A DNA stretch of 64,000 nucleotides from Amycolatopsis sulphurea (GCF_002564045.1 NZ_PDJK01000001.1:1240001-1304000), one strand, 5' to 3'; positions 1-64,000 are shown, counted from the first letter of the stretch. The notes: generated from the sequence alone by a model not told the origin. A program made the numbers and translations.

Positions 1-682
1 GCTCCAGGGTGGCCTCGCCCGCGACGCGATGCACGTAACCGCGGTAGCTGTTGAGGCCGACCACTCCGCCGCGTTCGGCCACCGCCTTGATCTGGTCGTC
101 GGTGAGGTTGCGCGGATGCGGGTTGACCGCGTCGGCGTTCGAATGCGACACGAACAGGTCGCCGGAGTACAGGTCGAGGGCGTCCCAGAAGGACGCCCTC
201 GACATGTGCACCAGATCGACCAGCACCGGCAGCTTTTCCAGTTCCTCCAACGTGGCTTTGCCCAGGTGGGTCAGGCCGCCCTCGCCGAAGCGCTCGTTCG
301 CACCGGTACAGAGCACGTTCTGCACGTTGTGCGTGAACGTGAACGCGGTGATGCCGAGTTCCGACAGGGCGTAGAGAGCGTCGAAGTCGCCGGCGAAGGA
401 CTGATATCCCTCCACCGAGATGAACAACCCGAACGAACCTGCCGGCCGGTTCTCGAACTCGGCCCGGTTGCGCACGAAGGTCAGCTCGCCCTCGGACTGG
501 GTGACTTCCGAGAGCAGCATGCCCAGCGTGGCCCAGTCGCTCACCTGCATCACCGCGCCGGTCAGCCCACCGTCCCGCCAGCGCGGCAGATGATGCTTGC
601 GCAGGACGTTCGCCCCATGCCCCTGGGTCGCATGCAGGGCGAGGACATTGCCCACCGCCGGACCGACATAGTTGTTGATCAT
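1..682 (-). CDS. M19 membrane-dipeptidase family protein, copy 1 (3' end outside window)
   Basis: The reverse-strand frame opens with ATG at 682 (MINNYVG...) and runs off the left edge, so about 227 N-terminal residues are visible. It is a clear paralogue of the next gene. It keeps the M19 segments DLVHMSRASFWDAL and SHSNADAVNPHPRNLTDDQ, which carry the two histidine ligands, and an EG pair in the middle. The usual N-terminal HxD metal-binding pair is absent, because the protein begins just after where that motif normally lies. M19 enzymes cleave dipeptides, often with D- or non-protein C-terminal residues. The gene has its own operator-like repeat at 780-799, so it may be transcribed separately from the transporter operon. 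Family assignment is firm; metal content and substrate are open. Confidence 0.85.
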   Translation of the reverse strand, partial: MINNYVGPAVGNVLALHATQGHGANVLRKHHLPRWRDGGLTGAVMQVSDWATLGMLLSEVTQSEGELTFVRNRAEFENRPAGSFGLFISVEGYQSFAGDFDALYALSELGITAFTFTHNVQNVLCTGANERFGEGGLTHLGKATLEELEKLPVLVDLVHMSRASFWDALDLYSGDLFVSHSNADAVNPHPRNLTDDQIKAVAERGGVVGLNSYRGYVHRVAGEATLE

Positions 683-779
683 GACCAGACATCCACCTTC
701 GCCGTCGCCGGACGGGTCTTCCGCTTGAACGAAGGTTAGCCATGCAGCCAAACTACGGTCAATAGTTTATGTTCATTTT

Positions 780-799
780 TGGCCTAGCTTACTGGGCTT
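780..799 (-). promoter_or_regulatory. Operator-like inverted repeat (TGGCCTA type) upstream of dipeptidase copy 1
   Basis: TGGCCTA-GCTTAC-TGGGCTT: the left arm is perfect and the right arm matches TAGGCCA at 4 of 7 positions. It overlaps the stop codon of the upstream gene and lies about 100 bp before the ATG at 682. A TTGACC box sits between them on the reverse strand. It belongs to a family of similar sites across the window. Confidence 0.6.
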
Positions 800-1790
800 A
801 ACTGGACGGCCGCGCACGTTCGAGCATCCGCAGATAGGACTCGCCGCAGATCAGGTCGACCTCGGCTTGATTCAGCCCACGCTCGGCCAAGCCGGCGGCC
901 AGCCGGTCGAGACTGCTCGCGTCCTCGATCCCGTCCGGGCCGTGGGTGTAGAGCTCCCGGGCCCGTCCCTTGATGCCGTGCGCCCCTTCGGGATCGACCC
1001 AGTCCAGAATAGGGATCAGCATGTCCACCGGCGACTCGCAGTAGTCCGCGCCGATGCTCAGATGCTCCGGCCCGACCAGGTCGCACATGTACATGGCGTG
1101 GTCGAGCAGATCCGACAGGGTCGAGCGCAGTGGATCCTTGGACACATAACCGCGGAAGGTGTTCAGCCCGATCACCCCGTTCCGCTCGGCCACCGCCCTG
1201 ATCTGATCGTCGGTGAGGTTGCGCGGGTGCGGGCACAGCGCGTCGGCGTTGGAGTGCGACACGAACAGATCGCCGTCGTAATACCGCAGCGCGTCCCAGA
1301 AGGACGCCCGCGACATGTGCACGAGATCGATCATCATCGGCACGTTTTGCAGCTCCCGCAGCATTTCCTTGCCCAGGTAGCTGAATCCGCCCTCCATCGG
1401 CTCGTTGCTGCCGGTGCACAACAGGTTCTGCCGGTTGTGCGAGAAGGTGAACGTGCCGACGCCCAGTTCCGAAAGCGTGTACAGGGCTTCCAGATCACCC
1501 GCGAACGGGCCGTGGCCCTCCAGCGAGAAGAAGATCCCGAACGAGCCCTCGGGGCGGTTGTCGTAGTCGGCGCGCGTGGTGCAGTAGGTGATCTCCCCCT
1601 CCGCCCGCGAGAATTCCGCGAAATAGGCGTTGATGCTCGACCAGTCGGAAACCTGCACCACCGCCGCGGTCAGGCCGCCCGCCTTCCACCTCGGCACGTA
1701 GATGTCGCGCAGGACGTTCGCCCGGTTTCCCAGGACTCCGTGCTGTGCCATCACGTCATAGATCACGCCGCCGACATAACCGTTGATCAT
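798..1790 (-). CDS. M19 membrane-dipeptidase family protein, copy 2
   Basis: 330 residues. Visible M19 blocks are FSLEGHGPFAGDLEAL (acidic ligand region), DLVHMSRASFWDAL and SHSNADALCPHPRNLTDDQI (histidine ligands). As in copy 1, the N-terminal HxD motif is missing: the protein starts MINGYVGGVIYDVM and reaches the GG-L region at once. The start is supported by AGGAGG eight bases upstream. It begins 19 bp after the oligopeptide ABC ATPase, so it is the last gene of the importer operon and probably hydrolyses imported peptides in the cytosol. The tandem paralogue downstream suggests duplication with specialisation. It could be a non-canonical, mononuclear or divergent M19 enzyme. Confidence 0.85.
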   Translation of the reverse strand: MINGYVGGVIYDVMAQHGVLGNRANVLRDIYVPRWKAGGLTAAVVQVSDWSSINAYFAEFSRAEGEITYCTTRADYDNRPEGSFGIFFSLEGHGPFAGDLEALYTLSELGVGTFTFSHNRQNLLCTGSNEPMEGGFSYLGKEMLRELQNVPMMIDLVHMSRASFWDALRYYDGDLFVSHSNADALCPHPRNLTDDQIRAVAERNGVIGLNTFRGYVSKDPLRSTLSDLLDHAMYMCDLVGPEHLSIGADYCESPVDMLIPILDWVDPEGAHGIKGRARELYTHGPDGIEDASSLDRLAAGLAERGLNQAEVDLICGESYLRMLERARPSS

Positions 1791-1809
1791 CCAGGCCTCC
1801 TCGCCATGA

Positions 1810-3648
1810 TCACCCCGGCTCTCCGGGGATGGATTCGAGCAGCTTGCGGGTGTACTCGTGCTTCGGGGCGTCCAGCACCACGTCGGTCGGCCCGGATTCG
1901 ACCACCCGGCCGCGGTACATCACGTAGACGAACTCCGACACGTGCCGCACGATCGCCAGATCGTGCGAGATGAACAGGTAACTGATGTCCTGCTCGGCAC
2001 GCAGTGTGGTGAGCACGTTGAGGATCTGCGCCTGCACCGACATGTCCAGCGCGGACGTCGGCTCGTCGCAGATCAGCACCTTCGGCCGGACCGCGAGCGC
2101 GCGCGCGATCGCGACACGCTGGCGTTCCCCGCCCGACAGAGCCCGAGGCAGCCGCCGCGCGTAACCGGCCGGCAGGCCGACCATCTCCAGCAGCTCACCC
2201 ACCCGCTGCTTCGGGCTGGCCGCCTCCTGGTCGTGCGTGACGACCGCTTCGCGCAGGGTCCAGCCCACCGTGCGCATCGGGTTCAGGCTCGAATAGGGAT
2301 CCTGGAACACCGTCTGCACGTTGGAGCGCATGGTGCGGCGCTGTTCCGGACGGACCTTCGCCCACTCGCCGAACGTGGTCCCGTCGATCACGATCTCACC
2401 GTCGGTCGGCGTCTCCAGCCCGACCAGCACCCGGGCCAGGGTGGTCTTGCCCGAACCGGATTCCCCGACGATGCCGACGCTTTCGTTCCGCCCCACCTGA
2501 ATCGACACCTCGTCGAGCGCGCGGACCCCGTGGGTCCCGGCACCGAAGGTCTTGCCGACCTCGCGCACCTGCAGGATCGGCTCGGGCCGGTCGGTGCCGG
2601 TCACCTCCGCGACCTGCTCGGCGAACGTGCGGAGACTGTTCATCTCCTGGCGGATCTCGGGCAGCTTGACGCAGGCGGACAACCGGTCCGGGGCCACCTC
2701 GGCCAGCGCCGGCGCACCGTCCCGGCACTCCGGACCGGCCCATCGGCACCGCGGTTCGAAGGTGCACTTGCCCTGCACCTCGTCCGCGATCGGCACCGAA
2801 CCGGGCATCGCGACCAGCTTCTCCACCCGCCGCCCGACCGGCGGCTCGGACAGCAGCAGGCCCTGCGTGTAGGGATGCAGCGGCTCGGCCTGCAGTTGCT
2901 GCGCGTCGCCCACCTCCACCAGGGAACCGGCGTAGAGCACGTAGAGCCGGTTGCAGGTGTCGAAGGCGACCCGCAGATCGTGCGTGATCAGGATCAGGCC
3001 CATCCCGCGGGCCTGCTGGATCCGCTTGATCAGGTCGAGCACCTCGCGCTGGGTCGCGGCGTCCAGCGCGGTCGAGGGCTCGTCGGCGATCAGCACCCGC
3101 GGGTCGCGGCACAGCGCCGCGGCGATGCCGACGCGCTGGCGCATCCCGCCGGAGAGCTGGAAGGGATAGCGGTCGATCACCGACTCGTCGGTGATGCCCA
3201 CCTCGGCCAGCCGGCGCAGCGCCTCCTCACGGGGCGTCCGGCCGTCCTGGATGCTCTCGGGCAGCAGCGATTCCTCCAGGATGCGCCCGCACCGCATGAC
3301 CGGGTTCAGCATCGTGAACGGGTCCTGCAGGATCAGGCCGACCTCCCGGCCACGGATGGCCTGCCACCGGCGCTCGTCGGCGTCCAGCAGATTCTCGCCG
3401 CGGTAGAGCAGCTGTCCCGAGGCGTGCACGCCGGGTGGCAGCAGCCCGATCAGCGCCTTCGCGGTCATCGACTTGCCACTGCCCGATTCGCCGACGATGC
3501 CGATCGATTCCCCGCGCCGCACCGAAAGCGCCGCCGAGGAGACGATCGTGCTCTCCCCGCCGTGCGCCTTTTTCGCCACGATGCGCACGTCCTGCAGATC
3601 GAAAAGGGCCGAGTCCACTTCGTCCCGGCTCCGCGCCACGGTCGTCAT
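1810..3648 (-). CDS. Oligopeptide ABC transporter, fused double ATPase (DppD-DppF type)
   Basis: 612 residues containing two ABC domains. The first has Walker A GESGSGKS, signature LSGGMRQR and Walker B LIADEP. Between the domains is the peptide/nickel-transporter C-terminal extension with cysteines (KCTFEPRCRWAGPEC), typical of DppD/OppD. The second has GESGSGKT, LSGGERQR and LICDEP. The fusion supplies both nucleotide-binding subunits of a Dpp/Opp importer. The stop codon of the preceding permease overlaps this ATG (ATGA at 3645-3648), and a GGAGGGG ribosome site precedes the start. The substrate is probably a peptide, given the adjoining dipeptidases, but Dpp-like systems also carry other small molecules. 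Confidence 0.93.
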   Translation of the reverse strand: MTTVARSRDEVDSALFDLQDVRIVAKKAHGGESTIVSSAALSVRRGESIGIVGESGSGKSMTAKALIGLLPPGVHASGQLLYRGENLLDADERRWQAIRGREVGLILQDPFTMLNPVMRCGRILEESLLPESIQDGRTPREEALRRLAEVGITDESVIDRYPFQLSGGMRQRVGIAAALCRDPRVLIADEPSTALDAATQREVLDLIKRIQQARGMGLILITHDLRVAFDTCNRLYVLYAGSLVEVGDAQQLQAEPLHPYTQGLLLSEPPVGRRVEKLVAMPGSVPIADEVQGKCTFEPRCRWAGPECRDGAPALAEVAPDRLSACVKLPEIRQEMNSLRTFAEQVAEVTGTDRPEPILQVREVGKTFGAGTHGVRALDEVSIQVGRNESVGIVGESGSGKTTLARVLVGLETPTDGEIVIDGTTFGEWAKVRPEQRRTMRSNVQTVFQDPYSSLNPMRTVGWTLREAVVTHDQEAASPKQRVGELLEMVGLPAGYARRLPRALSGGERQRVAIARALAVRPKVLICDEPTSALDMSVQAQILNVLTTLRAEQDISYLFISHDLAIVRHVSEFVYVMYRGRVVESGPTDVVLDAPKHEYTRKLLESIPGEPG

Positions 3649-4520
3649 CGTTCCCCTCCGCGTCCCGAGATCCGGTCATATCCCCAGTCGCCGATGATGT
3701 TCATCGCGACCCCGATCAGCACGACCGCGGCGCCCGGCGCCAGCGTCGCGATCGGATTCTCGAACAAGGACGCCTGCCCGTCCGACAGCATCTGGCCCCA
3801 GTCCGGGGATCCCGGCGTCACGCCGATACCGAGGAACGACAGCCCGGACAGGCCGACCAGCGCGTTGGCGTAGCCGATACACGTGTTGGCCACGACCACC
3901 GCCGAGATGTTCGGCCAGATGTGCAGGAACATGATCCGGCGATCCGGCACGCCGAGGGTGCGGGCCGCCTCGACATAGGGGCGCGGCACCTGTTCGAGCG
4001 TCGCACCGCGCACGACGCGCGCGTCGAAGGGAATCATCAGCGCGGTCAGCAGGATGACCGCGGTCCAGAAGCCGCCGCCGATCGTGCCGGCCACCACGAT
4101 GATGATCAGCAGGCCGGGCACGGCCATCAGCACATCGGCCAGCCGCATGATGAACGCGTCGATGACCCCGCCGCGATACCCGGCCAGCAGCCCGAGGACG
4201 TTGCCGAACAGCATCGCGCCGCCCGCCACCACCAGCGGCGCGAAGAACGCGGTGCGGCTGCCGGCGATCAGCCGCGAGAACACGTCGCGGCCGAGCTCGT
4301 CGGTACCGAGCCAGTGCGCGCCGCTGGGATGCGCCAGCGCGGCGGTCAGGTCCTGCGCCGCCGGGTCCTGCGGCACGAGCCACTCCCCGAACAACGCCAT
4401 CACCAGGGCGAGCCCCATGATCACGAAGGACACCACCACCGCCCCGCGCACCCGGCGCAGCCGCCGGATCAGGCGGGGTTTGTCCCGGGCCTGCCCGAGG
4501 TCGTACTCGGCTACCGTCAT
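3645..4520 (-). CDS. dppC: Oligopeptide ABC transporter permease, DppC type
   Basis: 291 residues with an N-terminal cytoplasmic stretch, one early membrane segment, the DppC/OppC extracytoplasmic loop (GTDELGRDVFSRLIAGSRTAF), then five more membrane helices. The EAA-like loop is EAARTLGVPDRRIMFLHIWPN. Its stop overlaps the ATPase start and its own start overlaps the DppB stop by four bases, so the three genes are translationally coupled. It forms the translocation pore with the DppB partner. Confidence 0.93.
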   Translation of the reverse strand: MTVAEYDLGQARDKPRLIRRLRRVRGAVVVSFVIMGLALVMALFGEWLVPQDPAAQDLTAALAHPSGAHWLGTDELGRDVFSRLIAGSRTAFFAPLVVAGGAMLFGNVLGLLAGYRGGVIDAFIMRLADVLMAVPGLLIIIVVAGTIGGGFWTAVILLTALMIPFDARVVRGATLEQVPRPYVEAARTLGVPDRRIMFLHIWPNISAVVVANTCIGYANALVGLSGLSFLGIGVTPGSPDWGQMLSDGQASLFENPIATLAPGAAVVLIGVAMNIIGDWGYDRISGRGGER

Positions 4521-5482
4521 TGTGCGTGCCTCCCGAGCCGGATCCGTGGGTCGACGACCAGGTACGCGAGGTCGGTCAGCAGGTTGGCCGCGACGATGAT
4601 CGCGGCCACCACCAGCGCGACGCCCTGGATCGCGGGTACGTCCTTCGTCTGGACCGACTGGATCAACAGCGATCCGACTCCGTTGAGCGAGAACGTCTGC
4701 TCGACGATCACCCCGCCGATGATGACCGCGCCGAGCAGCACCCCGCTGATCGTGACGACCGGGATCAGTGCGTTCCGCAGTGCGTAGGTGACCAGCACGC
4801 GGCGCGAGGACAGCCCGCGCGCCCGCGCGAACGTCACGTAGTCCTGGTCCAGCACCCCGATCATCGCGGCGCGGGTGTGCCGGACCAGCAAGGCCATCAC
4901 CGACAGCGCGAGCGCGGCCGCCGGCAGGGTCAGATGCCAGATCCCGTCGACGAATCCGGTGCCCATGCCGGCCACCGGGAACACCGGCAGCACCACCGCG
5001 AACAGGTAGAGGGCGAAGATGCCGGTGACGAACGCCGGCGCGCTCAGCGCCACGATCGAGGCGGCCACCGTGCCCCGGTCGAACGCGGTGCCCCGCTTCA
5101 CCGCGGCGACGATGCCCGGGATGATCCCGAACACCAGGGTCAGCACGTAGGCGTACCCGCCGAGGAACAGCGAAACCGGCAACCGGGCGCCGATCTGATC
5201 GCCGACCGGCAGCGACGACAGGATCGAGGTGCCGAAGTCCAGGTGCAGCGCATTGGTGAGCCAGTACCAGTACTGGGCGAAGAACGGATCATCCAGGTGG
5301 TACTGCGCGTTGAGCGCGGCGACCGCCTCGGACGTGCGGGTGTTCGGCCCGAGCAGCACGTCCACCGGGCTGCCCGGGCTCAGGTAGGTCAGCGAGAAGA
5401 TCAGGAAAGAGACCACGACGAGCAGCAGGGCCATCGTGGCCAGCCGTCGCACGAGGTACCACACGAAGCCCGATTTGCTCAT
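4517..5482 (-). CDS. dppB: Oligopeptide ABC transporter permease, DppB type
   Basis: 321 residues. The first membrane helix is followed by the DppB signature SPGSPVDVLLGPN and a large loop, then further helices with the coupling loop FARARGLSSRRVLVTYALRNALIPVVT. It is the first permease gene of the operon, 101 bp after the substrate-binding protein gene. A strong hairpin lies in that gap, consistent with lower expression of the membrane parts than of the binding protein. Confidence 0.93.
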   Translation of the reverse strand: MSKSGFVWYLVRRLATMALLLVVVSFLIFSLTYLSPGSPVDVLLGPNTRTSEAVAALNAQYHLDDPFFAQYWYWLTNALHLDFGTSILSSLPVGDQIGARLPVSLFLGGYAYVLTLVFGIIPGIVAAVKRGTAFDRGTVAASIVALSAPAFVTGIFALYLFAVVLPVFPVAGMGTGFVDGIWHLTLPAAALALSVMALLVRHTRAAMIGVLDQDYVTFARARGLSSRRVLVTYALRNALIPVVTISGVLLGAVIIGGVIVEQTFSLNGVGSLLIQSVQTKDVPAIQGVALVVAAIIVAANLLTDLAYLVVDPRIRLGRHAQ

Positions 5483-5527
5483 CGGCGGACCACCGGTCGC
5501 GTCATCACGTCCTCCTGGGGAATGGGG

Positions 5528-5557
5528 CGCACGGCCCGGCCGGAACCGGGCCGTGCG
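5528..5557 (-). terminator. Intercistronic hairpin between binding-protein and permease genes
   Basis: A perfect 12-bp inverted repeat (CGCACGGCCCGG / CCGGGCCGTGCG) with a six-base loop sits in the 101-bp gap of the importer operon. There is no U-run. Such hairpins often cause partial termination or protect the 3' end of the abundant binding-protein message. That role is inferred from position. Confidence 0.6.
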
Positions 5558-5583
5558 TCATGAGCTGTGCTGGGTCCGGCCGG

Positions 5584-7239
5584 TCACCGTGGCTTGAAGT
5601 TCATCGGCCAGGACGTGGAGGTCCAGTAGTCCCCGAAGTTCACCCACTCGTAATTCTTCGAGGCGTAGGTGGCGCCTTCCTTGAAGAGCGGCACGTACGG
5701 CACGTCGGTGGCGACCATCTCCAGGATCCGGGTGTAGGCCTGCAGCTGCTTGACCGGATCCGTCGCGGTCTTGCCGTCCACGAGGAGCTGATCCATCTCG
5801 GCCGGGTGGTAGTTCGCCTCGTTGAGCGCACCGTCGCCGAGGAAGAAGTTGTCCCAGGACGCGTCCGGAGAGCAGCCACCGGTGGAGAGGAACATCGGGG
5901 GACGTTTGTCGGCCGGTCCAAGCAGCACCTCGTAGTACGCCGTGGTGGGCAGCGCCTGGATTTCCAGGTTGATGCCGATCTTCTTCAGCTGCGCGGCGAT
6001 CGCCTGGCTGATCCGCAGCGCGCCCTGGTCGTTGGTGGAAGTGAGGGTGCCGGAGAAGCCGTTCGGGTTCGCGGACTTCGCCAGTTCCTCTTTGGCCTTG
6101 GCCAGATCATAGGGGTGTTTCTCGATCTTCGCCAAAGCCGCGTCCGCCGCCGCGGGGTCCCCGATGTTGTGCAGCAGCGAGGGCGCGATCAAGGTGTCCA
6201 GGGTGTCGATGTCGGCTCCCCCGGTCGCCTTGAGCAGTTCCTTCTTGTCCAGCGCCGCCGCGACCGCGAGCCGGACGTGGATGTCGTTCCACGGCGCGGT
6301 CTGCGTCGGCATGCTGAACAACGAGGTACCGCAGGTCGACCGGGTCGTCACCGGGACCCCCGAGGACGAAGCGAACGATTCCGGCGAGGCCACCGCGGGC
6401 GCGACGTCGACCTGGCCGGCCCGCATCGCCAGCGCCAGGCTGGTCTCGCTCTGGTAGAAGTTGACCGTGAGCTGCTTGATCGGCGGCTCGCCGCCCCAGT
6501 AGGTCGGGTTCGCCGTGTACTCGGCGCCCTTGTTCGGGTCGAGGCTGGTCACCTTCCACGGGCCGGTGCCCATCACCAGGGTGCCGGGCTTGCCGAAGGA
6601 GTCCTGGTGCGCCTCGGCGAAGGCCTTTTGATAGATCTGCGAGTACGGCAGGGCCGGCGTGTATTTCCACGAGGTGTCCGGCTTCTTCAGCGTCACCACG
6701 ACGGTGTGCGGATCACGCGCCTCGATCTTGTTTATGCTGCCGTAGAACCCGCTCTTCCCGAACGACGGCCCGGCGTCGCGGGTCAGCGAATAGACCACGT
6801 CGTCGGCGGTGAAATCCTTGCCGTCCCAGAACTTCACGCCCTGGCGCAGGTTGTAGACGTACTCGGTGGGGCTGTTCTGCTTCCACGAGCTGGCCAGTCC
6901 CGGCTGCAGCTTCCCGTCCGGGGTGAGCTGCAGCAGCGTCTCCAGGCTGAGCTGCCCCATGGAGTAATAGCCGGAGCCGGCCTTGCCCGCGGTCGGGTCG
7001 AGTGAGGTGAAGGCCGGGGAGAAACCGACCGTGAGCTTGGGGATCGGGGACGTCGCGACACTCTTTCCGGGCGCGACCGAGACGACCGACCCCCCCTCGG
7101 TGGTCTTCCGGTCGGCGCCTGGCGGCTGGTTGTTCGCGCACCCGGCCACCACCAGGCACACGGCGGCTGCTCCAGCCGCGATCACCCGCGTTCGCCGCAT
7201 ACGGGACGAACGCGCCCGCAGGTCTGGGATCCTGGACAT
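5584..7239 (-). CDS. Oligopeptide ABC transporter substrate-binding lipoprotein (SBP family 5)
   Basis: 551 residues from ATG 7239, chosen because GGAGG precedes it at good spacing and the protein then starts with basic residues, a hydrophobic stretch and the lipobox VVAGC (Cys34). The mature part has SBP_bac_5 features such as GLASSWKQNSPTEYVYNLRQGVKFWDGKDFTADDVVYSLTR and GTGPWKV. It captures peptides or peptide-like ligands outside the membrane and delivers them to the DppBC pore. It heads the operon that ends with dipeptidase copy 2. Longer in-frame starts up to 7518 exist but have no signal peptide logic. Confidence 0.92.
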   Translation of the reverse strand: MSRIPDLRARSSRMRRTRVIAAGAAAVCLVVAGCANNQPPGADRKTTEGGSVVSVAPGKSVATSPIPKLTVGFSPAFTSLDPTAGKAGSGYYSMGQLSLETLLQLTPDGKLQPGLASSWKQNSPTEYVYNLRQGVKFWDGKDFTADDVVYSLTRDAGPSFGKSGFYGSINKIEARDPHTVVVTLKKPDTSWKYTPALPYSQIYQKAFAEAHQDSFGKPGTLVMGTGPWKVTSLDPNKGAEYTANPTYWGGEPPIKQLTVNFYQSETSLALAMRAGQVDVAPAVASPESFASSSGVPVTTRSTCGTSLFSMPTQTAPWNDIHVRLAVAAALDKKELLKATGGADIDTLDTLIAPSLLHNIGDPAAADAALAKIEKHPYDLAKAKEELAKSANPNGFSGTLTSTNDQGALRISQAIAAQLKKIGINLEIQALPTTAYYEVLLGPADKRPPMFLSTGGCSPDASWDNFFLGDGALNEANYHPAEMDQLLVDGKTATDPVKQLQAYTRILEMVATDVPYVPLFKEGATYASKNYEWVNFGDYWTSTSWPMNFKPR

Positions 7240-7517
7240 CAGTTCCTCCGGTTCGACTGACCATCTCCTGCGATGCCCGCGGGAGGTCTCTCGCGGGTGC
7301 TCTTGTCCGGCCCCGTCCGCACGGGGCCGCCGAAGGAAGGGACTCGTCCCGGACTCGCCTCGGCACAGCGGGTGTGCACGGCAGCCATCGGGACCAACCT
7401 CCGATGTGTCGGGGCCGGCGTGGAACCGGTCACGTGTGCTGGATACCTGACCCTGAGTGGTGTATCGGCTAGGCTCAACGTGGTGATGTAGTTTGTCGCA
7501 CACCCCCATGACTGTCA

Positions 7518-7537
7518 AGGCCTACATTCCTAGGTCA
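7518..7537. promoter_or_regulatory. Operator-like inverted repeat, importer/hydrolase intergenic region
   Basis: AGGCCTA-CATTCC-TAGGTCA: each arm matches the consensus TGGCCTA-N6-TAGGCCA at 6 of 7 positions. It lies midway between two divergent genes and could control both. Confidence 0.7.
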
Positions 7538-7572
7538 TTTTCCCCCTTATATGTCCCAAGATCAGCATGGAA

Positions 7573-7592
7573 TGGCCTAGCTTGCTCGGAGC
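7573..7592. promoter_or_regulatory. Second operator-like site (good left arm only)
   Basis: TGGCCTA-GCTTGC-TCGGAGC: perfect left arm, weak right arm (3 of 7). The eleven bases TGGCCTAGCTT are identical to the site at 780, which argues against chance. Confidence 0.45.
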
Positions 7593-7811
7593 ATTCCAGG
7601 ACTGGCACCGATCCGGACACATGTCTTGCGACTCCCGCCGCCTGGTCACTATCGTTGTCGCCTACCGAGCTATGACAATCATTGGCGGCGCGGGCTCCTC
7701 CAGCCATGGGGGGAGCAGATCGCCCGGTCCCGCCTTCGCCACGGGTACCCTGCCGAGTCGCCACCAGCACCGGGCGGGTACCGCCCGTCATCGACACGTG
7801 AAGGGTCACTC

Positions 7812-8708
7812 ATGTCTGCCGAACTCGCCCCCGGCTGGTCCTCCGAACTGGTTTCGCTGCCCGACGGACGCACCTGCGAAGTGCTCGTCCACGGCGATCA
7901 GGAGCGTGCACTGGTCCATCAGCCCGGTACGCCCAGCGGCACCGCGCCGGATCCCCTGCTCGCGGAGGTGGGCGACGCGCTCGGGCTGCGGGTGGTCATC
8001 CCGCTGCGGCCGGGCTACGGCAGCAGCACCCCGAACCCCGGGCGGCGGATGGCCGATGTGCCGGGCGATATCGAAGCGGTGGTCGCGAAACTCGGCGTCC
8101 GCGAGTTCATCAGCGCGGGCTATTCCGGCGGCGGACCGCACTCCCTGGCCACGGCGGCGCTCGCCCCGTCCTGCAAGGCGGCCGCGGTCGTCGTCAGCCC
8201 GGCACCGCGGGACGCGGAAGGTCTCGACTACTACGACGGTATGGCCGCGTCGAACCACGAGGAGTGGGCACTCGCCGACCAGGGTATCGAGGCCGTCCGG
8301 CCGTGGCTGGAGCGCCATGGCGCCGAGATCCGCGAGAATCCGGTCGCCAACTTCGTGGAGCTGACCAGCGACGCGCTGCCCGACGTGGACCGCGCGGTGA
8401 TCCTCGGCGACGCCGGGCGCGTCGGCGCGGGCTTGGCCAAGGCGCTGGAGAACGGCATCGAAGGCTGGTTGGAAGACGACATCGCCCTCACCACGCCGTG
8501 GGGGTTCGACCTCCCCTCGGTGACCACCCCGGTGGCGTTCTGGGCCGGGCGGCAGGACAAGTTCATCTCCTGCCGGCACACCGCCTGGATGGCGCTGCAG
8601 ATCCCGGGCTCGGACCTGCATCTGCTGGCCGAGCACGGGCACCTGAGCCTCATGCGGGCGCTGCTGCCCGAACTGCTCGGCGACCTCATCCGGAAGGCCG
8701 GGTGGTGA
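7812..8708 (+). CDS. Alpha/beta hydrolase (proline-iminopeptidase-like)
   Basis: 298 residues from ATG 7812, with AAGGG seven bases upstream. The nucleophile elbow is GYSGGG (Ser105) and a late EHGHLSL supplies the histidine. RPGYGSS near residue 67 is the usual strand-loop in this fold. Proline iminopeptidases and related hydrolases of this size release N-terminal residues or cleave small amides and esters. The gene is divergent from the peptide importer and shares its regulatory region, so a peptide or amide substrate is likely. No membrane or signal segment is seen, so it is cytosolic. Confidence 0.85.
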   Translation: MSAELAPGWSSELVSLPDGRTCEVLVHGDQERALVHQPGTPSGTAPDPLLAEVGDALGLRVVIPLRPGYGSSTPNPGRRMADVPGDIEAVVAKLGVREFISAGYSGGGPHSLATAALAPSCKAAAVVVSPAPRDAEGLDYYDGMAASNHEEWALADQGIEAVRPWLERHGAEIRENPVANFVELTSDALPDVDRAVILGDAGRVGAGLAKALENGIEGWLEDDIALTTPWGFDLPSVTTPVAFWAGRQDKFISCRHTAWMALQIPGSDLHLLAEHGHLSLMRALLPELLGDLIRKAGW

Positions 8709-8739
8709 CCGTCCGCACCGCGGGCGGCTGAGGCAGCTG

Positions 8740-8775
8740 CGAACCGCTCCCCCGGGCTTCCGGAGGAGCGGTTCG
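8740..8775 (+). terminator. Rho-independent-like terminator after alpha/beta hydrolase
   Basis: Stem CGAACCGCTCC / GGAGCGGTTCG (11 bp) with a 14-base loop that can itself pair (CCGG...CCGG), starting 31 bp after the stop codon. Confidence 0.65.
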
Positions 8776-8846
8776 TCGCATGCGCCTTTGCTTGAGCCGT
8801 AAGGGAAAGTCCGCTGCGACGGTGACCTGGACCGAACCGGCAGGCT

Positions 8847-8893
8847 GTGAAGGGGCCCTTCACGGACTCAGAGTCCGTGAAGGGCCCCTTCAC
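8847..8893. repeat. 47-nt nested palindrome (GTGAAGGGGCCCTTCAC family)
   Basis: Two GTGAAGGG-CCCTTCAC palindromes are joined by GGACTC-A-GAGTCC, so the entire 47 bases form one perfect palindrome. It lies between convergent genes. Related copies occur at about 20.3, 26.4, 26.8, 30.4-30.6, 35.9, 39.5 and 50.3 kb. Confidence 0.9.
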
Positions 8894-8957
8894 GGACCTG
8901 CGCCAGGAAGCCGGGCGGGTCCGGGGAGCGATGGTGGGCCGGTCCCGCCGTCGCCCC

Positions 8958-10073
8958 TCAGCAGAGGCGGCGGAACCAGTCCTGCTGGAGCGGGTGCAGC
9001 ACCAGCCGGTCGAGAAGGCTCAGGCGGTGCGAGGAGATGATCGCGAAGCCGACCTGCGCGTGCTCGTCCACTCCGGCACCGGCGAGGTAGAACAGCGTGG
9101 TGCCGGGATGCCACCAGGCGCGGCCGGCGGGCCGGGGCAGGCCGCGCCAGGCGAGGCCCTGCACGAAGTCATTCCCTTCCTCGTCGCCCACGCCCGGGTA
9201 GGCCGCAGGCCCGTCGAAGTACTCCACCCGGGTAAGGCGCATCGCCCTGGACAGCTCGGAATCGTCGCCGTCCGCGCTCGCCTTGAGGTTCGCTTCGGTG
9301 AAGGTGAGCAGGTCGTTCATCGTCGAGCGCAGCCCGCCCTGGGACAGCATCACGTCGTGGTACCAGTTCGGGCACGGCTGCCCGAGCCGGTCGAAGGCGG
9401 TCACCATCCGCGCCTGCTGGGCCGTGGACAGGGTGTAGCCGGTGTCGGCCAGGCCCAGCGGCTCGCAGATCGTCTCCTTGAGCAGTTCCTCGTACGGCTG
9501 CCCGGCCACCAGTTCCACGATGTGCCCGAGGGTGCCCATGCCGAGGACCGAATAAAGCCAGCCCTTTCCGGTCGGGTATTCCAGCTCCGCGGTTTCGAGG
9601 TCGGCGTACAGATGTTCCTTGCGGTAGCGCAGATAGTGCGTGTAGACCCCGAACGGCGGTTCGGTGCCGCGCGTCTCCTCGTCGATGAACCGCTGGTGCT
9701 GCTTGCCGACCGAGCCCAACCCGGCGCTGTGCGTAGCCAGCTGCCGCAGCGTCAATGACCCGATCTCCTCGGGCAGCCGCAAGTGTTTCGGCAGGTGCTT
9801 GCGGATCGGGTCCTCCAGCCCGAGCAGCCCCCGTCCCTCCAGGACGGCCAGCAGCGTCGTGGAGAAGACCTTCGACACCGAGCCGATCTCATACACCGAG
9901 TCGGCGTCGGGCAGCGGCGCGAGCTCCGCGCCGGGCGAACGCAGGCCGCGGACGTGGCGCTCGCCCCGTACCGAGGCACCGAGAACGAGTGTCCCCTCGG
10001 CCCGTTCGGCAAGGTACTGCGTGGCTTCTTCTTCGATTTCGGCCAGAACTTCGTCGATCCCGGACGTGCCCAC
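8958..10073 (-). CDS. Serine hydrolase, beta-lactamase/D-aminopeptidase fold (S12 type)
   Basis: 371 residues, no signal peptide. The catalytic S65-V-S-K68 lies in YEIGSVSKVF, the tyrosine motif in WLYSVLGMG, and the third motif reads WWHPGTT. SQGGLRSTMNDLLTF is typical of the class C/S12 group. Members are esterases, D-amino-acid amidases or peptidases that form a seryl intermediate. It is probably cotranscribed with the P1 peptidase gene upstream, 82 bp away across a strong hairpin. With that neighbour it suggests hydrolysis of D-, beta- or otherwise unusual peptides in the cytosol. Confidence 0.88.
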   Translation of the reverse strand: MGTSGIDEVLAEIEEEATQYLAERAEGTLVLGASVRGERHVRGLRSPGAELAPLPDADSVYEIGSVSKVFSTTLLAVLEGRGLLGLEDPIRKHLPKHLRLPEEIGSLTLRQLATHSAGLGSVGKQHQRFIDEETRGTEPPFGVYTHYLRYRKEHLYADLETAELEYPTGKGWLYSVLGMGTLGHIVELVAGQPYEELLKETICEPLGLADTGYTLSTAQQARMVTAFDRLGQPCPNWYHDVMLSQGGLRSTMNDLLTFTEANLKASADGDDSELSRAMRLTRVEYFDGPAAYPGVGDEEGNDFVQGLAWRGLPRPAGRAWWHPGTTLFYLAGAGVDEHAQVGFAIISSHRLSLLDRLVLHPLQQDWFRRLC

Positions 10074-10110
10074 AGTGCTTCTCCTCCGGTTCGGGGATGG
10101 GGACTACCGA

Positions 10111-10149
10111 CGGCGGGCGGACCGGGTACGCCACCCGGTCCGCCCGCCG
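10111..10149 (-). terminator. Strong hairpin between P1 peptidase and serine hydrolase
   Basis: A perfect 17-bp stem (CGGCGGGCGGACCGGGT and its complement) with a five-base loop. It directly follows the P1 peptidase gene on the reverse strand and probably attenuates or terminates transcription into the serine hydrolase gene. Confidence 0.7.
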
Positions 10150-10155
10150 CGAGGC

Positions 10156-11304
10156 TCAGCTCGCGGCGCCCTCCGCGTTCTCGCGGGCACCCACGACCGC
10201 GGCACGCAGCTGCTCGGCGGGCAGCGGGTGCGCGGTGATGCCATCGCGGCCGACCGTCGTGGTCGCGGCCAGCATCGAGTTGACGATCGCTTCCTCGGTC
10301 GCGTCGATGACCGCTTCGAAGAGCAGCTCGACCACCGTGTCGCTGGCCATGCGCACCGGGATGTCTTCGAAGTCGAGCTCGCCGAGCCCGACGCCGGGCA
10401 TCGTGTCGTTGCCGGTGGAGAAGGCCAGCAGCAGGTCGCCGCTGTTGTGCTCGCCAATCCCGCCGGTCCGGCCGATCGCGAGCGCGCCGCGCTGCGCCAG
10501 CCGCTCGCACTGGTGCGGCAGCAGCGGAGCGTCGGTGGCGATCAGGACGATGATCGAGCCGCTGCCCGCCATCTCCTTGCGCAGATCCTCGTAGGGCGAG
10601 GACACCGTCTCGGTGGGGATCCGCTCGCCGATCGGGACGCCGTCGACGCGCAGCCGGCGCCGCTGGCCGTGGTTGGCCTGGACGAGCACGCCGAGGGTGT
10701 AGGCGCCGGAATGCGCGTTGGGCACCAGCCGCGAGGCGGTCCCGATGCCGCCGTTGAACTCGTGGCAGATCATTCCGGTGCCGCTGCCCACGCTGCCTTC
10801 GGGGACCGGACCGTCCGACAACGCGCGGAACGCGGCCTCGACGTGCTCCGCGCGGACGTGCTGACCGTTGATGTCGCTGAGGATTCCGTCGTAGGTCTCG
10901 GCGACCACCGGCAGGCAGAAGTAGGACTCGTCGTCGCCGCGATCACGGTGGATCTCGGCGATGATCGCGTCGCGCACCGCGCCGACGGAGTGCGTGTTGG
11001 TCAGCCCGATCGGGGTGGTCAGCTGCCCGTTCTCGCGGATCCACGACAGCCCGGTCATCTCGCCGTTGCCGTTGAGCCGGTGCGCACCCGCGAAGACCGG
11101 GGACCGCCACACCGACGGCCGCGGCTCCACAATGGTCACACCGGTGCGGATCGGCCCCTTCCCGGTGACCAGCGGTCCCTCGCCCTCGGAGATCGTGCAG
11201 TGCCCGACGCGCACGCCCGGCACATCGGTGATCGCATTGTGCCGCCCCGGCGGGAAGATCCCCAGGGTGATCCCCAGGTCGCGGCACCTCTGGGTTGCGG
11301 TCAC
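10156..11304 (-). CDS. P1 family peptidase (DmpA/BapA, self-processing aminopeptidase)
   Basis: 382 residues. The start MTATQRCRDLGITLGIFPPGRHNAITDVPGVRVGH is the standard N-terminus of the family. The self-cleavage and nucleophile site is Gly249-Ser250 in GSGSIIVLIATDAP, the same residue numbers as in DmpA. Other conserved parts are GSVGSGTGMICHEFNGGIGTASR and GRTGGIGEHNSGD. Relatives split into two chains and remove N-terminal D- or beta-amino acids, activities that ordinary peptidases lack. An operator-like repeat precedes the gene at 11446. It is a good candidate for trimming peptides built from non-protein residues. Confidence 0.93.
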   Translation of the reverse strand: MTATQRCRDLGITLGIFPPGRHNAITDVPGVRVGHCTISEGEGPLVTGKGPIRTGVTIVEPRPSVWRSPVFAGAHRLNGNGEMTGLSWIRENGQLTTPIGLTNTHSVGAVRDAIIAEIHRDRGDDESYFCLPVVAETYDGILSDINGQHVRAEHVEAAFRALSDGPVPEGSVGSGTGMICHEFNGGIGTASRLVPNAHSGAYTLGVLVQANHGQRRRLRVDGVPIGERIPTETVSSPYEDLRKEMAGSGSIIVLIATDAPLLPHQCERLAQRGALAIGRTGGIGEHNSGDLLLAFSTGNDTMPGVGLGELDFEDIPVRMASDTVVELLFEAVIDATEEAIVNSMLAATTTVGRDGITAHPLPAEQLRAAVVGARENAEGAAS

Positions 11305-11445
11305 GTCGTGCTCCCTTCGGCAGGCACCGGCGGGACGGCGGCGCGTCCCGGGTGCGTCATTCGAGGGCCCCCGGCGGCGAGGGCGTGGCCCGGACTTCCG
11401 GCGGAACAGGCCGGCACCGACTGGCCGACCTGCACAGACCGTTGT

Positions 11446-11465
11446 TGTCCTAGCTTCCTAGGTCA
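11446..11465 (-). promoter_or_regulatory. Operator-like inverted repeat upstream of P1 peptidase
   Basis: TGTCCTA-GCTTCC-TAGGTCA: both arms match the consensus at 6 of 7 positions. It lies between the end of the GntR gene and the P1 start, on the promoter side of the peptidase. Confidence 0.72.
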
Positions 11466-11477
11466 CGTTAGCAGGAG

Positions 11478-12467
11478 TCAGCTCCCCCGGACGAGGGACT
11501 CCGACGCACTTCGGCCCCGTCCGGACGGCCCCGGCGCGAGCGACCGCTGCCGCAGCTCGCCGAGCACCTCCCCGAGCATCCGCACCGACCCCTCGTCCAA
11601 TACGCCGCCGAACTCGATGACCTGGGTGCCCTCGGCCGCCCCGTCGCCCAGCTCGGGGTGCTCGGCCGGGACCACCAGCACGTCCAGCCCGGCCGGGATC
11701 TCCGCCTCCTGGAACGGGATCACCGAGACATGTTTCGAGCCGGCGTCGACCAGCCAGTCCCGGACCTGCTCGGCCTGGTGCTCGGTCGAGTAGTGCACGC
11801 CGACCCGGGCCGCGCGCGGCAGCGTCGCGATCCGCATCAGGGTCTGGATGTGCGGGGACACCACCACCGCGACGGTCTCGATGTGCCGGCCCGACCCGCG
11901 CACCCAGCGGCGCACCTCGGCGAGGTGGAAGAACGTCGTGACCAGCACGTCGCAGTCGGCGGCCTGCTCGTCCAGCTCGGCGATCAGGCTCGGCCGCACG
12001 GTGACGCCCAGCCGCGCGGTGAGCTCCTCGGCGAAGGCCGTGGCGCGTTCTTCGTTGCACTCCACGAAAACCGGGTGCAGCTGGTCACTGCCGGCCTGCA
12101 GTGCGAGGTTGACCGCGATGTGGCCGATCTCGTCGGGGGCCAGGCCCAGCTCGACCGCCGCGCGCACCGGCTCCGCGAGCAGCTCGCGCACCTGGTCGCG
12201 CTGGGCGCCGTTGAGGTCCGGCGCCGCCTTGGCCTTGACCACCGTGCCCGCCGCGCCGTTGCTGGCGATGAGCTGCATGTCCCGCAGCCGCGAGTAAGCC
12301 TTCGCGACGGTGTTGCGGTTCACCCGCAGGTTCTCCGCGAGCAGCCGCGCCGAGGGCAGGCGCTCGCCGGTCTCCAGCTGCCCGGCCTCGATCAGGTACC
12401 GGATCTGCTCGACGATCTGCTGGTACACCGGGGTCGCGGAGCTGCTGCTGAGCCTCACGCTGGCCAT
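11478..12467 (-). CDS. GntR-family regulator with unusual effector domain, paralogue 1
   Basis: 329 residues from ATG 12467, the start that aligns with the paralogue at 38.5 kb. Residues 1-80 form a GntR winged helix (TPVYQQIVEQIRYLIEAGQLETGERLPSARLLAENLRVNRNTVAKAYSRL). The remaining 250 residues are not one of the common FCD, UTRA or MocR domains: they alternate strands and helices (FVECNEERATAFAEELTARLGV, TTFFHLAEVRRWV, VVSPHIQTLMRIA), which suggests a Rossmann-like or binding-protein-like sensor. It is divergent from the acyl-CoA ligase and a perfect operator lies between them, so it probably regulates itself and the regulon. Confidence 0.88.
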   Translation of the reverse strand: MASVRLSSSSATPVYQQIVEQIRYLIEAGQLETGERLPSARLLAENLRVNRNTVAKAYSRLRDMQLIASNGAAGTVVKAKAAPDLNGAQRDQVRELLAEPVRAAVELGLAPDEIGHIAVNLALQAGSDQLHPVFVECNEERATAFAEELTARLGVTVRPSLIAELDEQAADCDVLVTTFFHLAEVRRWVRGSGRHIETVAVVVSPHIQTLMRIATLPRAARVGVHYSTEHQAEQVRDWLVDAGSKHVSVIPFQEAEIPAGLDVLVVPAEHPELGDGAAEGTQVIEFGGVLDEGSVRMLGEVLGELRQRSLAPGPSGRGRSASESLVRGS

Positions 12468-12594
12468 CGGCCCACCCCTGTTCCCCGTTTCCGGACTGTC
12501 ATTGGGACCTCCCCGACCCCGTTCGGACGGCATGGCCTGCCGGTCCGTGGATGAGAACAACCCAAAGTATAGGGCCAAACCCGGCGGTGGTTGC

Positions 12595-12613
12595 CCATAT
12601 TCGCTCGATATGG
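12595..12613. promoter_or_regulatory. CCATAT inverted repeat beside the main operator
   Basis: CCATAT-TCGCTCG-ATATGG, a perfect 6-7-6 inverted repeat that runs into the TGGCCTA operator. A similar CCATAT...ATATG pair precedes the ammonia-lyase operon at 44465-44482, so the two promoters may share a second factor or the regulator may contact extended sites. Confidence 0.5.
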
Positions 12614-12630
12614 CCTACTGTTCTAGGCCA
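12611..12630. promoter_or_regulatory. Best-match operator, GntR/acyl-CoA ligase intergenic region
   Basis: TGGCCTA-CTGTTC-TAGGCCA, a perfect 7-6-7 inverted repeat 57 bp before the ligase start and about 145 bp before the GntR start. It defines the consensus used for the other sites in the window. Confidence 0.8.
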
Positions 12631-12686
12631 GTTCGCTCGATCGACTGAGCCGCCCGGCTTCGAACCTCGAAGGAAGTGGCGCTGCA

Positions 12687-14351
12687 ATGAACGACTTCCG
12701 GTCCCTGAGAACCCCCGGCGATGCGGATCCGGCGGGTTTCCAGGTTCCCGATCACGCCGATCGGGTCCTGCCCGCACTGCTCACCCGGTGGGCCGAGACC
12801 GACGGAGACCGCGAGTTCCTCCAATTCGGTGCGGACGCCGCGGTGACCTTCCACGACGTCCAGCTCTCGACGAACCGGATCGCGCACACGCTCAAGGGGC
12901 TGGGCCTCGGCGCGGGCGACCGGATCGCGATGCTGGTGCCGAACTGCCTCGAACTGGTGCTGACCTGGTTCGCGGCCGCGAAGCTCGGCGCGGTGGAGGT
13001 GCCGGTCAACATTCAGCTGCGCGGCCGCCTGCTCGCGCATGTCCTCGGCAACTCCGGGGCGAGTGTTCTCCTGTGCCACCAAGACTTTCTCGCCGACATC
13101 GCGGAAACCGTCGCGGCACAGCCCAGCATCACGACCGTCATCGTCGTCGGCGGCTCGCGCGCCGACGCCCGGGAACGCGGCATCACCACCGATCGCGTAC
13201 TCGAATTCCGGGAGCTGACCGAGGGCAGTGCCGCCGCACTCGACCATCGCCCGCACTACTCGGATCCGCTGGCGATCCTGTACACCTCGGGCACCACCGG
13301 TCCGGCCAAGGGCGTGGTCATGCCGCACCACCAGTACTACTTGTGGGTCGAGCTGTACGCGGCGAGCCTGGGGCTCACCCGGGAGGATTCGTACTTCACG
13401 CCGCTGCCGCTGTTCCACGCCGACGGGCAGCTCTGGGGCACCTACTTTCCCCTGGTGTACGGCACGAAAGGCACGTTCGCCGAACGTTTCAGCGTCAGCC
13501 GGTACTGGCAGCAGGCCCGTGACAGCGGTGCGACCGCGACGAACATGCTCGGCGCCATGGCGCACATGCTGTGGAAGCAGCCGCCCGGCGCGGCCGACCG
13601 CCGGCATTCGCTACGGATCGCCCAGGCGCTCCCGATGATCTCGATGAAGTCCGGTTTCGAGGAGCGTTTCGGCTTGCAGCTGGTCACCGCCTACGGGCAG
13701 ACCGAGACCAACTGGGTCGCCTACGACACGGCCGGGGAGTCGCGGCCCGGCTCGTGCGGCAAGGTCGCCGCCGAGCACTTCGACGTGCGGGTGGTCGACG
13801 AGTTCGACGAGCCGTGCCCGCCGGGGCAGGTCGGCGAGATCGTGGTGCGTCCGCGGAATGCGTGGACGATCTCCCGCGGCTACCACGCGATGCCCACCGA
13901 AACCCAGAGTGCCTGGCGGAATCTGTGGTTCCACTCCGGCGACGCCGGGCACCTGGACGCGGACGGCTGGTTGTACTTCGCCGACCGGATCAAGGACGTC
14001 ATCCGGCGCCGCGGCCAGAACATCTCGGCGTTCGAGCTGGAATCGGTCGTCGGCGAGCACCCGCTCGTCGTGGAGAGCGCGGCGGTCGCGGTCGCGTCCG
14101 AGCTGAGCGAAGAGGACGTGCTGCTGATCGTCGTCGCCGCCGAGGGCTCCGCGCTGACGCCCGGCGACGTGCTCGCGCACTGCGTCGACCAGCTGCCGAA
14201 GTTCATGGTGCCGCGCTACGTCGAGGTGCGCACCGACACGCTGCCGCGCACGCCGACGGAAAAGATCGCCAAGACCGAACTCCGGCGCCGTGGGCTGACC
14301 GCCGGGACCTGGGACGCCGAGGCCGACCGGTACGTCGGCACGCACAGCTGA
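12687..14351 (+). CDS. Acyl-CoA ligase (ANL superfamily)
   Basis: 554 residues. The P-loop motif is YTSGTTGPAKG near residue 200, the adenine motif YGQTE, the hinge WFHSGDAGHLDADGWLYFADRIKDVIRRRGQNIS, and the catalytic lysine PTEKIAKTELR near the end. This is the layout of crotonobetaine/carnitine-CoA ligase-like members. It would activate a carboxylic acid with ATP and CoA. The next gene, 27 bp on, is a ThDP lyase, an arrangement like the 2-hydroxyisobutyrate ligase/2-hydroxyacyl-CoA lyase pair of actinobacteria. The acid substrate is inferred from that context only. Confidence 0.9.
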   Translation: MNDFRSLRTPGDADPAGFQVPDHADRVLPALLTRWAETDGDREFLQFGADAAVTFHDVQLSTNRIAHTLKGLGLGAGDRIAMLVPNCLELVLTWFAAAKLGAVEVPVNIQLRGRLLAHVLGNSGASVLLCHQDFLADIAETVAAQPSITTVIVVGGSRADARERGITTDRVLEFRELTEGSAAALDHRPHYSDPLAILYTSGTTGPAKGVVMPHHQYYLWVELYAASLGLTREDSYFTPLPLFHADGQLWGTYFPLVYGTKGTFAERFSVSRYWQQARDSGATATNMLGAMAHMLWKQPPGAADRRHSLRIAQALPMISMKSGFEERFGLQLVTAYGQTETNWVAYDTAGESRPGSCGKVAAEHFDVRVVDEFDEPCPPGQVGEIVVRPRNAWTISRGYHAMPTETQSAWRNLWFHSGDAGHLDADGWLYFADRIKDVIRRRGQNISAFELESVVGEHPLVVESAAVAVASELSEEDVLLIVVAAEGSALTPGDVLAHCVDQLPKFMVPRYVEVRTDTLPRTPTEKIAKTELRRRGLTAGTWDAEADRYVGTHS

Positions 14352-14378
14352 CCGCCACTTCCCCGAGGAGAATTCACC

Positions 14379-16103
14379 GTGCCCAAGCCATCCTCTCCGC
14401 CCACCGTCGCCCAAGCGGTCGCGGCGTTCCTGGCGCAAGCCGGGGTCCGGCGGGTCTACGGACTCACCGGCAGCCACATCAAGCCGATCTGGGAAGCGGT
14501 CACCCACGCCGGCCTGCAGGTGGTCGATGTCCGGCACGAGGCCGCCGCCGTCCACATGGCACAGGCCGAAGCCGACCTCACCGGACGGCTCGCGGTCGCC
14601 ACGGTCACCACGGGGCCCGGCCTGACGAACGCCGTCACCGGCATCGCCGCCGCCGGCTACGCGCGTTCGCCGATCCTGGTGCTGTCCGCGGTGCCGCCAA
14701 GCGATCAGCTCGGCCTCGGCGCGCTCGAAGAACTCGATCAAGCCGAGCTGGTCCGCCCCCTCACCCGTTTCGCCCGGACCGTCCGGCACGACCGGCAGGT
14801 GCTGCCGTTCCTGCACGCCGCCGTCGCCGCCGCGCTCGGGGAGGACGGCCCCGCCGGTCCGTCCTATCTGGACTTTCCCGTGGACGTCCTGCGCGGCGCC
14901 GCACGGTGGTACCGCCCGGACGAGCCGACCAGGGCCCGCAATGCCGCCGGCCCGGTGAATCCCGATCACGGAGCACTCCACGCCGCCGCCGCGGCCATCC
15001 GGGAAAGCCGCCGCCCCATCGTGATCAGCGGTCGCGGCGCCGCGGAGCACCCGCCCGCGCTCGTGGACTTCCTGGACGCGACCGGCGCCCTCTACCTCGA
15101 CACCCCGGAAAGCCGCGGCCTGGTGCCCCCGACGCACGCCGGTTACGTCCCGGCCGTCCGTTCCGCCGCGATGGCCCAGGCCGACACGGTGATCACGATC
15201 GGCAGGCGGCTCGACTTCTCGCTCGGTTACGGCTCCCCCGCGGTCTTCCGGTCCGCGCGCACGTTCGTCCGCATCGGCCGTACTTTCGAGGAGCTGACGG
15301 AAAACCGGGCACCCGACATCGAGGTGAAGGGCGATCCCGGCCGGGTTCTTCCCGCGCTGACCGGCTTGGACGTCACACCGCACGATCCCGACACCGAGTG
15401 GCACTCGCAGCTCCGCGCGGACGACCACCGGCGACGGGACGACTGGGCCGGCAAGGCCCGCGCCACCCCGTACGGCCCGGACGGCCGCATCCACCCGAAC
15501 GCGATGCTCGAAGTCCTCAACCGCACCCTCGACGACCCGTCGGCCCTGCTCATCGCCGATGGCGGCGACATCCTGTCCTTCGCGCGGGTGGGCCTGCGCC
15601 CGCCCGCCCGGCTGGACACCGGCACGTTCGGCTCGCTCGGCGTCGGCGTGCCGTTCGCCGTGGCCGCTTCCCTGATCCACCCTGGCCGCCGCGTCGTCGC
15701 CGTGATCGGAGACGGCGCGTTCGGCTTCAACGCACTCGAACTCGACACCGCCCGGCGGTCGGGTGCGCAGCCGGTGTTCATCATCGCCAACAACCAGGCG
15801 TGGAACATCGAACGCCTCGACCACGTGGAGAACTACGCCTCGAACCCCCACTTCAACACCGAATTGCCGGGCTGCCGCTACGACCGCCTCGCCGACGCGC
15901 TCGGGCTGCACGCCCAGCACGTCACCCGGATCGAGGATCTGGCCCCGGCCATCCGCCTCGCGCTGGCGAACGCGCCGGCCTTGATCGACGTGCAGACCAG
16001 CGGCGAGGTGCCCTCCCCCGATTTCCGGGCGGGGCTGGCGGATCTGCCGGATCTGCACGTATTGCGCGGGTGGGACGAGGCGGAGCGGGGAGGTCTCGGG
16101 TGA
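14379..16103 (+). CDS. ThDP-dependent lyase/decarboxylase, probably 2-hydroxyacyl-CoA lyase type
   Basis: 574 residues from GTG 14379 with GAGGAG upstream. Three-domain ThDP enzyme: the activating Glu54 in VDVRHEAA, central domain, and the ThDP/Mg motif GDGAFGFN...IIANN from about residue 444. Acetolactate synthase, oxalyl-CoA decarboxylase and 2-hydroxyacyl-CoA lyase share this fold. Coupling to an acyl-CoA ligase favours the last two. For 2-hydroxyisobutyryl-CoA the products would be acetone and formyl-CoA. An oxalate pathway (ligase plus decarboxylase) is the main alternative, but no formyl-CoA transferase is present nearby. Confidence 0.85.
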   Translation: MPKPSSPPTVAQAVAAFLAQAGVRRVYGLTGSHIKPIWEAVTHAGLQVVDVRHEAAAVHMAQAEADLTGRLAVATVTTGPGLTNAVTGIAAAGYARSPILVLSAVPPSDQLGLGALEELDQAELVRPLTRFARTVRHDRQVLPFLHAAVAAALGEDGPAGPSYLDFPVDVLRGAARWYRPDEPTRARNAAGPVNPDHGALHAAAAAIRESRRPIVISGRGAAEHPPALVDFLDATGALYLDTPESRGLVPPTHAGYVPAVRSAAMAQADTVITIGRRLDFSLGYGSPAVFRSARTFVRIGRTFEELTENRAPDIEVKGDPGRVLPALTGLDVTPHDPDTEWHSQLRADDHRRRDDWAGKARATPYGPDGRIHPNAMLEVLNRTLDDPSALLIADGGDILSFARVGLRPPARLDTGTFGSLGVGVPFAVAASLIHPGRRVVAVIGDGAFGFNALELDTARRSGAQPVFIIANNQAWNIERLDHVENYASNPHFNTELPGCRYDRLADALGLHAQHVTRIEDLAPAIRLALANAPALIDVQTSGEVPSPDFRAGLADLPDLHVLRGWDEAERGGLG

Positions 16104-16110
16104 GGAGCTT

Positions 16111-16148
16111 CGTGACCTGATCGGCGCGTTCACGCCGATCAGGTCACG
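16111..16148. terminator. Bidirectional terminator between convergent genes
   Basis: A perfect 16-bp stem (CGTGACCTGATCGGCG and its complement) with a six-base loop, between the ThDP lyase stop and the MerR stop. It can serve both strands. Confidence 0.85.
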
Positions 16149-16162
16149 TCCGGCCGTCGCGG

Positions 16163-16804
16163 TCACTCCGAGCCGGCGAAGTCCGGGACCTCGTCCTTCA
16201 TCACGGCAAGCAGCTCCTGCAGGGCACCGGCCACCGCGATACCGAACATTCCCCGTCCGTCCTTGAGCAGATCCACGATCTCCTCGGGTGAGGTGCACTC
16301 GTAGACGCTGGCACCGTCGCTGAACAAGGTGATCTCCTGCAATTGCGCAGTCGTGCGGATCCTCAAGTGCGCCAAGGCAACCCGGATGTTCCGGACGGAC
16401 ACACCGGTGTTGAGCAACCGCACGACCACCTTCAGCAAAAGCAGATCGTGCACCGTGTACGAACGGCGCGCCCGGGTGCCGCCGCTCGGCACGACCAGCC
16501 CGGTCTGAGCCCAGTATTCGAGCTGTGGAGGTGTCACGCCGCTCAGGTGGCAGGCCAACGCCGCCGCGTACTCGCCCCGCTCGGCCGGCGGGACGGCTTC
16601 GGGCACCGAGTACGGCGGAGCCGTCCCGTCGATGCGGTCGGCCACCTCCGGTTCCAGCGCCGCCGCCCGCCGCCGCAGGGCCTGCGCCGCCTCGGTTCCG
16701 AACGACGAGGCCGCGAGGAGATCCGTGACCTGATGGATCGCTTTGCCGTCGTGGCGGGGAACGACTCGCAAAGCCGCACGTTGAGAACTCGCGTCCACGT
16801 TCAT
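16163..16804 (-). CDS. MerR-family regulator, paralogue of the conserved one at 58.9 kb
   Basis: 213 residues from ATG 16804, which overlaps the stop of the sigma-like gene (ATGA). The helix-turn-helix region reads LSGVTPPQLEYWAQTGLVVPSGGTRARRSYTVHDLLLLKVVVRLLNTGVSVRNIRVALAHLR. It is followed by LFSDGASVYECTSPEEIVDLLKDGRGMFGIAVAGALQEL, which closely resembles the C-terminal half of the MerR gene at 58873. It carries a different 70-residue N-terminal region. As an extra copy coupled to a sigma-like protein it probably forms a small accessory regulatory pair. No target is evident. Confidence 0.85.
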   Translation of the reverse strand: MNVDASSQRAALRVVPRHDGKAIHQVTDLLAASSFGTEAAQALRRRAAALEPEVADRIDGTAPPYSVPEAVPPAERGEYAAALACHLSGVTPPQLEYWAQTGLVVPSGGTRARRSYTVHDLLLLKVVVRLLNTGVSVRNIRVALAHLRIRTTAQLQEITLFSDGASVYECTSPEEIVDLLKDGRGMFGIAVAGALQELLAVMKDEVPDFAGSE

Positions 16805-17484
16805 GCCTCCTCTGCCGTACGCAAGCGCAGCCGCAGCCGGCGCAATTGTCCCTCCAGGGCACGCGGCGTCAGCGCACAGCCGACGATCTCGCATGCCTCA
16901 CGCTGGGAGTACCCGAGCGCGAGCAGCTCGATCGCCTGCCGGACCGCCGGTTTGACATGCTGGAGGAGGTCCGCCCCGGCAACGACGGCCAGGTGCCGGT
17001 CCTCTGCCGACCGTTCGGCCGTCGGACGCAGGACTTCGAGTTCGGTCAGCAGCGCCTGTGCTTCCAGTCTCCGGCACGGCTCCGTCGCGGTGAGAAAGCG
17101 GCGCCAGACGTTCGGGAACACCTCGACACAATCGTCGGTCACCCAGCTGGCCAGGGAAGTTCCTCCCCCGGGCCGCCACCCCTTGCCGGCCATCGCGCGC
17201 CTCCGGAACATGTTCAGTCCGTCGACCACAGTGTCGGTGACCAGGTCGCGGATCTCCGGCCGGCCCAGTATCAGCGACTGATGCCGCAGCACATAGCCGC
17301 GGCGCCGGCACCGCCGGAAGATCTCCCGGGTCTCGACCCAGGCTCCGACGACCGTCTGGCAATACGCGGCGATTTCCCTCGTCGCCAGCCGCCAGCTCGG
17401 CCCCGAGAATCCCGCCACACGCAGTTGCTCGAACAACGCGGCGTCTCCTTCGGCACGGTCGTCGGCGTCGTCGATCTGCGTCAT
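16801..17484 (-). CDS. Sigma-70-like regulatory protein
   Basis: 227 residues from ATG 17484, supported by GGAGGGG upstream. The middle has a helical region 2-like stretch (DTVVDGLNMFRRRAMAGKGWRPGGGTSLASWVTDDCVEVFPNVWRRFL), and the end has a region 4-like helix-turn-helix (AIELLALGYSQREACEIVGCALTPRALEGQLRRLRLRLR). This resembles the divergent ECF-like sigma factors of actinomycetes, without a recognisable anti-sigma gene beside it. Its coupling to a MerR protein is unusual. It could be a true sigma factor or a sigma-like DNA-binding protein. Confidence 0.7.
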   Translation of the reverse strand: MTQIDDADDRAEGDAALFEQLRVAGFSGPSWRLATREIAAYCQTVVGAWVETREIFRRCRRRGYVLRHQSLILGRPEIRDLVTDTVVDGLNMFRRRAMAGKGWRPGGGTSLASWVTDDCVEVFPNVWRRFLTATEPCRRLEAQALLTELEVLRPTAERSAEDRHLAVVAGADLLQHVKPAVRQAIELLALGYSQREACEIVGCALTPRALEGQLRRLRLRLRTAEEA

Positions 17485-17669
17485 GTGCACCCCTCCCGAC
17501 TGCGGTTGTCGGAGAGGATCCTCTGTCGCAGGCAGCGGCCGAACCCACACGACACACCATCATGATTTTCCGGCCGCCAGGCGTGGGCTCACCGGTGTGT
17601 GATTACCGATACCGGTTCCGACAACTTCCGACAACTCCAGCTGCCTGCGCACGGCCGAGCGGAAAGGCA

Positions 17670-17915
17670 GTGCGACACGAACGAAAGAGGTCTCCCTTGA
17701 TCGCGATCGCATTCTGCATAGCTGTCCTCACAGGGCTGATGTGCTGGCTCGTCCTCCGGCTGGACCGCACCGCGCAGCTGCGTTCCATCCGGATCAGCGC
17801 CCGGATTCGCCGGAACATCGGCATTGAATTCCGGCTCGAACGCGGCAACGGCCGTCTCGTACGGTCGAGAATGGTCCGCGCGTCCGGCCGGCGTGAGGCT
17901 GATCCATTCGGATGA
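17670..17915 (+). CDS. Small single-pass membrane protein
   Basis: 81 residues from GTG 17670 (VRHERKRSPLIAIAF...), with GGAAAGG just upstream. One strong membrane helix, LIAIAFCIAVLTGLMCWLVL, is followed by an arginine-rich cytoplasmic tail (RIRRNIGIEFRLERGNGRLVRSRMVRASGRRE). It is divergent from the sigma-like gene. I do not recognise a family, and the frame could extend upstream to 17562 without better support. Confidence 0.45.
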   Translation: MRHERKRSPLIAIAFCIAVLTGLMCWLVLRLDRTAQLRSIRISARIRRNIGIEFRLERGNGRLVRSRMVRASGRREADPFG

Positions 17916-18006
17916 TCACCGACGCACGGCGTCGCCGGCCCGTGCGTAACGGCCTACCCTCGGCGGATTCGGCAGCAGGTCCGCGACGCGAGAAAGAAGA
18001 CGATCG

Positions 18007-19431
18007 ATGGCCGATCGCGGTGCGGCGCAGAGCACGGAAAATCCGGACACCGGCGGCGATTCTCCCGCGGGCGGCGGCAAGAAGCTCCGGTCCCGGCACA
18101 TCACGATGATCGCGCTCGGCGGGATCATCGGGGCGAGCCTGTTCGTCGGTTCGGGCAACGTGGTGCGGTCGGTTGGCCCGGCGGCGGTCGTGTCGTACCT
18201 GCTCGGCGGGCTGCTCGTGTTCCTCGCCATGCGGATGCTCGGCGAGATGGCCGCGGCGCGCCCGGCCATCGGGTCGTTCATGGAGTACGCCAGAGCCGGG
18301 CTCGGCGACTGGGCGGGCTACCTCGTCGGCTGGCTGTACTGGTACTACTGGATCGGCGTCATCGCGTTCGAATCGGTGGTCGGCGGCTCGGTGCTCAACG
18401 GCTGGTTCCCGGCCGTGCCACAATGGGTGTTCTCCGTGGTGCTGCTGCTGGTTTTCACCACCACGAACCTCGTGTCCGCCCGTTCCTTCGGCGAAGTCGA
18501 ATATTGGCTGGCCGGCATCAAGGTCGCCGCGATCGTCGTATTCCTCAGCGTAGGCACGCTGTTCGCGTTCGGGCTCTGGCCGAAGGCGCACTTCGCGCTC
18601 CCCAACCTCTGGGCACACGGCGGATTCGCGCCGAGCGGCTGGTGGCCCGTGCTCAGCGGGGTGGCGATCGTGATCTTCTCCTACTTCGGTACCGAGATCG
18701 CGGTGATGGCCGCGGCCGAATCGGAGGACCCGGCCAGGGGCGTGCGGCAGGCGGTAAGCACGGTGATCTGGCGGATCCTGCTGTTCTTCGTCGGCGGGGT
18801 GCTGCTGATCGTCACCATCGTGCCGTGGAACGAGCTGCCCGATCCCCAGCAGGAAGGGCCGTTCGCGCACGCCTTCGCGCTGTTCGGGCTGCCCGGCGCC
18901 GGGCTGGTGATGAACGCGGTGGTGCTCACCGCCGCCTGTTCTGTGCTCAATTCAGGGTTGTATTCGGCGGGCCGAATGTTCTCCGCACTCGCCGAACAGG
19001 GCCTCGCGCCGCGCTTCGTGGCGCGCAAGAGCAAGGCGGGCGTACCTGCCGTGGCCGTGCTGGCGTCCACGATCGGCGGCTACGTCGCGGTCGTCGTCAA
19101 CTTCGTCGCGCCGGATTCCGGCATCTTCGATTTCGTCATGAACTCCGCCGGCCTGGTCGCGTTGTTCGTCTACACCTTCATCGCGTGCACCCAGATGCGG
19201 ATGCGGCAGAAGATGACGCCCGAGCAGCGCGCCGGGCTGAAACTGCGGATGTGGCTCCACCCGTGGCTGGGTATCCTGACCGTGACCGGCGTCGTCGCGA
19301 TCGTCGCAGTCATGCTCCTGACCGATGACGACGCTCGCACCCAGGTGTGGACGAGCATCGTGTCGCTCGCGGTGATCGCGGCGTTCTGGCCGCTTGTGCG
19401 GAGGCATCTGCGTCGGCGTGGGGTGGGATGA
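18007..19431 (+). CDS. Amino-acid permease, APC family (GABA/aromatic AAT type)
   Basis: 474 residues, about 12 membrane helices. The first helix contains the substrate-backbone motif IALGGIIGASLFVGSGNVV, and ARPAIGSFMEYARAGLGDWAGYLVGWLYWYYW is the conserved helix 3 region of the AAT group (GabP, AnsP, AroP, CycA). It would import an amino acid by proton symport. It sits alone between the small membrane protein and the truncated isomerase, so its substrate cannot be told from context. Confidence 0.92.
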   Translation: MADRGAAQSTENPDTGGDSPAGGGKKLRSRHITMIALGGIIGASLFVGSGNVVRSVGPAAVVSYLLGGLLVFLAMRMLGEMAAARPAIGSFMEYARAGLGDWAGYLVGWLYWYYWIGVIAFESVVGGSVLNGWFPAVPQWVFSVVLLLVFTTTNLVSARSFGEVEYWLAGIKVAAIVVFLSVGTLFAFGLWPKAHFALPNLWAHGGFAPSGWWPVLSGVAIVIFSYFGTEIAVMAAAESEDPARGVRQAVSTVIWRILLFFVGGVLLIVTIVPWNELPDPQQEGPFAHAFALFGLPGAGLVMNAVVLTAACSVLNSGLYSAGRMFSALAEQGLAPRFVARKSKAGVPAVAVLASTIGGYVAVVVNFVAPDSGIFDFVMNSAGLVALFVYTFIACTQMRMRQKMTPEQRAGLKLRMWLHPWLGILTVTGVVAIVAVMLLTDDDARTQVWTSIVSLAVIAAFWPLVRRHLRRRGVG

Positions 19432-19516
19432 TCGTCGGGAGTGCTGGTCTTTGGGAGGGGGTTCCCGAGGGGTTGATTGACCCGACGCCCCACCACCCCG
19501 CGGCCGGTGCAGCTCC

Positions 19517-20173
19517 TCAGCAGCCCCGCCGTTCCCGCGGCAGCCACGCCAGTGAGTCCACTGTGGATCCATCCGGTTCGTACTCCACTCCGACGTGGCC
19601 ACGGTAACCTGCCGCCTGCAGTTTCTCCAGGCATCCGGCCAGATCCAACTGCCCGGTACCCGGCTGGTGCCGCCCCGGGACGTCGGCGATCTGCACGTGC
19701 CCGATCCGCGGCGTGTGCGCAGCGATCACCGCGCCGAGGTCGTCGCCGTTGACCGCCAGGTGGTACAGATCAGCCAGCAACCGCACGTTCTCCAGCCCGA
19801 CCCGGTCGAGCACGGCCAGCACATCGGCGGCCGTCCGAAGTGGATAGTCCGGCACCCCCGACAGCGGCTCGATCACCAGCTGCGCACCAATCCCGGCCGC
19901 CGCCTCCGCCGCCGCACGCAGCTGAACCAGCGCGAGATCGTCCTGTTCGGACGGTCGAACGCCAGGAATTCGGTTGCCATACAACGCATTGAAGCTTCGA
20001 CACCCGAGCCGCTCAGCAATCCCGAGAGCGATCGTCAGCGCAGCCCGGAACTCCGCCTCCCGGCCGACCCAGGAGACCACCCCACGCTCCCCCGCCGCCA
20101 GGTCACCCGCGTAGAAGTTGAGCCCGGTCAGCTGCACCCCGGCCCGCTCGATCGACCGCACGAACCCGGCCAC
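19517..20173 (-). pseudogene. Hydroxypyruvate isomerase-like (Hyi) gene lacking its N-terminus
   Basis: 218 residues from GTG 20173 match the C-terminal 85 percent of the Hyi family: LTGLNFYAGDLAAGERGVVSW, RSFNALYGNR, VIEPLS, LLADLYHL, HVQIADVPGRHQPGTGQLD, HVGVEYEP. The frame stays open upstream through WPFDSADPGPAEV, which still resembles the family, and then hits a stop about 75 bases earlier with no start. The first ~35 residues, containing the first barrel strand, are missing. The palindromic repeat lies just beyond, so a deletion or rearrangement probably removed the 5' end. A shortened functional protein cannot be excluded. Confidence 0.7.
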
Positions 20174-20291
20174 CTCGGCAGGCCCCGGGTCGGCACTGTC
20201 GAACGGCCAGCTCCGGCGCCGTGCACCCGGAGCTGGGCCGAGACCTCATCGACCACCGTCGCCAGGTGATCCCCCGCCTCCCGAGCAGGCT

Positions 20292-20338
20292 GTGAAGGGG
20301 CCCTTCACGGACTCTGAGTCCGTGAAGGGCCCCTTCAC
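20292..20338. repeat. 47-nt nested palindrome (GTGAAGGGGCCCTTCAC family)
   Basis: Same 23+1+23 structure as the copy at 8847, here with centre base T. It lies upstream of the truncated isomerase and before the promoter of the C26 hydrolase gene. Confidence 0.9.
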
Positions 20339-20395
20339 AGCTTTCGACAGGAACCTGCCTCCCCGGGCGAACTCGGCAGAACTCGGCAGAAGGGG

Positions 20396-20425
20396 TTTGA
20401 CCCGGGCGGTCAAAGGTTCTAATCT
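20396..20425 (+). promoter_or_regulatory. Promoter with embedded operator; leaderless start of the Puu-like cluster
   Basis: -35 TTGACC (20397-20402), 17-base spacer, -10 TAATCT (20420-20425). Only seven bases separate the -10 from the ATG at 20433, so the mRNA is probably leaderless. A perfect inverted repeat TTTGACC-CGGGC-GGTCAAA (20396-20414) covers the -35 and spacer and should bind a repressor. The FadR-type protein at 26905 is the obvious candidate. Confidence 0.75.
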
Positions 20426-20432
20426 CATTCCT

Positions 20433-21191
20433 ATGTTCCATAAGCCTCTGATCGGGATCAGCGGGCGCCGGCAGCTCGCCGGGCCCGGGTTCCCGCAGGT
20501 GGTCGAAGACGCGTCCGTGGAGGTGTTCTTCGCCGACTACGCGCGTTCGGTGGCCGCCGCCGGCGGCGTCCCGGTGCTGCTCAGCGCCGAGAGCGAACCG
20601 GCCGGGGTGGCCGGGCGGCTCGACGGGCTGGTGCTGTCCGGGGGAGCCGATCTCGACCCCCGCGGTTACGGGCGCACGCCGGGGCCGCAGGCCGGACCGG
20701 CCGAGCCGCGCCGGGACGAGTTCGAGTTCGCGCTGCTCGACGCGGCGTGGGCGAGCGGGCTCCCGGTTCTCGGCATCTGCCGGGGCGCGCAGCTGATCAA
20801 CGTCGCCCGCGGTGGCACGCTCGTGCCGCACCTGCCGCCGGATGCCGGGGAGGGGCACAGTTTCCTCGGCTATCCGCGCAACCACCGGGCGCATCCGGTG
20901 GCGTTCACCGCCGGGTCGGTGCCGCACTCGCTGTTCGGCGCGGGAATCTTCGTCAACAGCCTGCACCACCAGGCGGTCGAGGAGGTCGGCGAAGGCCTCC
21001 GTGCGATCGGCCGGGCGCCGGACGGCGTGATCGAGGCGATCGAAGCCGAGCACGCGCCGGTGCTCGGTGTCCAATGGCATCCGGAGATGTTCGACGAGCC
21101 GGATCCGCTGTTCTTCTGGCTCGTCGACCGGGCGCGGCGAGACCGCCGCGAACCGCATTCCAGGGAGAGGGATCATGTCGCCATCGCTTGA
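20433..21191 (+). CDS. Gamma-glutamyl-gamma-aminobutyrate hydrolase family protein (PuuD-like, peptidase C26)
   Basis: 252 residues. Class I amidotransferase fold with the nucleophile in GICRGAQLINV and the His-Glu pair in GVQWHPE. LVLSGGADLDPRGYG is typical of PuuD-like enzymes. It hydrolyses the gamma-glutamyl group from a gamma-glutamylated amino acid made by the ligase encoded two genes downstream. The start at 20433 fits the leaderless promoter. It overlaps the next gene by 17 bases. The true substrate may be putrescine-derived or another amine. Confidence 0.92.
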   Translation: MFHKPLIGISGRRQLAGPGFPQVVEDASVEVFFADYARSVAAAGGVPVLLSAESEPAGVAGRLDGLVLSGGADLDPRGYGRTPGPQAGPAEPRRDEFEFALLDAAWASGLPVLGICRGAQLINVARGGTLVPHLPPDAGEGHSFLGYPRNHRAHPVAFTAGSVPHSLFGAGIFVNSLHHQAVEEVGEGLRAIGRAPDGVIEAIEAEHAPVLGVQWHPEMFDEPDPLFFWLVDRARRDRREPHSRERDHVAIA

Positions 21192-21957
21192 GCAACGCCA
21201 CGCGGGCCGGGTCGCGTTCGTGACCGGTGCCGGATCCGGCATCGGCCGCGGAATCGCCCGCCGGCTGGGTGCCGAGGGCGCGCGGGTCGCCTGTGTGGAC
21301 CTCGACCACGCGCGGGCGGTGGAGACCGCCAAGGCGATCGAGGACGCCGGGGGCACCGCGCTCGGGCTGGCCGCGGACGTGCGCGACCGCGCCACGGTGA
21401 AGGCCGCGTTCGAGGCCACCGCCGCGGCCTGGGACCGGTTCGACTACCTGGTGAACAACGCGGGCCTGATCACGATGTCCTCGCTGGAGGAGCTGACCGA
21501 CGAGGAATGGGATCTGGTCCTCGACGTCAACCTCAAGGGCGTCTACGTGGTCACCCAGCTGGCCATCCCCTACTTCCGCAAGGCCCAGCGCGGCGCGGTG
21601 GTCAATCTGTCCACTGTGGAGGCCGAGGTGGTGGTCTCCTCGCAGGGCTTCGCGCAGGTGCACTACAACGCGTCCAAGGGCGGGGTCAAGATGCTGACCA
21701 AGGCCCTCGCCGTGGAGCTGGCGCGCCACCAGGTCCGGGTCAACGCGGTCGCGCCCGGCCCGGTGCCCACCAACTTCCTGCCCGGCCTGGACCTGAACTC
21801 GCCCGAGGTGCTGGAGACCATGCAATCGCGGCTGCTGGTGCAGCGGCTGGGCACCCCCGACGACATCGCCGCCGCGGTCTCCTTCCTGCTCTCCGACGAC
21901 GCCTCCTACATCAGCGGCGCGCAGCTGCCGGTCGACGGCGGGTGGCTGGCGCGATGA
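21175..21957 (+). CDS. Short-chain dehydrogenase/reductase (SDR)
   Basis: 260 residues. NAD(P) motif TGAGSGIGRGIA, NNAG at the expected place, catalytic Ser in LSTVEAEVVVSSQG followed by YNASK, and the C-terminal ISGAQLPVDGGW. Asp in CVDLDHARAV after strand 2 favours NAD. It starts inside the C26 hydrolase gene and its stop overlaps the next start (ATGA). In this cluster it may oxidise an alcohol or aldehyde intermediate of the amine pathway; SDRs are not part of the classical Puu route. Confidence 0.9.
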   Translation: MSPSLEQRHAGRVAFVTGAGSGIGRGIARRLGAEGARVACVDLDHARAVETAKAIEDAGGTALGLAADVRDRATVKAAFEATAAAWDRFDYLVNNAGLITMSSLEELTDEEWDLVLDVNLKGVYVVTQLAIPYFRKAQRGAVVNLSTVEAEVVVSSQGFAQVHYNASKGGVKMLTKALAVELARHQVRVNAVAPGPVPTNFLPGLDLNSPEVLETMQSRLLVQRLGTPDDIAAAVSFLLSDDASYISGAQLPVDGGWLAR

Positions 21958-23309
21958 CCGGCCCGCTCGAACTGTCCGAACTGGACGCCCTGGGCATCGA
22001 CACGGTCGTGGTCGCCGGCGTCGACCTCTACGGCAAGCTGTTCGGCAAGCGGATGCCGGTGCGTTCGTTCCGCCGCATAGGCGAAGCCGGGCTGCACGTG
22101 TGCACCTGCGTGTACGCCTGGGACGTCACACAGGATCTGGACGAGCTGCAGGTCGACTTCGCCGGCGCGCACACCGGCTGGCACGACTTCCGGCTGCGGC
22201 CCGATCTCGGCACATTGCGCCGGGCGGCCTGGCTGGAGGACACCGCGATCTGCCTCGCCGATTCGGTCGACGAGCACACCGGCGAGCCGCTGCCGATCGC
22301 CCCGCGAAGCGTGCTGGGCGAACAGATCCGGCGGCTACGGGGCGACAGGCTCACCGCGCACACCGCCACCGAGCTGGAATTCCACCTCTACCACGGCACC
22401 CCGGACGAGCTGCGCCGCGCCGGGTACCACGACCTCTCCCCCACCACTCTCGCGCGCTCGGACTACGCGATCGCGCCGGGCAACGCGCTGGAACCGTTCT
22501 TCCGCACGGTCCGCCGGGCGCTGGAGGCGAGCGGGATCCCGGTCGAGGTGGCGCAGGCCGAATACGGCCTCGGCCAGTGGGAGATCAACCTCGAATACGG
22601 CGACGCGCTGGAGACCGCGGACCGGCACGTGCTGTACAAGAGCGCGATCCAGGAACTCGCCCGCGCGCACGGGATGACGGCCACCTTCATGGCCCGGCCG
22701 CTGACCGACGGGATGGGCTCGTCCTGCCACCTGCACGCGTCGATCGAGGACGCCGAGGGCGGGCACCCGTTCCACGACCCGGCGGCGGCCCGCACCGTCG
22801 CGCCCGCCCTGCGGCACGCCGTGGGCGGTCTGCTCCAGCACACCCCGGACCTGATGCTCTGGTACGCGCCGACGATCAATTCGATGCGCCGCCTGCTCAG
22901 CACCGATTTCGCCGGAAACGGGCTGACCTGGGGCTTCGACAACCGCACCACCACCTGCCGGCTGATCACCGGTGCCCCCGAAGCCAACCGGCTGGAGATG
23001 CGGCTACCCGGCGCGGACGTCAACCCGTACCTGGCCACCGCCGCCGTCTTGGCGAGCATGCGGGACGGCCTGTCCCACGGCACCGAGCCCGGCGAGCCCA
23101 GCCTCGGCGACGCCTACGCCGGGCAGGACACCGGCCTGCCGGAAACTCTGGCCGAGGCGGCAGAGCGATTCGACCGCAGCGCCTTCACCGCCGCGGCCTT
23201 CGGCAAGGACGTCGCCAAGCACTACGCCGACGTCGCCCGCAACGAATGGCGGGTCTTCCTCCGCTCGGTCGGCGATTGGGACCGGGAACGGTACTTCGAA
23301 AGCATTTAG
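21954..23309 (+). CDS. Glutamine-synthetase-like gamma-glutamyl (poly)amine ligase (PuuA type)
   Basis: 451 residues. The GS beta-grasp domain contains GVDLYGKLFGKRMP. The catalytic domain contains ELEFHLYHG, EYGLGQWEINLEYGDAL, GSSCHLHASI (ATP/glutamate binding) and NRTTTCRLITGAPEANRLEMRLPGADVNPYLATAA. It is closer to PuuA/GlnA3-type ligases than to GlnA. It joins glutamate to an amine or ethanolamine-like compound using ATP. It is coupled to the SDR by ATGA, and the C26 hydrolase would later remove the glutamyl group. Confidence 0.9.
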   Translation: MTGPLELSELDALGIDTVVVAGVDLYGKLFGKRMPVRSFRRIGEAGLHVCTCVYAWDVTQDLDELQVDFAGAHTGWHDFRLRPDLGTLRRAAWLEDTAICLADSVDEHTGEPLPIAPRSVLGEQIRRLRGDRLTAHTATELEFHLYHGTPDELRRAGYHDLSPTTLARSDYAIAPGNALEPFFRTVRRALEASGIPVEVAQAEYGLGQWEINLEYGDALETADRHVLYKSAIQELARAHGMTATFMARPLTDGMGSSCHLHASIEDAEGGHPFHDPAAARTVAPALRHAVGGLLQHTPDLMLWYAPTINSMRRLLSTDFAGNGLTWGFDNRTTTCRLITGAPEANRLEMRLPGADVNPYLATAAVLASMRDGLSHGTEPGEPSLGDAYAGQDTGLPETLAEAAERFDRSAFTAAAFGKDVAKHYADVARNEWRVFLRSVGDWDRERYFESI

Positions 23310-23391
23310 GGAGTGGTTCGAAGTGACTTGCACAGCGGTGCGGGTAGCGGAACCTCAGACCCCGCAGCGGTGCCGGTTCACGGCCCACAGC

Positions 23392-23408
23392 AAGCGGCTT
23401 CGCCGCTT
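23392..23408 (+). terminator. Small hairpin between ligase and permease genes
   Basis: AAGCGGC-TTC-GCCGCTT, a perfect 7-bp stem in the 139-bp gap. It may cause partial termination or set the ratio of downstream genes. Confidence 0.4.
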
Positions 23409-23448
23409 AGGAAACAGAATCTAGTCCCCACACCCCAGGTGGTCAGTC

Positions 23449-24915
23449 ATGGCGAACAACGACGTTTCCGGTCTGCACAAGGGAGTTCTCGGCCAGGGCG
23501 AGGTGATCTTCCAGGCGGTCAGCCATCTCGGCCCCGCGCTGGGGATCATCGTCATCGGCCCGCAGCTGGCCGGTCTGGTCGGCGCCGCGGTCCCGTTGAT
23601 CCTGCTGATGGCGCTGGTCGCCATTCTGCTCACCGGGCTCTGTGTCTCGATGCTCGCCCGCAAGCTGCCCTCTTCGGGCGGGTACTACAGCTACGTCAGT
23701 CACGGCCTCGGCGAACGGGCCGGGTTCGTGACCGCGTGGGCGTATTTCCTCTACGACCCGCTGATCCCGACCATCGCCACGCTGTTCACCGCGGGCATTC
23801 TCGAACCGGTCATCGAGCAGAACCTGGGCTTCCACCTGCCGTGGTGGGTGATCGTCCTGGTCCTGCTGGCGATCGTGCACTTCGCCACGGTGCGCGGGAT
23901 CCAGCCCTCGGCCCGGCTGACCGTCGCGGTCGGGATCGCGGAGAGCCTGATCATCGTGGCGTTCGCGGTGTTCCTGCTGGTGCGCACGGGATCCGCGGCG
24001 TTCACCTTCGATCCGTTCCGGCTGTCCGGCACCGGATCGAGCACGAACACGGTGTTTCTCGCCTTCGCCTTCGGCGTCCTGCTGTTCACCGGTTTCGAAT
24101 CGGCGGCGCCGCTGGCCGAGGAGACCGCGAACCCGCGGCGGGCCATCCCCCGCACCGTGGTGATCTCGATCATCGCGGTCGGCGCGGTGTGGGTGCTGGC
24201 CGGCTATGCGATGGTGGTCGGCTGGGGCACCGGTTCGCTCGCGGACATCGGTGCCGGGGAAAACGCGTTCTTCGCCCTCGCCGACCGGTTCTCCGGCTGG
24301 GCGTGGCTGCTGCTCGCGCTGGCCCTGCTGAACTCGTCGCTGGCGTCCGCGCTGGCGGGGCAGAATGCCGGCGCGCGGGTGCTGTACACGCTGGGGCGCA
24401 GCGGAATCCTGCCCCGGCGGCTGGCCGCGGTGCATCCGAAGCACCGGACCCCGGTCGCCGCGCTCACCGCGACCACCCTGCTCAACGTCGCAGTCTGCCT
24501 CGGCGTCGGGTCCTGGCTCACGCCGACCGGGGCGTTCAGCTTCGTCGGGCTGTTCGTCACGCTCGGCGTGATCGTGGTGTACGTGCTGGGGAACCTCTCG
24601 GTGATCCGGTTGTTCCGCACCCGGTTCCGCGCCGAATGGCATCCGGTCAAGCACGTGCTCCTGCCGGTGCTGGCGAGCGCGATCCTGCTCGTCGGCCTGT
24701 ACTACACGGTCTGGCCGTTCCCGGTCTGGCCGCTGAACCTCGCCGCCGCGATCGTGGCCGGCTGGCTCGTGCTCGGCCTGGTGCTCTCGCTCGTGCTGTG
24801 GCGGACCCGGCGCGAGGGCCTCATCGCGGCCGCGCAACTGCTCACCGACACCACCGACGAACCCACCGGAACCGAATCCCCCGTCCCGTCGACCGCGAAG
24901 GACCCGACTCCGTGA
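23449..24915 (+). CDS. Amino-acid/polyamine permease, APC family (PuuP-like)
   Basis: 488 residues, about 12 membrane helices. SGLHKGVLGQGEVIFQAVSHLGPALGIIVIGPQLAGLVGAA is the APC N-terminus. SGGYYSYVSHGLGERAGFVTAWAYFLYDPLIP and FESAAPLAEETANPRRAIPRTV are conserved loops. It imports the amine or amino acid that the neighbouring ligase glutamylates. Its stop overlaps the GTG of the aldehyde dehydrogenase (GTGA at 24912). Confidence 0.92.
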   Translation: MANNDVSGLHKGVLGQGEVIFQAVSHLGPALGIIVIGPQLAGLVGAAVPLILLMALVAILLTGLCVSMLARKLPSSGGYYSYVSHGLGERAGFVTAWAYFLYDPLIPTIATLFTAGILEPVIEQNLGFHLPWWVIVLVLLAIVHFATVRGIQPSARLTVAVGIAESLIIVAFAVFLLVRTGSAAFTFDPFRLSGTGSSTNTVFLAFAFGVLLFTGFESAAPLAEETANPRRAIPRTVVISIIAVGAVWVLAGYAMVVGWGTGSLADIGAGENAFFALADRFSGWAWLLLALALLNSSLASALAGQNAGARVLYTLGRSGILPRRLAAVHPKHRTPVAALTATTLLNVAVCLGVGSWLTPTGAFSFVGLFVTLGVIVVYVLGNLSVIRLFRTRFRAEWHPVKHVLLPVLASAILLVGLYYTVWPFPVWPLNLAAAIVAGWLVLGLVLSLVLWRTRREGLIAAAQLLTDTTDEPTGTESPVPSTAKDPTP

Positions 24916-26384
24916 CCACCACCGTCACCCTGCCCGCTCAGCGCGACCTCATCGACGGGCAGTGGTCCGTCCCCGCGGAGCTGCCGGAGGCGCCCCTGTG
25001 CCACCCGGACACCGGGGAGCCGCTGCAGGCTCGGACGCAGACCGCCCCGGACGCGGTGCACCGGGCGATCGCCGCAGCGGAATCCTTGCACCGCAAGGGT
25101 TCCTGGCGCACCAGCCCGATCACCGACCGGATCGCCTTCCTGCGGCGGGTCGCCGCGGCCCTCGAAGCACGGCTCGACGAGATCGCCGCGGCAGATTCGC
25201 TCACCAGCGGGGTCGTCCGCACGGTCACCGGGATGTTCGCCGACGGACTGCCGGACGTGTTCCGCGCCGCGGCGACCCGCCTGGCCGCCGAGCCCGGCGA
25301 ACAGAGCCTTTCCGGTTCGACCGGACCGGTGCGGCTGCTGCACCTTCCGTGGGGGCCGACAGCGGTGATCGCCCCGTGGAACGCGTCCACGTTCACCGTG
25401 GCGAAGAAGACCGCCTTCGCGCTCGCTGCCGGGGCACCGGTGATCGCCAAACCGTCCGGCTGGGCGCCGTCCGGGCCGGTGCTGTTCGCCGAGGTACTGG
25501 CCGGGGCCATCGCGGACGCCGAGGCGCCCCCGGCGTTGTTCCAGCTCGTGCACGGCGACTCCGAAACCGGGCAGCTGCTCGCCCAGGACTCGCGGATCCG
25601 GGCGCTCGCCTTCACCGGGGGCCGGGTGGCGGGGGCCGAGATCGCCCGCGCCGCCGCCGGGCACAGCACCGCGCTGCAGCTGGAACTCGGCAGCAACAAC
25701 CCGGTCGTGGTGCGAGCCGACGCCGACGTGGCCGCCACCGCGGACGCGCTCGTCGCCGGCTTCACCAAGCTCAACGGGCAATGGTGCGAAAGCCCCGGCA
25801 GCGTGTTCGTCCCGGCGGAGCTGCACGACGCGTTGCGGGACGCGATCCTCGACCAGCTGCGGACGATCCGTCTCGGCAGTTGTCTCGACCCGACGTCGAC
25901 GATGGGACCGCAGGCCAACCGCCCGCAGTTCGACCGGGTCGCCGACGCGGTGAAAAGGCTGACGCAGCACGGCGCGACCGCGACGAGCACCACCGGCCTG
26001 CCCGATCTGCCGGGCTGGTTCCACGCCCCGGCGGTCGTGCACGACGCGGACCCCGGCGACACGCTGGACGAGCTTTTCGGCCCGGTCCTGACCCTGCACC
26101 GCACGCACAGCGACCGCGAAGCGGTCGAACTGGCCAACCGCTGCCACACCGGGCTGGCCGGGTATGTGTTCGGCGCCGATCTGGACGCCGCCCTCGCCCT
26201 GGGCGCGCAGCTGGACTGCGGAGAGGTCAAGATCAACGGCACCAGCGTGCTGGACCTGCACCCCGAGTCGACGCAGGGGTTCTGGGGCGGCAGCGGCACC
26301 GGCGCGCACGGCGACGCCGAGCTGCTGCGGTTCTTCCGGGGCGCGCGGATCGTCGGCGTGGACAATCCGGCCTTCCCGATCTGA
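24912..26384 (+). CDS. Aldehyde dehydrogenase (PuuC/benzaldehyde-dehydrogenase-like)
   Basis: 490 residues from GTG 24912. NAD-binding region GPTAVIAPWNASTFTVAKKTAFALAAGAPVIAKPS, catalytic glutamate in LQLELGSNNPVVV, nucleophile in NGQWCESPGSVFV, and late motif DELFGPVLTLHR. It would oxidise the (gamma-glutamyl)aminoaldehyde to the acid, after which the C26 hydrolase frees the amino acid. It is the last gene of the cluster. Confidence 0.92.
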   Translation: MTTTVTLPAQRDLIDGQWSVPAELPEAPLCHPDTGEPLQARTQTAPDAVHRAIAAAESLHRKGSWRTSPITDRIAFLRRVAAALEARLDEIAAADSLTSGVVRTVTGMFADGLPDVFRAAATRLAAEPGEQSLSGSTGPVRLLHLPWGPTAVIAPWNASTFTVAKKTAFALAAGAPVIAKPSGWAPSGPVLFAEVLAGAIADAEAPPALFQLVHGDSETGQLLAQDSRIRALAFTGGRVAGAEIARAAAGHSTALQLELGSNNPVVVRADADVAATADALVAGFTKLNGQWCESPGSVFVPAELHDALRDAILDQLRTIRLGSCLDPTSTMGPQANRPQFDRVADAVKRLTQHGATATSTTGLPDLPGWFHAPAVVHDADPGDTLDELFGPVLTLHRTHSDREAVELANRCHTGLAGYVFGADLDAALALGAQLDCGEVKINGTSVLDLHPESTQGFWGGSGTGAHGDAELLRFFRGARIVGVDNPAFPI

Positions 26385-26439
26385 CCCCTCGTTCCCCTCA
26401 GGGTCCCGGCAATGGTGTGCGCCGGCCTGTTTCAGGTCT

Positions 26440-26456
26440 GTGAAGGGCCCCTTCAC
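26440..26456. repeat. Single GTGAAGGGCCCCTTCAC palindrome
   Basis: Half unit of the 47-nt repeat, followed by GGACTCAG like the start of a second half that is missing. Confidence 0.8.
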
Positions 26457-26478
26457 GGACTCAGTCTTTGTGCCCCGC

Positions 26479-26544
26479 TGGGGCGCCTGGTTCGGGGTGC
26501 AAATAGGGAGTGCCTCAGCAGTCCCATAGGAACCACGCGCCCCA
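26479..26544. repeat. Imperfect inverted repeat, possible mobile-element relic
   Basis: TGGGGCGCCTGGTTC (26479-26493) pairs with GAACCACGCGCCCCA (26530-26544) with one mismatch around a 36-base centre. The 14-bp direct repeats at 26399 and 26581 flank it. No transposase fragment is seen. Confidence 0.5.
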
Positions 26545-26753
26545 AGAGGGTGATTTGGTACCTATTTACGGGTCAGAGTCCAGGGTCCCGGCAAAGTTGG
26601 TCGAGGACCCGTGATCAGCAGAGAGTGAGCCGTGGCTGCCGCGTCATCATCGACGCCTGCCATCTTCGTCGATTTCGCCCGGCAGCGGGCGAAGCGGAGG
26701 CGTTCGAGACGCGCGACCACCTCGCGCTGTGCACCGGACCTGTCTCGGGGTCT

Positions 26754-26770
26754 GTGAAGGGGCCCTTCAC
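26754..26770. repeat. Single GTGAAGGGGCCCTTCAC palindrome
   Basis: Half unit of the 47-nt repeat, followed by AGACCTC. It lies 3' of the FadR-type gene. Confidence 0.8.
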
Positions 26771-26904
26771 AGACCTCCACGGTCGGCGCAGGCCCCTCAC
26801 ACCGACCTTGCCGACACCCGGCGGGCACCCTGGTGAAGTAGCCGCCTCACCAGGGGAAACGGCCACGCACGGTACGGGACCTCCCCGCCCGTCCCGGGCG
26901 CGCG

Positions 26905-27609
26905 TCAGCTGCGCACGCCGTTGCCGAACACCACCTCGTGCAGTTCGAGGCGGGTCTGCTCCAGGTGTGCCTCCATCGCGCTCGCGGCCAGCCCCGCGTT
27001 GCGGTCGCGGACCGCCTCGTATACCGCGGTGTGCCCGGCCCGGCTCGTCTCCACCAGCTCGGTGTAGACGAGCCGGTCGACCGGGACGAACATCTCGCCG
27101 CGGGCCTGGCTTATCGCGGTTTCCAGGCGCTTGTTGCGCGCGGCCCGGGCCAGGGTGCTGTGGAATGCGGCGTCGGCCGCCCGGAACGACGTGCGGCTGT
27201 CCGCGTCGGCCAGCTGGGCGATGCTGGTGGCGAGGGCGGCCAGGTGCGCCTCCGTCCGGCGCCCGGCGGCCAGCGCGGCCGCCCGCGACTCCAGGCCGAT
27301 GCGCAGATCGAGGATGTCGCCCAGCTCGTCCACCCGGCTGCGCATCTGGCGGACCCAGTCGTCGTAGGGCCGGTTCAGCTCGGTGACGAAGGTGCCGCCG
27401 GTCGCGCCGCGCCGGACCTCGACGTAACCACCCGCCTGCAGCAGCCGGATCGCCTCGCGCAGGCTGACCCGTCCGACCCCCATCCGCTCCGACAGCTCGC
27501 GCTCCGGCGGCAGCCGGTCCCCCGGCCCCAGCTCCCCGGAGTGGATCAGCGTGCGCACCCGCCGCGCGATGTCCTCGCTGACTGTCGACGAGGTCAACTC
27601 GAAGTCCAT
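26905..27609 (-). CDS. GntR-family regulator, FadR/FCD type
   Basis: 234 residues from ATG 27609. N-terminal winged helix (IARRVRTLIHSGELGPGDRLPPERELSERMGVGRVSLREAIRLLQAGGYVEVRRGATGGTFV), then an all-helical FCD domain with acidic and histidine residues at metal-site positions (DAAFHSTLARAARN, HTAVYEAVRDRN). A TAATGT -10 lies seven bases before the ATG, so this mRNA also looks leaderless. It converges on the Puu-like cluster and is its likely repressor. Confidence 0.9.
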   Translation of the reverse strand: MDFELTSSTVSEDIARRVRTLIHSGELGPGDRLPPERELSERMGVGRVSLREAIRLLQAGGYVEVRRGATGGTFVTELNRPYDDWVRQMRSRVDELGDILDLRIGLESRAAALAAGRRTEAHLAALATSIAQLADADSRTSFRAADAAFHSTLARAARNKRLETAISQARGEMFVPVDRLVYTELVETSRAGHTAVYEAVRDRNAGLAASAMEAHLEQTRLELHEVVFGNGVRS

Positions 27610-27758
27610 AGGTACCACATTAGAGCCAAACCGCGCCGCGGCCACTCTTCCTGTCCTCCAGATCACCCGTCCGCTCCACGCGGGCGGCGGGATCGCCACC
27701 CCGACCGTCCCTTTGAGACCGCCTCGCGCGGCCTCGGTACCGGGAATACGCGGGAGAT

Positions 27759-28877
27759 TCAGGACTCCGGGTACCCGCTGCCGTCGAGCAGATCCGCGGC
27801 GGCGCCTTCGAGCGCGGCCGCCGTTTCGATCGAGCGTGGCAGCATCGTTTTTTCGTAGCCGCGGATCGCATCCTCGACCGTGGCGGCGTTCGCCAGGGCG
27901 AGCGCGAGTTCACTGGCGTCGAGCATGGCGAGGTTGACGCCGACGCCGAGTGGCGGCATCAGATGCGCCGCATCGCCCAGGAGGGTCACCGACCGGTGAT
28001 GGTCCCAGGTGTGCGGCACCGGGAGAGCGAAGATCGGGCGATCGACATAGGGGCCGTCGTTGTCGGTGATCAACCGCAGCAGCCTGGGCGACCAGTGTGC
28101 GTACTCTTCCAGCAGCAGTTCCCGGATGCCTTCGGCGGGCAACCCGGTGCTGGACATCCAGTCCGCCGGTGTCCGCCGGATGAGGTAGACGCGGATGTGG
28201 TCGCCACTGTTGCGCTGGGCGAACATCCCGCGTTCGCCGTCGGCCGCGGCGGCGCTGCCCTGGCCGACCAGCTCGGCGATCTCCGGATGCCGGTCGGTCA
28301 CGCCGGAGAACCACGCCTCCACGAAGCTCACCCCGGTGTACTCCGGCACCGCCGGGGACACCGCCCGGCGCACCCGGGAGAAGGCACCGTCGGCGCCGAT
28401 CACCAGATCCGCCTCGGCCGTGGTGCCGTCCGCGAAGTGCAGCACCGGCGGCCCGTCCACGGGCCCGCCGACGTGCGCCAGCTGTCGGCCCCACTGCACC
28501 GTGCCGGGCTCCAGCGAACGCAGCAGCAACGCACGCAGCTGTCCGCGGTCGATCTCGGGTTTGCTTCTCTCGTCCGGCTCGGGGACGTGGTGGAAGAGGA
28601 GGCCGGCGCCGCTCGGGTCGAGCTGGCGCAGCTCCTGCCCTTCGGGCCGGGACAACGCGTGGAACTCGTCGAGCAGACCGGCCGCACGCAGGGCGACCTG
28701 GCCGTCGTCGGGGTGCAGGTCGAGCGTGCCGCCCTGATCGCGGGCGTCCGGCCCGGGGTCGCGGTCGTGCACGGTGACCGCGATGCCGTGCCGTTGCAGG
28801 ATCCGGGCGCAGGTCAGCCCGGCCGGACCGGCGCCGGCGATGCTGATTCTCGCCCGGTGTGGTGCTGGTGAGGTCAT
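27759..28877 (-). CDS. FAD-dependent monooxygenase (TetX-like, group A flavoprotein)
   Basis: 372 residues from ATG 28877 with AGGGGAG upstream. FAD motif ISIAGAGPAGLTCARILQRHGIAVTVHDRD, the middle motif VIGADGAFSRVRRAVSP, and the second FAD motif VTLLGDAAHLMPPLGVGVNLAMLDASELA. Such enzymes hydroxylate aromatic or polyketide compounds with NAD(P)H; TetX-like members can inactivate antibiotics. A TetR regulator is divergent from it, so it is probably inducible by a toxic or aromatic ligand. Confidence 0.92.
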   Translation of the reverse strand: MTSPAPHRARISIAGAGPAGLTCARILQRHGIAVTVHDRDPGPDARDQGGTLDLHPDDGQVALRAAGLLDEFHALSRPEGQELRQLDPSGAGLLFHHVPEPDERSKPEIDRGQLRALLLRSLEPGTVQWGRQLAHVGGPVDGPPVLHFADGTTAEADLVIGADGAFSRVRRAVSPAVPEYTGVSFVEAWFSGVTDRHPEIAELVGQGSAAAADGERGMFAQRNSGDHIRVYLIRRTPADWMSSTGLPAEGIRELLLEEYAHWSPRLLRLITDNDGPYVDRPIFALPVPHTWDHHRSVTLLGDAAHLMPPLGVGVNLAMLDASELALALANAATVEDAIRGYEKTMLPRSIETAAALEGAAADLLDGSGYPES

Positions 28878-28931
28878 GGACGCTCCCCTTTCGTCGCTGG
28901 GTGTCCTCACCAGAAAAGCAGACTCGACCAC

Positions 28932-28952
28932 AAAGTGCAATGAGTACACTTT
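28932..28952. promoter_or_regulatory. TetR-type operator between monooxygenase and TetR genes
   Basis: AAAGTGCA-ATGAG-TACACTTT: arms are complementary at 7 of 8 positions. It lies in the 109-bp divergent gap and directly abuts the -35 of the TetR promoter. Confidence 0.7.
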
Positions 28953-28980
28953 TTGCTTCGGGCCACCTTCGGTTTAGACT
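28953..28980 (+). promoter_or_regulatory. Probable leaderless promoter of the TetR gene
   Basis: TTGCTT, 16-base spacer, TAGACT at 28975-28980. The GTG start follows six bases later and no ribosome site is present. Confidence 0.55.
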
Positions 28981-28986
28981 GCCGGG

Positions 28987-29577
28987 GTGACCACCTCCGC
29001 GCCCGGGCGCCGCGAACGCAAGAAGGCCGCCACCCGGCAGGCGATCGCCGACGCGGCGCTCGACCTGTTCCTCGAGCACGGCTACGACGAGGTCAGCATC
29101 CGCGCCATCGCGGATGCCGCGGACGTGTCGACGACGACCGTGTTCAAACACTTCAGCGGCAAGGAAGCGTTGGTGTTCGACCAGGATTCGGACCGGGAGG
29201 CGGCACTCGTCGCCGCGGTGCGGGACCGGCCTGCCGGGCAAGGCATCCCCGATGCCCTGCGCGCGCACGTGCTGTCCAGCTGGCTGCCGCTCTCGGCGGA
29301 CCCGCGGTACGCGGAATTCACCGCCCTGACTGAGGCAACCCCGGCCCTGCGCGCGTACGCCGACCGCATGTGGACCCGCCACACCGACACCCTCGCCGCC
29401 ACGATCGCCGCCGAAACCGGTGCGGCCCACGATGATCCGGCGTGTCTGGCGCTGGCCCGGTTCGCGCTGGAGATCCCGTCACTCACCCGCGGCCGGCCCG
29501 ATCCGGCGGCTGCCATCACCGCGATGTTCGACCTGCTGACCCACGGCTGGGACGCCGCGCACGGCGACTCCCGATGA
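28987..29577 (+). CDS. TetR-family regulator
   Basis: 196 residues. N-terminal helix-turn-helix RQAIADAALDLFLEHGYDEVSIRAIADAADVSTTTVFKHFSGKEALVFDQD is classical TetR. The C-terminal ligand domain is helical without a recognised subfamily. Divergent from the TetX-like monooxygenase with a palindrome between them, it should repress that gene and itself. Confidence 0.92.
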   Translation: MTTSAPGRRERKKAATRQAIADAALDLFLEHGYDEVSIRAIADAADVSTTTVFKHFSGKEALVFDQDSDREAALVAAVRDRPAGQGIPDALRAHVLSSWLPLSADPRYAEFTALTEATPALRAYADRMWTRHTDTLAATIAAETGAAHDDPACLALARFALEIPSLTRGRPDPAAAITAMFDLLTHGWDAAHGDSR

Positions 29578-29611
29578 TCCGTCCATTGTGGACCGGGGTG
29601 GTTCGTTCCGC

Positions 29612-29630
29612 CTGATTCCCGCGGAATCGG
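29612..29630. terminator. Small bidirectional hairpin between TetR and SRPBCC genes
   Basis: GATTCC-CGC-GGAATC, extended by a wobble and a CG pair, between two convergent stop codons. Confidence 0.45.
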
Positions 29631-29631
29631 G

Positions 29632-30054
29632 TCAGCCAGAAGGGGAAAGCGCGGCACGCAAGGCCGCGGCCTCCGCATTCACCATGGCGCGGATCTTGCC
29701 CGCCCCGAGCACCCCGAGCAGCAGGCCGAACGGCCCGGTCATCGCGAAGCCGAGCACCACGGTGCACGACCCGTCGGCGGCCGGGACGACGATGTGGTCG
29801 GCGACCTGCCGGACCCCACCGCGATCGCTGACCCACCGGAAGCGGCGGCCCGGCTCGACAAGGTCGATCAGGTACCGGACCGCAGCCCGGCGGGGCTGTT
29901 TGATCCGCACCACCGCCCCCTGGGCGGGCCGCTCCAGATCGGTCTCGATCGCTTCGACCGTCGGCGTCCACCGCGGCCACGCCGGTAGCGCGGACAGCAC
30001 GTCCCACGCCTGCTCGGCGCCGGCCGTCAGCGGCATTTCGATCCGATACTCCAT
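29632..30054 (-). CDS. SRPBCC (START-like) family protein
   Basis: 140 residues. MEYRIEMPLTAGAEQAWDVLSALPAWPRWTPTVEAIE and PGRRFRWVSDRGGVRQVADHIVVPAADGSCTVVLGFAMTGPFG are typical of the polyketide-cyclase/dehydrase or SRPBCC fold with a hydrophobic cavity. The specific ligand is unknown. It may belong with the neighbouring flavin monooxygenase, but transcription is convergent with TetR. Confidence 0.8.
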   Translation of the reverse strand: MEYRIEMPLTAGAEQAWDVLSALPAWPRWTPTVEAIETDLERPAQGAVVRIKQPRRAAVRYLIDLVEPGRRFRWVSDRGGVRQVADHIVVPAADGSCTVVLGFAMTGPFGLLLGVLGAGKIRAMVNAEAAALRAALSPSG

Positions 30055-30128
30055 TCCGGCCAGTATGCCGCCATACCACCGGGTCCCGGTCCGGACCCGG
30101 CAGGCGGGCCAACGCCGGCGTGGGTATC

Positions 30129-30146
30129 GTCCTGCCCGAACAGGAC
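30129..30146. promoter_or_regulatory. Inverted repeat GTCCTG-CCCGAA-CAGGAC
   Basis: A perfect 6-6-6 inverted repeat between the divergent SRPBCC gene and the broken DUF4177-like gene. It is a plausible operator. Confidence 0.45.
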
Positions 30147-30189
30147 AATCGAACGTAGCCGGCCCTTGGCCGCGCAGGGGGAATACCGG

Positions 30190-30354
30190 GTGCTGACCTA
30201 CAAGCTCCGGATGAAGGGCTTCGGCTACAGCCAGATCGAGAGCGACCTCAACGGCCTCGGCTAGGAAGGCTGGGAAGCGGTCGGCAGCATCGCCCCCAGC
30301 TACGGCCAGGGCCAGGCGGTCGAACTCGCCGTGATGGTCAAGCGGGCGGTCTGA
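30190..30354 (+). pseudogene. DUF4177-like small protein gene with in-frame amber codon
   Basis: Fifty-five codons from GTG 30190: VLTYKLRMKGFGYSQIESDLNGLG, then TAG at 30262-30264, then EGWEAVGSIAPSYGQGQAVELAVMVKRAV and TGA. The two halves together form the short DUF4177-type fold, in which EGWE normally follows the helix without a break (usually one residue such as Ala at the stop position). A single codon change explains the break. It may be a recent pseudogene or a sequencing error; amber readthrough is unlikely in this group. Confidence 0.7.
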
Positions 30355-30392
30355 GCCTCCCCCGCGCCTCCGGACTCGGCCCCGCGGGGGGC

Positions 30393-30421
30393 AAAGCTGT
30401 GAAGGGTCCCTTCACAGCTTT
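30393..30421. repeat. 29-nt palindrome AAAGCTGTGAAGGG-T-CCCTTCACAGCTTT
   Basis: A variant of the repeat family with longer AAAGCT flanks and a single central T. It lies just after the broken DUF4177-like gene and could also act as its terminator. Confidence 0.8.
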
Positions 30422-30465
30422 GGCCAGGGTGTCGGCAAAGTCGGTGTGGAGGTCCGTGAAGGGCC

Positions 30466-30512
30466 GTGAAGGGGCCCTTCACAGACTCTGAGTCCGTGAA
30501 GGGCCCCTTCAC
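30466..30512. repeat. 47-nt nested palindrome (GTGAAGGGGCCCTTCAC family)
   Basis: The full unit, with AGACTC in the left connector and GAGTCC in the right, so one mismatch in the long stem. It is preceded by an extra partial arm (GTCCGTGAAGGGCC). Confidence 0.85.
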
Positions 30513-30619
30513 GGACCCGAAACCGCGCCGGCGCACGCCACGAGGTGGTCGCACACACCTCCGCATCGCCCGCCGCCGGGCCCCCGGCCAACTTCGCCGG
30601 AACCCCGGACGCAGAGTCC

Positions 30620-30636
30620 GTGAAGGGACCCTTCAC
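30620..30636. repeat. Single GTGAAGGGACCCTTCAC palindrome
   Basis: Half unit preceded by GAGTCC, with a GACC centre instead of GGCC. Confidence 0.8.
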
Positions 30637-30731
30637 AGCCTTTCTCCATCCCAGCCGTATGCCGCGCGGCATAGGGCTTGTCCACCCGTCGGCTGATGCG
30701 CAGACGCTCGCCGTTCGGCTACCGTGACTCC

Positions 30732-31856
30732 GTGCTGGGTGAACGGGCATACGGCTGGTTGCGCGGGCACCAGTCCCTGGTGGACGCCGGTATAGCCGGG
30801 CTCATTGCGGCGGGTGGCCTCGCCTGGGGTCTCGCACTCGCGGCCCCGCCTGGGTTTCTGATCTTCTCCGCGGTGCTTCCGCTCCCGCTCGTCGTGCGCC
30901 GCCGCAGTCCGGCGGGGTGCGCGGGGGCGGCATTCCTGCTGGCGCTTGGGCAATGGCTGCTCGTCGGGCACGATGTCGGCGCTGTTCCGGCTGACGTGGC
31001 CGTCCCGATGGCCGTGTACGCCTGCGCGTATTACGGTCCACTGTGGACGCAGCGGGCGGCATTGGCGGCCGGGGTGGCCGGTGCGGTGCTCGGCGGGGTG
31101 AGCTGGCCGCTGGTGCCCGCGCCCTGGTGGGCGCACCTGCTCCTCGGCGGTTTCCTGGCAGGCACGGTCGTCGCGGCCTGGACGCTCGGGGCGCTGCATC
31201 GGGCGCGCCGGGCGGAGACGGCCGCACAGGCGGAGCGGGCGGTTTTGGCCGAGCGCAACCGGATCGCCCGGGAGATGCACGACGTCGTGGCGCACACTCT
31301 GTCCATTGTGATCGCCCAGGCGGACGGCGGCCGCTACGCCCTCGCGTCGGCGCCCGAAACCGCAGGGCGGGCGCTGGGCACGATCGGCGACCACGCGCGG
31401 CAAGCACTCGCCGAGACCCGCCGGATCCTCGGCGTGCTCCGTGACCCGGATTGGGCCGATTCACCGACCCCACAGCCTGGACTCGCGGACTTGCCCGGGC
31501 TGATCGAACAGGCCCGCAGCGGTGGACAGAACGTGCGGTTCTCCTTCAGTCCGCCGGAAGATCCGGTCCCGCCGGGCCTCGGACTGGTCGCGTACCGGAT
31601 CGTCCAAGAAGGACTGACGAACGTGCGCAGGCACGCCGGGCCGTCCGCCCGGGCCGAGGTCGCAGTGCACGCCGACGGCGCACGGCTGGAGATCGAGGTG
31701 CGCGACACCGGTCCCGGGCTCCCCAATAGAACGACCGGTGGGTACGGCTTGCTCGGGATGCGCGAACGTGCCGCCGCCTATGGCGGGCAAGTGCGGCTGG
31801 GGACGGCCCCGGGCGGCGGAACCGTGCTGCGGGCCAGTATCCCGGTGTCCCCATGA
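30732..31856 (+). CDS. Sensor histidine kinase (NarL-type, HisKA_3)
   Basis: 374 residues from GTG 30732 (VLGERAYGW...). Four to five membrane helices in the first 160 residues, then the phospho-acceptor region AERNRIAREMHDVVAHTLSIVIAQ and the ATPase domain DTGPGLPNRTTGGYGLLGMRERAAAYGG. There is no large extracellular sensor domain, so it probably senses the membrane. Its stop overlaps the response-regulator start (ATGA). Confidence 0.9.
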   Translation: MLGERAYGWLRGHQSLVDAGIAGLIAAGGLAWGLALAAPPGFLIFSAVLPLPLVVRRRSPAGCAGAAFLLALGQWLLVGHDVGAVPADVAVPMAVYACAYYGPLWTQRAALAAGVAGAVLGGVSWPLVPAPWWAHLLLGGFLAGTVVAAWTLGALHRARRAETAAQAERAVLAERNRIAREMHDVVAHTLSIVIAQADGGRYALASAPETAGRALGTIGDHARQALAETRRILGVLRDPDWADSPTPQPGLADLPGLIEQARSGGQNVRFSFSPPEDPVPPGLGLVAYRIVQEGLTNVRRHAGPSARAEVAVHADGARLEIEVRDTGPGLPNRTTGGYGLLGMRERAAAYGGQVRLGTAPGGGTVLRASIPVSP

Positions 31857-32527
31857 ACCGCATCCGGGTGCTGCTGGTCGAAGATCAGGCGCTGGTCCGT
31901 GCAGGACTGCGGATGGTGCTGGACGCGCAACCGGATCTGATCGTCGCGGGCGAGGCGGGCGACGGGCTGGACGCCGTCCAGCAGGTGCCGCGGCTGCGGC
32001 CGGACGTGGTACTGATGGACGTGCGGATGCCGGTCCTCGACGGTATCGAGGCGACCCGGCGGATCACCGCACTGCCCGGCCCGCCGAAGGTGCTCATCCT
32101 CACCACCTACGACCTCGACGAGCACGTGCTGGCCGCGATCCGCGCCGGAGCGACCGGATTCCTGCTCAAGGATGCCCCGCCGGAACAGCTGCTCGGCGCG
32201 CTGCGCACCGTGCACGACGGCGACGCCGTGCTCGCCGCCTCCGCGACCCGCCGTCTGCTGAACCGGCTGGCGCCGCCGCTCGACGAATCCGCGGTCCGCG
32301 CGGTCGCCACGCTGACCGCCCGGGAACGGGAGATCCTCGCCGAACTCGGCGGCGGCCGGTCGAACGCGGAGATCGCGGCCCGGCTCACCGTCGCCGAGGG
32401 GACGGTCAAGACCCACGTCAGCAACGTCCTGACGAAGCTCGGCATCCGCGACCGGGCGCAAGCCGTTGTGCTCGCGTATGAATCGGGCGTGGTCCGGCCC
32501 GGCGAACGGGGCACGCCGGACCGGTGA
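31853..32527 (+). CDS. Response regulator, NarL/LuxR type
   Basis: 224 residues. The receiver domain has the phospho-acceptor in PDVVLMDVRMPVLDG and KDAPPEQLLGALR. The C-terminal LuxR helix-turn-helix is LTAREREILAELGGGRSNAEIAARLTVAEGTVKTHVSNVLTKLGIRDRAQAV. It is the cognate partner of the preceding kinase. No target gene is evident nearby. Confidence 0.95.
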   Translation: MNRIRVLLVEDQALVRAGLRMVLDAQPDLIVAGEAGDGLDAVQQVPRLRPDVVLMDVRMPVLDGIEATRRITALPGPPKVLILTTYDLDEHVLAAIRAGATGFLLKDAPPEQLLGALRTVHDGDAVLAASATRRLLNRLAPPLDESAVRAVATLTAREREILAELGGGRSNAEIAARLTVAEGTVKTHVSNVLTKLGIRDRAQAVVLAYESGVVRPGERGTPDR

Positions 32528-32554
32528 CGATGGTGGTCACCAAGCGAAACCGAC

Positions 32555-34015
32555 TCAACACAACCGATCAGCGGCAGGCAGCACACCGCCGAGCAGATAC
32601 TCACCCACCGCATCGGTTACGCAGGCGGACGACGCGTACCCATACACGCCGTGCCGGAACGAGGAGGCGAGCGTGACCATCCGGGAGCCACGCAGCGCGC
32701 GATGCAGTTCCTGCTGCCCGGGATACGGAGTGACCGGATCACCGGTCGCGCCGACGATGAGAACCGAACGATCGTTGCCGATGCGGGTCGGTGGTTCGGA
32801 CGGCGCGACCGGCCAGAACGTGCAAGCGGTGAGGTGACGTGCGAGCGGGCCGTAGAACGGTTCGGTGGCCGCGTGTGCCCGGATGTCGGCGTAGTAGGTT
32901 TCCGGATCGCGCGAAGCGGCACGGTCCGCGCAGGCGTTCGCCGTCGACGCGCTGAACCAGAAGTCCCGAGTCACCGTGGTATCGGTGTAGAGCGCCAGCT
33001 TTTCCTGTTGGACGGCCGTCGGCCGGGCGGGCAGGCCGCGAGCCGCGTCCCGGAGCACGCGGACCTGTGCGCTGAGTTCGGCGTAAGACTCATCGGTGTC
33101 GTCGGACGTGAGTAACAGCCCGGGAATCCGGTCGGCGGTGATCCGGTGTTCGCCGACTTCGAGCGGCCCGCGGGCGGCGGCACGCTGGATGTCCAGTACG
33201 GTCCGCACGACCGCGGTGGCCGTCGCGCCGAGGTCGTACTGTCCATTGTGGTGGGACGCCCACGCTGCCCAGTCTCGCAGCGCCGCGGCATCCGCGGACG
33301 CCGTTTCCCTGATCAGCGCGGGACCGTACGCATTCGGCGCGATCGCGCTGTCGAGCACGACGCGGTCGGTCCGGTCCGGGAACATCTGGGTGTAGACGGC
33401 GCCCAAGTAGGTGCCGTACGACCAGCCGAGATACGAGATCCGCTCCTCCCCCAGCGCAGCGCGGACCACGTCCAGATCACGGGCGATGGATCGCGTTCCC
33501 GCGTACGGCAACACATCCCGGTGACTCGTGCAGCGCGCGGCCAGTGCTTTCGCCGCCGAGATGGTGCGGTCGAAAGAGGCGCGGTCCACGGGCGCGGCTT
33601 GCGCCAGGCTGACGTACTCCCCGGTCGGCCAGCCACAGTCGAGTGGCGTGCTGCCGCCGAAGAACCGCGGGTCGATGCCCACCAGGTCGTAGCGGGCGGC
33701 GATCTCGGGTGCCTGCCGCACCATCGTCGCCACCCCTTGCCGCGACGGGCCGGGGCCGCCTTCCTCGACCACGAGGGTCCCGGCCCGGCGCTCCGGATCG
33801 GACGCCGGACGCCGAGCCAGCGCCACGGTGATCTTCCGGCCACCGGGTTCCGCGTAGTTCAACGGCACCCGCACCTCCCCGCATCGCGCGCCCACCGCGT
33901 CGAGTGCCGTGTCGGTGGCGCAGTGGTGCCAGGAGATCTTCTGCCCGGGGCCGGCCGAGACCGTCTGCACGACGGCGAGCAGGACACCGCCGAGGACGCA
34001 CAGTTCTCTTTTCAT
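32555..34015 (-). CDS. Secreted alpha/beta hydrolase, TAP-like (tripeptidyl aminopeptidase family)
   Basis: 486 residues from ATG 34015: a signal peptide (MKRELCVLGGVLLAVVQTVSA) is followed by a mature domain with several cysteines. Nucleophile elbow LGWSYGTYLG, aspartate in VGATGDPVTPY, and the C-terminal TAP-like segment with YASSACVTDAVGEYLLGG. The oxyanion loop reads EEGGPGPS and the next motif GIDPRFFGGSTP, slightly off the usual GGPGGS and PRGTGRS. Exported relatives remove tripeptides or hydrolyse esters. It may feed peptides to the importer, although no TGGCCTA site precedes it. Confidence 0.88.
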   Translation of the reverse strand: MKRELCVLGGVLLAVVQTVSAGPGQKISWHHCATDTALDAVGARCGEVRVPLNYAEPGGRKITVALARRPASDPERRAGTLVVEEGGPGPSRQGVATMVRQAPEIAARYDLVGIDPRFFGGSTPLDCGWPTGEYVSLAQAAPVDRASFDRTISAAKALAARCTSHRDVLPYAGTRSIARDLDVVRAALGEERISYLGWSYGTYLGAVYTQMFPDRTDRVVLDSAIAPNAYGPALIRETASADAAALRDWAAWASHHNGQYDLGATATAVVRTVLDIQRAAARGPLEVGEHRITADRIPGLLLTSDDTDESYAELSAQVRVLRDAARGLPARPTAVQQEKLALYTDTTVTRDFWFSASTANACADRAASRDPETYYADIRAHAATEPFYGPLARHLTACTFWPVAPSEPPTRIGNDRSVLIVGATGDPVTPYPGQQELHRALRGSRMVTLASSFRHGVYGYASSACVTDAVGEYLLGGVLPAADRLC

Positions 34016-34127
34016 ACCGCCGAAATTAGCGACCTCGCCGGCCCACCGGCATCGGCCGCGAGACAGAGATCCGGCCTGCCGCGGTAGCTCTCCCGGCAGA
34101 AATAACCCGGTCTCCTGGTCCGCAATT

Positions 34128-34147
34128 TGGCCTATTACACTGGTTCG
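34128..34147 (+). promoter_or_regulatory. Operator-like site (perfect left arm) before DUF885 gene
   Basis: TGGCCTA-TTACAC-TGGTTCG, 51 bp before the ATG, the same distance as at the S9 peptidase and ligase genes. The right arm is weak. Confidence 0.55.
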
Positions 34148-34197
34148 AGCGGTGTTACAGTCGAGCCTTCCCGTCCACCGCCAGGGAGGCAGCACCC

Positions 34198-35862
34198 ATG
34201 AGCCCGTCCCCGATCGACGCCCTCGCCGCCGAATTCCTCGAGGCCATCAGTTCCGCCGATCCGTTCAGCGCCTCGGTCTTCGGCTTGCCCGGCTACGACG
34301 ACCAGGTGCCCGACCTGAGCGCGGACGGCGAAGCGGCGGCCGCGGACCGGCTGCTCGCGCTGGCCGGGCGGGCCGAGGCGATCCCGGCGGACACCCTCTC
34401 CGAGGACGACCAGATCACCCGGGACGTGCTGATCCACACCGCGCACTCGACCGCGTCCCCGCTGACCGACCGGCACGCGGAGTTCGCGCTGGCCGGGCAC
34501 ACCTCGCCGATCACCGCGGTCTTCACCGCGCTGGCGAACACCGCGGTCAAGACCCCGCAGCAGGAACAGGACTACCTGACCCGGCTGCGGCGCTCGGCCG
34601 GATACCTGGCCCAGGTCGGCGAGCGGGCGCTGGCCGGTGCGGCGAGCGGTCAGGTCCCCACCCAGCGCGGGCTGACCCAGGCCATCGACCAGTACACCGG
34701 CTACCTCTCCACCTCGCCGGACGACGATTCGATCGTGCGGACCGTCCGCGGCACCAGGATCGAGGGCGAGGCCCGCGCGCTGGTCGTGGACTCCGTGCGC
34801 CCGGCGATCGCGGCGCTGCTGGAAACGCTGGCCGGCCCGGTCCGGGACAAGGCTCGCTCCGACGACGACAGCGGCGTTCTCCACCTGCCCGACGGTCCGG
34901 CCCTCTACGCCCGCGCGGTCGCCGCGCACACCTCCACCGACCGCGACCCGGAGGAAATCCACCAGCTCGGCCTGGACATCTGCGCCCAGCTGCGGGACGA
35001 ATACGCCGCGCTGGGCAAGAAGGTGTTCGGCACCGGCGACTTCGACACCATCGTCGACCGGCTGCGCAACGACCCCGGCCTGCGCTACGAGACCGACGAC
35101 CAGATCCTCGCCGACACCCGCGGGTTGCTCGCCCGCGCGGAGAGCGTGGTGGGCGACTGGTTCGGCCGCGTCTACCGGACCCCGTGCACGGTCACGCCGA
35201 TCGACGAGGTGCTCGCCCCGACCGCGGTGCCCGGCCAGTATGTGCCGCCGGCCGGGGACGGCAGCCGCCCAGGCCAGTTCCAGGTCAACACCTACCGGCC
35301 GGAGACCCGCACGCGGTACGAGTACGAGACGCTCTCCTTCCATGAGAGCGTCCCCGGCCACCACCTGCAGTTCGCGCTCAGCCAGGAGCTGACCCACCTG
35401 CCGGAGTTCCGCCGTTACCTCTACCTGCCCGCCTTCGGCGAGGGCTGGGGCCTCTACTCCGAGCGGCTCGCCGACGAGATGGGGCTCTACAGCGGCGATC
35501 TGGCCCGCTTCGGGATGGTCTCGTTCGACTCCTGGCGGGCCTGCCGGCTGGTGGTGGACACCGGAATGCACCACCGCGGCTGGACCCGGCAGCAGGCGAT
35601 CGACTTCATGCTCGCCAACAGCGCGCTGACCCCGGGGACCATCATCAACGAGGTCGACCGCTACATCTCCTGGCCGGGACAGGCACTGGGGTACATGATC
35701 GGGCGGCTGGAGATCGAGGGCGCCCGCAAGCGTGCCACCGACCGGCTCGGCGCCGCCTTCGACATCCGGGCCTTCCACGACGTGCTCCACTCCCAGGGCG
35801 CGCTGCCGATGACGGTGCTGAACTCCGTGGTGGACCGCTGGATCGAGCGCACCGCAAGCTGA
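34198..35862 (+). CDS. DUF885 family putative metallopeptidase
   Basis: 554 residues with GGGAGG upstream of the ATG. All-helical protein with the metal-binding HESVPGHH motif near residue 382 and FGEGWGLYSERLADEMG about 30 residues later, as in DUF885 proteins related to M2/M3-like peptidases. No signal peptide, so cytosolic. DUF885 members are thought to be carboxypeptidase-like, but activities are poorly known. Its operator-like site and peptidase neighbours place it in the peptide-degrading regulon. Confidence 0.88.
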   Translation: MSPSPIDALAAEFLEAISSADPFSASVFGLPGYDDQVPDLSADGEAAAADRLLALAGRAEAIPADTLSEDDQITRDVLIHTAHSTASPLTDRHAEFALAGHTSPITAVFTALANTAVKTPQQEQDYLTRLRRSAGYLAQVGERALAGAASGQVPTQRGLTQAIDQYTGYLSTSPDDDSIVRTVRGTRIEGEARALVVDSVRPAIAALLETLAGPVRDKARSDDDSGVLHLPDGPALYARAVAAHTSTDRDPEEIHQLGLDICAQLRDEYAALGKKVFGTGDFDTIVDRLRNDPGLRYETDDQILADTRGLLARAESVVGDWFGRVYRTPCTVTPIDEVLAPTAVPGQYVPPAGDGSRPGQFQVNTYRPETRTRYEYETLSFHESVPGHHLQFALSQELTHLPEFRRYLYLPAFGEGWGLYSERLADEMGLYSGDLARFGMVSFDSWRACRLVVDTGMHHRGWTRQQAIDFMLANSALTPGTIINEVDRYISWPGQALGYMIGRLEIEGARKRATDRLGAAFDIRAFHDVLHSQGALPMTVLNSVVDRWIERTAS

Positions 35863-35903
35863 ACGCCGAGGCGCGGACCCGGCGCCGGACCGGTTTCAGG
35901 TCT

Positions 35904-35950
35904 GTGAAGGGGCCCTTCACAGACTCAGAGTCCGTGAAGGGCCCCTTCAC
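35904..35950. repeat. 47-nt nested palindrome (GTGAAGGGGCCCTTCAC family)
   Basis: The full unit with centre A. The left connector is AGACTC and the right GAGTCC. It lies 42 bp after the DUF885 stop. Confidence 0.9.
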
Positions 35951-36129
35951 AGACCTCCACACCCGGCGCGGCCGGGTCTCGGGATACCCGGCACGGACCT
36001 CTCCTCCGGCCTTCGGCGCGGTGGTCCTGGTGGTGCTCACGGTCCTGCGGTGCCCGCACTCGCGCGCACGGAGGTCTCGTTCGCTCTGCCCGGTGCGCAG
36101 CACCATCCGGCACGCGCCGTACCGGCAAT

Positions 36130-36149
36130 TGGCCTAGTTTGACAGGCCG
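36130..36149 (+). promoter_or_regulatory. Operator-like inverted repeat, distal site of S9 peptidase gene
   Basis: TGGCCTA-GTTTGA-CAGGCCG: left arm perfect, right arm 5 of 7. Confidence 0.65.
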
Positions 36150-36266
36150 TAAATATTGACTGACCCTGAGGGCTGTCAACGCCTAGCGGTTTGGTTAAAT
36201 ATCTCAGCGCCACCTTGCTGGATTATGCCTTAAACTTGTGCCGACAGGGGGCCGGGATCGACCTAT

Positions 36267-36286
36267 TGGTCTACCTAGCTAGGCCA
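36267..36286 (+). promoter_or_regulatory. Operator-like inverted repeat, proximal site of S9 peptidase gene
   Basis: TGGTCTA-CCTAGC-TAGGCCA: left arm 6 of 7, right arm perfect, 52 bp before the ATG at 36338. Confidence 0.72.
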
Positions 36287-36337
36287 AAGTTGGCGCCTCG
36301 GCCCTGCCTGGCCGTCCGACGACCTGTGGAGGATTCC

Positions 36338-38332
36338 ATGGCCCACCCCGAGCCCGGCGCCCCGTCCGGACCGCTGACCCCGGCCGATCTCGCGGCCCTG
36401 CGGTCCGTCACCGATCCGCAGGTCTCCCGGGACGGGCTGCTGCGGGCGTGCGTGGTGCAGGGGCCGGCACCAGAGCGTGGGGAGCCAGCCCGGTCGGCGA
36501 TCTGGCTGGCCCGCGGGGACGAACCGGCCGCGCCGGTCACCTCCGGCGCCGGAGCCGACCAGGCACCCCGCATCTCGCCGAGCGGGCGGTTCCTCGCCTT
36601 CGCCTCGGACCGGGAGCAGCCGGGGCTGTGGCGGCTCTACATCGCGCCGCTGGACGCGCACGGCACGAACGAGCCGTGGAAGATCGACGCGGTGCCCGGC
36701 GTCGTCGAGGACATCGTGTGGGCGGCCGACGAGTCGGGGCTGGTGGTGCTGACCGCCGACGAGGGGTCCGACGCCGGCAACATCCGCGGCGGCACCCGGT
36801 TCGTCCCGCCGGAGGAGGCCGGCGCCTCGTTCCTCGTGCGCAGGCCGGCCACCGTCCGGCGGCGCGTGCACTGGGTGCGGCTGCCCTCGGGCACCGTGCG
36901 GCAGGTCAGCCCGGACGACCGGACGGTCTGGGAGATCGGCTGGGCCGGGCAGGGCCCGCTGGCCGCGGTGGTGTCCGCCGATCCGACCGAAAGCGGCTGG
37001 TACGACGCGGAACTCGCGACCATCGACCTGGCGGACGCGACCGCCAAGATCGTCTACACCCCGTCCTGGCAGCTGCAGTCCCCCGCGGTCTCCCCGGACG
37101 GGCGCTCGATCGCGTTCCTGGAGGCACCGCAGAGCGACCGCGCCCTGCTGGCCGGCTCGCTGACCATCCTCGACCTGGACACCGGAACGGTCACCCGGCC
37201 CGAGCACGAGGCCGACCTGACCCGGGTGCGCTGGACCGCCGACGGCCGGCTCTTCTGGGTCGGCGTCGCCTCCGTCGAGACCGCCTGCGGATTCTTCCGC
37301 CCGGCGGAGACCGGCTGGCAGCTCGACCAGCGCTGGCGCGGCCTGGGCACCCTCGGCCGCACCTACCTGACCGCCGCCACCTGCAGTCTCGACGGCACCA
37401 CGATCGTCGCCGGATTCCAGGCGCACAACGAGCCGCCCGAACTCCGGCAACTCGGTCAGCGGTCCGGCGAGCCGCCGCACTGGCGTGCGCTCACCAGCCT
37501 CAACACCGCGCTCGCCGGACGGGCGAAGGTCCGCGAGAGCGTGCACAAGTGGAAGTCCTCCGACGGCGTCGAGATCGAGGGGATCCTGCTCCTGCCCGAA
37601 AGCGGGTACGAGACTCCCCTGCCGCTCGTCGTGGTGCCGCACGGCGGTCCCACCAACGCCACGACCTCGGTGTTCGCCGCGGGTGCACACCGTGGCGACG
37701 GGATCCTGCTGGCCCAGGCCGGCTGCGCGGTGCTGCTGCCCAACCCGCGCGGCTCGACCGGCCGCGGCCGGGAGTTCATGGCCGCCAACCTCGGCGACAT
37801 GGGCGGCGGCGACCTGCGCGATCTGGAATCCGGGGTCGACTCGCTGGCCGCGGCCGGGATCGCCGACCCGGCGCGGGCCGGGATCGTCGGCATCTCCTAC
37901 GGCGGGTTCATGTCCGCCTGGGCGGCCGCGTGCAGCGACCGGTTCGCCGCGGCGATCCCGATCTCCGGCATCACCGACTGGCTGAGCTTCCACCACACCT
38001 CGAACCTCGGCCGGTTCGACGAGATCTACCTCGACGGCACCCCCTACGACCCGTCCGGTCCGTATCTGGACCGCTCCCCGGTGTTCCACGCCGCGAAGTG
38101 CCGCACGCCGACCCTGCTGCTGCACGGCGACGCCGACCTCGCCTGCCCGGTGACCCAGGCGCAGGAGTTCTACCAGGCCCTCGCCGCGGTGGGCTGCGAA
38201 ACGGAATTCGTCACCTACAAGGGTGCCGGGCACGGAATGACCGAACGCGAGCACGTGCTCGACGTGGCCGAGCGCATTCTCGGCTGGTTCTCCCGGCACC
38301 TCGGATTCCCGGTCCCCGGCAGCACGCCGTGA
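36338..38332 (+). CDS. S9 family prolyl oligopeptidase/acylaminoacyl peptidase
   Basis: 664 residues from ATG 36338 with GGAGG at the right distance; a longer frame from 36191 has no ribosome site. An N-terminal beta-propeller (residues ~60-390) precedes the alpha/beta hydrolase domain with nucleophile GISYGGFMSAW near residue 519, aspartate in LLLHGDADLACPV and histidine in GAGHGMT. PHGGPTN is the typical oxyanion region. It cleaves short peptides after proline or removes acylated N-terminal residues in the cytosol. N-acetylated, Aib/Pro-rich peptides would suit this class, but that is inference. Confidence 0.92.
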   Translation: MAHPEPGAPSGPLTPADLAALRSVTDPQVSRDGLLRACVVQGPAPERGEPARSAIWLARGDEPAAPVTSGAGADQAPRISPSGRFLAFASDREQPGLWRLYIAPLDAHGTNEPWKIDAVPGVVEDIVWAADESGLVVLTADEGSDAGNIRGGTRFVPPEEAGASFLVRRPATVRRRVHWVRLPSGTVRQVSPDDRTVWEIGWAGQGPLAAVVSADPTESGWYDAELATIDLADATAKIVYTPSWQLQSPAVSPDGRSIAFLEAPQSDRALLAGSLTILDLDTGTVTRPEHEADLTRVRWTADGRLFWVGVASVETACGFFRPAETGWQLDQRWRGLGTLGRTYLTAATCSLDGTTIVAGFQAHNEPPELRQLGQRSGEPPHWRALTSLNTALAGRAKVRESVHKWKSSDGVEIEGILLLPESGYETPLPLVVVPHGGPTNATTSVFAAGAHRGDGILLAQAGCAVLLPNPRGSTGRGREFMAANLGDMGGGDLRDLESGVDSLAAAGIADPARAGIVGISYGGFMSAWAAACSDRFAAAIPISGITDWLSFHHTSNLGRFDEIYLDGTPYDPSGPYLDRSPVFHAAKCRTPTLLLHGDADLACPVTQAQEFYQALAAVGCETEFVTYKGAGHGMTEREHVLDVAERILGWFSRHLGFPVPGSTP

Positions 38333-38353
38333 CCTCCCGAGCTGGGCTCGATA

Positions 38354-38372
38354 TGGCCCAGATGATGGGACG
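38354..38372 (+). promoter_or_regulatory. Weak operator-like site before GntR paralogue 2
   Basis: CTCGATA-TGGCCCA lies upstream of this gene and CTCGATA-TGGCCTA upstream of the ligase. Here TGGCCCA-GATGA-TGGGACG forms an imperfect repeat with a five-base spacer, about 100 bp before the start. Autoregulation is possible. Confidence 0.4.
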
Positions 38373-38473
38373 TAAGCTCGACCGGGCCTGATGGTGTATT
38401 TTTTTCCTTCAGGGGTCTTTCCGCCAAGGTCCGGAAGCACAGTCGCGAAGCACACACAGAGGGAAGCAGGGCA

Positions 38474-39430
38474 GTGGTCGACAAGCTTCAGGTGAGCAGC
38501 CGTTCGGATGTGCCGATCTACCGGCAGATCGTCACCCAGCTGTCGTTCATGATCGAGGCCGGCGATCTCGCCCCCGGCCAGGCCCTGCCCAGTGCCCGGA
38601 TGCTGGCCGACAACCTGCGCATCAACCGCAACACGGTGGCGCACGCCTATGCCGAGCTGGCCGAGCTCGGACTGGTCGAGGGGCGCGGGCGCAGCGGCAC
38701 GATCGTGGTCGGCCCGGCCGCCGAGCCGGAGGGCACGCCGGAGCGCGGCAAGGCCCGCGAGGTGCTGCAGGGCGCCATCCGCGAATGCGTCGAGCTGGGC
38801 ATGTCCGCGGTGGAGATCCAGTCCCTGGTGCTCAACCTCGCGCTGCGCGCCGAGGACGACCAGCTGAAGATCTCCTTCGTCGAGTGCAATTCCGACCGGG
38901 CGAAGTACTTCGCCAGCGAGCTGGAGCAGCACATAGGGATGCGGGTCACGCCGCTGGTGCTGGGCGAGTTCACCGCCGCCGAGGAGCCCGCCGACCTGGT
39001 GCTGACCACCTTCTTCCACCTCGCCGAGGTGCGCACGCTGATGCGCCGGCAGCCGGCCGAGGTGGTGGCCATCGTGGTCGCCCCGCACGTGCAGACCCTG
39101 GTGCGGATCGCCGCCGCGGCCCGCACCGGCACGGTCGGCATCTGGTACCGCACCGACGAGCAGGCCGTCACCGTCCGGGATTCCCTGCTGGACTCCGGCA
39201 TCGAGAACGTCCGCGTGCTCGAAGGCGTGACCGACCGCGATCTGGCCGGCATCGACCTGGTGGTCGTGCCGAACGAGGTGCCCGAAATCAAGGAACGGCT
39301 CGAAGGCCGGATCGAGGTGATCGAGTTCGGCAACGTCCTCGACACCGCGTCGATCCGGATGGTCAACGAGGTGGTACGCGACATGCAGGCCGCCAAGCGC
39401 GAAACCCCCGACCGCCTCGCCGCTTCCTGA
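38474..39430 (+). CDS. GntR-family regulator with unusual effector domain, paralogue 2
   Basis: 318 residues from GTG 38474. Winged helix VPIYRQIVTQLSFMIEAGDLAPGQALPSARMLADNLRINRNTVAHAYAELAELGLVEGRGRSGTIVV, then the same 230-residue C-terminal domain as the protein at 11.5 kb (FVECNSDRAKYFASELEQHIGM, TTFFHLAEVRTLMRR, VVAPHVQTLVRIAAAARTGTVGIWY, VIEFGNVLDTASIRMVNEVV). The shared effector domain and shared upstream motif suggest that both proteins sense related compounds. It converges with the B12-mutase operon. Confidence 0.88.
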   Translation: MVDKLQVSSRSDVPIYRQIVTQLSFMIEAGDLAPGQALPSARMLADNLRINRNTVAHAYAELAELGLVEGRGRSGTIVVGPAAEPEGTPERGKAREVLQGAIRECVELGMSAVEIQSLVLNLALRAEDDQLKISFVECNSDRAKYFASELEQHIGMRVTPLVLGEFTAAEEPADLVLTTFFHLAEVRTLMRRQPAEVVAIVVAPHVQTLVRIAAAARTGTVGIWYRTDEQAVTVRDSLLDSGIENVRVLEGVTDRDLAGIDLVVVPNEVPEIKERLEGRIEVIEFGNVLDTASIRMVNEVVRDMQAAKRETPDRLAAS

Positions 39431-39450
39431 CCCCCTCGCACCCGCGGTCC

Positions 39451-39497
39451 GTGAAGGGGCCCTTCACGGACTCTGAGTCCGTGAAGGGCCCCTTCAC
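39451..39497. repeat. 47-nt nested palindrome (GTGAAGGGGCCCTTCAC family)
   Basis: The full unit with centre T between the convergent GntR and mutase genes, where it could terminate transcription from both sides. Confidence 0.9.
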
Positions 39498-39520
39498 AGC
39501 TTTGCGGGGCACGGGCGGGG

Positions 39521-39940
39521 TCAGCGGCCCTGGTTGGCGTTCGAGGTGATGAACTCGACCAGCGCCGAGGTCGGGGTGCCGGGGCCGAAGACCTCGTGCA
39601 CGCCGTAGCCGCGCAGGGTGTCCGCGTCCTCCGGCGGCACCGTGCCACCGACCAGGAACAGCACGTCGTCCCGGCCGTTGTCGCGCAACAGCTGGCACAG
39701 CTCCTTCGCGTACTCCAGGTGCGCGCCGGACAGGCTGGACAAGCCGAGCACGTCCGCGTCCTCCTGCACCACGGCCCGCAGAATGGACTCCGGGGTCTGG
39801 TAGATGCCGGTATAGACCACTTCCATCCCGGAGTCGCGCAACGCCCGCGCGACCACCTTCGCCCCGCGGTCATGGCCGTCCAGGCCGGGCTTGGCGATCA
39901 CGACCTTGATCGGGGCCTGCCGGTTCACCGGTGACTTCAT
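39521..39940 (-). CDS. B12-dependent acyl-CoA mutase, small cobalamin-binding subunit
   Basis: 139 residues from ATG 39940 (AGGAGC upstream). It is a stand-alone cobalamin-binding domain: GLDGHDRGAKVVARALRD supplies the axial ligand His23, followed by the Ser-Leu segment LGLSSLSGAHL and the GG loop VGGTVPPEDADTL. In methylmalonyl-CoA mutase this domain is usually fused; separate small subunits are found in isobutyryl-CoA and 2-hydroxyisobutyryl-CoA mutases. It follows the large subunit gene by 17 bp. Confidence 0.93.
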   Translation of the reverse strand: MKSPVNRQAPIKVVIAKPGLDGHDRGAKVVARALRDSGMEVVYTGIYQTPESILRAVVQEDADVLGLSSLSGAHLEYAKELCQLLRDNGRDDVLFLVGGTVPPEDADTLRGYGVHEVFGPGTPTSALVEFITSNANQGR

Positions 39941-39957
39941 GTCGTTGCTCCTGCTCT

Positions 39958-41649
39958 CTAGAAGACGGTCGACGGCTGGTGGTGGCCCCACACGCCGCGC
40001 AGCACGTCGCAGATCTCGCCGACGGTCGCGCGGGCCCGCACGGCTTCCTCGATCAGCGGCATCAGGTTGTGGTGCAGGTCCGGGGCGGCCTTCTCGATCG
40101 CGCCGAGCGCGGCGCTCACCCGCCGCCCTTCCCGGGTGCGCTTGACCTCGGCGAGCCGGGTCATCTGCCGTTCCATCACGCCGGGCACGGGCCGGTCGAT
40201 CTCGATGTCGAGCTGCTCGTTCTCGTCGATGTAGTCGTTCATCCCGACCACCACCGTGTCGCCGCTCTCGATCCGGGTCTGCTGCTCCCAGGAGGAGTCC
40301 GCGATCAGCTGGGCGGCGTAGCCGGATTCGACCGCGCCGATCATGCCGCCCATCCCGTCGACGCGTTCGATCAGCGAGCGCGCCTCCTCCTCGATCTGGT
40401 TGGTCAGCGTTTCCACGTAGTACGAACCGGCGAGCGGGTCCACCACGTCGGCCGCGCCGGTCTCGTGCAGGATGATCGCCTGGGTGCGCACCGCGATCCG
40501 GATCGCGCTCTCCGACGGGATGGACAGCGCCTCGTCGAGCGAGTTGGTGTGCAGGGACTGGGTTCCGCCGAGGATCGCGGCCATCGCCTGGATCGCCGTG
40601 CGGGCGACGTTGTTGTAGGGCTGCTGCGCGGTCAGCGAAACCCCCGAGGTCTGGCAGTGCGCGCGCATCAGCCAGGACCGCGGATCCTTGCAGCCGAGCC
40701 GTTCCCGGGTCAGCCTCGCCCACAACCGCCGGGCCGCACGGAGTTTCGCGGCCTCCTCGAAGAAGTTGTTGTGCACGTTCCAGAAGAACGACACCCGGGG
40801 CGCGAGCCGGTCCGGGTCGATCCCCCGTTCGATGCCCTTTTCCATGTAGCACAAGGCATTGCTGAGGGTCAGCCCGACCTCTTCGACGGCGGTCGCCCCG
40901 GCGTCGCGGATGTGGTAGCCGCACACGTTGAGCGGGTTGAACCGCGGCATCACGTCCGCGCCGTACTCCATGGTGTCCACCACCAGGTGCACCGAGGGCT
41001 CGGGCGGGAAGATGAACTCGTTCTGGGCGATGTACTCCTTGAGGATGTCGTTCTGCGTGGTGCCGGTCAGCACGTGCCCGGGGAACCCTCGTTCCTCGCC
41101 CACCACGCGGTACATCGCCAGCAGCACCGCGGCGGAGGGATTGATGGTCAGCGAGGTGGAGATCCGGTCCAGCGGGATGCCGTCGAACAGCGCGTGCATG
41201 TCGACCACGGTGTCCACCGCCACGCCGATCCGGCCGACCTCGCGCCGGTACACCTCGTGGTCGGAGTCGTAGCCGAGCAGCGTGGGCAGGTCGAAGTCGG
41301 TGGACAGCCCGGTCTGGCCGGCGTCCAGCAGGTACTTGTAGCGGTTGTTGGTGTCCTCGGCCTGGCCGAACCCCGCCACCTGGCGGATGGTCCACGGACG
41401 CCCGCGGTACATCGTGGAGTGCACGCCACGGGTGTAGGGGTACTCCCCGGGCAGCCCGATGTCGGTCTCCGGGTCGCTGTCCCGGATGTCGGCGCTGGTG
41501 TAGACGTCCTTGACCTTCGTCCCCGAGGACGTCCGGAACTCCGCCCGCCGCGGCGGGATCCGTTCGTAGTCGGCGGCGACGCGCTCGCGCCGCCACTGCT
41601 CGACGTGCTCGTCCCAGCGCTGGTCTCCGTTACCGGTCATGATGTCCAT
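39958..41649 (-). CDS. B12-dependent acyl-CoA mutase, large subunit (2-hydroxyisobutyryl-CoA mutase-like)
   Basis: 563 residues from ATG 41649, preferred to the ATGA-overlapping ATG at 41640 because AAGGAGG is correctly spaced. TIM barrel without the cobalamin domain. Anchored on TIRQVAGFG, LSTDFDLPT and QNDILKEYIAQN, the substrate pocket has Val91 where methylmalonyl-CoA mutase has Tyr89 (Phe80 in isobutyryl-CoA mutase, Ile90 in 2-hydroxyisobutyryl-CoA mutase), Gln209 in place of Arg207, and Asp118 at the position of the diagnostic Asp117 of 2-hydroxyisobutyryl-CoA mutase. So it is not a methylmalonyl-CoA mutase: it should move a C1 group or CoA-carbonyl next to a polar alpha substituent. 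With the ammonia-lyase in the operon, 2-aminoisobutyryl-CoA to 3-aminobutyryl-CoA is the favoured reaction. Confidence 0.92.
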   Translation of the reverse strand: MDIMTGNGDQRWDEHVEQWRRERVAADYERIPPRRAEFRTSSGTKVKDVYTSADIRDSDPETDIGLPGEYPYTRGVHSTMYRGRPWTIRQVAGFGQAEDTNNRYKYLLDAGQTGLSTDFDLPTLLGYDSDHEVYRREVGRIGVAVDTVVDMHALFDGIPLDRISTSLTINPSAAVLLAMYRVVGEERGFPGHVLTGTTQNDILKEYIAQNEFIFPPEPSVHLVVDTMEYGADVMPRFNPLNVCGYHIRDAGATAVEEVGLTLSNALCYMEKGIERGIDPDRLAPRVSFFWNVHNNFFEEAAKLRAARRLWARLTRERLGCKDPRSWLMRAHCQTSGVSLTAQQPYNNVARTAIQAMAAILGGTQSLHTNSLDEALSIPSESAIRIAVRTQAIILHETGAADVVDPLAGSYYVETLTNQIEEEARSLIERVDGMGGMIGAVESGYAAQLIADSSWEQQTRIESGDTVVVGMNDYIDENEQLDIEIDRPVPGVMERQMTRLAEVKRTREGRRVSAALGAIEKAAPDLHHNLMPLIEEAVRARATVGEICDVLRGVWGHHQPSTVF

Positions 41650-42542
41650 CGGCGCACCGCCTCCTTCAAAATCCGTTCCACGGCGTTCTGCATCGGTTCG
41701 TGCGGGTCCAGCGCGATCGACGCCGCGCAGTCGCCCACCCACGCCTCGGCCACGAGTGCCGCGTCCGAGCCCCATTTCTCCGCCCGCTCGGCGGCGAGCC
41801 TGCCGCCGTCGAGCAGTGCCTGCCAGCGTTTCTGCAGGCCGGTCCGCAGTTCGTCGACCCCGGTGCCGTCCACCGCCACGGTCTTGTAGACCGCGTCCGC
41901 CCGGCCGGCCGCCAGCCGCAGGTGCCGCGCGGTCTCCGCGGCTCCGGGCCGGTCGGCCATGTTGACCACGAACGAGTCCGCGATCTCCATCAGCCCGGCC
42001 TTGATCGTCTGCACCGCGTCGCCCAGCCCCGGCACGGTGACCAGCAGGACGGTGTCGGCGACCTCGACGATCGCGACCTCGGTCTGCCCGGCGCCCACGG
42101 TCTCGATCAGCACCACGTCGAACAGGCCGGACAGCTCCAGCAGCCGCGCGATGTTGCGGGTGGCCCCGGCGACCGCGCCGTGCGAGCCGCGGCTGGCGAG
42201 GCTGCGCACGAACACCCCCGGCCGTCCGGCCAGGTGGGTCTCCATCCGGATCCGGTCGCCGAGCACGGCGCCGCCGCTGAGCGGGCTGGACGGGTCGATG
42301 GCCAGCACCGCGACCCGTTCGCCGACGTCCACAAAGGACTCGATCAGCCGTCCGGTGAGGGTGCTCTTGCCCGCGCCCGGCGGTCCGGTGATGCCCACGA
42401 TGTGGCAGGGCCGCGATGCCCGCGGCACCGACACCTCCCACGGCGGGCTGTTCTCCACCACGGTCACCGCACGGGCCAGTGGTGCCCACATCCCGGTGCG
42501 CGCTTTCTCGACCAGCGCGTCGATTTCGTCAGATTCGAACAA
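41637..42542 (-). CDS. meaB: MeaB-like G-protein chaperone of the B12 mutase
   Basis: 301 residues. Walker A GPPGAGKST (53-61), switch region ETVGAGQTEVAI, and the guanine-specificity motif as VNMADRPGA, where the usual form is NKAD. MeaB proteins gate adenosylcobalamin delivery to the mutase and release of damaged cofactor. It overlaps the ligase gene by 14 bases and the mutase gene by a few, so the chaperone and enzyme are made together. The NMAD change may loosen GTP specificity. Confidence 0.93.
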   Translation of the reverse strand: MFESDEIDALVEKARTGMWAPLARAVTVVENSPPWEVSVPRASRPCHIVGITGPPGAGKSTLTGRLIESFVDVGERVAVLAIDPSSPLSGGAVLGDRIRMETHLAGRPGVFVRSLASRGSHGAVAGATRNIARLLELSGLFDVVLIETVGAGQTEVAIVEVADTVLLVTVPGLGDAVQTIKAGLMEIADSFVVNMADRPGAAETARHLRLAAGRADAVYKTVAVDGTGVDELRTGLQKRWQALLDGGRLAAERAEKWGSDAALVAEAWVGDCAASIALDPHEPMQNAVERILKEAVRRWTS

Positions 42543-44004
42543 GGTCGATCGTCCCGTCCATGATCATCCGCTTCACCGCGTCCTTGGCGGCCTTGCCGAT
42601 CCCGGTGGTGGGGAAGGCCGTCACCAGCCCCGCCCCGCTCGGCCGCTGATACTTCGCGACCCCGGCCCGGCAGTGCGCCAGCAGTTCCGCGGCGCTGAGC
42701 GCGTGACCCGGCCGGGCCACCGCCACCACCACCGGTGTCTCGCCCCACCGCGGGCTCGGGATCCCCACGACGATCGCGCGTTCCACGGCCGGATGCCGGG
42801 CGGCGACCGCCTCGATCTCCACCGGCGCGATGTTGAATCCGCCGGAGATGATGATGTCCTTGCTGCGCCCGGTCAGGTGCACCAGCCCGCGCTCGTCGAT
42901 CCGGCCGAGATCCCCGGTGCGCATCGCGCCGTCCGGGGCGAGCGCCGCCTTCGTGGCCACCTCGTCCCGGTGATACCCGGCCATCCGGGCGGGACTCGCG
43001 CCGAGCAGTTCCCCGCCGCCTTCGGCATCCACCACCAGCCGCGTGGTGGGGAAGGCATAGCCGACCGTGCCCGGTTCTTCGCGCAGCAGCCGATGCGGGG
43101 CCGCGCTCAGCGGCAGCACCTCGGTCATCCCGTACAGCTGGTGGGTCTCCACCCCGGGCAGCTCGTCCCACCAGCGCTCCAGCAGCGGCACCGGCATCGG
43201 CTCGGAGGCGAACAGCACCCACCGCAGGTGGGCGAGCTTGCCCAGCGGCGCGTGTTCGAGCAGCCGGCTCAGGATGGTCGGCACCGCGTCGAAGGTGGTG
43301 GCGCGGGTGCAGGCGTCAGCCACGCGGTCGACGTCGAATCCCGGGAGGATCTCCAGGGAACCGCCCGTGCAGAGCACTGGGAGGACCTGTTCGGGGATGC
43401 ACGCGTGCAGCGGGAGGAACACCACCGACCGGTCGTCGGCGCAGAACGGGAACGCGGAAGTGAGCTGCAGGACCGCGTGCAGCATGGTCGCCTGGGTGTG
43501 CATGACGCCCTTGGGCAGCCCGGTGGACCCGCTGGTGAGCATGATCGTGCACACCGCTTCCGGCCGGACCTCGGGCAGCCTGCCCGCGCCCGTCGGCTCC
43601 GGATCGGCGCCCGGGTCCATCGGCAGCAGCTCGAAGTGCTCTGCCAGCGTTTCCCGGACCGGATCCCCGAGCTGCCCGGCGAAGACCCGTTTGGGCGCCA
43701 CCGAGGCCAGCTGACGCTGCGCGGTGCCCGCGTCGAGCATCGCGTTCACCGGTACCGCGATTCCACCGGCCCGCATGATCCCGAGGTAGGTGGCCACGTA
43801 GGCGGGCTCGTTCGCGCCGATCAGGCCGACCGGATCGCCCATCCGGTGCCCGCGGCGCAGCAGCAGCCGGGCGACTTCGCCCGCTCTGTCCCACAGGTCC
43901 CGATAGGTCCAGACCACCTGATCGCCGACGAGGGCGGGCGAGCCCGCGTGCGCCCGCGCCACCGCACCCACCCACGCCACGACGGAATCCGCCGCGACGG
44001 CCAC
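42529..44004 (-). CDS. Acyl-CoA ligase (ANL superfamily) of the B12-mutase operon
   Basis: 491 residues from GTG 44004, one base after the lyase stop. Motifs: TSGSTGLPKGV, YGMTE, MRTGDLGRIDERGLVHLTGRSKDIIISGGFNI and the terminal lysine region TTGIGKAAKDAVK. It activates a carboxylic acid as a CoA thioester. In 2-hydroxyisobutyrate-degrading bacteria a similar ligase accompanies the mutase and MeaB genes. Here the substrate is more likely an amino acid such as Aib, because the next gene upstream codes for an aminoacyl-CoA ammonia-lyase homologue. Confidence 0.9.
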   Translation of the reverse strand: MAVAADSVVAWVGAVARAHAGSPALVGDQVVWTYRDLWDRAGEVARLLLRRGHRMGDPVGLIGANEPAYVATYLGIMRAGGIAVPVNAMLDAGTAQRQLASVAPKRVFAGQLGDPVRETLAEHFELLPMDPGADPEPTGAGRLPEVRPEAVCTIMLTSGSTGLPKGVMHTQATMLHAVLQLTSAFPFCADDRSVVFLPLHACIPEQVLPVLCTGGSLEILPGFDVDRVADACTRATTFDAVPTILSRLLEHAPLGKLAHLRWVLFASEPMPVPLLERWWDELPGVETHQLYGMTEVLPLSAAPHRLLREEPGTVGYAFPTTRLVVDAEGGGELLGASPARMAGYHRDEVATKAALAPDGAMRTGDLGRIDERGLVHLTGRSKDIIISGGFNIAPVEIEAVAARHPAVERAIVVGIPSPRWGETPVVVAVARPGHALSAAELLAHCRAGVAKYQRPSGAGLVTAFPTTGIGKAAKDAVKRMIMDGTIDLVRI

Positions 44005-44005
44005 C

Positions 44006-44410
44006 TCAGGCTTCCCCGGGTGCCGTGCGATCGACGGTGGCGACGACGATGGTCGCCTCCGCCGTGGCCGCCAGGACGGGTTCGGTCAGGTTCCGGACGC
44101 CCTTGTCGTCGACGCCCAGTACTTTGTAGATCTTCGCTTCGATGGTGCGGCTGCGGCGGCCGCGCCGGACCACCTTCGCGACGCCTTCGACGAAATCGCC
44201 GACCCGCAGCGGTGCCAGGAACTGCACGGAATCGTAGGCCGCGCACAGGCCTTCGTCGCCGCCCTCGCGCAGGGCGATCTCGGTCTCCAGATCGGCGAAG
44301 ATCTCCATCGCCTTGGAGCCCGCGGCCAGGTCGCCGGCATACCGCGCGTCGGCAGGAGCCAAGCGGAGCCGGATGAAGGCGTCGTACTCGGTGGAGTTCG
44401 GCTGAACCAT
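44006..44410 (-). CDS. 3-aminobutyryl-CoA/beta-alanyl-CoA ammonia-lyase-like hotdog protein
   Basis: 134 residues from ATG 44410 with GAGAGGAG upstream. The pattern RLRLAPADARYAGDLAAGSKAMEIFADLETEIALREGGDEGL, then YDSVQFLAPLRVGDFVEGVAKV, closely follows clostridial 3-aminobutyryl-CoA ammonia-lyase (Kal) and beta-alanyl-CoA ammonia-lyase (Acl), including the DAxYAGxL start and GDEGL. It would remove ammonia from a 3-aminoacyl-CoA to give an enoyl-CoA. It is first in the five-gene operon and has an operator-like site 62 bp upstream. A plain hotdog thioesterase or MaoC-type hydratase fits the motifs less well. Confidence 0.8.
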   Translation of the reverse strand: MVQPNSTEYDAFIRLRLAPADARYAGDLAAGSKAMEIFADLETEIALREGGDEGLCAAYDSVQFLAPLRVGDFVEGVAKVVRRGRRSRTIEAKIYKVLGVDDKGVRNLTEPVLAATAEATIVVATVDRTAPGEA

Positions 44411-44471
44411 GGGACTCCTCTCCCCGGCCGGGACGACCCTGCCCCGGCACGGGACCCAGGTTAAGCCATAT

Positions 44472-44491
44472 CGACCCATATGACTAGGCCA
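44472..44491 (-). promoter_or_regulatory. Operator-like inverted repeat before the B12-mutase operon
   Basis: CGACCCA-TATGAC-TAGGCCA: perfect right arm, left arm 4 of 7. A CCATAT...ATATG repeat overlaps it, as at the ligase/GntR promoter at 12.6 kb. Confidence 0.62.
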
Positions 44492-44536
44492 TATCTGCCG
44501 AGTTTCCGCACACCTCACCGACCTGGCCGGATCGGC

Positions 44537-45577
44537 CTACTCGGCAGGCCGCCCGGGCACCCCCATCACGGTGCGCAGGACGCGCATCGCGTTGCCACCC
44601 AAGACCTTCCGGACGTCCTCGTCGCTGAACCCGCGCGAGACCATCTCGTCGGTCAGCTTCGGCAGATCCGCGGGCCGCTGGATCTCGGCGACCTCCCAGT
44701 CCGGGGTGAGTCCGAGGCCGGGGGCCTGCCAGCCGCCGAACACCTCGTCGAAGTAATCGTCGACGAAGTCCGGGCCCAGCCCCACCGCGTCGATCGAGCC
44801 GACCGAGGCCAGGTGCTCGATGTGGTCCACGACCCGGGCCGCGGTCGGGCGTGCGGGATCGATGAAGGGCGGGATGGCCGCCGCCACGCCGATCACGCCG
44901 CCGAGGTCGGAGATGGCCTTCACCTGCTGATCGGAGAGGTTGCGGTGCACGTCGGCGACCGCCCGGCAGCCGGAGTGGGTGGCCAGCAGCGGACGGCTCG
45001 CCCGGGCGAGCACGTCGTCCACCCCGGCCACGCCGAGGTGGCTGACGTCGAACACGATGCCCAGCCGCTCCATCTCGTCGAGCACCTCGATGCCCTGCGG
45101 GGTGAGCCCGCCACGGGAGAAATCGTCGAGGCCGCTGCCGTCGGCGAGAAAGGTCCGGCCGAGGTGGGCCAGCGAGACCACCCGCACCCCGACCCGGCCC
45201 ATGGTGCGGATCAGCTCCGGATCCTGGCCCAGCCCGTGCGCGCCTTCCAGCGCGAGCACGAACGCGATCCGCCCGGCCGCCACCGCGGCGTCGACCTCGG
45301 CGCCGGTCAGGCAGATCCGGACGTCGGCGGGGTGCTCCTCGGCGAGCCGGTGGATCCGCTCGGCCAGCAACAGGGTCCGGCGCAGCCCGCCCTCGGACTG
45401 GAACTGGTCCTCCAGGCAGATCGGCAGCACCTGCACCTTGACCCCGCCCGCGCGCAGCTGCGGCAGCCAGAATTCGGCGAAATGCCCCGGCTTGCCCCGG
45501 CGGTCGAAGTGGTCCACGAGCAGGATGAGGTCGTTGTGCAGATCGACGACCGTCGCGTTCCGGTGCAGCTCGGTCAT
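44537..45577 (-). CDS. M19 membrane dipeptidase (complete metal site)
   Basis: 346 residues. Unlike the two copies at the left edge it has the N-terminal HND metal motif (VVDLHNDLILLV). The remaining ligands are visible in FVLALEGAHGLG, VFDVSHLGVAG and LLATHSGCRAVADVHRNLSDQQ, and C-terminal GLGPDF and GGNAMRVL are typical. It hydrolyses dipeptides in the cytosol, including ones with unusual C-terminal residues. It lies directly upstream of the B12-mutase operon on the same strand, 126 bp away, which links dipeptide cleavage to the mutase pathway. Confidence 0.92.
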   Translation of the reverse strand: MTELHRNATVVDLHNDLILLVDHFDRRGKPGHFAEFWLPQLRAGGVKVQVLPICLEDQFQSEGGLRRTLLLAERIHRLAEEHPADVRICLTGAEVDAAVAAGRIAFVLALEGAHGLGQDPELIRTMGRVGVRVVSLAHLGRTFLADGSGLDDFSRGGLTPQGIEVLDEMERLGIVFDVSHLGVAGVDDVLARASRPLLATHSGCRAVADVHRNLSDQQVKAISDLGGVIGVAAAIPPFIDPARPTAARVVDHIEHLASVGSIDAVGLGPDFVDDYFDEVFGGWQAPGLGLTPDWEVAEIQRPADLPKLTDEMVSRGFSDEDVRKVLGGNAMRVLRTVMGVPGRPAE

Positions 45578-45630
45578 CGGGCACCCGCCGTGGACGGCCC
45601 GCGATGGTAAGACAGAGAATGTCTGATATC

Positions 45631-45650
45631 CATAGGCTCAAGCTAGGCTG
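45631..45650 (-). promoter_or_regulatory. Operator-like half site before the third dipeptidase
   Basis: On the reverse strand CAGCCTA-GCTTGA-GCCTATG: the left arm is 5 of 7 and shares CCTAGCTT with the sites at 780, 7573 and 11446. It is 54 bp before the start, the usual distance. The right arm is not conserved. Confidence 0.4.
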
Positions 45651-45722
45651 GGCCACCCCCGGGCGCAAGAACCACCCGGGGGTGCGCGCACGGTGCCGGA
45701 GCAGGCCGAACGATCGGTGTAT

Positions 45723-46072
45723 TCACCGCGACGCGCCGACCAGAGATCGGGTTCCGGGCGGGAGTCTCGCGGTGCCGCCTGCGAGGAAATGCAGGATCGC
45801 CTCCTGCAAAGCCCGGACCGCGCGCGGATGCTCCACGTCGCGGCGGTAGGCCAAGCGAACGACCCGGCTGAGGCCGGGTTCGGTGACCTGCGTGCGGCGG
45901 AACCGGGTGCCCACCACCGTGCTGGGCACCACCGCCAGTCCCAGCCCGGCCTGGACGAGCTCCAGCACCGCGTCCATCTCGCCGCCTTCGATCGCGAACA
46001 GCGGCTCGAACCCCTCCCCGAGGCAAGCGTTCACCGTCGTCTCCCTCAGGTCGTAGCCGCGGCGGATTCCCG
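45723..46072 (-). pseudogene. LysR-family regulator, C-terminal fragment
   Basis: About 115 residues of a LysR substrate-binding domain end: PGIRRGYDLRETVNACLGEGFEPLFAIEGGEMDAVLELVQAGLGLAVVPSTVV...ALQEAILHFL. The DNA-binding domain and the first part of the effector domain are absent: the frame becomes sequence of another gene (sdhB fragment, opposite strand) at about 46065. It is the left half of a deletion junction. Confidence 0.75.
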
Positions 46073-46495
46073 GTGGTCAAGGATCTCGTGGTCGACCGTT
46101 CCGCGTTTGACCGGATCGTTCAGGCCGGCGGCGACATCACCGCGCCCACCGGCAGCGCCCCCGAGGCGCACGCCACCCCGGTTCCCAAGGCGGACGCCGA
46201 CCTCGCCTTCGACAATGCGACCTGCATCGGCTGTGGTGCCTGCGTCGCGGCCTGCCCCAACGGTTCCGCGATGCTGTTCACCTCCGCCAAGGTGGCTCAC
46301 CTCAACGCATTGCCGCTGGGCCGGCCCGAACGCGCGCACCGCGTGCTGGACGTGGTGGAGACGATGGACGCGGAAGGCTTTGGCGGGTGCACGAATACCG
46401 GCGAGTGCGTGGCGTCCTGTCCAAAGGGGATTCCGCTGAGCAGCATCGCCGCGCTGAACCGCGAGTTCCTGCGCGCGAGCCGTTCCCGGCGGTGA
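46058..46495 (+). pseudogene. sdhB: Succinate dehydrogenase/fumarate reductase iron-sulfur subunit, C-terminal fragment
   Basis: About 145 residues from FPVVKDLVVDRSAFDRIVQAGG to the end: CIGCGACVAACPNGS and the second cluster CTNTGECVASCPKGIPL. The N-terminal ferredoxin domain with the 2Fe-2S cysteines is missing, as are sdhA and sdhC. An internal ATG at 46073 gives an open frame, but the protein could not form a normal complex. It is the right half of the deletion junction with the LysR fragment. Confidence 0.82.
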
Positions 46496-46520
46496 GAGGG
46501 CTCGCGGTGGACGGGCAGGT

Positions 46521-47759
46521 TCATTCGCCCGTGCCCGCCGGAATCGCGGGCACCGTCGCCGAAATCGCCGTGCCGCCACCGGGTTCGGACTCGATCTCCA
46601 GCCTGCCCGCCAAGCGTTGCACACGCCGCCGCAGCCCGGCCAAGCCGAGGCCGCCGGTGCCGGGCGCGGCGGACCGCGTCGCACCGGGGGTGAAGCCGAC
46701 GCCGTCGTCGCGGACGTCCAGGGTGACCAGATCCTCCATATAGGACAACGTCAACCCGACCCGGGCGGCCTGCGCGTGCTTGGCCACATTCGCCAGCGCC
46801 TCCTGCGCGGCGCGCAGCAGCGTTACCTCGACCTCCGCGTGCATCGGGCGGGCGTCGCCGGTGGTCGTCAGTGCGACGGCCACGTCGTTCACGTCCGCCC
46901 AGCGCCGGGCGACCTCGCCGATCGCGTCCGGGAGCCGTGCGTCCGCGAGCACGGCCGGTTCGACCGCGAGCACCGTCCGGCGGGCCTCGCCGAGGCTCTC
47001 CCTGGCCAGCTCCCGCGCGTTCGCCAGGTGCCGGCGCGCCGCCGGGCGTTCGTCGAGCGCTTGTTCCGCGGCTTGGACCTGGGTGAGGATCCCGGCCAGG
47101 CCCTGCGCCAGGGTGTCGTGGATCTCCCGCGCCGTCCGCTGCCGCTCGTCCTGCACGCCGGCCTCGCGGGCCTGGACGAGCAGCTGGGCGTGCAGACCGG
47201 CGTTCTCCGCCAGCGCGTCCTCCAGCTGGCGGTTGGCCTCGTGCAGCTCGCGTTCCCCGGCGACGTGGAAGAAGTGGAACAGCGCCCCGGACAACACCAT
47301 CGAAACCAGGCTGACGCCCAGCCATTCCCACCACAGCCCCTCGGCGCGAACGGCGCTGAGCCCACCCAGCACCGCCAGCGCCGAGGTCACCGCCGTGACC
47401 GACGCGCCCACGTACATCCAGCGGCCCTTGAGGAACCGGAACGCGAGCGGATAGCCGACCCAGGCGAAGAAGCCGTACCAGGGCGCGATCGCCACCAGCC
47501 CCGCGGTCAGCGACGCCAGCCCGGCGTAGTAGACCCCCATCACCGCAGCGGTTTCGTGCCATTGCGGGTGCGTGTCGAACCAGAGCAGCCACAGCACGGT
47601 CGCCGCGGACAGCGCGAGGGCCACCGGTGCCGGACCCTCACCGGCCGGCTCCAGCGTCACGGCCACGCCGACCGCGAGGAGGAAGTACGGGATCAGCCGC
47701 AGGATCACGCTGTCCCCCAGCCTCCCGCGACGCGGCACCGGCTCAGGCTCGACGCCCAC
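46521..47759 (-). CDS. Sensor histidine kinase (HisKA_3) without adjacent response regulator
   Basis: 412 residues from GTG 47759. Five to six membrane helices (residues ~20-165), a coiled region, phospho-acceptor ERQRTAREIHDTLAQGLAGILTQVQ, and the ATPase domain ending DDGVGFTPG...GGLGLAGLRRRVQRLAG. It lies three bases after the ABC permease gene in one operon. A LuxR-type response regulator normally follows in such loci. Here the next sequence is the sdhB fragment, so the partner was probably lost or lies elsewhere. Confidence 0.9.
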   Translation of the reverse strand: MGVEPEPVPRRGRLGDSVILRLIPYFLLAVGVAVTLEPAGEGPAPVALALSAATVLWLLWFDTHPQWHETAAVMGVYYAGLASLTAGLVAIAPWYGFFAWVGYPLAFRFLKGRWMYVGASVTAVTSALAVLGGLSAVRAEGLWWEWLGVSLVSMVLSGALFHFFHVAGERELHEANRQLEDALAENAGLHAQLLVQAREAGVQDERQRTAREIHDTLAQGLAGILTQVQAAEQALDERPAARRHLANARELARESLGEARRTVLAVEPAVLADARLPDAIGEVARRWADVNDVAVALTTTGDARPMHAEVEVTLLRAAQEALANVAKHAQAARVGLTLSYMEDLVTLDVRDDGVGFTPGATRSAAPGTGGLGLAGLRRRVQRLAGRLEIESEPGGGTAISATVPAIPAGTGE

Positions 47760-47762
47760 CCC

Positions 47763-48503
47763 TCACTCCCAACGGAAATACCGCGCGGCCAGCCCGCCGG
47801 CCACGATCGCCCACCCCAGCAGGACGGCCAGGTGCAGCAGCTGCGGCCAGTGCCCGGCGGTGGCGTCCTGCAATGACTGCACGCCCGCACCGAGCGGGGT
47901 GAAATCGCTGATCGTGCGCAGCACCGGGTTCATGCTGTCGCGCGGCAGCCACAACCCGGCGAAGAACATCAGCGGAAAGAACACCAGCGTGCCGATCGCA
48001 CCCGCGGCCTTGCCACTCGGCGCGATCGACGCGATCAACAGCCCGATCGCGAACAGCGCGAGCGCCACGAGCAGATAGCCGAGCACGTAGGCGACGGCCT
48101 GGCCGGGCAGCGGGACGTCGAAGGCGAAGCGGCCGATCAGCAGGACCACTACCATCGTGCCGGCCGAAAGCACAAGGGACATCAGCACTTGCGCCCCGAG
48201 CATCGCCCCGGGTTTCACCGGCGTGGTGCGCATCCGGCGCAGCACACCCTTTTCCCGGTATGTGGCGAACAGCTGGGACAACCCGTTCAACGCGAACATG
48301 GCCAGCCCCAACGCGATCACGATCGGCACGTACAGGCCGAGGATGGTGCCGCCGCCCAGCGAGGCCTGTGGCTCCCGCATGGACGGCACGAGGCCGAGCA
48401 CCACCAGCAGCAGCGGCGGGAACGCGAGCGCGAAGAACACGATCACCGGCTCGCGGAAGAACAGTTTGGTTTCGGTGGCGGTGAGCCGGGACAACGCGGA
48501 CAT
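47763..48503 (-). CDS. ABC-2 type transporter permease
   Basis: 246 residues with six membrane helices. LFATYREKGVLRRMRTTPVKPGAMLGAQVLMSLVLS and FPLMFFAGLWLPRDSMNPVLRTISDFTPLGAGVQSLQDA are typical of DrrB/ABC-2 exporters. With the ATPase encoded 10 bp upstream it forms a drug- or lipid-export complex. The kinase gene follows directly. Confidence 0.92.
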   Translation of the reverse strand: MSALSRLTATETKLFFREPVIVFFALAFPPLLLVVLGLVPSMREPQASLGGGTILGLYVPIVIALGLAMFALNGLSQLFATYREKGVLRRMRTTPVKPGAMLGAQVLMSLVLSAGTMVVVLLIGRFAFDVPLPGQAVAYVLGYLLVALALFAIGLLIASIAPSGKAAGAIGTLVFFPLMFFAGLWLPRDSMNPVLRTISDFTPLGAGVQSLQDATAGHWPQLLHLAVLLGWAIVAGGLAARYFRWE

Positions 48504-48513
48504 GCGAATCTCC

Positions 48514-49422
48514 TCAGACGTCGACGGGGCGGCCGGTGAGCGCGACGAACGCGTCGTCCAGCGTGGTCTGCTCGACCCTCAGGTCGGCGGCGGTGAGCTG
48601 GTTGCGGGCGAGCGTGGTGGTCACCGCGAGCAGCAGGTTCCCGGTGCCGGTGACCACGACCCGGCCGCCGGCGCGCTGCACCGACTCGACCTCGGGCAGC
48701 GCGGTCAGCAGCGCGTCGTCCAGCGGTGCGGACGGCCGGAATCGGATCCGCTGCCGGTCGTCCACCTTCGCGACCAGCCCGGCCGGCGTGTCCAGCGCGA
48801 CGACGCGGCCGGAGTCGATCACCGCGAGCCGGTCGCAGAGCCGTTCCGCCTCCTCCATGAAGTGCGTGACCAGCAGGATCGTCACGCCCCGGGCGCGGAT
48901 GCCCTCGATCAGGTCCCACACGTCCCGGCGCGCCTGCGGATCGAGCCCGGTGGTCAGCTCGTCGAGCACGGCCACCTTCGGGCTGCCGAGCAGGGCCAGC
49001 GCGATCGACAACCGCTGTTTCTGCCCGCCGGACAGCCGCCGGAACTGCGTGCCGAGCTTGTCGCCGAGGCCCAGCAGGCCCGCCAGCTCACGCCAGTCGG
49101 CCGGGTCGCGGTAGAACGAGCTGTAGAGCTCCAGCGCTTCGCCGACCCGCAGCTTCTCCTGCAGCTCGCTTTCCTGCAACTGCACGCCGACCAGCTCGCG
49201 CAGCTCACCCTCCTCGCGGTGCGGGTCGAGCCCGCACACCCGGATGCTGCCGCCGTCCGGGGTGCGCAACCCCTCCACGCATTCCACGGTCGTGGTCTTG
49301 CCTGCCCCGTTGGGGCCCAGAATCCCGAAGATCTCGCCCGGCTCGACGGCGAAGCTCACCCCGTTGACCGCGGTGTGCTCGCCGTAGCGCTTGACGAGGC
49401 CGTCCACCTCGATGATCGCCAT
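48514..49422 (-). CDS. ABC exporter ATPase (DrrA/CcmA type)
   Basis: 302 residues from ATG 49422. Walker A GPNGAGKTT, Q-loop region VGVQLQESELQEKL, signature LSGGQKQR, Walker B VAVLDELTTGLDPQ, and a C-terminal DrrA-like extension ending VEQTTLDDAFVALTGRPV. Walker B reads DELTTGLD where most have DEPT, as in a known subset. First gene of the ATPase-permease-kinase operon. Confidence 0.92.
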   Translation of the reverse strand: MAIIEVDGLVKRYGEHTAVNGVSFAVEPGEIFGILGPNGAGKTTTVECVEGLRTPDGGSIRVCGLDPHREEGELRELVGVQLQESELQEKLRVGEALELYSSFYRDPADWRELAGLLGLGDKLGTQFRRLSGGQKQRLSIALALLGSPKVAVLDELTTGLDPQARRDVWDLIEGIRARGVTILLVTHFMEEAERLCDRLAVIDSGRVVALDTPAGLVAKVDDRQRIRFRPSAPLDDALLTALPEVESVQRAGGRVVVTGTGNLLLAVTTTLARNQLTAADLRVEQTTLDDAFVALTGRPVDV

Positions 49423-49525
49423 GCCCCCGAGCCTGCCGCGCGACCCCGGTCCCCGGATCGACTGCCCGGCCGGAACGCTGGGGCAGGTGGTGGATCCGCG
49501 CATCCACTGATCGGTGGATGCGGCG

Positions 49526-50176
49526 CTATTCCTGCCCGTGCCGGTGTGGTGGCTTCCGGTGGTCGTTTCGCTGCCGCTGGTAGGAACCCGGGGGGACGTC
49601 GTCGGAATTCTCTGCCGGTGAGGTGACCGGCGGCGGGCTCGGCGGGGCTGTTTCCTTGCTGGTGGCGCGAATCGTGCTGTCCGGCACGTCGGCGGTCGCC
49701 GGGGGTGGCACCGGACTCGCGGTGAGTGTGGTGATCGCTGTCGGCGGAGCGGACGACGGCACGGCCGGCGGTGGCACCGGCTCCCCGGCCGCGTCCCCGG
49801 CCGAGGACGGCCACAGCGCCCACACACCCAGCCCACCGAACGCAACCACTGCCGCCCCCGCAACGATCAGGGATCGCACCGGACGACGCCCGACCGACGG
49901 GGCCGTTTCCGCACTGGCTCCGTCGAGCAGCTCGTCAAGGCCGGACAACTCCGCCGTCGCCGGGCCGCCTGCCGCGGCCAGTTGCGCGGCCGCGGAGCCG
50001 CTTCGGTCGTCCAGCGCCCCGCCGAACACACCCTCCGGTACCGCCGGACCGTCCGTCACGGGCCGCTGCGCGCGAGGCGCACCGTCGATCCGCGGCATCG
50101 GCGCCGTCTCGGACATCCGCACCAGGCGCGCGACGGACTCCAGATCACCGGCCTCACCCGGCTCCGTGCCGGCCAT
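49526..50176 (-). CDS. Single-pass membrane protein with proline-rich tail, unknown function
   Basis: 216 residues from ATG 50176 with GGAGG upstream. The N-terminal ~105 residues are soluble and partly helical. One membrane helix, SLIVAGAAVVAFGGLGVWALWP, is followed by an exported low-complexity tail rich in Pro, Ser, Thr and Ala, ending in basic residues. The layout resembles an anti-sigma-like or cell-wall-spanning protein, but I do not recognise a family and no sigma gene is adjacent. Confidence 0.65.
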   Translation of the reverse strand: MAGTEPGEAGDLESVARLVRMSETAPMPRIDGAPRAQRPVTDGPAVPEGVFGGALDDRSGSAAAQLAAAGGPATAELSGLDELLDGASAETAPSVGRRPVRSLIVAGAAVVAFGGLGVWALWPSSAGDAAGEPVPPPAVPSSAPPTAITTLTASPVPPPATADVPDSTIRATSKETAPPSPPPVTSPAENSDDVPPGSYQRQRNDHRKPPHRHGQE

Positions 50177-50290
50177 CCCGACCTCCAGCCGCCGGAACAC
50201 CCGCACGGCACGACCGGCGGCCAGATCCTAGGGACCGTCCACCTACCTTGTAAACCACGGCTGCCGAACGGGCGCACGTAGGCCAAGGCT

Positions 50291-50337
50291 GTGAAGGGGC
50301 CCTTCACGGACTCTGAGTCTGTGAAGGGCCCCTTCAC
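50291..50337. repeat. 47-nt nested palindrome (GTGAAGGGGCCCTTCAC family)
   Basis: The full unit with GAGTCT in the right connector, so one mismatch in the long stem. It lies 3' of the acyl-CoA ligase gene. Confidence 0.9.
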
Positions 50338-50377
50338 AGACTTCAGGCTCCCGGCGCGCAGACCGAGTGAGCGCCGG

Positions 50378-51967
50378 TCACTGCCCTGCGAGCCCCGCGT
50401 GCGTCTCCCGCAGTGTGCGCTTCACGATCTTGCCGCTGGGGTTCTTCGGCAACGCGGCCACGAACACCACGTACTTCGGGCACTTGAACCCGGCCAGGTG
50501 CTCCCGGGTGTGCGCGAGCACCGCCTCCTCGGTCAGCGTCACGCCTTCGCGCGGCACCACCGCAGCGGTCACCGCCTCGATCCAGTGCGGATGCGACACC
50601 CCGAATACCGCTACCTCGGCCACCCCGTCAAGCAGGTAGAGCGCTTCCTCCACCTCGCGGCTGGCGACATTCTCGCCGCCGGTCTTGATCATGTCCTTCT
50701 TCCGGTCCACCACCGACAGATAGCCCTCGGCGTCCAGCACGCCGAGGTCGCCCGAGTGGAACCAGCCGCCCTCGAACGCGGCGGCCGTCTTCTCCTCGTC
50801 CTCGTAGTAGCCGAGCGTGGCGTGCGGGCTGCGGTGCACGATTTCGCCGACTTCGCCGGGCGGCAGGGCGCGGCCCTCGTCGTCGACGATCCGCGTCTCC
50901 ACATTCAGCGCCGCGCGGCCGGCCGAACCCGCCTTCGCCAGTTGCTCGTGCGGCTGCAGGATGGTGGCCAGCGGCGCCATCTCGGTCTGTCCGTAGAAGT
51001 TCCACAGCTGCACGTCCGGCAGCCTGCGCGCCAGCTCCCGCAGTACCTCAACCGGCATCGGCGACGCCCCGTAGTAGCCCTTCCTCAGGCTCGACAGATC
51101 GGTTTCATCGAAAGCCGGGTGGCGCAGCAGGGAAATCCACACCGTCGGCGGGGCGAACAGCTTCGTCGCCCGTTCCCGCGCCACGGCCGCGAGCAGCGCC
51201 GCCGGATCCGGGCCGGGCAGGATCACGCTCGTCGCGCCGAGGTAGACGTCGACCGAGAAGAAGCAGTCCAGCTGCGCGCAGTGGTAGAGCGGCAGGGAGT
51301 GCACCTCGATGTCGTCGCCGGACATGCCGCCGTCGAGCGCGCACGAAACGTACTGGCTGAGCAGTGAACGGCTGGACAGCAGCACCCCTTTCGGCCGCGA
51401 TTCGGTCCCGGAGGTGTACATCAGGCGCAGCGGATCGTCGTCGGCCACGAGGACGTTCGGCGCCGATTCGTCGCCCGGCCCGTCGATCCAGTCCGTGACG
51501 CTCGCCCAGCCGTCGCCGGAACCGCCGATCCGGGCGCGCAGCACGCCGGTCTTGCCCGCCCGCTCCAGCGCGGCCGCAGCGGTGTCCAGCAGCGCATCCT
51601 CCGCGATCAGCCCGGAGACGTCGGCGTGACCGAGGATGTAGGCGATCTCCTCGGCGCCGAGCATGAAGTTGACCGGCACCAGCACCAGCCCGAGCTTCGC
51701 GGCGGCGAACACCAGTACCGCGAACTCCCGGTTGTTGTGGCTCAACAAGGCGAGCCGGTCACCCTTGACGAGGCCGCGCGCAGCCAGCGCATGCGCACAC
51801 CGGTTGACCGACGCGTCGAACTCCCGGTAGGTGACCCGCCACTCCCCCGCCACGACGGCGATCCGGTCCGGATGACGCAGCGCAGCGCGGCGCACCATGT
51901 CGCCGACCGCGTGCTGCCGGGCGTGCTCGATGGCTTCGGTCGTCTCGGCGCGGTACTGGCTGGGCAT
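50378..51967 (-). CDS. Acyl-CoA ligase (ANL superfamily, FadD-like)
   Basis: 529 residues from ATG 51967. MYTSGTESRPKGV, YGQTEMAP, WFHSGDLGVLDAEGYLSVVDRKKDMIKTGGENV and the catalytic lysine in KNPSGKIVKRTL. It resembles medium- to long-chain fatty-acid-CoA ligases (FadD13-like). It stands alone; no catabolic partner is adjacent, so the acid substrate is unknown. Confidence 0.92.
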   Translation of the reverse strand: MPSQYRAETTEAIEHARQHAVGDMVRRAALRHPDRIAVVAGEWRVTYREFDASVNRCAHALAARGLVKGDRLALLSHNNREFAVLVFAAAKLGLVLVPVNFMLGAEEIAYILGHADVSGLIAEDALLDTAAAALERAGKTGVLRARIGGSGDGWASVTDWIDGPGDESAPNVLVADDDPLRLMYTSGTESRPKGVLLSSRSLLSQYVSCALDGGMSGDDIEVHSLPLYHCAQLDCFFSVDVYLGATSVILPGPDPAALLAAVARERATKLFAPPTVWISLLRHPAFDETDLSSLRKGYYGASPMPVEVLRELARRLPDVQLWNFYGQTEMAPLATILQPHEQLAKAGSAGRAALNVETRIVDDEGRALPPGEVGEIVHRSPHATLGYYEDEEKTAAAFEGGWFHSGDLGVLDAEGYLSVVDRKKDMIKTGGENVASREVEEALYLLDGVAEVAVFGVSHPHWIEAVTAAVVPREGVTLTEEAVLAHTREHLAGFKCPKYVVFVAALPKNPSGKIVKRTLRETHAGLAGQ

Positions 51968-52059
51968 AGCCGGAGTCTCATCCACTGCCCGGACCAGCGC
52001 AACCTGCCGGTGATCACCGCACCGGCCCCCCTCGGAACGGCCGGGAAGATCGAGGCGGC

Positions 52060-52425
52060 TCAGCCGTCCTTCGCCCACACCCGGACCGCGGCCGCCACCA
52101 GGATCCCGGCCGCGCCGAGCACGATCCCGGCCACCAGCAACCCCGAGGCGATCAGTCCGAGCGCGGCAACGCCGAACAACGCCACCTCAAGGAAGAACCG
52201 CGTCGGCTCCGGCGCCCGGCGTTTCGCCTTGGGCGCCACCACGAACATCCAGATCACTGCGGCCAGCGCCGGCCACAGGACCCCCGCCAGCACATCGAGC
52301 AGCACGCCCCCGCCGAGCCGGGCACCCGCCACCGCGAGCCCGGCCAGCAGCGCCAGCTCGGTGCAGAACCGGATGACCAGCACGAAGCCGCCGAAGCCGC
52401 GCAGCGCGGGAGGAGTCGTGGTCAC
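52060..52425 (-). CDS. YrdB-like (DUF2568) membrane protein
   Basis: 121 residues with four membrane helices: FVLVIRFCTELALLAGLAVAGARLGGG, WPALAAVIWMFVVAPKAKRRAPEPTRFFLEVALFGVAALGL, and a last helix to the end. The APKAKRR loop is typical of YrdB proteins. Function unknown. Its first ~10 codons and upstream region are duplicated at 57.65 kb. Confidence 0.8.
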   Translation of the reverse strand: MTTTPPALRGFGGFVLVIRFCTELALLAGLAVAGARLGGGVLLDVLAGVLWPALAAVIWMFVVAPKAKRRAPEPTRFFLEVALFGVAALGLIASGLLVAGIVLGAAGILVAAAVRVWAKDG

Positions 52426-52549
52426 CCCGGCAGCGTAACGGCCCCGGCCGGTCGATCGCCCAACCGCCCTGCCCGGCGACTTCCCGCCCGAAATGCCCCA
52501 GCCGAAAGGCTGTGAAGGGAACCTTTTGCGCGGCGACCCCCAGCCGAAA
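52392..52549. repeat. 158-bp dispersed repeat, copy 1 (156/158 identical to 57650-57807)
   Basis: It spans the start of the YrdB-like gene and 124 bp upstream, ending in the GGCTGTGAAGGGAACCTTTTG segment. The two copies differ at two positions without indels. Confidence 0.9.
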
Positions 52550-52614
52550 AGCTGGTATTCCGCGCCGCAGTACGTACCAACCGGATTCCCTCACGATCCA
52601 CCTGGCGCGCCGGC

Positions 52615-52657
52615 GCCCGGCCCTTGGCCACGGCGGCGCCGTGGCCAAGGGCCGGGC
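52615..52657. repeat. Perfect palindrome, 20-bp stem with three-base loop
   Basis: GCCCGGCCCTTGGCCACGGC, GGC, and the exact complement. It sits upstream of both flanking genes, so it is not a conventional terminator. It could form a cruciform or an RNA hairpin in a long leader. Confidence 0.85.
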
Positions 52658-52876
52658 AGCCGCCTCCCGGATTTCACGATGCGCAACCGACCGGACCACC
52701 CCGGACCACCGGACCGCCTCCCCGACATTCTCCCCTGGACCCCGCCCCCATCCCGTCAATTCCTGCCCACGCCCCGTCGCCTCCGGCTGACCAGCGGCTT
52801 TCCCGGCATTCGAAGTGACCGGCCGACCACCCAGCGTCACCCCGGCGCCCGGCTTCGCAACATCTTGGCAATCACC

Positions 52877-52927
52877 TTGACACCGACTGTGGTCCGGACC
52901 ACTCTCTCCATATTGGTCTACACCATT
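52877..52927 (+). promoter_or_regulatory. Promoter region with two DasR-like operators
   Basis: -35 TTGACA at 52877. Site 1, TGTGGTCCGGACCACT (52888-52903), matches the dre consensus ACTGGTCTAGACCACT at 12 of 16 positions. Site 2, ATTGGTCTACACCATT (52912-52927), matches at 13 of 16. DasR is the GntR repressor of aminosugar and chitin use, released by glucosamine-6-phosphate. The -10 could not be fixed. Confidence 0.7.
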
Positions 52928-52971
52928 CGGCAGAGCGGCCCGGGGTGGCCTGCTCCGAAAGGACGGGACGA

Positions 52972-54264
52972 GTGAAGCGCTGGCTCAAGCTGGCGGCCGG
53001 GGCCGCCGCCATCACGCTCGCGACCGCCGGGTGCGCCGGCTCCGGCGGGAGTCCGGACGCCGCGGCACCGGGCGGTGGACAGGGTGGCACGCTGACGGTC
53101 TGGCTGATGACCGGCTCCGCGCCGGAGAGTCTCACCCAGGAGCTGAACCGGGAGTTCGAAGCAGCCCATCCGGGCGTCAAGGTCGACTACCAAGTCCAGC
53201 AGTGGAACGGGATCCAGCAGAAGCTGACCACCGCGCTGGCCGGCGACACCCCGCCGGACGTGATCGAGGTCGGCAGCACGCAGACGCCGGCGTTCGAGGC
53301 GCAGGGCGTGCTGCAGGACCTCACCGGCGACGTGGCGAACCTCAACGGTGCCCAGTGGCTGGCTGGGCTCAAGGCTTCCGGCGAGTACGAGGGCAAGACC
53401 TACGGCGTGCCTTTCTACGCCGCGAGCCGGGAGGTCATCTACCGCAAGGATATGTTCGAGCAGGCGGGCATCACCAAGCCGCCCGCGTCGAACCAGGAAT
53501 GGCTCGACGCGATCGCCAGGCTGAAGGCGAAGTTCGGCAGTGACAAGGACTTCCAGCCGCTCTACCTGCCGGGCCAGAACTGGTACGCACTGCTGTCGCT
53601 TATCTGGGACAACGGCGGTGAGGTCGCCAAGTCCGGCGGCAAGGGCTTCAAGTCCACTCTGGACAGTCCAGGGTCGAAGGCGGGCCTCGAATTCTACAAA
53701 CAGCTCGTGGACGCCTCGGGCACCACCGCACCGAAGGACAACGACGAGGCCAACCCGCAGCAGGCCGGCATCTACGGCGGCGGCAAGGTCGCGATGTTCA
53801 TCGGCACGCCGAGCGAGCTGCCGACCGCGGCGAAGACCGATCCGGGCATCACCGCGAAGACCGGCGCGTTCCCGATCCCCTCGCGCACCGGCGGGGCCGG
53901 CGCCCCGGTGTTCCTCGGCGGCTCGAACCTGGTCGTGCCGGTCAACAGCAAGCACATCGACCTGGCCAAGGACTACCTGAAGCTGCTGACCGGCGCCAAG
54001 TACATGACGCAGATGGCCGCGGCGGGCACCGTGCCGGGCACCTCCACCGACGTCGCCGCGCTGGCCAAGGACCCGCTCGGCGCGGTGATGGCGCAGACCT
54101 CGAAGAACGGCCGCACGGTGCCGGCCAGCCCGAAGTGGGGTGAAGTCGAATCCGGGCAGAACCCGATCAAGGACATGCTCACCGCGTACCTGACCGGAAA
54201 GAAGAGCCTGGACCAGGCGACCGCGGACGCGAACACCGCGCTCGACAAGATCATCGGCGGATGA
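52972..54264 (+). CDS. Sugar ABC transporter substrate-binding lipoprotein (DasA/NgcE-like)
   Basis: 430 residues from GTG 52972. Signal peptide with lipobox ATAGC (Cys21). The mature protein is an SBP_bac_1 sugar binder: LTVWLMTGSAPESLTQELNREFEAAHPGVKVDYQVQQWNGIQQKLTTALAGDTPPDVIEVGSTQTPAF and YGVPFYAASREVIYRKDMFEQAG. With two permeases, a GH3 N-acetylglucosaminidase and dre-like sites upstream it probably binds chitobiose or GlcNAc. No ATPase is encoded; such systems use the shared MsiK-type ATPase. Confidence 0.92.
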   Translation: MKRWLKLAAGAAAITLATAGCAGSGGSPDAAAPGGGQGGTLTVWLMTGSAPESLTQELNREFEAAHPGVKVDYQVQQWNGIQQKLTTALAGDTPPDVIEVGSTQTPAFEAQGVLQDLTGDVANLNGAQWLAGLKASGEYEGKTYGVPFYAASREVIYRKDMFEQAGITKPPASNQEWLDAIARLKAKFGSDKDFQPLYLPGQNWYALLSLIWDNGGEVAKSGGKGFKSTLDSPGSKAGLEFYKQLVDASGTTAPKDNDEANPQQAGIYGGGKVAMFIGTPSELPTAAKTDPGITAKTGAFPIPSRTGGAGAPVFLGGSNLVVPVNSKHIDLAKDYLKLLTGAKYMTQMAAAGTVPGTSTDVAALAKDPLGAVMAQTSKNGRTVPASPKWGEVESGQNPIKDMLTAYLTGKKSLDQATADANTALDKIIGG

Positions 54265-55238
54265 CCGCGACGAAGGACGCACTGCTGCCGGCGGGGCCGC
54301 CCCCGCCGGCAGCGGCTCGCGTCGGTCTCGTGAAACGAGTGTGGAGCCGCGGCCAGCTGACCCCGTATCTGCTGCTCCTGCCCGCCCTCGCCGCGGTGCT
54401 GGTGCTGCTCGGCTGGCCCACCGTGCAGATGCTCGGCATCAGCCTGCGCAAGCTCGACCTGCGCGAACTGGTGACCGGCAAGGCGATCTGGGTGGGCCTG
54501 CAGAACTACACCGACGCCCTCACCGATCCGGAGTTCTGGACGGTCACCGTCCGCACCGTCGTCTTCACGGCCGCGCTGGTGGCCACGACGCTGCTGATCG
54601 CCCTGCTGATCGCGGTGCTCATGCGCCATCTGAACCCGGTGGTGCGGATCGTCGTGCAGATCTCGCTGGTGCTGGCCTGGGCGGTGCCGGTGATCTCCAC
54701 GACGACGGTGTTCCAATGGATTTTCGACCAGCAGTACGGAATCCTCAACAAGACGCTCGACAAGCTGGGGTTCCACTCGTTCATCGGCTACTCCTGGTTC
54801 GCCAGCGGCACCAGCACCCTGGTCGTGATCGGCCTGCTGGTGCTCTGGCAGGCGGTGCCGTTCGTCGCGTTCACGCTCTACGCCGGGCTGCTCGGGGTGC
54901 CGCGCGAGCAGTACGAGGCGGCCGGGATCGACGGCGCCGGGCCGTGGCAGACCTTCCGCGCGGTGACCTGGCCGGTGATCCGGCCGATCCTGACCATGGT
55001 CACGTTCCTGTCCCTGCTGTGGGACTTCACTATGTTCGCGCAGGTCTGGGCGATCCGCCAAGGCGGTCCGGACGGCGCCAGCACCACGCTGGCCATCCTG
55101 CAGTATCTCAAGGGCATCGCGGGCAGCCACTTCGGTTCGGCCGCGGCGATCGCCACCATCATGCTGGTGCTGCTGCTGGCGGTCACCGCCCGGTACGTGC
55201 AACTGCTGGTGCGGAGCAAGGACGGTGAACTCGCGTGA
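54261..55238 (+). CDS. Sugar ABC transporter permease 1 (DasB-like)
   Basis: 325 residues with six membrane helices; the first follows VWSRGQLTPYLLLLPALAAVLVLLGWP. The coupling loop is EQYEAAGIDGAGPWQTFRAVTWPVIRP. Its start overlaps the lipoprotein stop (ATGA). It forms the pore with the next gene product. Confidence 0.93.
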   Translation: MTATKDALLPAGPPPPAAARVGLVKRVWSRGQLTPYLLLLPALAAVLVLLGWPTVQMLGISLRKLDLRELVTGKAIWVGLQNYTDALTDPEFWTVTVRTVVFTAALVATTLLIALLIAVLMRHLNPVVRIVVQISLVLAWAVPVISTTTVFQWIFDQQYGILNKTLDKLGFHSFIGYSWFASGTSTLVVIGLLVLWQAVPFVAFTLYAGLLGVPREQYEAAGIDGAGPWQTFRAVTWPVIRPILTMVTFLSLLWDFTMFAQVWAIRQGGPDGASTTLAILQYLKGIAGSHFGSAAAIATIMLVLLLAVTARYVQLLVRSKDGELA

Positions 55239-56065
55239 GAAAGTCCTTGGCCCAGCGGATCACGCTGTCCGTGCTCGGCGTGCTCGTCGCACTGGTGTTC
55301 CTGTTCCCGACGTACTGGATGTTCACCACCGCGCTGAAGACGCCGGGCGAGATCCTGTCGCCGAAATTCGATCTGCTCCCCTCGTCGGCGACGTTGTCGA
55401 ACTTCGCTTCGGCGCTGACGAAGCCCGGCTTCCTGACCTATCTCGGCAACAGCCTGATCGTCACGCTCGGCGCGGTGCTCGCGGCGCTGGTGGTCGGGGT
55501 GCTGGCGGCGATTCCGCTGGCCCGGTTCCGCTTCCGCGGGCGCAAGGGGTTCCTGCTGCTGGTCCTGGTCGCGCAGCTCGCCCCGCTGTCCGCGCTGTTC
55601 ATCCCGATGTACCTGCTGATGCGCGACATCGGGCTGCTGAACACGCTGCCCTCGCTACTGCTGGTGTACTTCGCGACTTCACTGCCGTTCACCGTGTGGA
55701 TGCTCTACGGGTTCGTCAACGGGATCCCCTACGATCTCGAAGAGGCCGCGATGATCGACGGGTGCAGCCGGACCGGCGCGTTCCGCCGGGTCACCCTGCC
55801 GCTGCTCGGTCCCGGGCTCGTCACCACCTCGGTGTTCAGCTTCATCACCGCGTGGAACGAGTTCCTGTTCGCGCTGGTGTTCATGCGGGACCAGGCGAAG
55901 CAGACGCTGCCGGTGTGGCTGTCCTCGTTCCGCACCGCGTTCTCCGTGGACTGGGGCGGAGTGATGGCCGCGTCGGTGGTCTACGCGATCCCCGCGGTGG
56001 TGTTCTTCCTGATCGTGCAACGAAAACTCGTGTCCGGCATGACCGCCGGCGCGGTGAAGGGATAG
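55235..56065 (+). CDS. Sugar ABC transporter permease 2 (DasC-like)
   Basis: 276 residues from GTG 55235 (GTGA overlap). Six membrane helices and the coupling loop DLEEAAMIDGCSRTGAFRRVTLPLLGPG. WNEFLFALVFM is typical of MalG-type sugar permeases. Confidence 0.93.
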   Translation: MRKSLAQRITLSVLGVLVALVFLFPTYWMFTTALKTPGEILSPKFDLLPSSATLSNFASALTKPGFLTYLGNSLIVTLGAVLAALVVGVLAAIPLARFRFRGRKGFLLLVLVAQLAPLSALFIPMYLLMRDIGLLNTLPSLLLVYFATSLPFTVWMLYGFVNGIPYDLEEAAMIDGCSRTGAFRRVTLPLLGPGLVTTSVFSFITAWNEFLFALVFMRDQAKQTLPVWLSSFRTAFSVDWGGVMAASVVYAIPAVVFFLIVQRKLVSGMTAGAVKG

Positions 56066-56068
56066 CCG

Positions 56069-57508
56069 ATGCCGAACCTCCGCAGCTGGGCCGAAGCCGT
56101 GCTGCTGCCCGGTTTCGCCGGTACGACCGCCCCGGAGTGGCTGCTGCGGCGGCTCGCGGACGGCCTCGGCGGGGTGATCCTGTTCGGCCGCAACGTGGTC
56201 GACGACGAGCAGGTCGCCGCGCTCACCTCCGCCCTGCGCGCCGAACGCGAGGACGTCGTGGTCGGCATCGACGAGGAAGGCGGCGACGTCACCCGGCTGG
56301 ACGTCGCCACCGGTTCCTTCGTGCCCGGCCCGCTCGCGCTCGGCGCCACCGGGGACCCGGAACTCACCACGTCCGTCGCGGCGGCGCTCGGCGAACGGCT
56401 CGCCGCGTGCGGGGTGACGGTGAACCTGGCCCCGTGCGCCGACCTGACGCTCGCCGCGGAAGACCCGATCATCGGTGTACGGGCGTTCGGCACGGATCCG
56501 GCGACCGCCGCCCCGCACGTCGCGGCGTACGTGACAGGGCTGCAAAAGTACGGCGTGGCAGCCTGCGCGAAGCACTTCCCCGGCCACGGCGCGGCGACCG
56601 AGGATTCGCACGTCACGCTCCCCGTCCTCCCCCGGACGCCGGAGGAACTGCGCTCCATCGAGCTGGTCCCGTTCGCCGCGGCCATCCAGGCGGGTGTGCG
56701 CTCGGTGATGTCGGGCCACCTCGTGATCCCCGACTGGGGCGAGGCCCCGGCGACGCTGAACCGGACCGCGCTCACCGAGGTGCTGCGGGGCGAACTCGGC
56801 TTCACCGGTGCGGTAATCACGGATGCCCTGGAGATGGGTGCCATCTCCGGCGCCTACGGCAGGCACGACGGGCTGGGCGACGCCGCGGTACGGGCGCTGG
56901 CCGCCGGGGCGGACGCGTTGTGCATCGGTGGCGCCGCGTTCGACGTCGCCACCCTGGACCGGGTCACCGCAACGATCGTGACAGCCGTCGCCGAGGGAAC
57001 CCTGCCCGAGGAACGCCTCGCCGATGCAGCCTCCCGGACGGCCTCGCTGGGCACCTCCCCGTCCGCCGCCCCGCTACGCCCGGTCGACCACACGCTGGGG
57101 ATGGCAGCCGCTCGCGCCGCACTGCGGATCACCGGCACACCCGCCCTCGCCGGACCACCGCTGGTCCTCGACGTACGCACCGACCCGACCCTCGCGGCCG
57201 GGCCGATGCCGTGGGGCCTGGGACCACACCTGACCGAGCTGGTCCCCGGCACTCGGGCACTCACCGTCGGCCCCGGCGATGCGGAGCAGGTGCTCGCCGA
57301 GGCCGCATCGTGGCCGAGCGTCGTGGTGGTCACCCGGGAAGCACACCGGCACCCGGCAGTGCGGGAACTCCTCGACCGGCTGTCCACTGTAGACTACATT
57401 CGAGTGGAGACCGGGGCACCCGGCCCGGCCTCCGGGGAGCGGCCGCGGATCGATACGTTCAGCGGGTCGTTCGTGAGCCTGCGCGCGGCTGCGGAGTATC
57501 TGGCCTGA
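56069..57508 (+). CDS. GH3 beta-N-acetylglucosaminidase (NagZ-type motif)
   Basis: 479 residues, three bases after the permease stop. The catalytic core has GVDEEGGDVTRL-like IDEEGGDVTRL, the NagZ His-Asp dyad motif KHFPGHGAATEDSHV, and the nucleophile loop VITDALEMGAISGAYG. The motif separates N-acetylglucosaminidases from beta-glucosidases in family 3. No signal peptide: it would split imported chitobiose or muropeptide sugar in the cytosol, as expected for a Das-type operon. The C-terminal 170 residues form the usual second domain. Confidence 0.92.
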   Translation: MPNLRSWAEAVLLPGFAGTTAPEWLLRRLADGLGGVILFGRNVVDDEQVAALTSALRAEREDVVVGIDEEGGDVTRLDVATGSFVPGPLALGATGDPELTTSVAAALGERLAACGVTVNLAPCADLTLAAEDPIIGVRAFGTDPATAAPHVAAYVTGLQKYGVAACAKHFPGHGAATEDSHVTLPVLPRTPEELRSIELVPFAAAIQAGVRSVMSGHLVIPDWGEAPATLNRTALTEVLRGELGFTGAVITDALEMGAISGAYGRHDGLGDAAVRALAAGADALCIGGAAFDVATLDRVTATIVTAVAEGTLPEERLADAASRTASLGTSPSAAPLRPVDHTLGMAAARAALRITGTPALAGPPLVLDVRTDPTLAAGPMPWGLGPHLTELVPGTRALTVGPGDAEQVLAEAASWPSVVVVTREAHRHPAVRELLDRLSTVDYIRVETGAPGPASGERPRIDTFSGSFVSLRAAAEYLA

Positions 57509-57649
57509 ACGAGGCGCCTCACGTGGTCGCCACCCGGCCACGCGGCACCCTCGATCGAGAGTCCATAGTGGACCAGACGAAGGCCCCACCCGACATCCGG
57601 GAGCCGGCCGCGAATCGACACATTCAGCAGTGGATCTGCGATCCCTGCA

Positions 57650-57807
57650 CGAAGCCGCGCAGCGCGGGAGGAGTCGTGGTCACCCCCGCAGCGTAACGGC
57701 CCCGGCCGGTCGATCACCCAACCGCCCTGCCCGGCGACTTCCCGCCCGAAATGCCCCAGCCGAAAGGCTGTGAAGGGAACCTTTTGCGCGGCGACCCCCA
57801 GCCGAAA
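57650..57807. repeat. 158-bp dispersed repeat, copy 2
   Basis: The second copy of the segment at 52392-52549, in the same orientation, with two substitutions. It carries only the first codons of the YrdB-like gene and abuts the 3' end of the regulator pseudogene, whose reading frame it cuts off. Confidence 0.9.
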
Positions 57808-58180
57808 GAATAGCAGAATTCGATCACCAGCTCCGCGACGGTCACGTCCAAGGGCGTGCCGAACGTCGCGGCAGTACCAAAAAACTCAGCTCCCTGCCAC
57901 GACGGCGGTACCGCAACGGCACGAAGATGTCGCCGGGACCAGGGATCTCCACCTCCGGAACCGGTTGCGCGCACGGATAACCGCGTAGCTCGGCGAGCCC
58001 CGGATCGGCAGTCTGCTCAACCTGGCGGCGGAGCCGGCCTAGCAGGTGCGCGCGCCACTCCCCCAGATTCAGCACGTGCGGCGCCATCCCCGTCCGGGTG
58101 GAGGGCGACCCGCAGGACGTTGACCGGACCGTCCAGCAATTTCGGCGAAACACCCTCGATGAGCGCGGAATCCGTTGCCG
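57800..58180 (-). pseudogene. XRE/HTH regulator, C-terminal remnant with two frameshifts
   Basis: Three reverse-strand frames in succession give a continuous match to the C-terminal part of a common actinobacterial HTH regulator: SALIEGVSPKLLDGPVNVLRVALHPDG, then MAPHVLNLGEWRAHLLGRLRRQVEQTADPGLAEL..., then FFGTAATFGTPLDVTVAELVIE. The first shift is an extra G in a GGGG run near 58090, the second a lost T in a T run near 57883. The frame then enters the dispersed repeat. The DNA-binding half is absent. Confidence 0.65.
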
Positions 58181-58205
58181 GACAAGGAGATTCACGAAGA
58201 CTCGT

Positions 58206-58230
58206 GGTGCCGGGTCAGCGACCCGGCACC
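58206..58230 (-). terminator. Terminator after the DUF4190 protein gene
   Basis: GGTGCCGGGTC-AGC-GACCCGGCACC, a perfect 11-bp stem four bases after the stop codon at 58234. Confidence 0.8.
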
Positions 58231-58233
58231 GCC

Positions 58234-58740
58234 TCAGCGACCGCGCACGTCGTCGGTGAACTGCTGCTGGCACTGCTCGATCTTGGTCCGCTCGCCGTTC
58301 GCCTGGTTCAGGCAGTCCTGCAGATTGGTCAGCTGATTGCCGAACTTCGCGAAAATCGACCCGACCAGCACGGCCAGCAGCACGCCGATCACCAGGCCGA
58401 TCGAGCCGGTGACCACACCGGAGATCGACATACCCTTGTTCGTGGCCTCCCCGCGGTTCGCGCGTTTGATGCCGAGGATGCCGAAGATCAGCGCGAGGAC
58501 GCCGAGCACGATGCCGCCCCACACGGTCCAGCACAGCACGAGGGCCAGAATGCCCAGCACCAGCGCCGTAACCCCGAAACCGTTGCGCGGCGTCACCGGC
58601 TGCCCGTACCCCGGGGGCGGCGGGGCGGGATAGGACCCGTCCGGGTTCCCCGGATACTGCGCGGGTTGCGGGTACTGCGGGGCCTGGGGGTACTGGGGTG
58701 TCTGCGGGTGCTGCGGGGTCTGATCGTCGGGCGTGCTCAT
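58234..58740 (-). CDS. DUF4190-domain membrane protein
   Basis: 168 residues. A Pro/Gln/Tyr-rich cytoplasmic N-terminus (repeated PQYPQ-like units to residue ~50) precedes two hydrophobic segments, FGVTALVLGILALVLCWTVWGGIVLGVLALIFGILGIKRANRG and ISGVVTGSIGLVIGVLLAVLVGSIF, the DUF4190 arrangement. The tail has two cysteines (LQDCLNQ, IEQCQQQ). Function unknown; such proteins are often cell-envelope associated. Confidence 0.8.
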   Translation of the reverse strand: MSTPDDQTPQHPQTPQYPQAPQYPQPAQYPGNPDGSYPAPPPPGYGQPVTPRNGFGVTALVLGILALVLCWTVWGGIVLGVLALIFGILGIKRANRGEATNKGMSISGVVTGSIGLVIGVLLAVLVGSIFAKFGNQLTNLQDCLNQANGERTKIEQCQQQFTDDVRGR

Positions 58741-58872
58741 CGTCCTGGTCCCTTTCCGCCACGGGCGTGCTGCCCCGGCGCGAACCTTATCGACCGAGAC
58801 GCCCGATTGTTACCGACCGCCACGACCGTGACAGATTCGTGCCGGTCGCGCGACCCCGGACGGCGGCGCAGG

Positions 58873-59454
58873 TCAGCCCGTGCGGCGGGAATTGCGACGC
58901 TGAGTCAGCTCGTCCGGCACGACGGCCTCGACCACTCCACCGTCCGCGCGTTCGGCGGGGAACTCGTGGATAGTGCCGCTGATCTCCTGCATCGCCCCGC
59001 TGACCGCGATACCGAACACGCCCTGGCCGCCCTGCAGCAGGTCGACGATCTCCTCCGGCGAGGTGCACTCGTACACCGTGGTGCCGTCGGAGAACAGCGT
59101 GACCTTGGCCAGATCCCGCACCCCGCGTACCCGCAGGTGCTCGACCGCGACCCGGATGTTCTGCAGCGACACCCCGGTGTCCAGCAGCCGCTTGACCACC
59201 TTGAGGACCAGGATGTCCTTGAACGAGTACAGCCGCTGGGAACCAGACCCGTGCGCGGTGCGGATGCTCGGCGCGATCAGCTTCGTGCGCGCCCAGTAGT
59301 CCAGCTGACGGTAGGTGATCCCGGCGATCTGACAGGCCGCCGGTCCGCGGTAGCCAACCAGTTCGTCGGGCAGCGAGGCGTCGGGGAACAGCTCACCCTG
59401 CTCCCCGTCCGCGGCACGAACAGGCGGCCTCTCCGGACTACCAGCCTCGACCAC
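58873..59454 (-). CDS. Conserved actinobacterial MerR-family regulator (Rv1830-like)
   Basis: 193 residues from GTG 59454, with GGGGAGG upstream. Helix-turn-helix RGPAACQIAGITYRQLDYWARTKLIAPSIRTAHGSGSQRLYSFKDILVLKVVKRLLDTGVSLQNIRVAVEHLR and the conserved tail LFSDGTTVYECTSPEEIVDLLQGGQGVFGIAVSGAMQEI. In mycobacteria the orthologue follows the same genes (gcvH, garA, a second MerR, a bifunctional nuclease). Here a TetR gene is inserted between it and the nuclease. A paralogue lies at 16163. Confidence 0.9.
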   Translation of the reverse strand: MVEAGSPERPPVRAADGEQGELFPDASLPDELVGYRGPAACQIAGITYRQLDYWARTKLIAPSIRTAHGSGSQRLYSFKDILVLKVVKRLLDTGVSLQNIRVAVEHLRVRGVRDLAKVTLFSDGTTVYECTSPEEIVDLLQGGQGVFGIAVSGAMQEISGTIHEFPAERADGGVVEAVVPDELTQRRNSRRTG

Positions 59455-59575
59455 GCAAGCCTCCCCTCGCCCGACCCGGCGGCCGGCGAACCACAGCCGG
59501 CCGGACCCAGGAGCGGGATCGACCGGGGAGTATCGGCCACGACCGCTCGCGGTCGGCGAATCACATCGTGGCGAT

Positions 59576-59594
59576 TTACCGCCTTCGACGGTAA
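59576..59594. promoter_or_regulatory. Inverted repeat TTACCG-CCTTCGA-CGGTAA upstream of the MerR gene
   Basis: A perfect 6-7-6 repeat 122 bp before the GTG in the 287-bp divergent gap with the TetR gene. It is a possible operator for either regulator. Confidence 0.5.
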
Positions 59595-59741
59595 GGCCGC
59601 GCCGCGAGCCGGTCAACGCGACGCGCGGCGGACCTCAACGCCGTATCGAGAGTTGGCCCGTTCGCCGTATCGGAGAGCACTTCCGTCCCTCGCCCGCACA
59701 ACCCCGTCGACAATCTTACTCAGGGGTGTTACTTTTTACTC

Positions 59742-60374
59742 ATGCAAGTAATTCCGGACAGCCGGGCCGAACTCGGCCTCAGCATCACCGAGGCCACCAC
59801 CCGGGCACAGATCATCGGGGCGACGATCGCGACGATCGCCGAGCAGGGCTACGCGCGCACCACCTTCACGCGAATCAAGGAGCGGGCCGGGCTCAGCAGC
59901 ACGCGACTGATCTCGTATCACTTCACGAACAAAGCCGGTCTCCTGCAAGCAGTGTTGAGCACCGTCGTCGAAACAAGAACGCAATACCTCAGCGAACACA
60001 GCACGGGGATCGACCCGGGCGACCGGCGCGGAAACCTGCGCGCATACCTGGAAACCTCCGTAGCGTTCCTCCGCGATTACCCTCAGTGCGTACAGGTTCT
60101 CGTCGAACTGGGTGCGCACACCGGGGATCGGGACGGCTGGTCGATGACCGGCGTGATGCTGACGCAGGTGCGCACGGGATTCGTGCAACGGCAACTGGAA
60201 CAGGGCAAACGGGAAGGGGTCTTCGGCGACATCTCCGCCGATGTGGTCGCGCTGTCGATCGCGCAGGCCGTGGACGGGGTGGCGGCCGCCTACGCCGCCG
60301 ATCCGGCTCTCGATCTGGATCGGTACGGGCGGGAACTCGCGGATCTGTTCGACCGCGCCACGGCTGTCCGGTAA
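59742..60374 (+). CDS. TetR-family regulator
   Basis: 210 residues. Helix-turn-helix RAQIIGATIATIAEQGYARTTFTRIKERAGLSSTRLISYHFTNKAGLLQAVL, C-terminal TetR domain LRAYLETSVAFLRDYPQCVQVLVELGAHTG. TCGACA-N17-TACTTT ends seven bases before the ATG, so a leaderless mRNA is likely; the GAGTAA/TTACTC motif occurs twice around this promoter. It interrupts an otherwise conserved gene block and converges on the nuclease gene, so it is probably an acquired gene. No target is adjacent. Confidence 0.88.
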   Translation: MQVIPDSRAELGLSITEATTRAQIIGATIATIAEQGYARTTFTRIKERAGLSSTRLISYHFTNKAGLLQAVLSTVVETRTQYLSEHSTGIDPGDRRGNLRAYLETSVAFLRDYPQCVQVLVELGAHTGDRDGWSMTGVMLTQVRTGFVQRQLEQGKREGVFGDISADVVALSIAQAVDGVAAAYAADPALDLDRYGRELADLFDRATAVR

Positions 60375-60389
60375 TCCACGGGAAATACT

Positions 60390-60424
60390 CCGGTGCGAGC
60401 GGGGAGCCAGGCCCCGCTCACCGG
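60390..60424. terminator. Bidirectional terminator between TetR and nuclease genes
   Basis: GAGCGGGG-AGCCAGG-CCCCGCTC, extended by CCGGTG/CACCGG-type pairing with one bulge, between the two convergent stop codons. Confidence 0.65.
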
Positions 60425-60432
60425 CGGGCGGC

Positions 60433-60906
60433 TCAGGTGTCGGCGCCGCGGAAATCCTCAGGGGACACCGAATCGAGGAATTCGCGGAACTTCTCGACCT
60501 CGTCCTCCTGCTCGTCCGGGATGATCAGGCCCGCCTCCTCCAGCACCGCGTCCACGGCGTGGATGGGCACCCCGATCCGCAGCGCCAGTGCGACCGAGTC
60601 GCTGGGCCGCGCGGACACCCGGACATCCCCGTCGAAGACCAGCTCGGCGAAGAACGTGCCTTCCTTGAGGTCGGTGATCACGACCTGTTCCAGTTCCCGG
60701 CCGAGCGCGCCGATGACCTCCTTGAGCAGGTCGTGCGTCAGTGGCCGGGCGGGTCGGACTCCCTGCTGCTCCAAGGCGATCGCGGTGGCTTCGACCGAGC
60801 CGATCCAGATCGGCAGGTACCGCTCGCCCTCGGTCTCCCGCAGCAACAAGATCGGCTGATTGGCGGGCAGTTCGACCCGCACGCCGACGACGCGCATCTC
60901 GCTCAT
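60433..60906 (-). CDS. Bifunctional nuclease family protein (DUF151, Rv1829-like)
   Basis: 157 residues from ATG 60906. MRVVGVRVELPANQPILLLRETEGERYLPIWIGSVEATAIALEQQGV and LTHDLLKEVIGALGRELEQVVITDLKEGTFFAELVF are the DUF151 core, followed by SARPSDSVALALRIGVPIHAVDAVL. The acidic tail (EQEDEVEKFREFLDSVSPEDF) is typical of actinobacteria. Plant and bacterial relatives are reported to have nuclease activity; the role here is unsettled. Position in the garA-ftsR block is conserved. Confidence 0.92.
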   Translation of the reverse strand: MSEMRVVGVRVELPANQPILLLRETEGERYLPIWIGSVEATAIALEQQGVRPARPLTHDLLKEVIGALGRELEQVVITDLKEGTFFAELVFDGDVRVSARPSDSVALALRIGVPIHAVDAVLEEAGLIIPDEQEDEVEKFREFLDSVSPEDFRGADT

Positions 60907-61137
60907 CGGGCTTCGCCTCCCTCTCGTGCACACGGGCTGCAGCGCTTGCGACGTTCTCGCGCCGTTGGTTCCGACGCTACCCGTCATCCGGGCGCTGTGC
61001 TCGCTAGTGGCGGACATTCTCGGTTCGCGGCGGCGCAAACCGTCTCTTCTCACGGTACGGCATGCACGCGCGAACATTCAGTCATTGACAACCGCCGCGC
61101 AACGTTTCTCACATCGCCGGCGGGCACCGGGCCGGGT

Positions 61138-61905
61138 TCAATCGCCGGCGACGCTCCGGATCCCGGCTTTCACGAGCAGTGTGTGCAAGGTGACCGACAG
61201 TGCGGCCAGCTCCCGGACCAACTCGTCGGCGCGGGCCTTCGCGTCCGCGTCGCGATGGCGGTACACGGGGGTCACGATCTGCTCCAGCAAACCCACTTCG
61301 CGGTCGGCCGCGGCGCGGAAGGCACGCAGATGTCTCGGCTCGATACCGAACTCGGTCAGTGCCCGCGCGGTCCGCGCGATCAGCACCGACTCGGGACCGA
61401 AGAACCCGGCCGGACCGGGCCGCAGCAGGCCGTACTGGCACAGCTCGGCCAGCGCCTGCTCGTCGATGCCGGCCTGTGCCAGCAGGTCCTCCTGGGTCAG
61501 CCGGGTGTCCGGTCCCGGCTCGAAGTCCGCCGCCGCGGGCAGTCCCGCCGTGCTCGGATCGCCCAGCGGGACCAGGCGGCGCGGCAGCCGCGGCACGGCC
61601 GGGACCGCCGCATCCGGCTCGGCTCCGGCGTCGGCCGCGTCCAGCTGTTCCTTGATGACCTTCAGCGGCAGGTAGTGATCGCGCTGTGCGGACAGCACGA
61701 ACCGCAGGCGTTCGACGTCCGCCGGGGCGAACTGCCGGTAGCCCGAGGGCGTGCGGCCCGGCCGGACCAGTCCTTCGGCTTCCAGGAACCGGATCTTGGA
61801 GATGGTGACATCGGGGAAGTCGCCGCGCAGCTGCGCGAGCACCGCCCCGATGCTCATCCCCTCGCGCCGGGCCTGGTAGCGACCGGGCCGGCCGGCCGCC
61901 GTCAC
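61138..61905 (-). CDS. ftsR: MerR-family regulator of cell division genes (FtsR, Rv1828-like)
   Basis: 255 residues from GTG 61905, overlapping the garA stop (GTGA). Winged helix MSIGAVLAQLRGDFPDVTISKIRFLEAEGLVRPGRTPSGYRQFAPADVERLRFVLSAQRDHYLPLKVIKEQL, an Ala/Pro linker, then a C-terminal domain (LTQEDLLAQAGIDEQALAELCQYGLL...FGIEPRHLRAFRAAADREVGLLEQIVTPVYRHRD). The corynebacterial orthologue activates ftsZ. The gene order garA-ftsR-nuclease matches mycobacteria. Confidence 0.9.
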   Translation of the reverse strand: MTAAGRPGRYQARREGMSIGAVLAQLRGDFPDVTISKIRFLEAEGLVRPGRTPSGYRQFAPADVERLRFVLSAQRDHYLPLKVIKEQLDAADAGAEPDAAVPAVPRLPRRLVPLGDPSTAGLPAAADFEPGPDTRLTQEDLLAQAGIDEQALAELCQYGLLRPGPAGFFGPESVLIARTARALTEFGIEPRHLRAFRAAADREVGLLEQIVTPVYRHRDADAKARADELVRELAALSVTLHTLLVKAGIRSVAGD

Positions 61906-62369
61906 TGCGCCCCCTGGCCCCCCTGGCCCGGGCCGGTCAGGAAGACCAGGCGGAACTTGCCGATCTGCACCTCGTCGCCGCCGGCCAGCACGGCCTGGTC
62001 CACCGGCTCGCGGTTGACGTAGGTGCCGTTCAGGCTGCCCACGTCGATCACCACGAACTCGCCGCCCTCACGCCGGAATTCGGCGTGCCGGCGGGAGACC
62101 GTGACGTCGTCGAGGAAGATGTCGCTGTCCGGGTGCCGTCCCGCGCTGGTGGTGTCGCGGTCCAGCAGGAAGCGGGACCCCGCGTTGGGGCCGCGCTTGA
62201 CGACCAGGAGTGCGGAACCCGGCGGCAGGGCGTCGACGCCCTGTACCGGGGCTTCCGCGGCCGGGCCGGACTCCTGGGCTTCGACGTCGGCCAGGAAATC
62301 GGCCCGGAAGACAGAGGTCCGCTCCGGAGACTGCTCCGGGGGAACGCCGGGCCCGTCGTTCGTGCTCAC
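61902..62369 (-). CDS. garA: FHA-domain metabolic regulator GarA/OdhI
   Basis: 155 residues. N-terminal phosphorylation peptide followed by the FHA domain (SAGRHPDSDIFLDDVTVSRRHAEFRREGGEFVVIDVGSLNGTYVNREPV), with the phosphothreonine-binding residues Arg, Ser-x-x-His and Asn in place. Unphosphorylated GarA inhibits 2-oxoglutarate dehydrogenase and adjusts glutamate metabolism. The phosphorylation site reads PERTSVFRADFL, whereas mycobacterial GarA has ETTS: only one of the two threonines is present. Confidence 0.95.
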   Translation of the reverse strand: MSTNDGPGVPPEQSPERTSVFRADFLADVEAQESGPAAEAPVQGVDALPPGSALLVVKRGPNAGSRFLLDRDTTSAGRHPDSDIFLDDVTVSRRHAEFRREGGEFVVIDVGSLNGTYVNREPVDQAVLAGGDEVQIGKFRLVFLTGPGQGGQGAQ

Positions 62370-62439
62370 CTGAGCTCTCCTCTACACAAGATGTTGCCAT
62401 CGACCAAGAACGTGCGGTGGTCAACGTACCGTGCCTGCC

Positions 62440-62471
62440 CGGTTCCGGGGCCCGCGGCTCCCCCGAAACCG
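62440..62471 (-). terminator. Hairpin directly after gcvH
   Basis: CGGTTCCGGGG / CCCCGAAACCG, an 11-bp stem with one mismatch, touching the gcvH stop. It separates gcvH from garA transcription at least in part. Confidence 0.6.
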
Positions 62472-62855
62472 TCAGCCGGGCAGGAGTGCCTGGTAGGCCT
62501 CGGCCTCCAGCAGCGCGTCCAGGCCCGCCGGGTCGTCCAGCCGGATCTCGACCAGCCAGCCCTCGCCGTAGGGATCGGAGTTGATCAGCTCCGGCGCGTC
62601 GGTCACCGCGGCGTTGACCGCGACCACCTCGCCGCCCACCGGAGCGAACAGCTCGGACACGCTCTTGGTCGATTCGACCTCGCCGAACGCGTCGCCCGCG
62701 CCGAGCCGCCGTCCGGTCTCGGGCAGCTCGACGAACACCACGTCACCGAGCTGGCCCTGGGCGTACTCGGTGATGCCCACCCGCACCAGCGAGCCGTCCC
62801 GGACCGCGACCCACTCGTGTTCCTCGGTATAGCGCAGCTCCTCCGGAATCGTCAA
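62472..62855 (-). CDS. gcvH: Glycine cleavage system H protein
   Basis: 127 residues. It starts with TTG at 62855, supported by GGGGAGGG immediately upstream and the normal N-terminus MTIPEELRYTEEHEWVAV. The lipoyl-lysine lies in FGEVESTKSVSELFAPVGGEV. GcvH shuttles the aminomethyl group between the P, T and L proteins. It stands apart from other gcv genes here, as in mycobacteria. Confidence 0.95.
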   Translation of the reverse strand: MTIPEELRYTEEHEWVAVRDGSLVRVGITEYAQGQLGDVVFVELPETGRRLGAGDAFGEVESTKSVSELFAPVGGEVVAVNAAVTDAPELINSDPYGEGWLVEIRLDDPAGLDALLEAEAYQALLPG

Positions 62856-62903
62856 CGCCCTCCCCTTTCCTGGTACCGGAATCGGTCCCGGGTAAGTCTT
62901 CCA

Positions 62904-63491
62904 CTACGCGGTGCGCAGCGCGCGCACTGCCTGGACCACATAGAGGACCCCGGACCAGACATAGAGCACGCCGCCCCAGATCATGAACGCGTACGCGATC
63001 GGGCGGGCGATCGCGGCGAGCGTGGAGCCACCCTGGGTGACCAGCAGGAACGGGAACGCGTACATCAGCACGAACGTCGCCCCCTTGCCGATGTAGGTCA
63101 CCTCGGGCGGGGAGAACCCGCGGCGGCGCAGCACCAGCACGCACACGCCGAGCACCAGCTCCCGCACCACCAGCGGCGCCACCACCCACCACGGGATGAT
63201 GTCGCGCAGCAGGAACGCGACGAGCGTGGCGAGGATGTAGAGCCGGTCCGCGGCCGGGTCGAGCAGCTGGCCGAGCCGCGACATCTGGTCGAGCCACCGG
63301 GCGAGCTTGCCGTCGAGCCAGTCGGTGAGTGCGGAGAAGATGAGCAGGGCCAGCGCCCAGCCGTCCTCCTTCGGCCCGAGCAGCAGCCAGAGGAACACCG
63401 GCACCCCGGCCAGCCGCGCCAGCGACAGCAGGTTGGGCACGGTCAGCGCCTGCCGCAGCAGGGAGGGCTCGGTCTCGGGGGCCGTGGTCAC
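62904..63491 (-). CDS. CDP-alcohol phosphatidyltransferase (PgsA-like)
   Basis: 195 residues from GTG 63491, with about six membrane helices. The signature D-G-x2-A-R-x8-G-x3-D-x3-D is seen in LDGKLARWLDQMSRLGQLLDPAADR. It transfers a phosphatidyl group from CDP-diacylglycerol to an alcohol such as glycerol phosphate. It corresponds to the second pgsA gene of mycobacteria, which precedes gcvH after three intervening genes; those genes are absent here. Confidence 0.92.
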   Translation of the reverse strand: MTTAPETEPSLLRQALTVPNLLSLARLAGVPVFLWLLLGPKEDGWALALLIFSALTDWLDGKLARWLDQMSRLGQLLDPAADRLYILATLVAFLLRDIIPWWVVAPLVVRELVLGVCVLVLRRRGFSPPEVTYIGKGATFVLMYAFPFLLVTQGGSTLAAIARPIAYAFMIWGGVLYVWSGVLYVVQAVRALRTA

Positions 63492-64000
63492 GGACCAAGC
63501 CTAGAGTCACCCGGTTCGCCGGGTTTCGCCGCCACGGGATGGGTGGGTCTTGGTAAGTCCGGGGCCGGGGTCTGCCCCACGGAGGGCAGGAGCGGGGTCG
63601 GCGGTGGGGTTTGCGTCGGGGTGGTGGCTTCGGGACTCCGGTGGACGTGCAGGCGCGGCGCCGGGCTCGCAGGCCAAGTGGGGTCGGCAGCGCGCACGGG
63701 ACGGGTGTCGCGGCGGAAGCAGGCCAAGCGGGGTCACCCGGTGCGAGCGGCCCGCTCGCACCGGCCCCTGGGACGACGCCACCGCCCGGCGTCGAGGCCG
63801 GGCCGCAGGCCCGAACCGCCCGGTACCGGGCGAACCGGCCACGAGCGCGACGGACCCGACGATCCGGGGATGACCGGACGGAATGTGCGCAGCCAGTACG
63901 ATCCTGATCGCTTGGAGTGAGCAAGGGCGGAGGAGTCCTGCGCGACCGGATCCGGCCGCCGACGATGGGCAGGTCGGCCGCGAAGGGCAAGTCACCGTAA
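63492..64000. other. Region upstream of the phosphatidyltransferase gene, no confident gene
   Basis: 509 bp of very GC-rich sequence. Open frames on both strands have arginine/proline-rich composition typical of non-coding frames. A 27-residue frame from GTG 63917 ends in TAA at the last base; a TACGAT -10-like box lies just before it, but it has no family resemblance. Confidence 0.4.

Follow-up and report, generated by a model that had tools for sequence, protein, structure and literature searches.

A conserved five-gene cluster in some actinobacteria, likely for breakdown of 2-aminoisobutyrate by vitamin B12-dependent rearrangement followed by ammonia removal

Organization and conservation of the locus

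A five-gene operon lies on the minus strand of a 64,000-nucleotide stretch of the Amycolatopsis sulphurea genome (NZ_PDJK01000001.1:1240001-1304000; hereafter the window), running from position 44410 down to 39521 (Table 1). All five reading frames are open and encode, in order, a hotdog-fold lyase homologue, an AMP-forming acyl-CoA ligase, MeaB, and the large and small subunits of a B12-dependent acyl-CoA mutase; neighbours overlap by 13–14 bases or are separated by gaps of 1 and 17 bases, confirming the tight coupling and gene order described in an earlier sequence-only reading of this DNA. Profile searches upheld the family assignments (4HBT hotdog, AMP-binding plus AMP-binding_C, MeaB, MM_CoA_mutase and B12-binding). 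That reading also placed an M19 dipeptidase gene directly upstream; it does lie on the same strand, but a 126-base gap holding an operator-like palindrome separates it from the lyase start.

A search for the same gene set elsewhere, which the earlier reading had suggested, recovered it beyond the window in six Jiangella-type loci, Streptomyces samsunensis and one MAG, the set being complete and identically ordered in all nine loci with a close lyase homologue. No mutase was found at any of the 14 loci that carry only a distant lyase homologue (18–19.5 kb fetched per locus), and because the two groups divide so completely the gene set is not a product of chance. Across 394 genomes of the class, the 7 that carry a close homologue of the lyase (219 bits or more, the next match scoring 106) are also the 7 that carry a close homologue of the mutase (over 1100 bits, the next 575).

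Table 1. Features of the window in order of position; fractions are matches to the 12 scored positions of the palindrome
Feature	Position	Strand	Details
Second M19 dipeptidase, downstream of transporter genes	798..1790	-	PF01244 215.3 bits
Oligopeptide ABC transporter	1810..7518	-	PF00496, PF00528 (twice), PF00005 with oligo_HPY; solute-binding protein 7518-5584, permeases 5482-4517 and 4520-3645, double ATPase 3648-1810
Operator-like palindrome	7519..7536	.	12/12; immediately upstream of longest frame of peptide-binding protein gene
S58 peptidase	10156..11304	-	PF03576 370.6 bits; operator-like site at 11447, 11/12
Second GntR-family regulator	11478..12578	-	PF00392; 45% identical to first over 304 aa
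Operator-like palindrome	12612..12629	.	12/12; divergent promoter, second GntR gene / ligase-HACL
Acyl-CoA ligase directly upstream of HACL	12687..14351	+	PF00501 + PF13193
Actinobacterial 2-hydroxyacyl-CoA lyase (HACL)	14379..16103	+	NCBIfam NF058623 644.8 bits, cut-off 600
DUF885 protein	34198..35862	+	PF05960 507 bits
S9 prolyl-oligopeptidase-family peptidase	36191..38332	+	PF00326; ATG at 36338
First GntR-family regulator	38474..39430	+	PF00392; 318 aa
B12-binding small subunit of mutase	39521..39940	-	139 aa; PF02310 96 bits; TIGR00640 159.3 bits
B12-dependent acyl-CoA mutase large subunit, Val91/Asp118 clade	39958..41649	-	PF01642 687 bits
MeaB-type G-protein chaperone	41637..42542	-	TTG start; PF03308 232.9 bits; TIGR00750 241.6 bits, cut-off 240.75
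AMP-forming acyl-CoA ligase	42529..44004	-	491 aa; PF00501 + PF13193
Hotdog-fold protein, beta-alanyl-CoA / 3-aminobutyryl-CoA ammonia-lyase family	44006..44410	-	First operon gene; 134 aa from ATG; longest GTG frame begins at 44518
Operator-like palindrome	44473..44490	.	11/12; ~63 bases upstream of lyase start, in M19-operon gap
M19 dipeptidase upstream of operon	44537..45577	-	PF01244 263.1 bits

The lyase, ligase and mutase

The likeness of the first protein to clostridial ammonia-lyases, already claimed from the sequence, holds by profile, solved relative and fold, with thioesterases behind. Its best NCBIfam profile is KAL (106.9 bits, against 22.3 for the thioesterase YciA), a match that supplies the family name only and not the reaction and that falls under the KAL equivalog cut-off of 160 bits. 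Its top PDB match by sequence is 4mtu, the beta-alanyl-CoA:ammonia lyase Acl, which is also the top Foldseek match of its AlphaFold model (pLDDT 86.6). Tyr24, Thr43-Glu44 and Tyr59 are common to this protein, Acl and homologues from the lysine fermenters Fusobacterium and Acetoanaerobium, and are missing from the three thioesterases compared. The operon lyases differ from Kal and Acl in residing inside a mutase operon, in the fusion of some relatives to a RidA-like domain, and at position 23, where the His of the DAHY motif, as seen in Acl and the fermenter homologues named above, is replaced by Arg (24/24, and 115/120 of the homologues listed, five being unreadable by pattern). The sub-cut-off score and Arg23 count against a route through 2-aminoisobutyryl-CoA (Aib-CoA). 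KAL enzymes convert 3-aminobutyryl-CoA to crotonyl-CoA and ammonia, and from sequence and model the first operon protein is predicted to be a 3-aminobutyryl-CoA ammonia-lyase.

The combination of ligase, MeaB and split mutase had been likened to 2-hydroxyisobutyryl-CoA mutase (HCM) loci. The hcm/rcm operon (GntR, small subunit, HCL ligase, MeaB, large subunit) does share with the present one its split B12 mutase, MeaB, an acyl-CoA ligase, a GntR neighbour and a substituent-binding Asp; here, however, the gene order differs, an ammonia-lyase-family gene comes first, and the ligase belongs to an unrelated subfamily. The comparison used two loci annotated only as methylmalonyl-CoA mutase, which we take to be HCM-type from their layout and Ile-Asp residues. 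Over its length the operon ligase is not homologous to their PaaK-type ligases, only local matches of 19–67 aa (E 0.004 or worse) joining the two types, and the PaaK-type HCL ligase (PF14535) is absent from the operon, the window ligase having PF13193 instead. The ligase sequence carries no direct specificity signal; it is predicted to be an Aib-CoA ligase.

The mutase large subunit has as its top PDB match 4r3u, 2-hydroxyisobutyryl-CoA mutase, yet the operon mutases form a separate clade (support 100/100), ~48% identical to the two HCM-type mutases. Val91 and Asp118 occur together in all 120 mutase homologues listed, the window's own included; these positions correspond to HCM Ile90 and Asp117. 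Asp118, the polar-pocket Asp of 2-hydroxyisobutyryl-CoA mutase, is conserved in 4r3u and, among 54 other mutase rows, only in the two from HCM-type loci, the remaining 52 having Ala, whereas the pocket Ile of 4r3u and both HCM-type rows is Val91 here. Alignment with human methylmalonyl-CoA mutase places Val instead of Tyr at position 91 and Gln in place of the carboxylate-binding Arg. Asp118 together with this Gln therefore leads us to expect a substrate whose substituent is polar and which lacks a second carboxylate, and the enzyme is predicted to be a 2-aminoisobutyryl-CoA mutase.

Neighbouring genes and a shared palindrome

The classical enzyme of Aib breakdown is 2,2-dialkylglycine decarboxylase, which yields acetone, CO2 and alanine by PLP-dependent decarboxylating transamination; ordinary transamination of Aib is not possible. 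The decarboxylase gene lies within ~8 kb of the operon in 6/6 Jiangella-type genomes, and in the MAG it follows the operon at a distance of 1.8 kb. Two such proteins (L005 and L160) match solved decarboxylases (1d7r) over their full length at 603.2 and 616.5 bits, well ahead of other class-III aminotransferases, the next family reaching 237.8 and 225.1; the remaining neighbours were identified by match to the L005 protein only. The gene is also present in 6 of 191 genomes without the operon. Since this enzyme already consumes Aib, cells with both it and the operon would have two routes for the same compound, which counts against an Aib-CoA route.

An operator-like palindrome (GRCCTA-N6-TAGGYC, scored over 12 positions) precedes not only the operon but also peptide-transporter, peptidase and HACL genes in the window, with two sites at 12/12 and four at 11/12 against expectations of 0.03 and 0.13; 597,630 bases of 100 other loci held none at 12/12 and one at 11/12. 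In five Jiangella-type loci the operon shares it with the decarboxylase gene, before which it stands at 12/12. It is likely a control site. No site of 11 or more was found at the S. samsunensis and MAG loci, before the L160, L162 and L164 binding-protein genes, at the sixth Jiangella-type decarboxylase (L160), or at the window genome's own decarboxylase (L166), which lies on another replicon beside what by eye is a LysR-like gene. The partner genes and loci without the palindrome, and a ligase without a specificity signal, count against the Aib-CoA route. The first GntR protein, which has homologues close to the operon in both S. samsunensis and Jiangella-type loci, is a candidate regulator of the operon.

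Peptidase genes recur around the operon. An M19 dipeptidase 75–78% identical to the window's is found near it in 6/6 Jiangella-type loci; in the window, the operon-side gene is preceded by no palindrome scoring 10 or above. The S9 gene, which has two 11/12 sites upstream of its ATG (36131 and 36268), has a counterpart close to the operon in S. samsunensis, and the G134 Jiangella-type cluster also contains an S9 gene. A DUF885 gene adjoins the operon in 5/6 Jiangella-type loci; the palindrome at 34129, before the window's own, reaches only 10/12, a level not above chance. The S58 peptidase, of the DmpA/BapA type, is 73% identical to an operon-adjacent S58 gene in S. samsunensis.

Proposed route and competing explanations

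Building on the directly observed genes, their order and co-occurrence, the mutase clade and pocket residues, the decarboxylase neighbour and the common palindrome, we consider it rather probable that the operon degrades Aib as part of an Aib-peptide regulon, by CoA activation, a B12-dependent skeleton rearrangement that yields 3-aminobutyryl-CoA and, likely, loss of ammonia to give crotonyl-CoA, under a palindrome shared with peptide-uptake and peptidase genes. The oligopeptide transporter and the M19, S9, S58 and DUF885 peptidases would supply free Aib, and the operon ligase would form Aib-CoA. In the MeaB-protected mutase an adenosyl radical would take a methyl hydrogen and the CO-SCoA group would move, Asp118 gripping the amino group by analogy with 2-hydroxyisobutyryl-CoA mutase; the hotdog lyase, judging from its family, would then release NH3 and pass crotonyl-CoA to beta-oxidation. 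The Aib reading put forward from the sequence thus finds partial support: the decarboxylase neighbours, peptidases and transporter, ammonia-lyase family and polar pocket speak for it. It is to be corrected in two respects: the ligase is unlike those of the HCM-type loci compared, and an HACL gene stands behind the same site, which leaves some probability to a route from Aib via acetone and 2-hydroxyisobutyryl-CoA into the mutase.

The main rival is acetone reassimilation, which we judge improbable. The decarboxylase would convert Aib to acetone, a reversed HACL would join acetone to formyl-CoA as 2-hydroxyisobutyryl-CoA, the mutase would turn this into 3-hydroxybutyryl-CoA, and dehydration by the hotdog protein would give crotonyl-CoA. 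The 12/12 site at the window's ligase-HACL pair is in its favour. HACL is present in 6/6 known operon genomes and in 0/191 others (sample of 197), a co-occurrence that supports acetone reassimilation and counts against the plain Aib-CoA route, which has no use for HACL. Genomes of all four lineages hold HACL and decarboxylase homologues, and the MAG (L008) has HACL, operon and decarboxylase within 10.3 kb. The window HACL retains the AWNIER segment in alignment with the solved lyase; the catalytic Glu493 of the actinobacterial lyase, whose reaction the cited part of the source describes as reversible (PMC8760513), would fall within this segment. A combined lyase-mutase acetone route has been proposed for Desulfococcus biacutus, according to the portion of that study drawn on here (PMC7176365). 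Acetone reassimilation, however, leaves the conserved ammonia-lyase-family first gene and the operon's own ligase without a role, and no such lyase gene is annotated within 6–7 kb at the two HCM-type loci. In S. samsunensis, moreover, the operon sits with peptidases, the HACL and decarboxylase homologues lying on other contigs. The HACL-side ligase of the window (PDB neighbours FadD13 and oxalate-CoA ligase) is of a different subfamily from the operon ligase, which does not hit it at a score of 90 bits or above.

Less probable still is a variant 2-hydroxyisobutyryl-CoA mutase operon, in which the ligase would take 2-hydroxyisobutyrate, the mutase would form 3-hydroxybutyryl-CoA and the hotdog protein would be a thioesterase or dehydratase helper. 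The 4r3u match, Asp118 and the HCM-like gene content agree with this, but the Val for Ile in all homologues listed, the separate clade and the ligase of another family do not; by its family, the HACL of the same genome would already handle 2-hydroxyisobutyryl-CoA, and the peptidase and decarboxylase neighbours indicate an amino acid. A comparably slim chance attaches to the chemistry proposed for Aib acting instead on a different alpha-amino acid, e.g. isovaline or alanine, whose alpha-aminoacyl-CoA would give a beta-aminoacyl-CoA and then an enoyl-CoA and ammonia: the lyase family includes beta-alanyl-CoA lyase, Val for Ile would give more space in the pocket, and isovaline is listed as a peptaibol residue in the part of the source cited (PMC10169451), yet simpler routes exist for alanine, and the exact match of 3-aminobutyryl-CoA as product, with the decarboxylase, favours Aib first.

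Relation to known systems and significance

The proposed Aib-CoA route would share its substrate with 2,2-dialkylglycine decarboxylase while employing no PLP enzyme. For Aib catabolism only two solutions, decarboxylating transamination and hydroxylation, are described in the cited portion of one account; there, Rhodococcus wratislaviensis AibH1H2GF provides actinobacterial Aib catabolism without dialkylglycine decarboxylase, through an oxygenase and methylserine and without mutase, ligase or lyase (PMC7782822). The beta-valine pathway (BvaA/BvaB) resembles the operon in pairing a CoA ligase with a subsequent beta-aminoacyl-CoA ammonia-lyase, but BvaB is related to enoyl-CoA hydratases and the part of the source cited describes no mutase (PMC4619459).

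It is enticing to speculate, with the odds about evenly balanced, that the operon represents a third Aib catabolic route and encodes the first alpha-aminoacyl-CoA mutase, a B12 enzyme without PLP that would convert an alpha,alpha-dialkyl alpha-amino acid, in the form of its CoA thioester, to a beta-amino acid. A hotdog ammonia-lyase would act next, and the whole would belong to a dedicated one-palindrome regulon that imports, hydrolyses and consumes Aib-rich fungal peptides, e.g. peptaibols. The common palindrome and gene set make this directly testable in culturable Jiangella. If true, the mutase route would be a new reaction for B12 acyl-CoA mutases and a PLP-free conversion of alpha- to beta-amino acids of use in biocatalysis, and would account for bacterial use of protease-resistant, Aib-rich fungal peptides.

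Organization and conservation of the operon

The sequence-only reading had described five tightly coupled genes with an M19 dipeptidase gene directly upstream, and both features are borne out: the genes are encoded on the minus strand (44410 down to 39521) with overlaps or minimal gaps, and the M19 gene, in the same orientation, is separated from the start of the lyase homologue by 126 bases. A search for the same set elsewhere, as that reading had suggested, recovered the order lyase, ligase, MeaB, large subunit, small subunit in all nine loci with a close lyase homologue. Besides the window these are L005 of Jiangella endophytica, L006 of J. muralis, L007 of Streptomyces samsunensis, L008 from an Actinomycetota MAG, and L050-L053 from four more genomes of the Jiangella genus group. 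No mutase was found at the 14 loci carrying only a distant lyase homologue (L054-L067), within the 18-19.5 kb fetched for each. The same seven of 394 genomes of the class encode a lyase of at least 219 bits (next, 106) and a mutase scoring over 1100 bits (next, 575); as six of the seven represent one genus, this pattern reflects co-inheritance as well as co-selection. A second close mutase was not found in 396 genomes of the phylum, the best other match scoring 637 bits. Finally, and as a weak indication drawn from the best 120 of each list, 18 of 38 lyase clusters whose longest contig is at least 6 kb match a listed mutase in exact contig size.

Features of the window bearing on the operon and its surroundings (sites are GRCCTA-N6-TAGGYC palindromes, scored out of 12)
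Feature	Position	Strand or score	Family or neighbouring gene
Lyase homologue	44410-44006	minus	4HBT hotdog
Ligase	44004-42529	minus	AMP-binding
MeaB	42542-41637	minus	MeaB
Mutase, large subunit	41649-39958	minus	MM_CoA_mutase
Mutase, small subunit	39940-39521	minus	B12-binding
Oligopeptide ABC transporter and second M19 gene	first 7.5 kb		
Serine hydrolase	8958-10073		PF00144; between peptide transporter and S58 gene
S58 peptidase	10156-11304		near HACL
2-Hydroxyacyl-CoA lyase (HACL)	14379-16103		
Site	7519	12/12	peptide transporter
Site	12612	12/12	second GntR / ligase-HACL
Site	11447	11/12	S58
Sites	36131, 36268	11/12	S9
Site	44473	11/12	operon

The head gene product resembles ammonia-lyases

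The proposed ammonia-lyase character of the first protein finds support in profile searches, where it scores 106.9 bits with the NCBIfam model for 3-aminobutyryl-CoA ammonia-lyase (KAL), below that model's cut-off of 160 bits, 77.5 with the fused KAL model, and 22.3 with thioesterase YciA. Among solved structures, the beta-alanyl-CoA:ammonia lyase Acl (4mtu) is the best profile match (3e-17; next, 5e-9). An AlphaFold model built from a 24-row alignment (pLDDT 86.6) likewise retrieved Acl as the top Foldseek match (TM 0.79). Identity as a plain thioesterase was rejected, as the ammonia-lyases come out ahead by profile, by nearest solved structure, and by fold, with thioesterases close behind in Foldseek (from 1e-7, against 1e-9 for Acl). 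Tyr24, Thr43-Glu44, and Tyr59 are common to Acl and the Fusobacterium and Acetoanaerobium homologues and missing from three thioesterases; 8/45 rows of the residue alignment, which omits the frameless L039 and L043, are misframed, lowering the counts to 35-37/45. Arg instead of His at position 23 counts against an ammonia-lyase.

A long N-terminal extension is present in 14 of the 116 lyases with a readable EGGDEGLC motif, among 120 listed of 415. Some relatives carry a RidA-like domain on the N-terminal side of the lyase (P0064, P0070, P0074, P0087, P0105, and L008:2776-3690 in the MAG), Pfam-confirmed in P0074 and L008 and otherwise taken from a precomputed Pfam column. The catalytic Arg of RidA is missing from its position in the six fusions checked by eye, so the fusion is not used as evidence, and its reading as proof of imine chemistry was dropped.

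A second group of KAL-like hotdog proteins (108-126 bits) occurs in 21 genomes of the phylum sample besides the window's (L039-L049, L060-L067); no mutase operon was found around the eight of these genes read in wider context (L060-L067). Streptomyces plasmids (L140:3242-8152, L159) have a hotdog gene or fusion distantly similar to KAL, whose neighbours encode a carrier protein, a holo-ACP synthase, an AMP-ligase, and ectoine-type functions, a set that possibly performs carrier-bound amine addition or elimination.

The mutase and its ligase

The closest solved relative of the mutase is 2-hydroxyisobutyryl-CoA mutase (HCM; 4r3u, 574 bits), followed by human methylmalonyl-CoA mutase (506 bits). 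At the positions of Ile90 and Asp117 of HCM, all 120 listed homologues (the best 120 of 7999 scored) have Val and Asp, respectively. Among 54 other mutase rows, the pair is Tyr-Ala in 29, Phe-Ala in 23, and Ile-Asp in 2, the last two coming from HCM-type loci. The operon mutase also has Gln aligned with the methylmalonyl-CoA mutase Arg, as does HCM; it thus shares Asp and Gln with HCM but differs in having Val for Ile. Identity as a methylmalonyl-CoA or isobutyryl-CoA mutase was set aside on the differing pocket residues, and we infer a substrate with a short acyl group and a polar C2 substituent, without a second carboxylate. In a tree of 37 rows, 14 members form one clade (support 100/100) on a long branch apart from two HCM-type rows; its sister group is unsure because long branches meet at that point.

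The claim that the locus follows the HCM layout stands for the presence of ligase, MeaB, and split mutase, but not for the kind of ligase: the operon enzyme carries PF13193, whereas the HCM-type ligases of Xanthobacter and Agrobacterium are of the PF14535 (PaaK) type and share no full-length similarity with it. A second ligase adjoins HACL in Jiangella-type loci and is 59-63% identical to the window's operon ligase. The two kinds (nine operon and six second-ligase sequences) are separated by 15 fixed differences, and both have a Glu in what we place as the acyl pocket. An apparent ligase-HACL fusion in S. samsunensis was discarded, its long open frame seeming out of frame upstream.

Possible routes for 2-aminoisobutyrate

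We lean towards a direct route in which 2-aminoisobutyrate (Aib) would be activated to Aib-CoA, rearranged to 3-aminobutyryl-CoA, and deaminated to crotonyl-CoA, because only this route accounts for both the ammonia-lyase-family head gene and the operon's own ligase. Dialkylglycine decarboxylase consumes Aib, and a gene for it recurs near the operon. The class-III aminotransferase of Jiangella matches this enzyme at 603 and 617 bits in the two cases tested (next family, at most 238), and lies within about 8 kb of the operon in all six Jiangella-type genomes, the sixth protein (G134:C1:2033902) being 74% identical to that of L005. In the MAG the gene is 1.8 kb behind the small subunit. The window genome's own homologue (G000:C2:4931881-4933155, L166; 62% identical to Jiangella's) is on the other replicon, alongside a divergent LysR-like gene recognized by eye, with no site of at least 11.

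The main rival, which we regard as unlikely, is that acetone formed from Aib is joined with formyl-CoA and enters the mutase as 2-hydroxyisobutyryl-CoA. It accounts better for HACL, which at E <= 1e-120 is confined to six of 197 genomes, the known operon genomes of that sample, and so is linked to the operon, five of the six being of one genus; the decarboxylase occurs in 12 of the 197, these six and six others. S. samsunensis has an HACL homologue as well (535 bits to the Jiangella protein), and a comparable acetone route is proposed for Desulfococcus biacutus (PMC7176365). This rival nevertheless leaves the conserved head gene and the operon's own ligase unexplained.

The known Aib routes are described in PMC7782822. 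Titles and abstract openings, in a search covering mainly papers outside subscription, yielded no report of an aminoisobutyryl-CoA mutase route; at that same level, the papers listed on 3-aminobutyryl-CoA, ammonia-lyase, and mutase concerned fermentation, gut, or bioreactor microbes, none reporting an Aib route.

Peptidases and an operator-like site

Peptaibols contain Aib as an important residue (PMC10169451), and M19, S9, S58, DUF885, and gamma-glutamyltranspeptidase genes recur around the operon. An S58 gene directly follows the small subunit in 6/6 Jiangella-type loci and S. samsunensis, and in G134 genes for a peptide-binding protein and permease come after the decarboxylase and an S9 gene. 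The PF00144 hydrolase, whose fold family is class C beta-lactamase-like, could belong to this gene set as a D-aminopeptidase or esterase. S10 serine carboxypeptidase genes (L164:5545-7041, L167:17682-19160) occur immediately to the left of the window and, in Jiangella-type G174, at about 18 kb from the operon, suggesting a wider shared peptidase region. In Jiangella-type G124, two cobalamin adenosyltransferase genes (L161:11649-13318) about 14-16 kb from the operon possibly supply cofactor.

We derived the site pattern by eye, using the promoters of the window's lyase, S9, DUF885, GntR2/ligase, and S58 genes and the Jiangella lyase and M19 genes; sites there are not independent, as the pattern came from them. 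A later scan brought up the decarboxylase sites and the one at 7519. Jiangella-type loci have a 12/12 site before the lyase operon (6/6) and before the decarboxylase (5/5 with that gene in range: L005, L006, L051, L052, L053), and an 11-12/12 site between amidohydrolase and M19 genes (5/6; 10 in L006). In the window, two sites at 12 and four at 11 compare with 0.03 and 0.13 expected from 30 first-order Markov copies; 100 control loci (597,630 bases) held none at 12, one at 11, and 40 of at least 10, and 143 kb of flanking and own-genome DNA held none of at least 11. Sites at 10/12, such as 34129 before DUF885, do not rise above chance, given eight in the window and the control count. A shorter pattern gave seven occurrences against 1.09 expected, with 1/100 shuffles as high (largest, eight). 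No site of at least 11 was found in L160 (the sixth Jiangella-type decarboxylase, S9, and binding-protein genes), at the binding-protein genes of L162 and L164, ahead of the decarboxylase gene of the window's genome, or at the S. samsunensis and MAG loci, and these absences at some partner genes speak against a simple regulon.

The operon is new in arrangement, and its mutase forms a new clade within an enzyme family already known. It probably belongs to a new regulon sharing the operator-like site. The Aib-CoA mutase and lyase chemistry is predicted from sequence, and a mutase taking both substrates would serve both the direct and the acetone entries.
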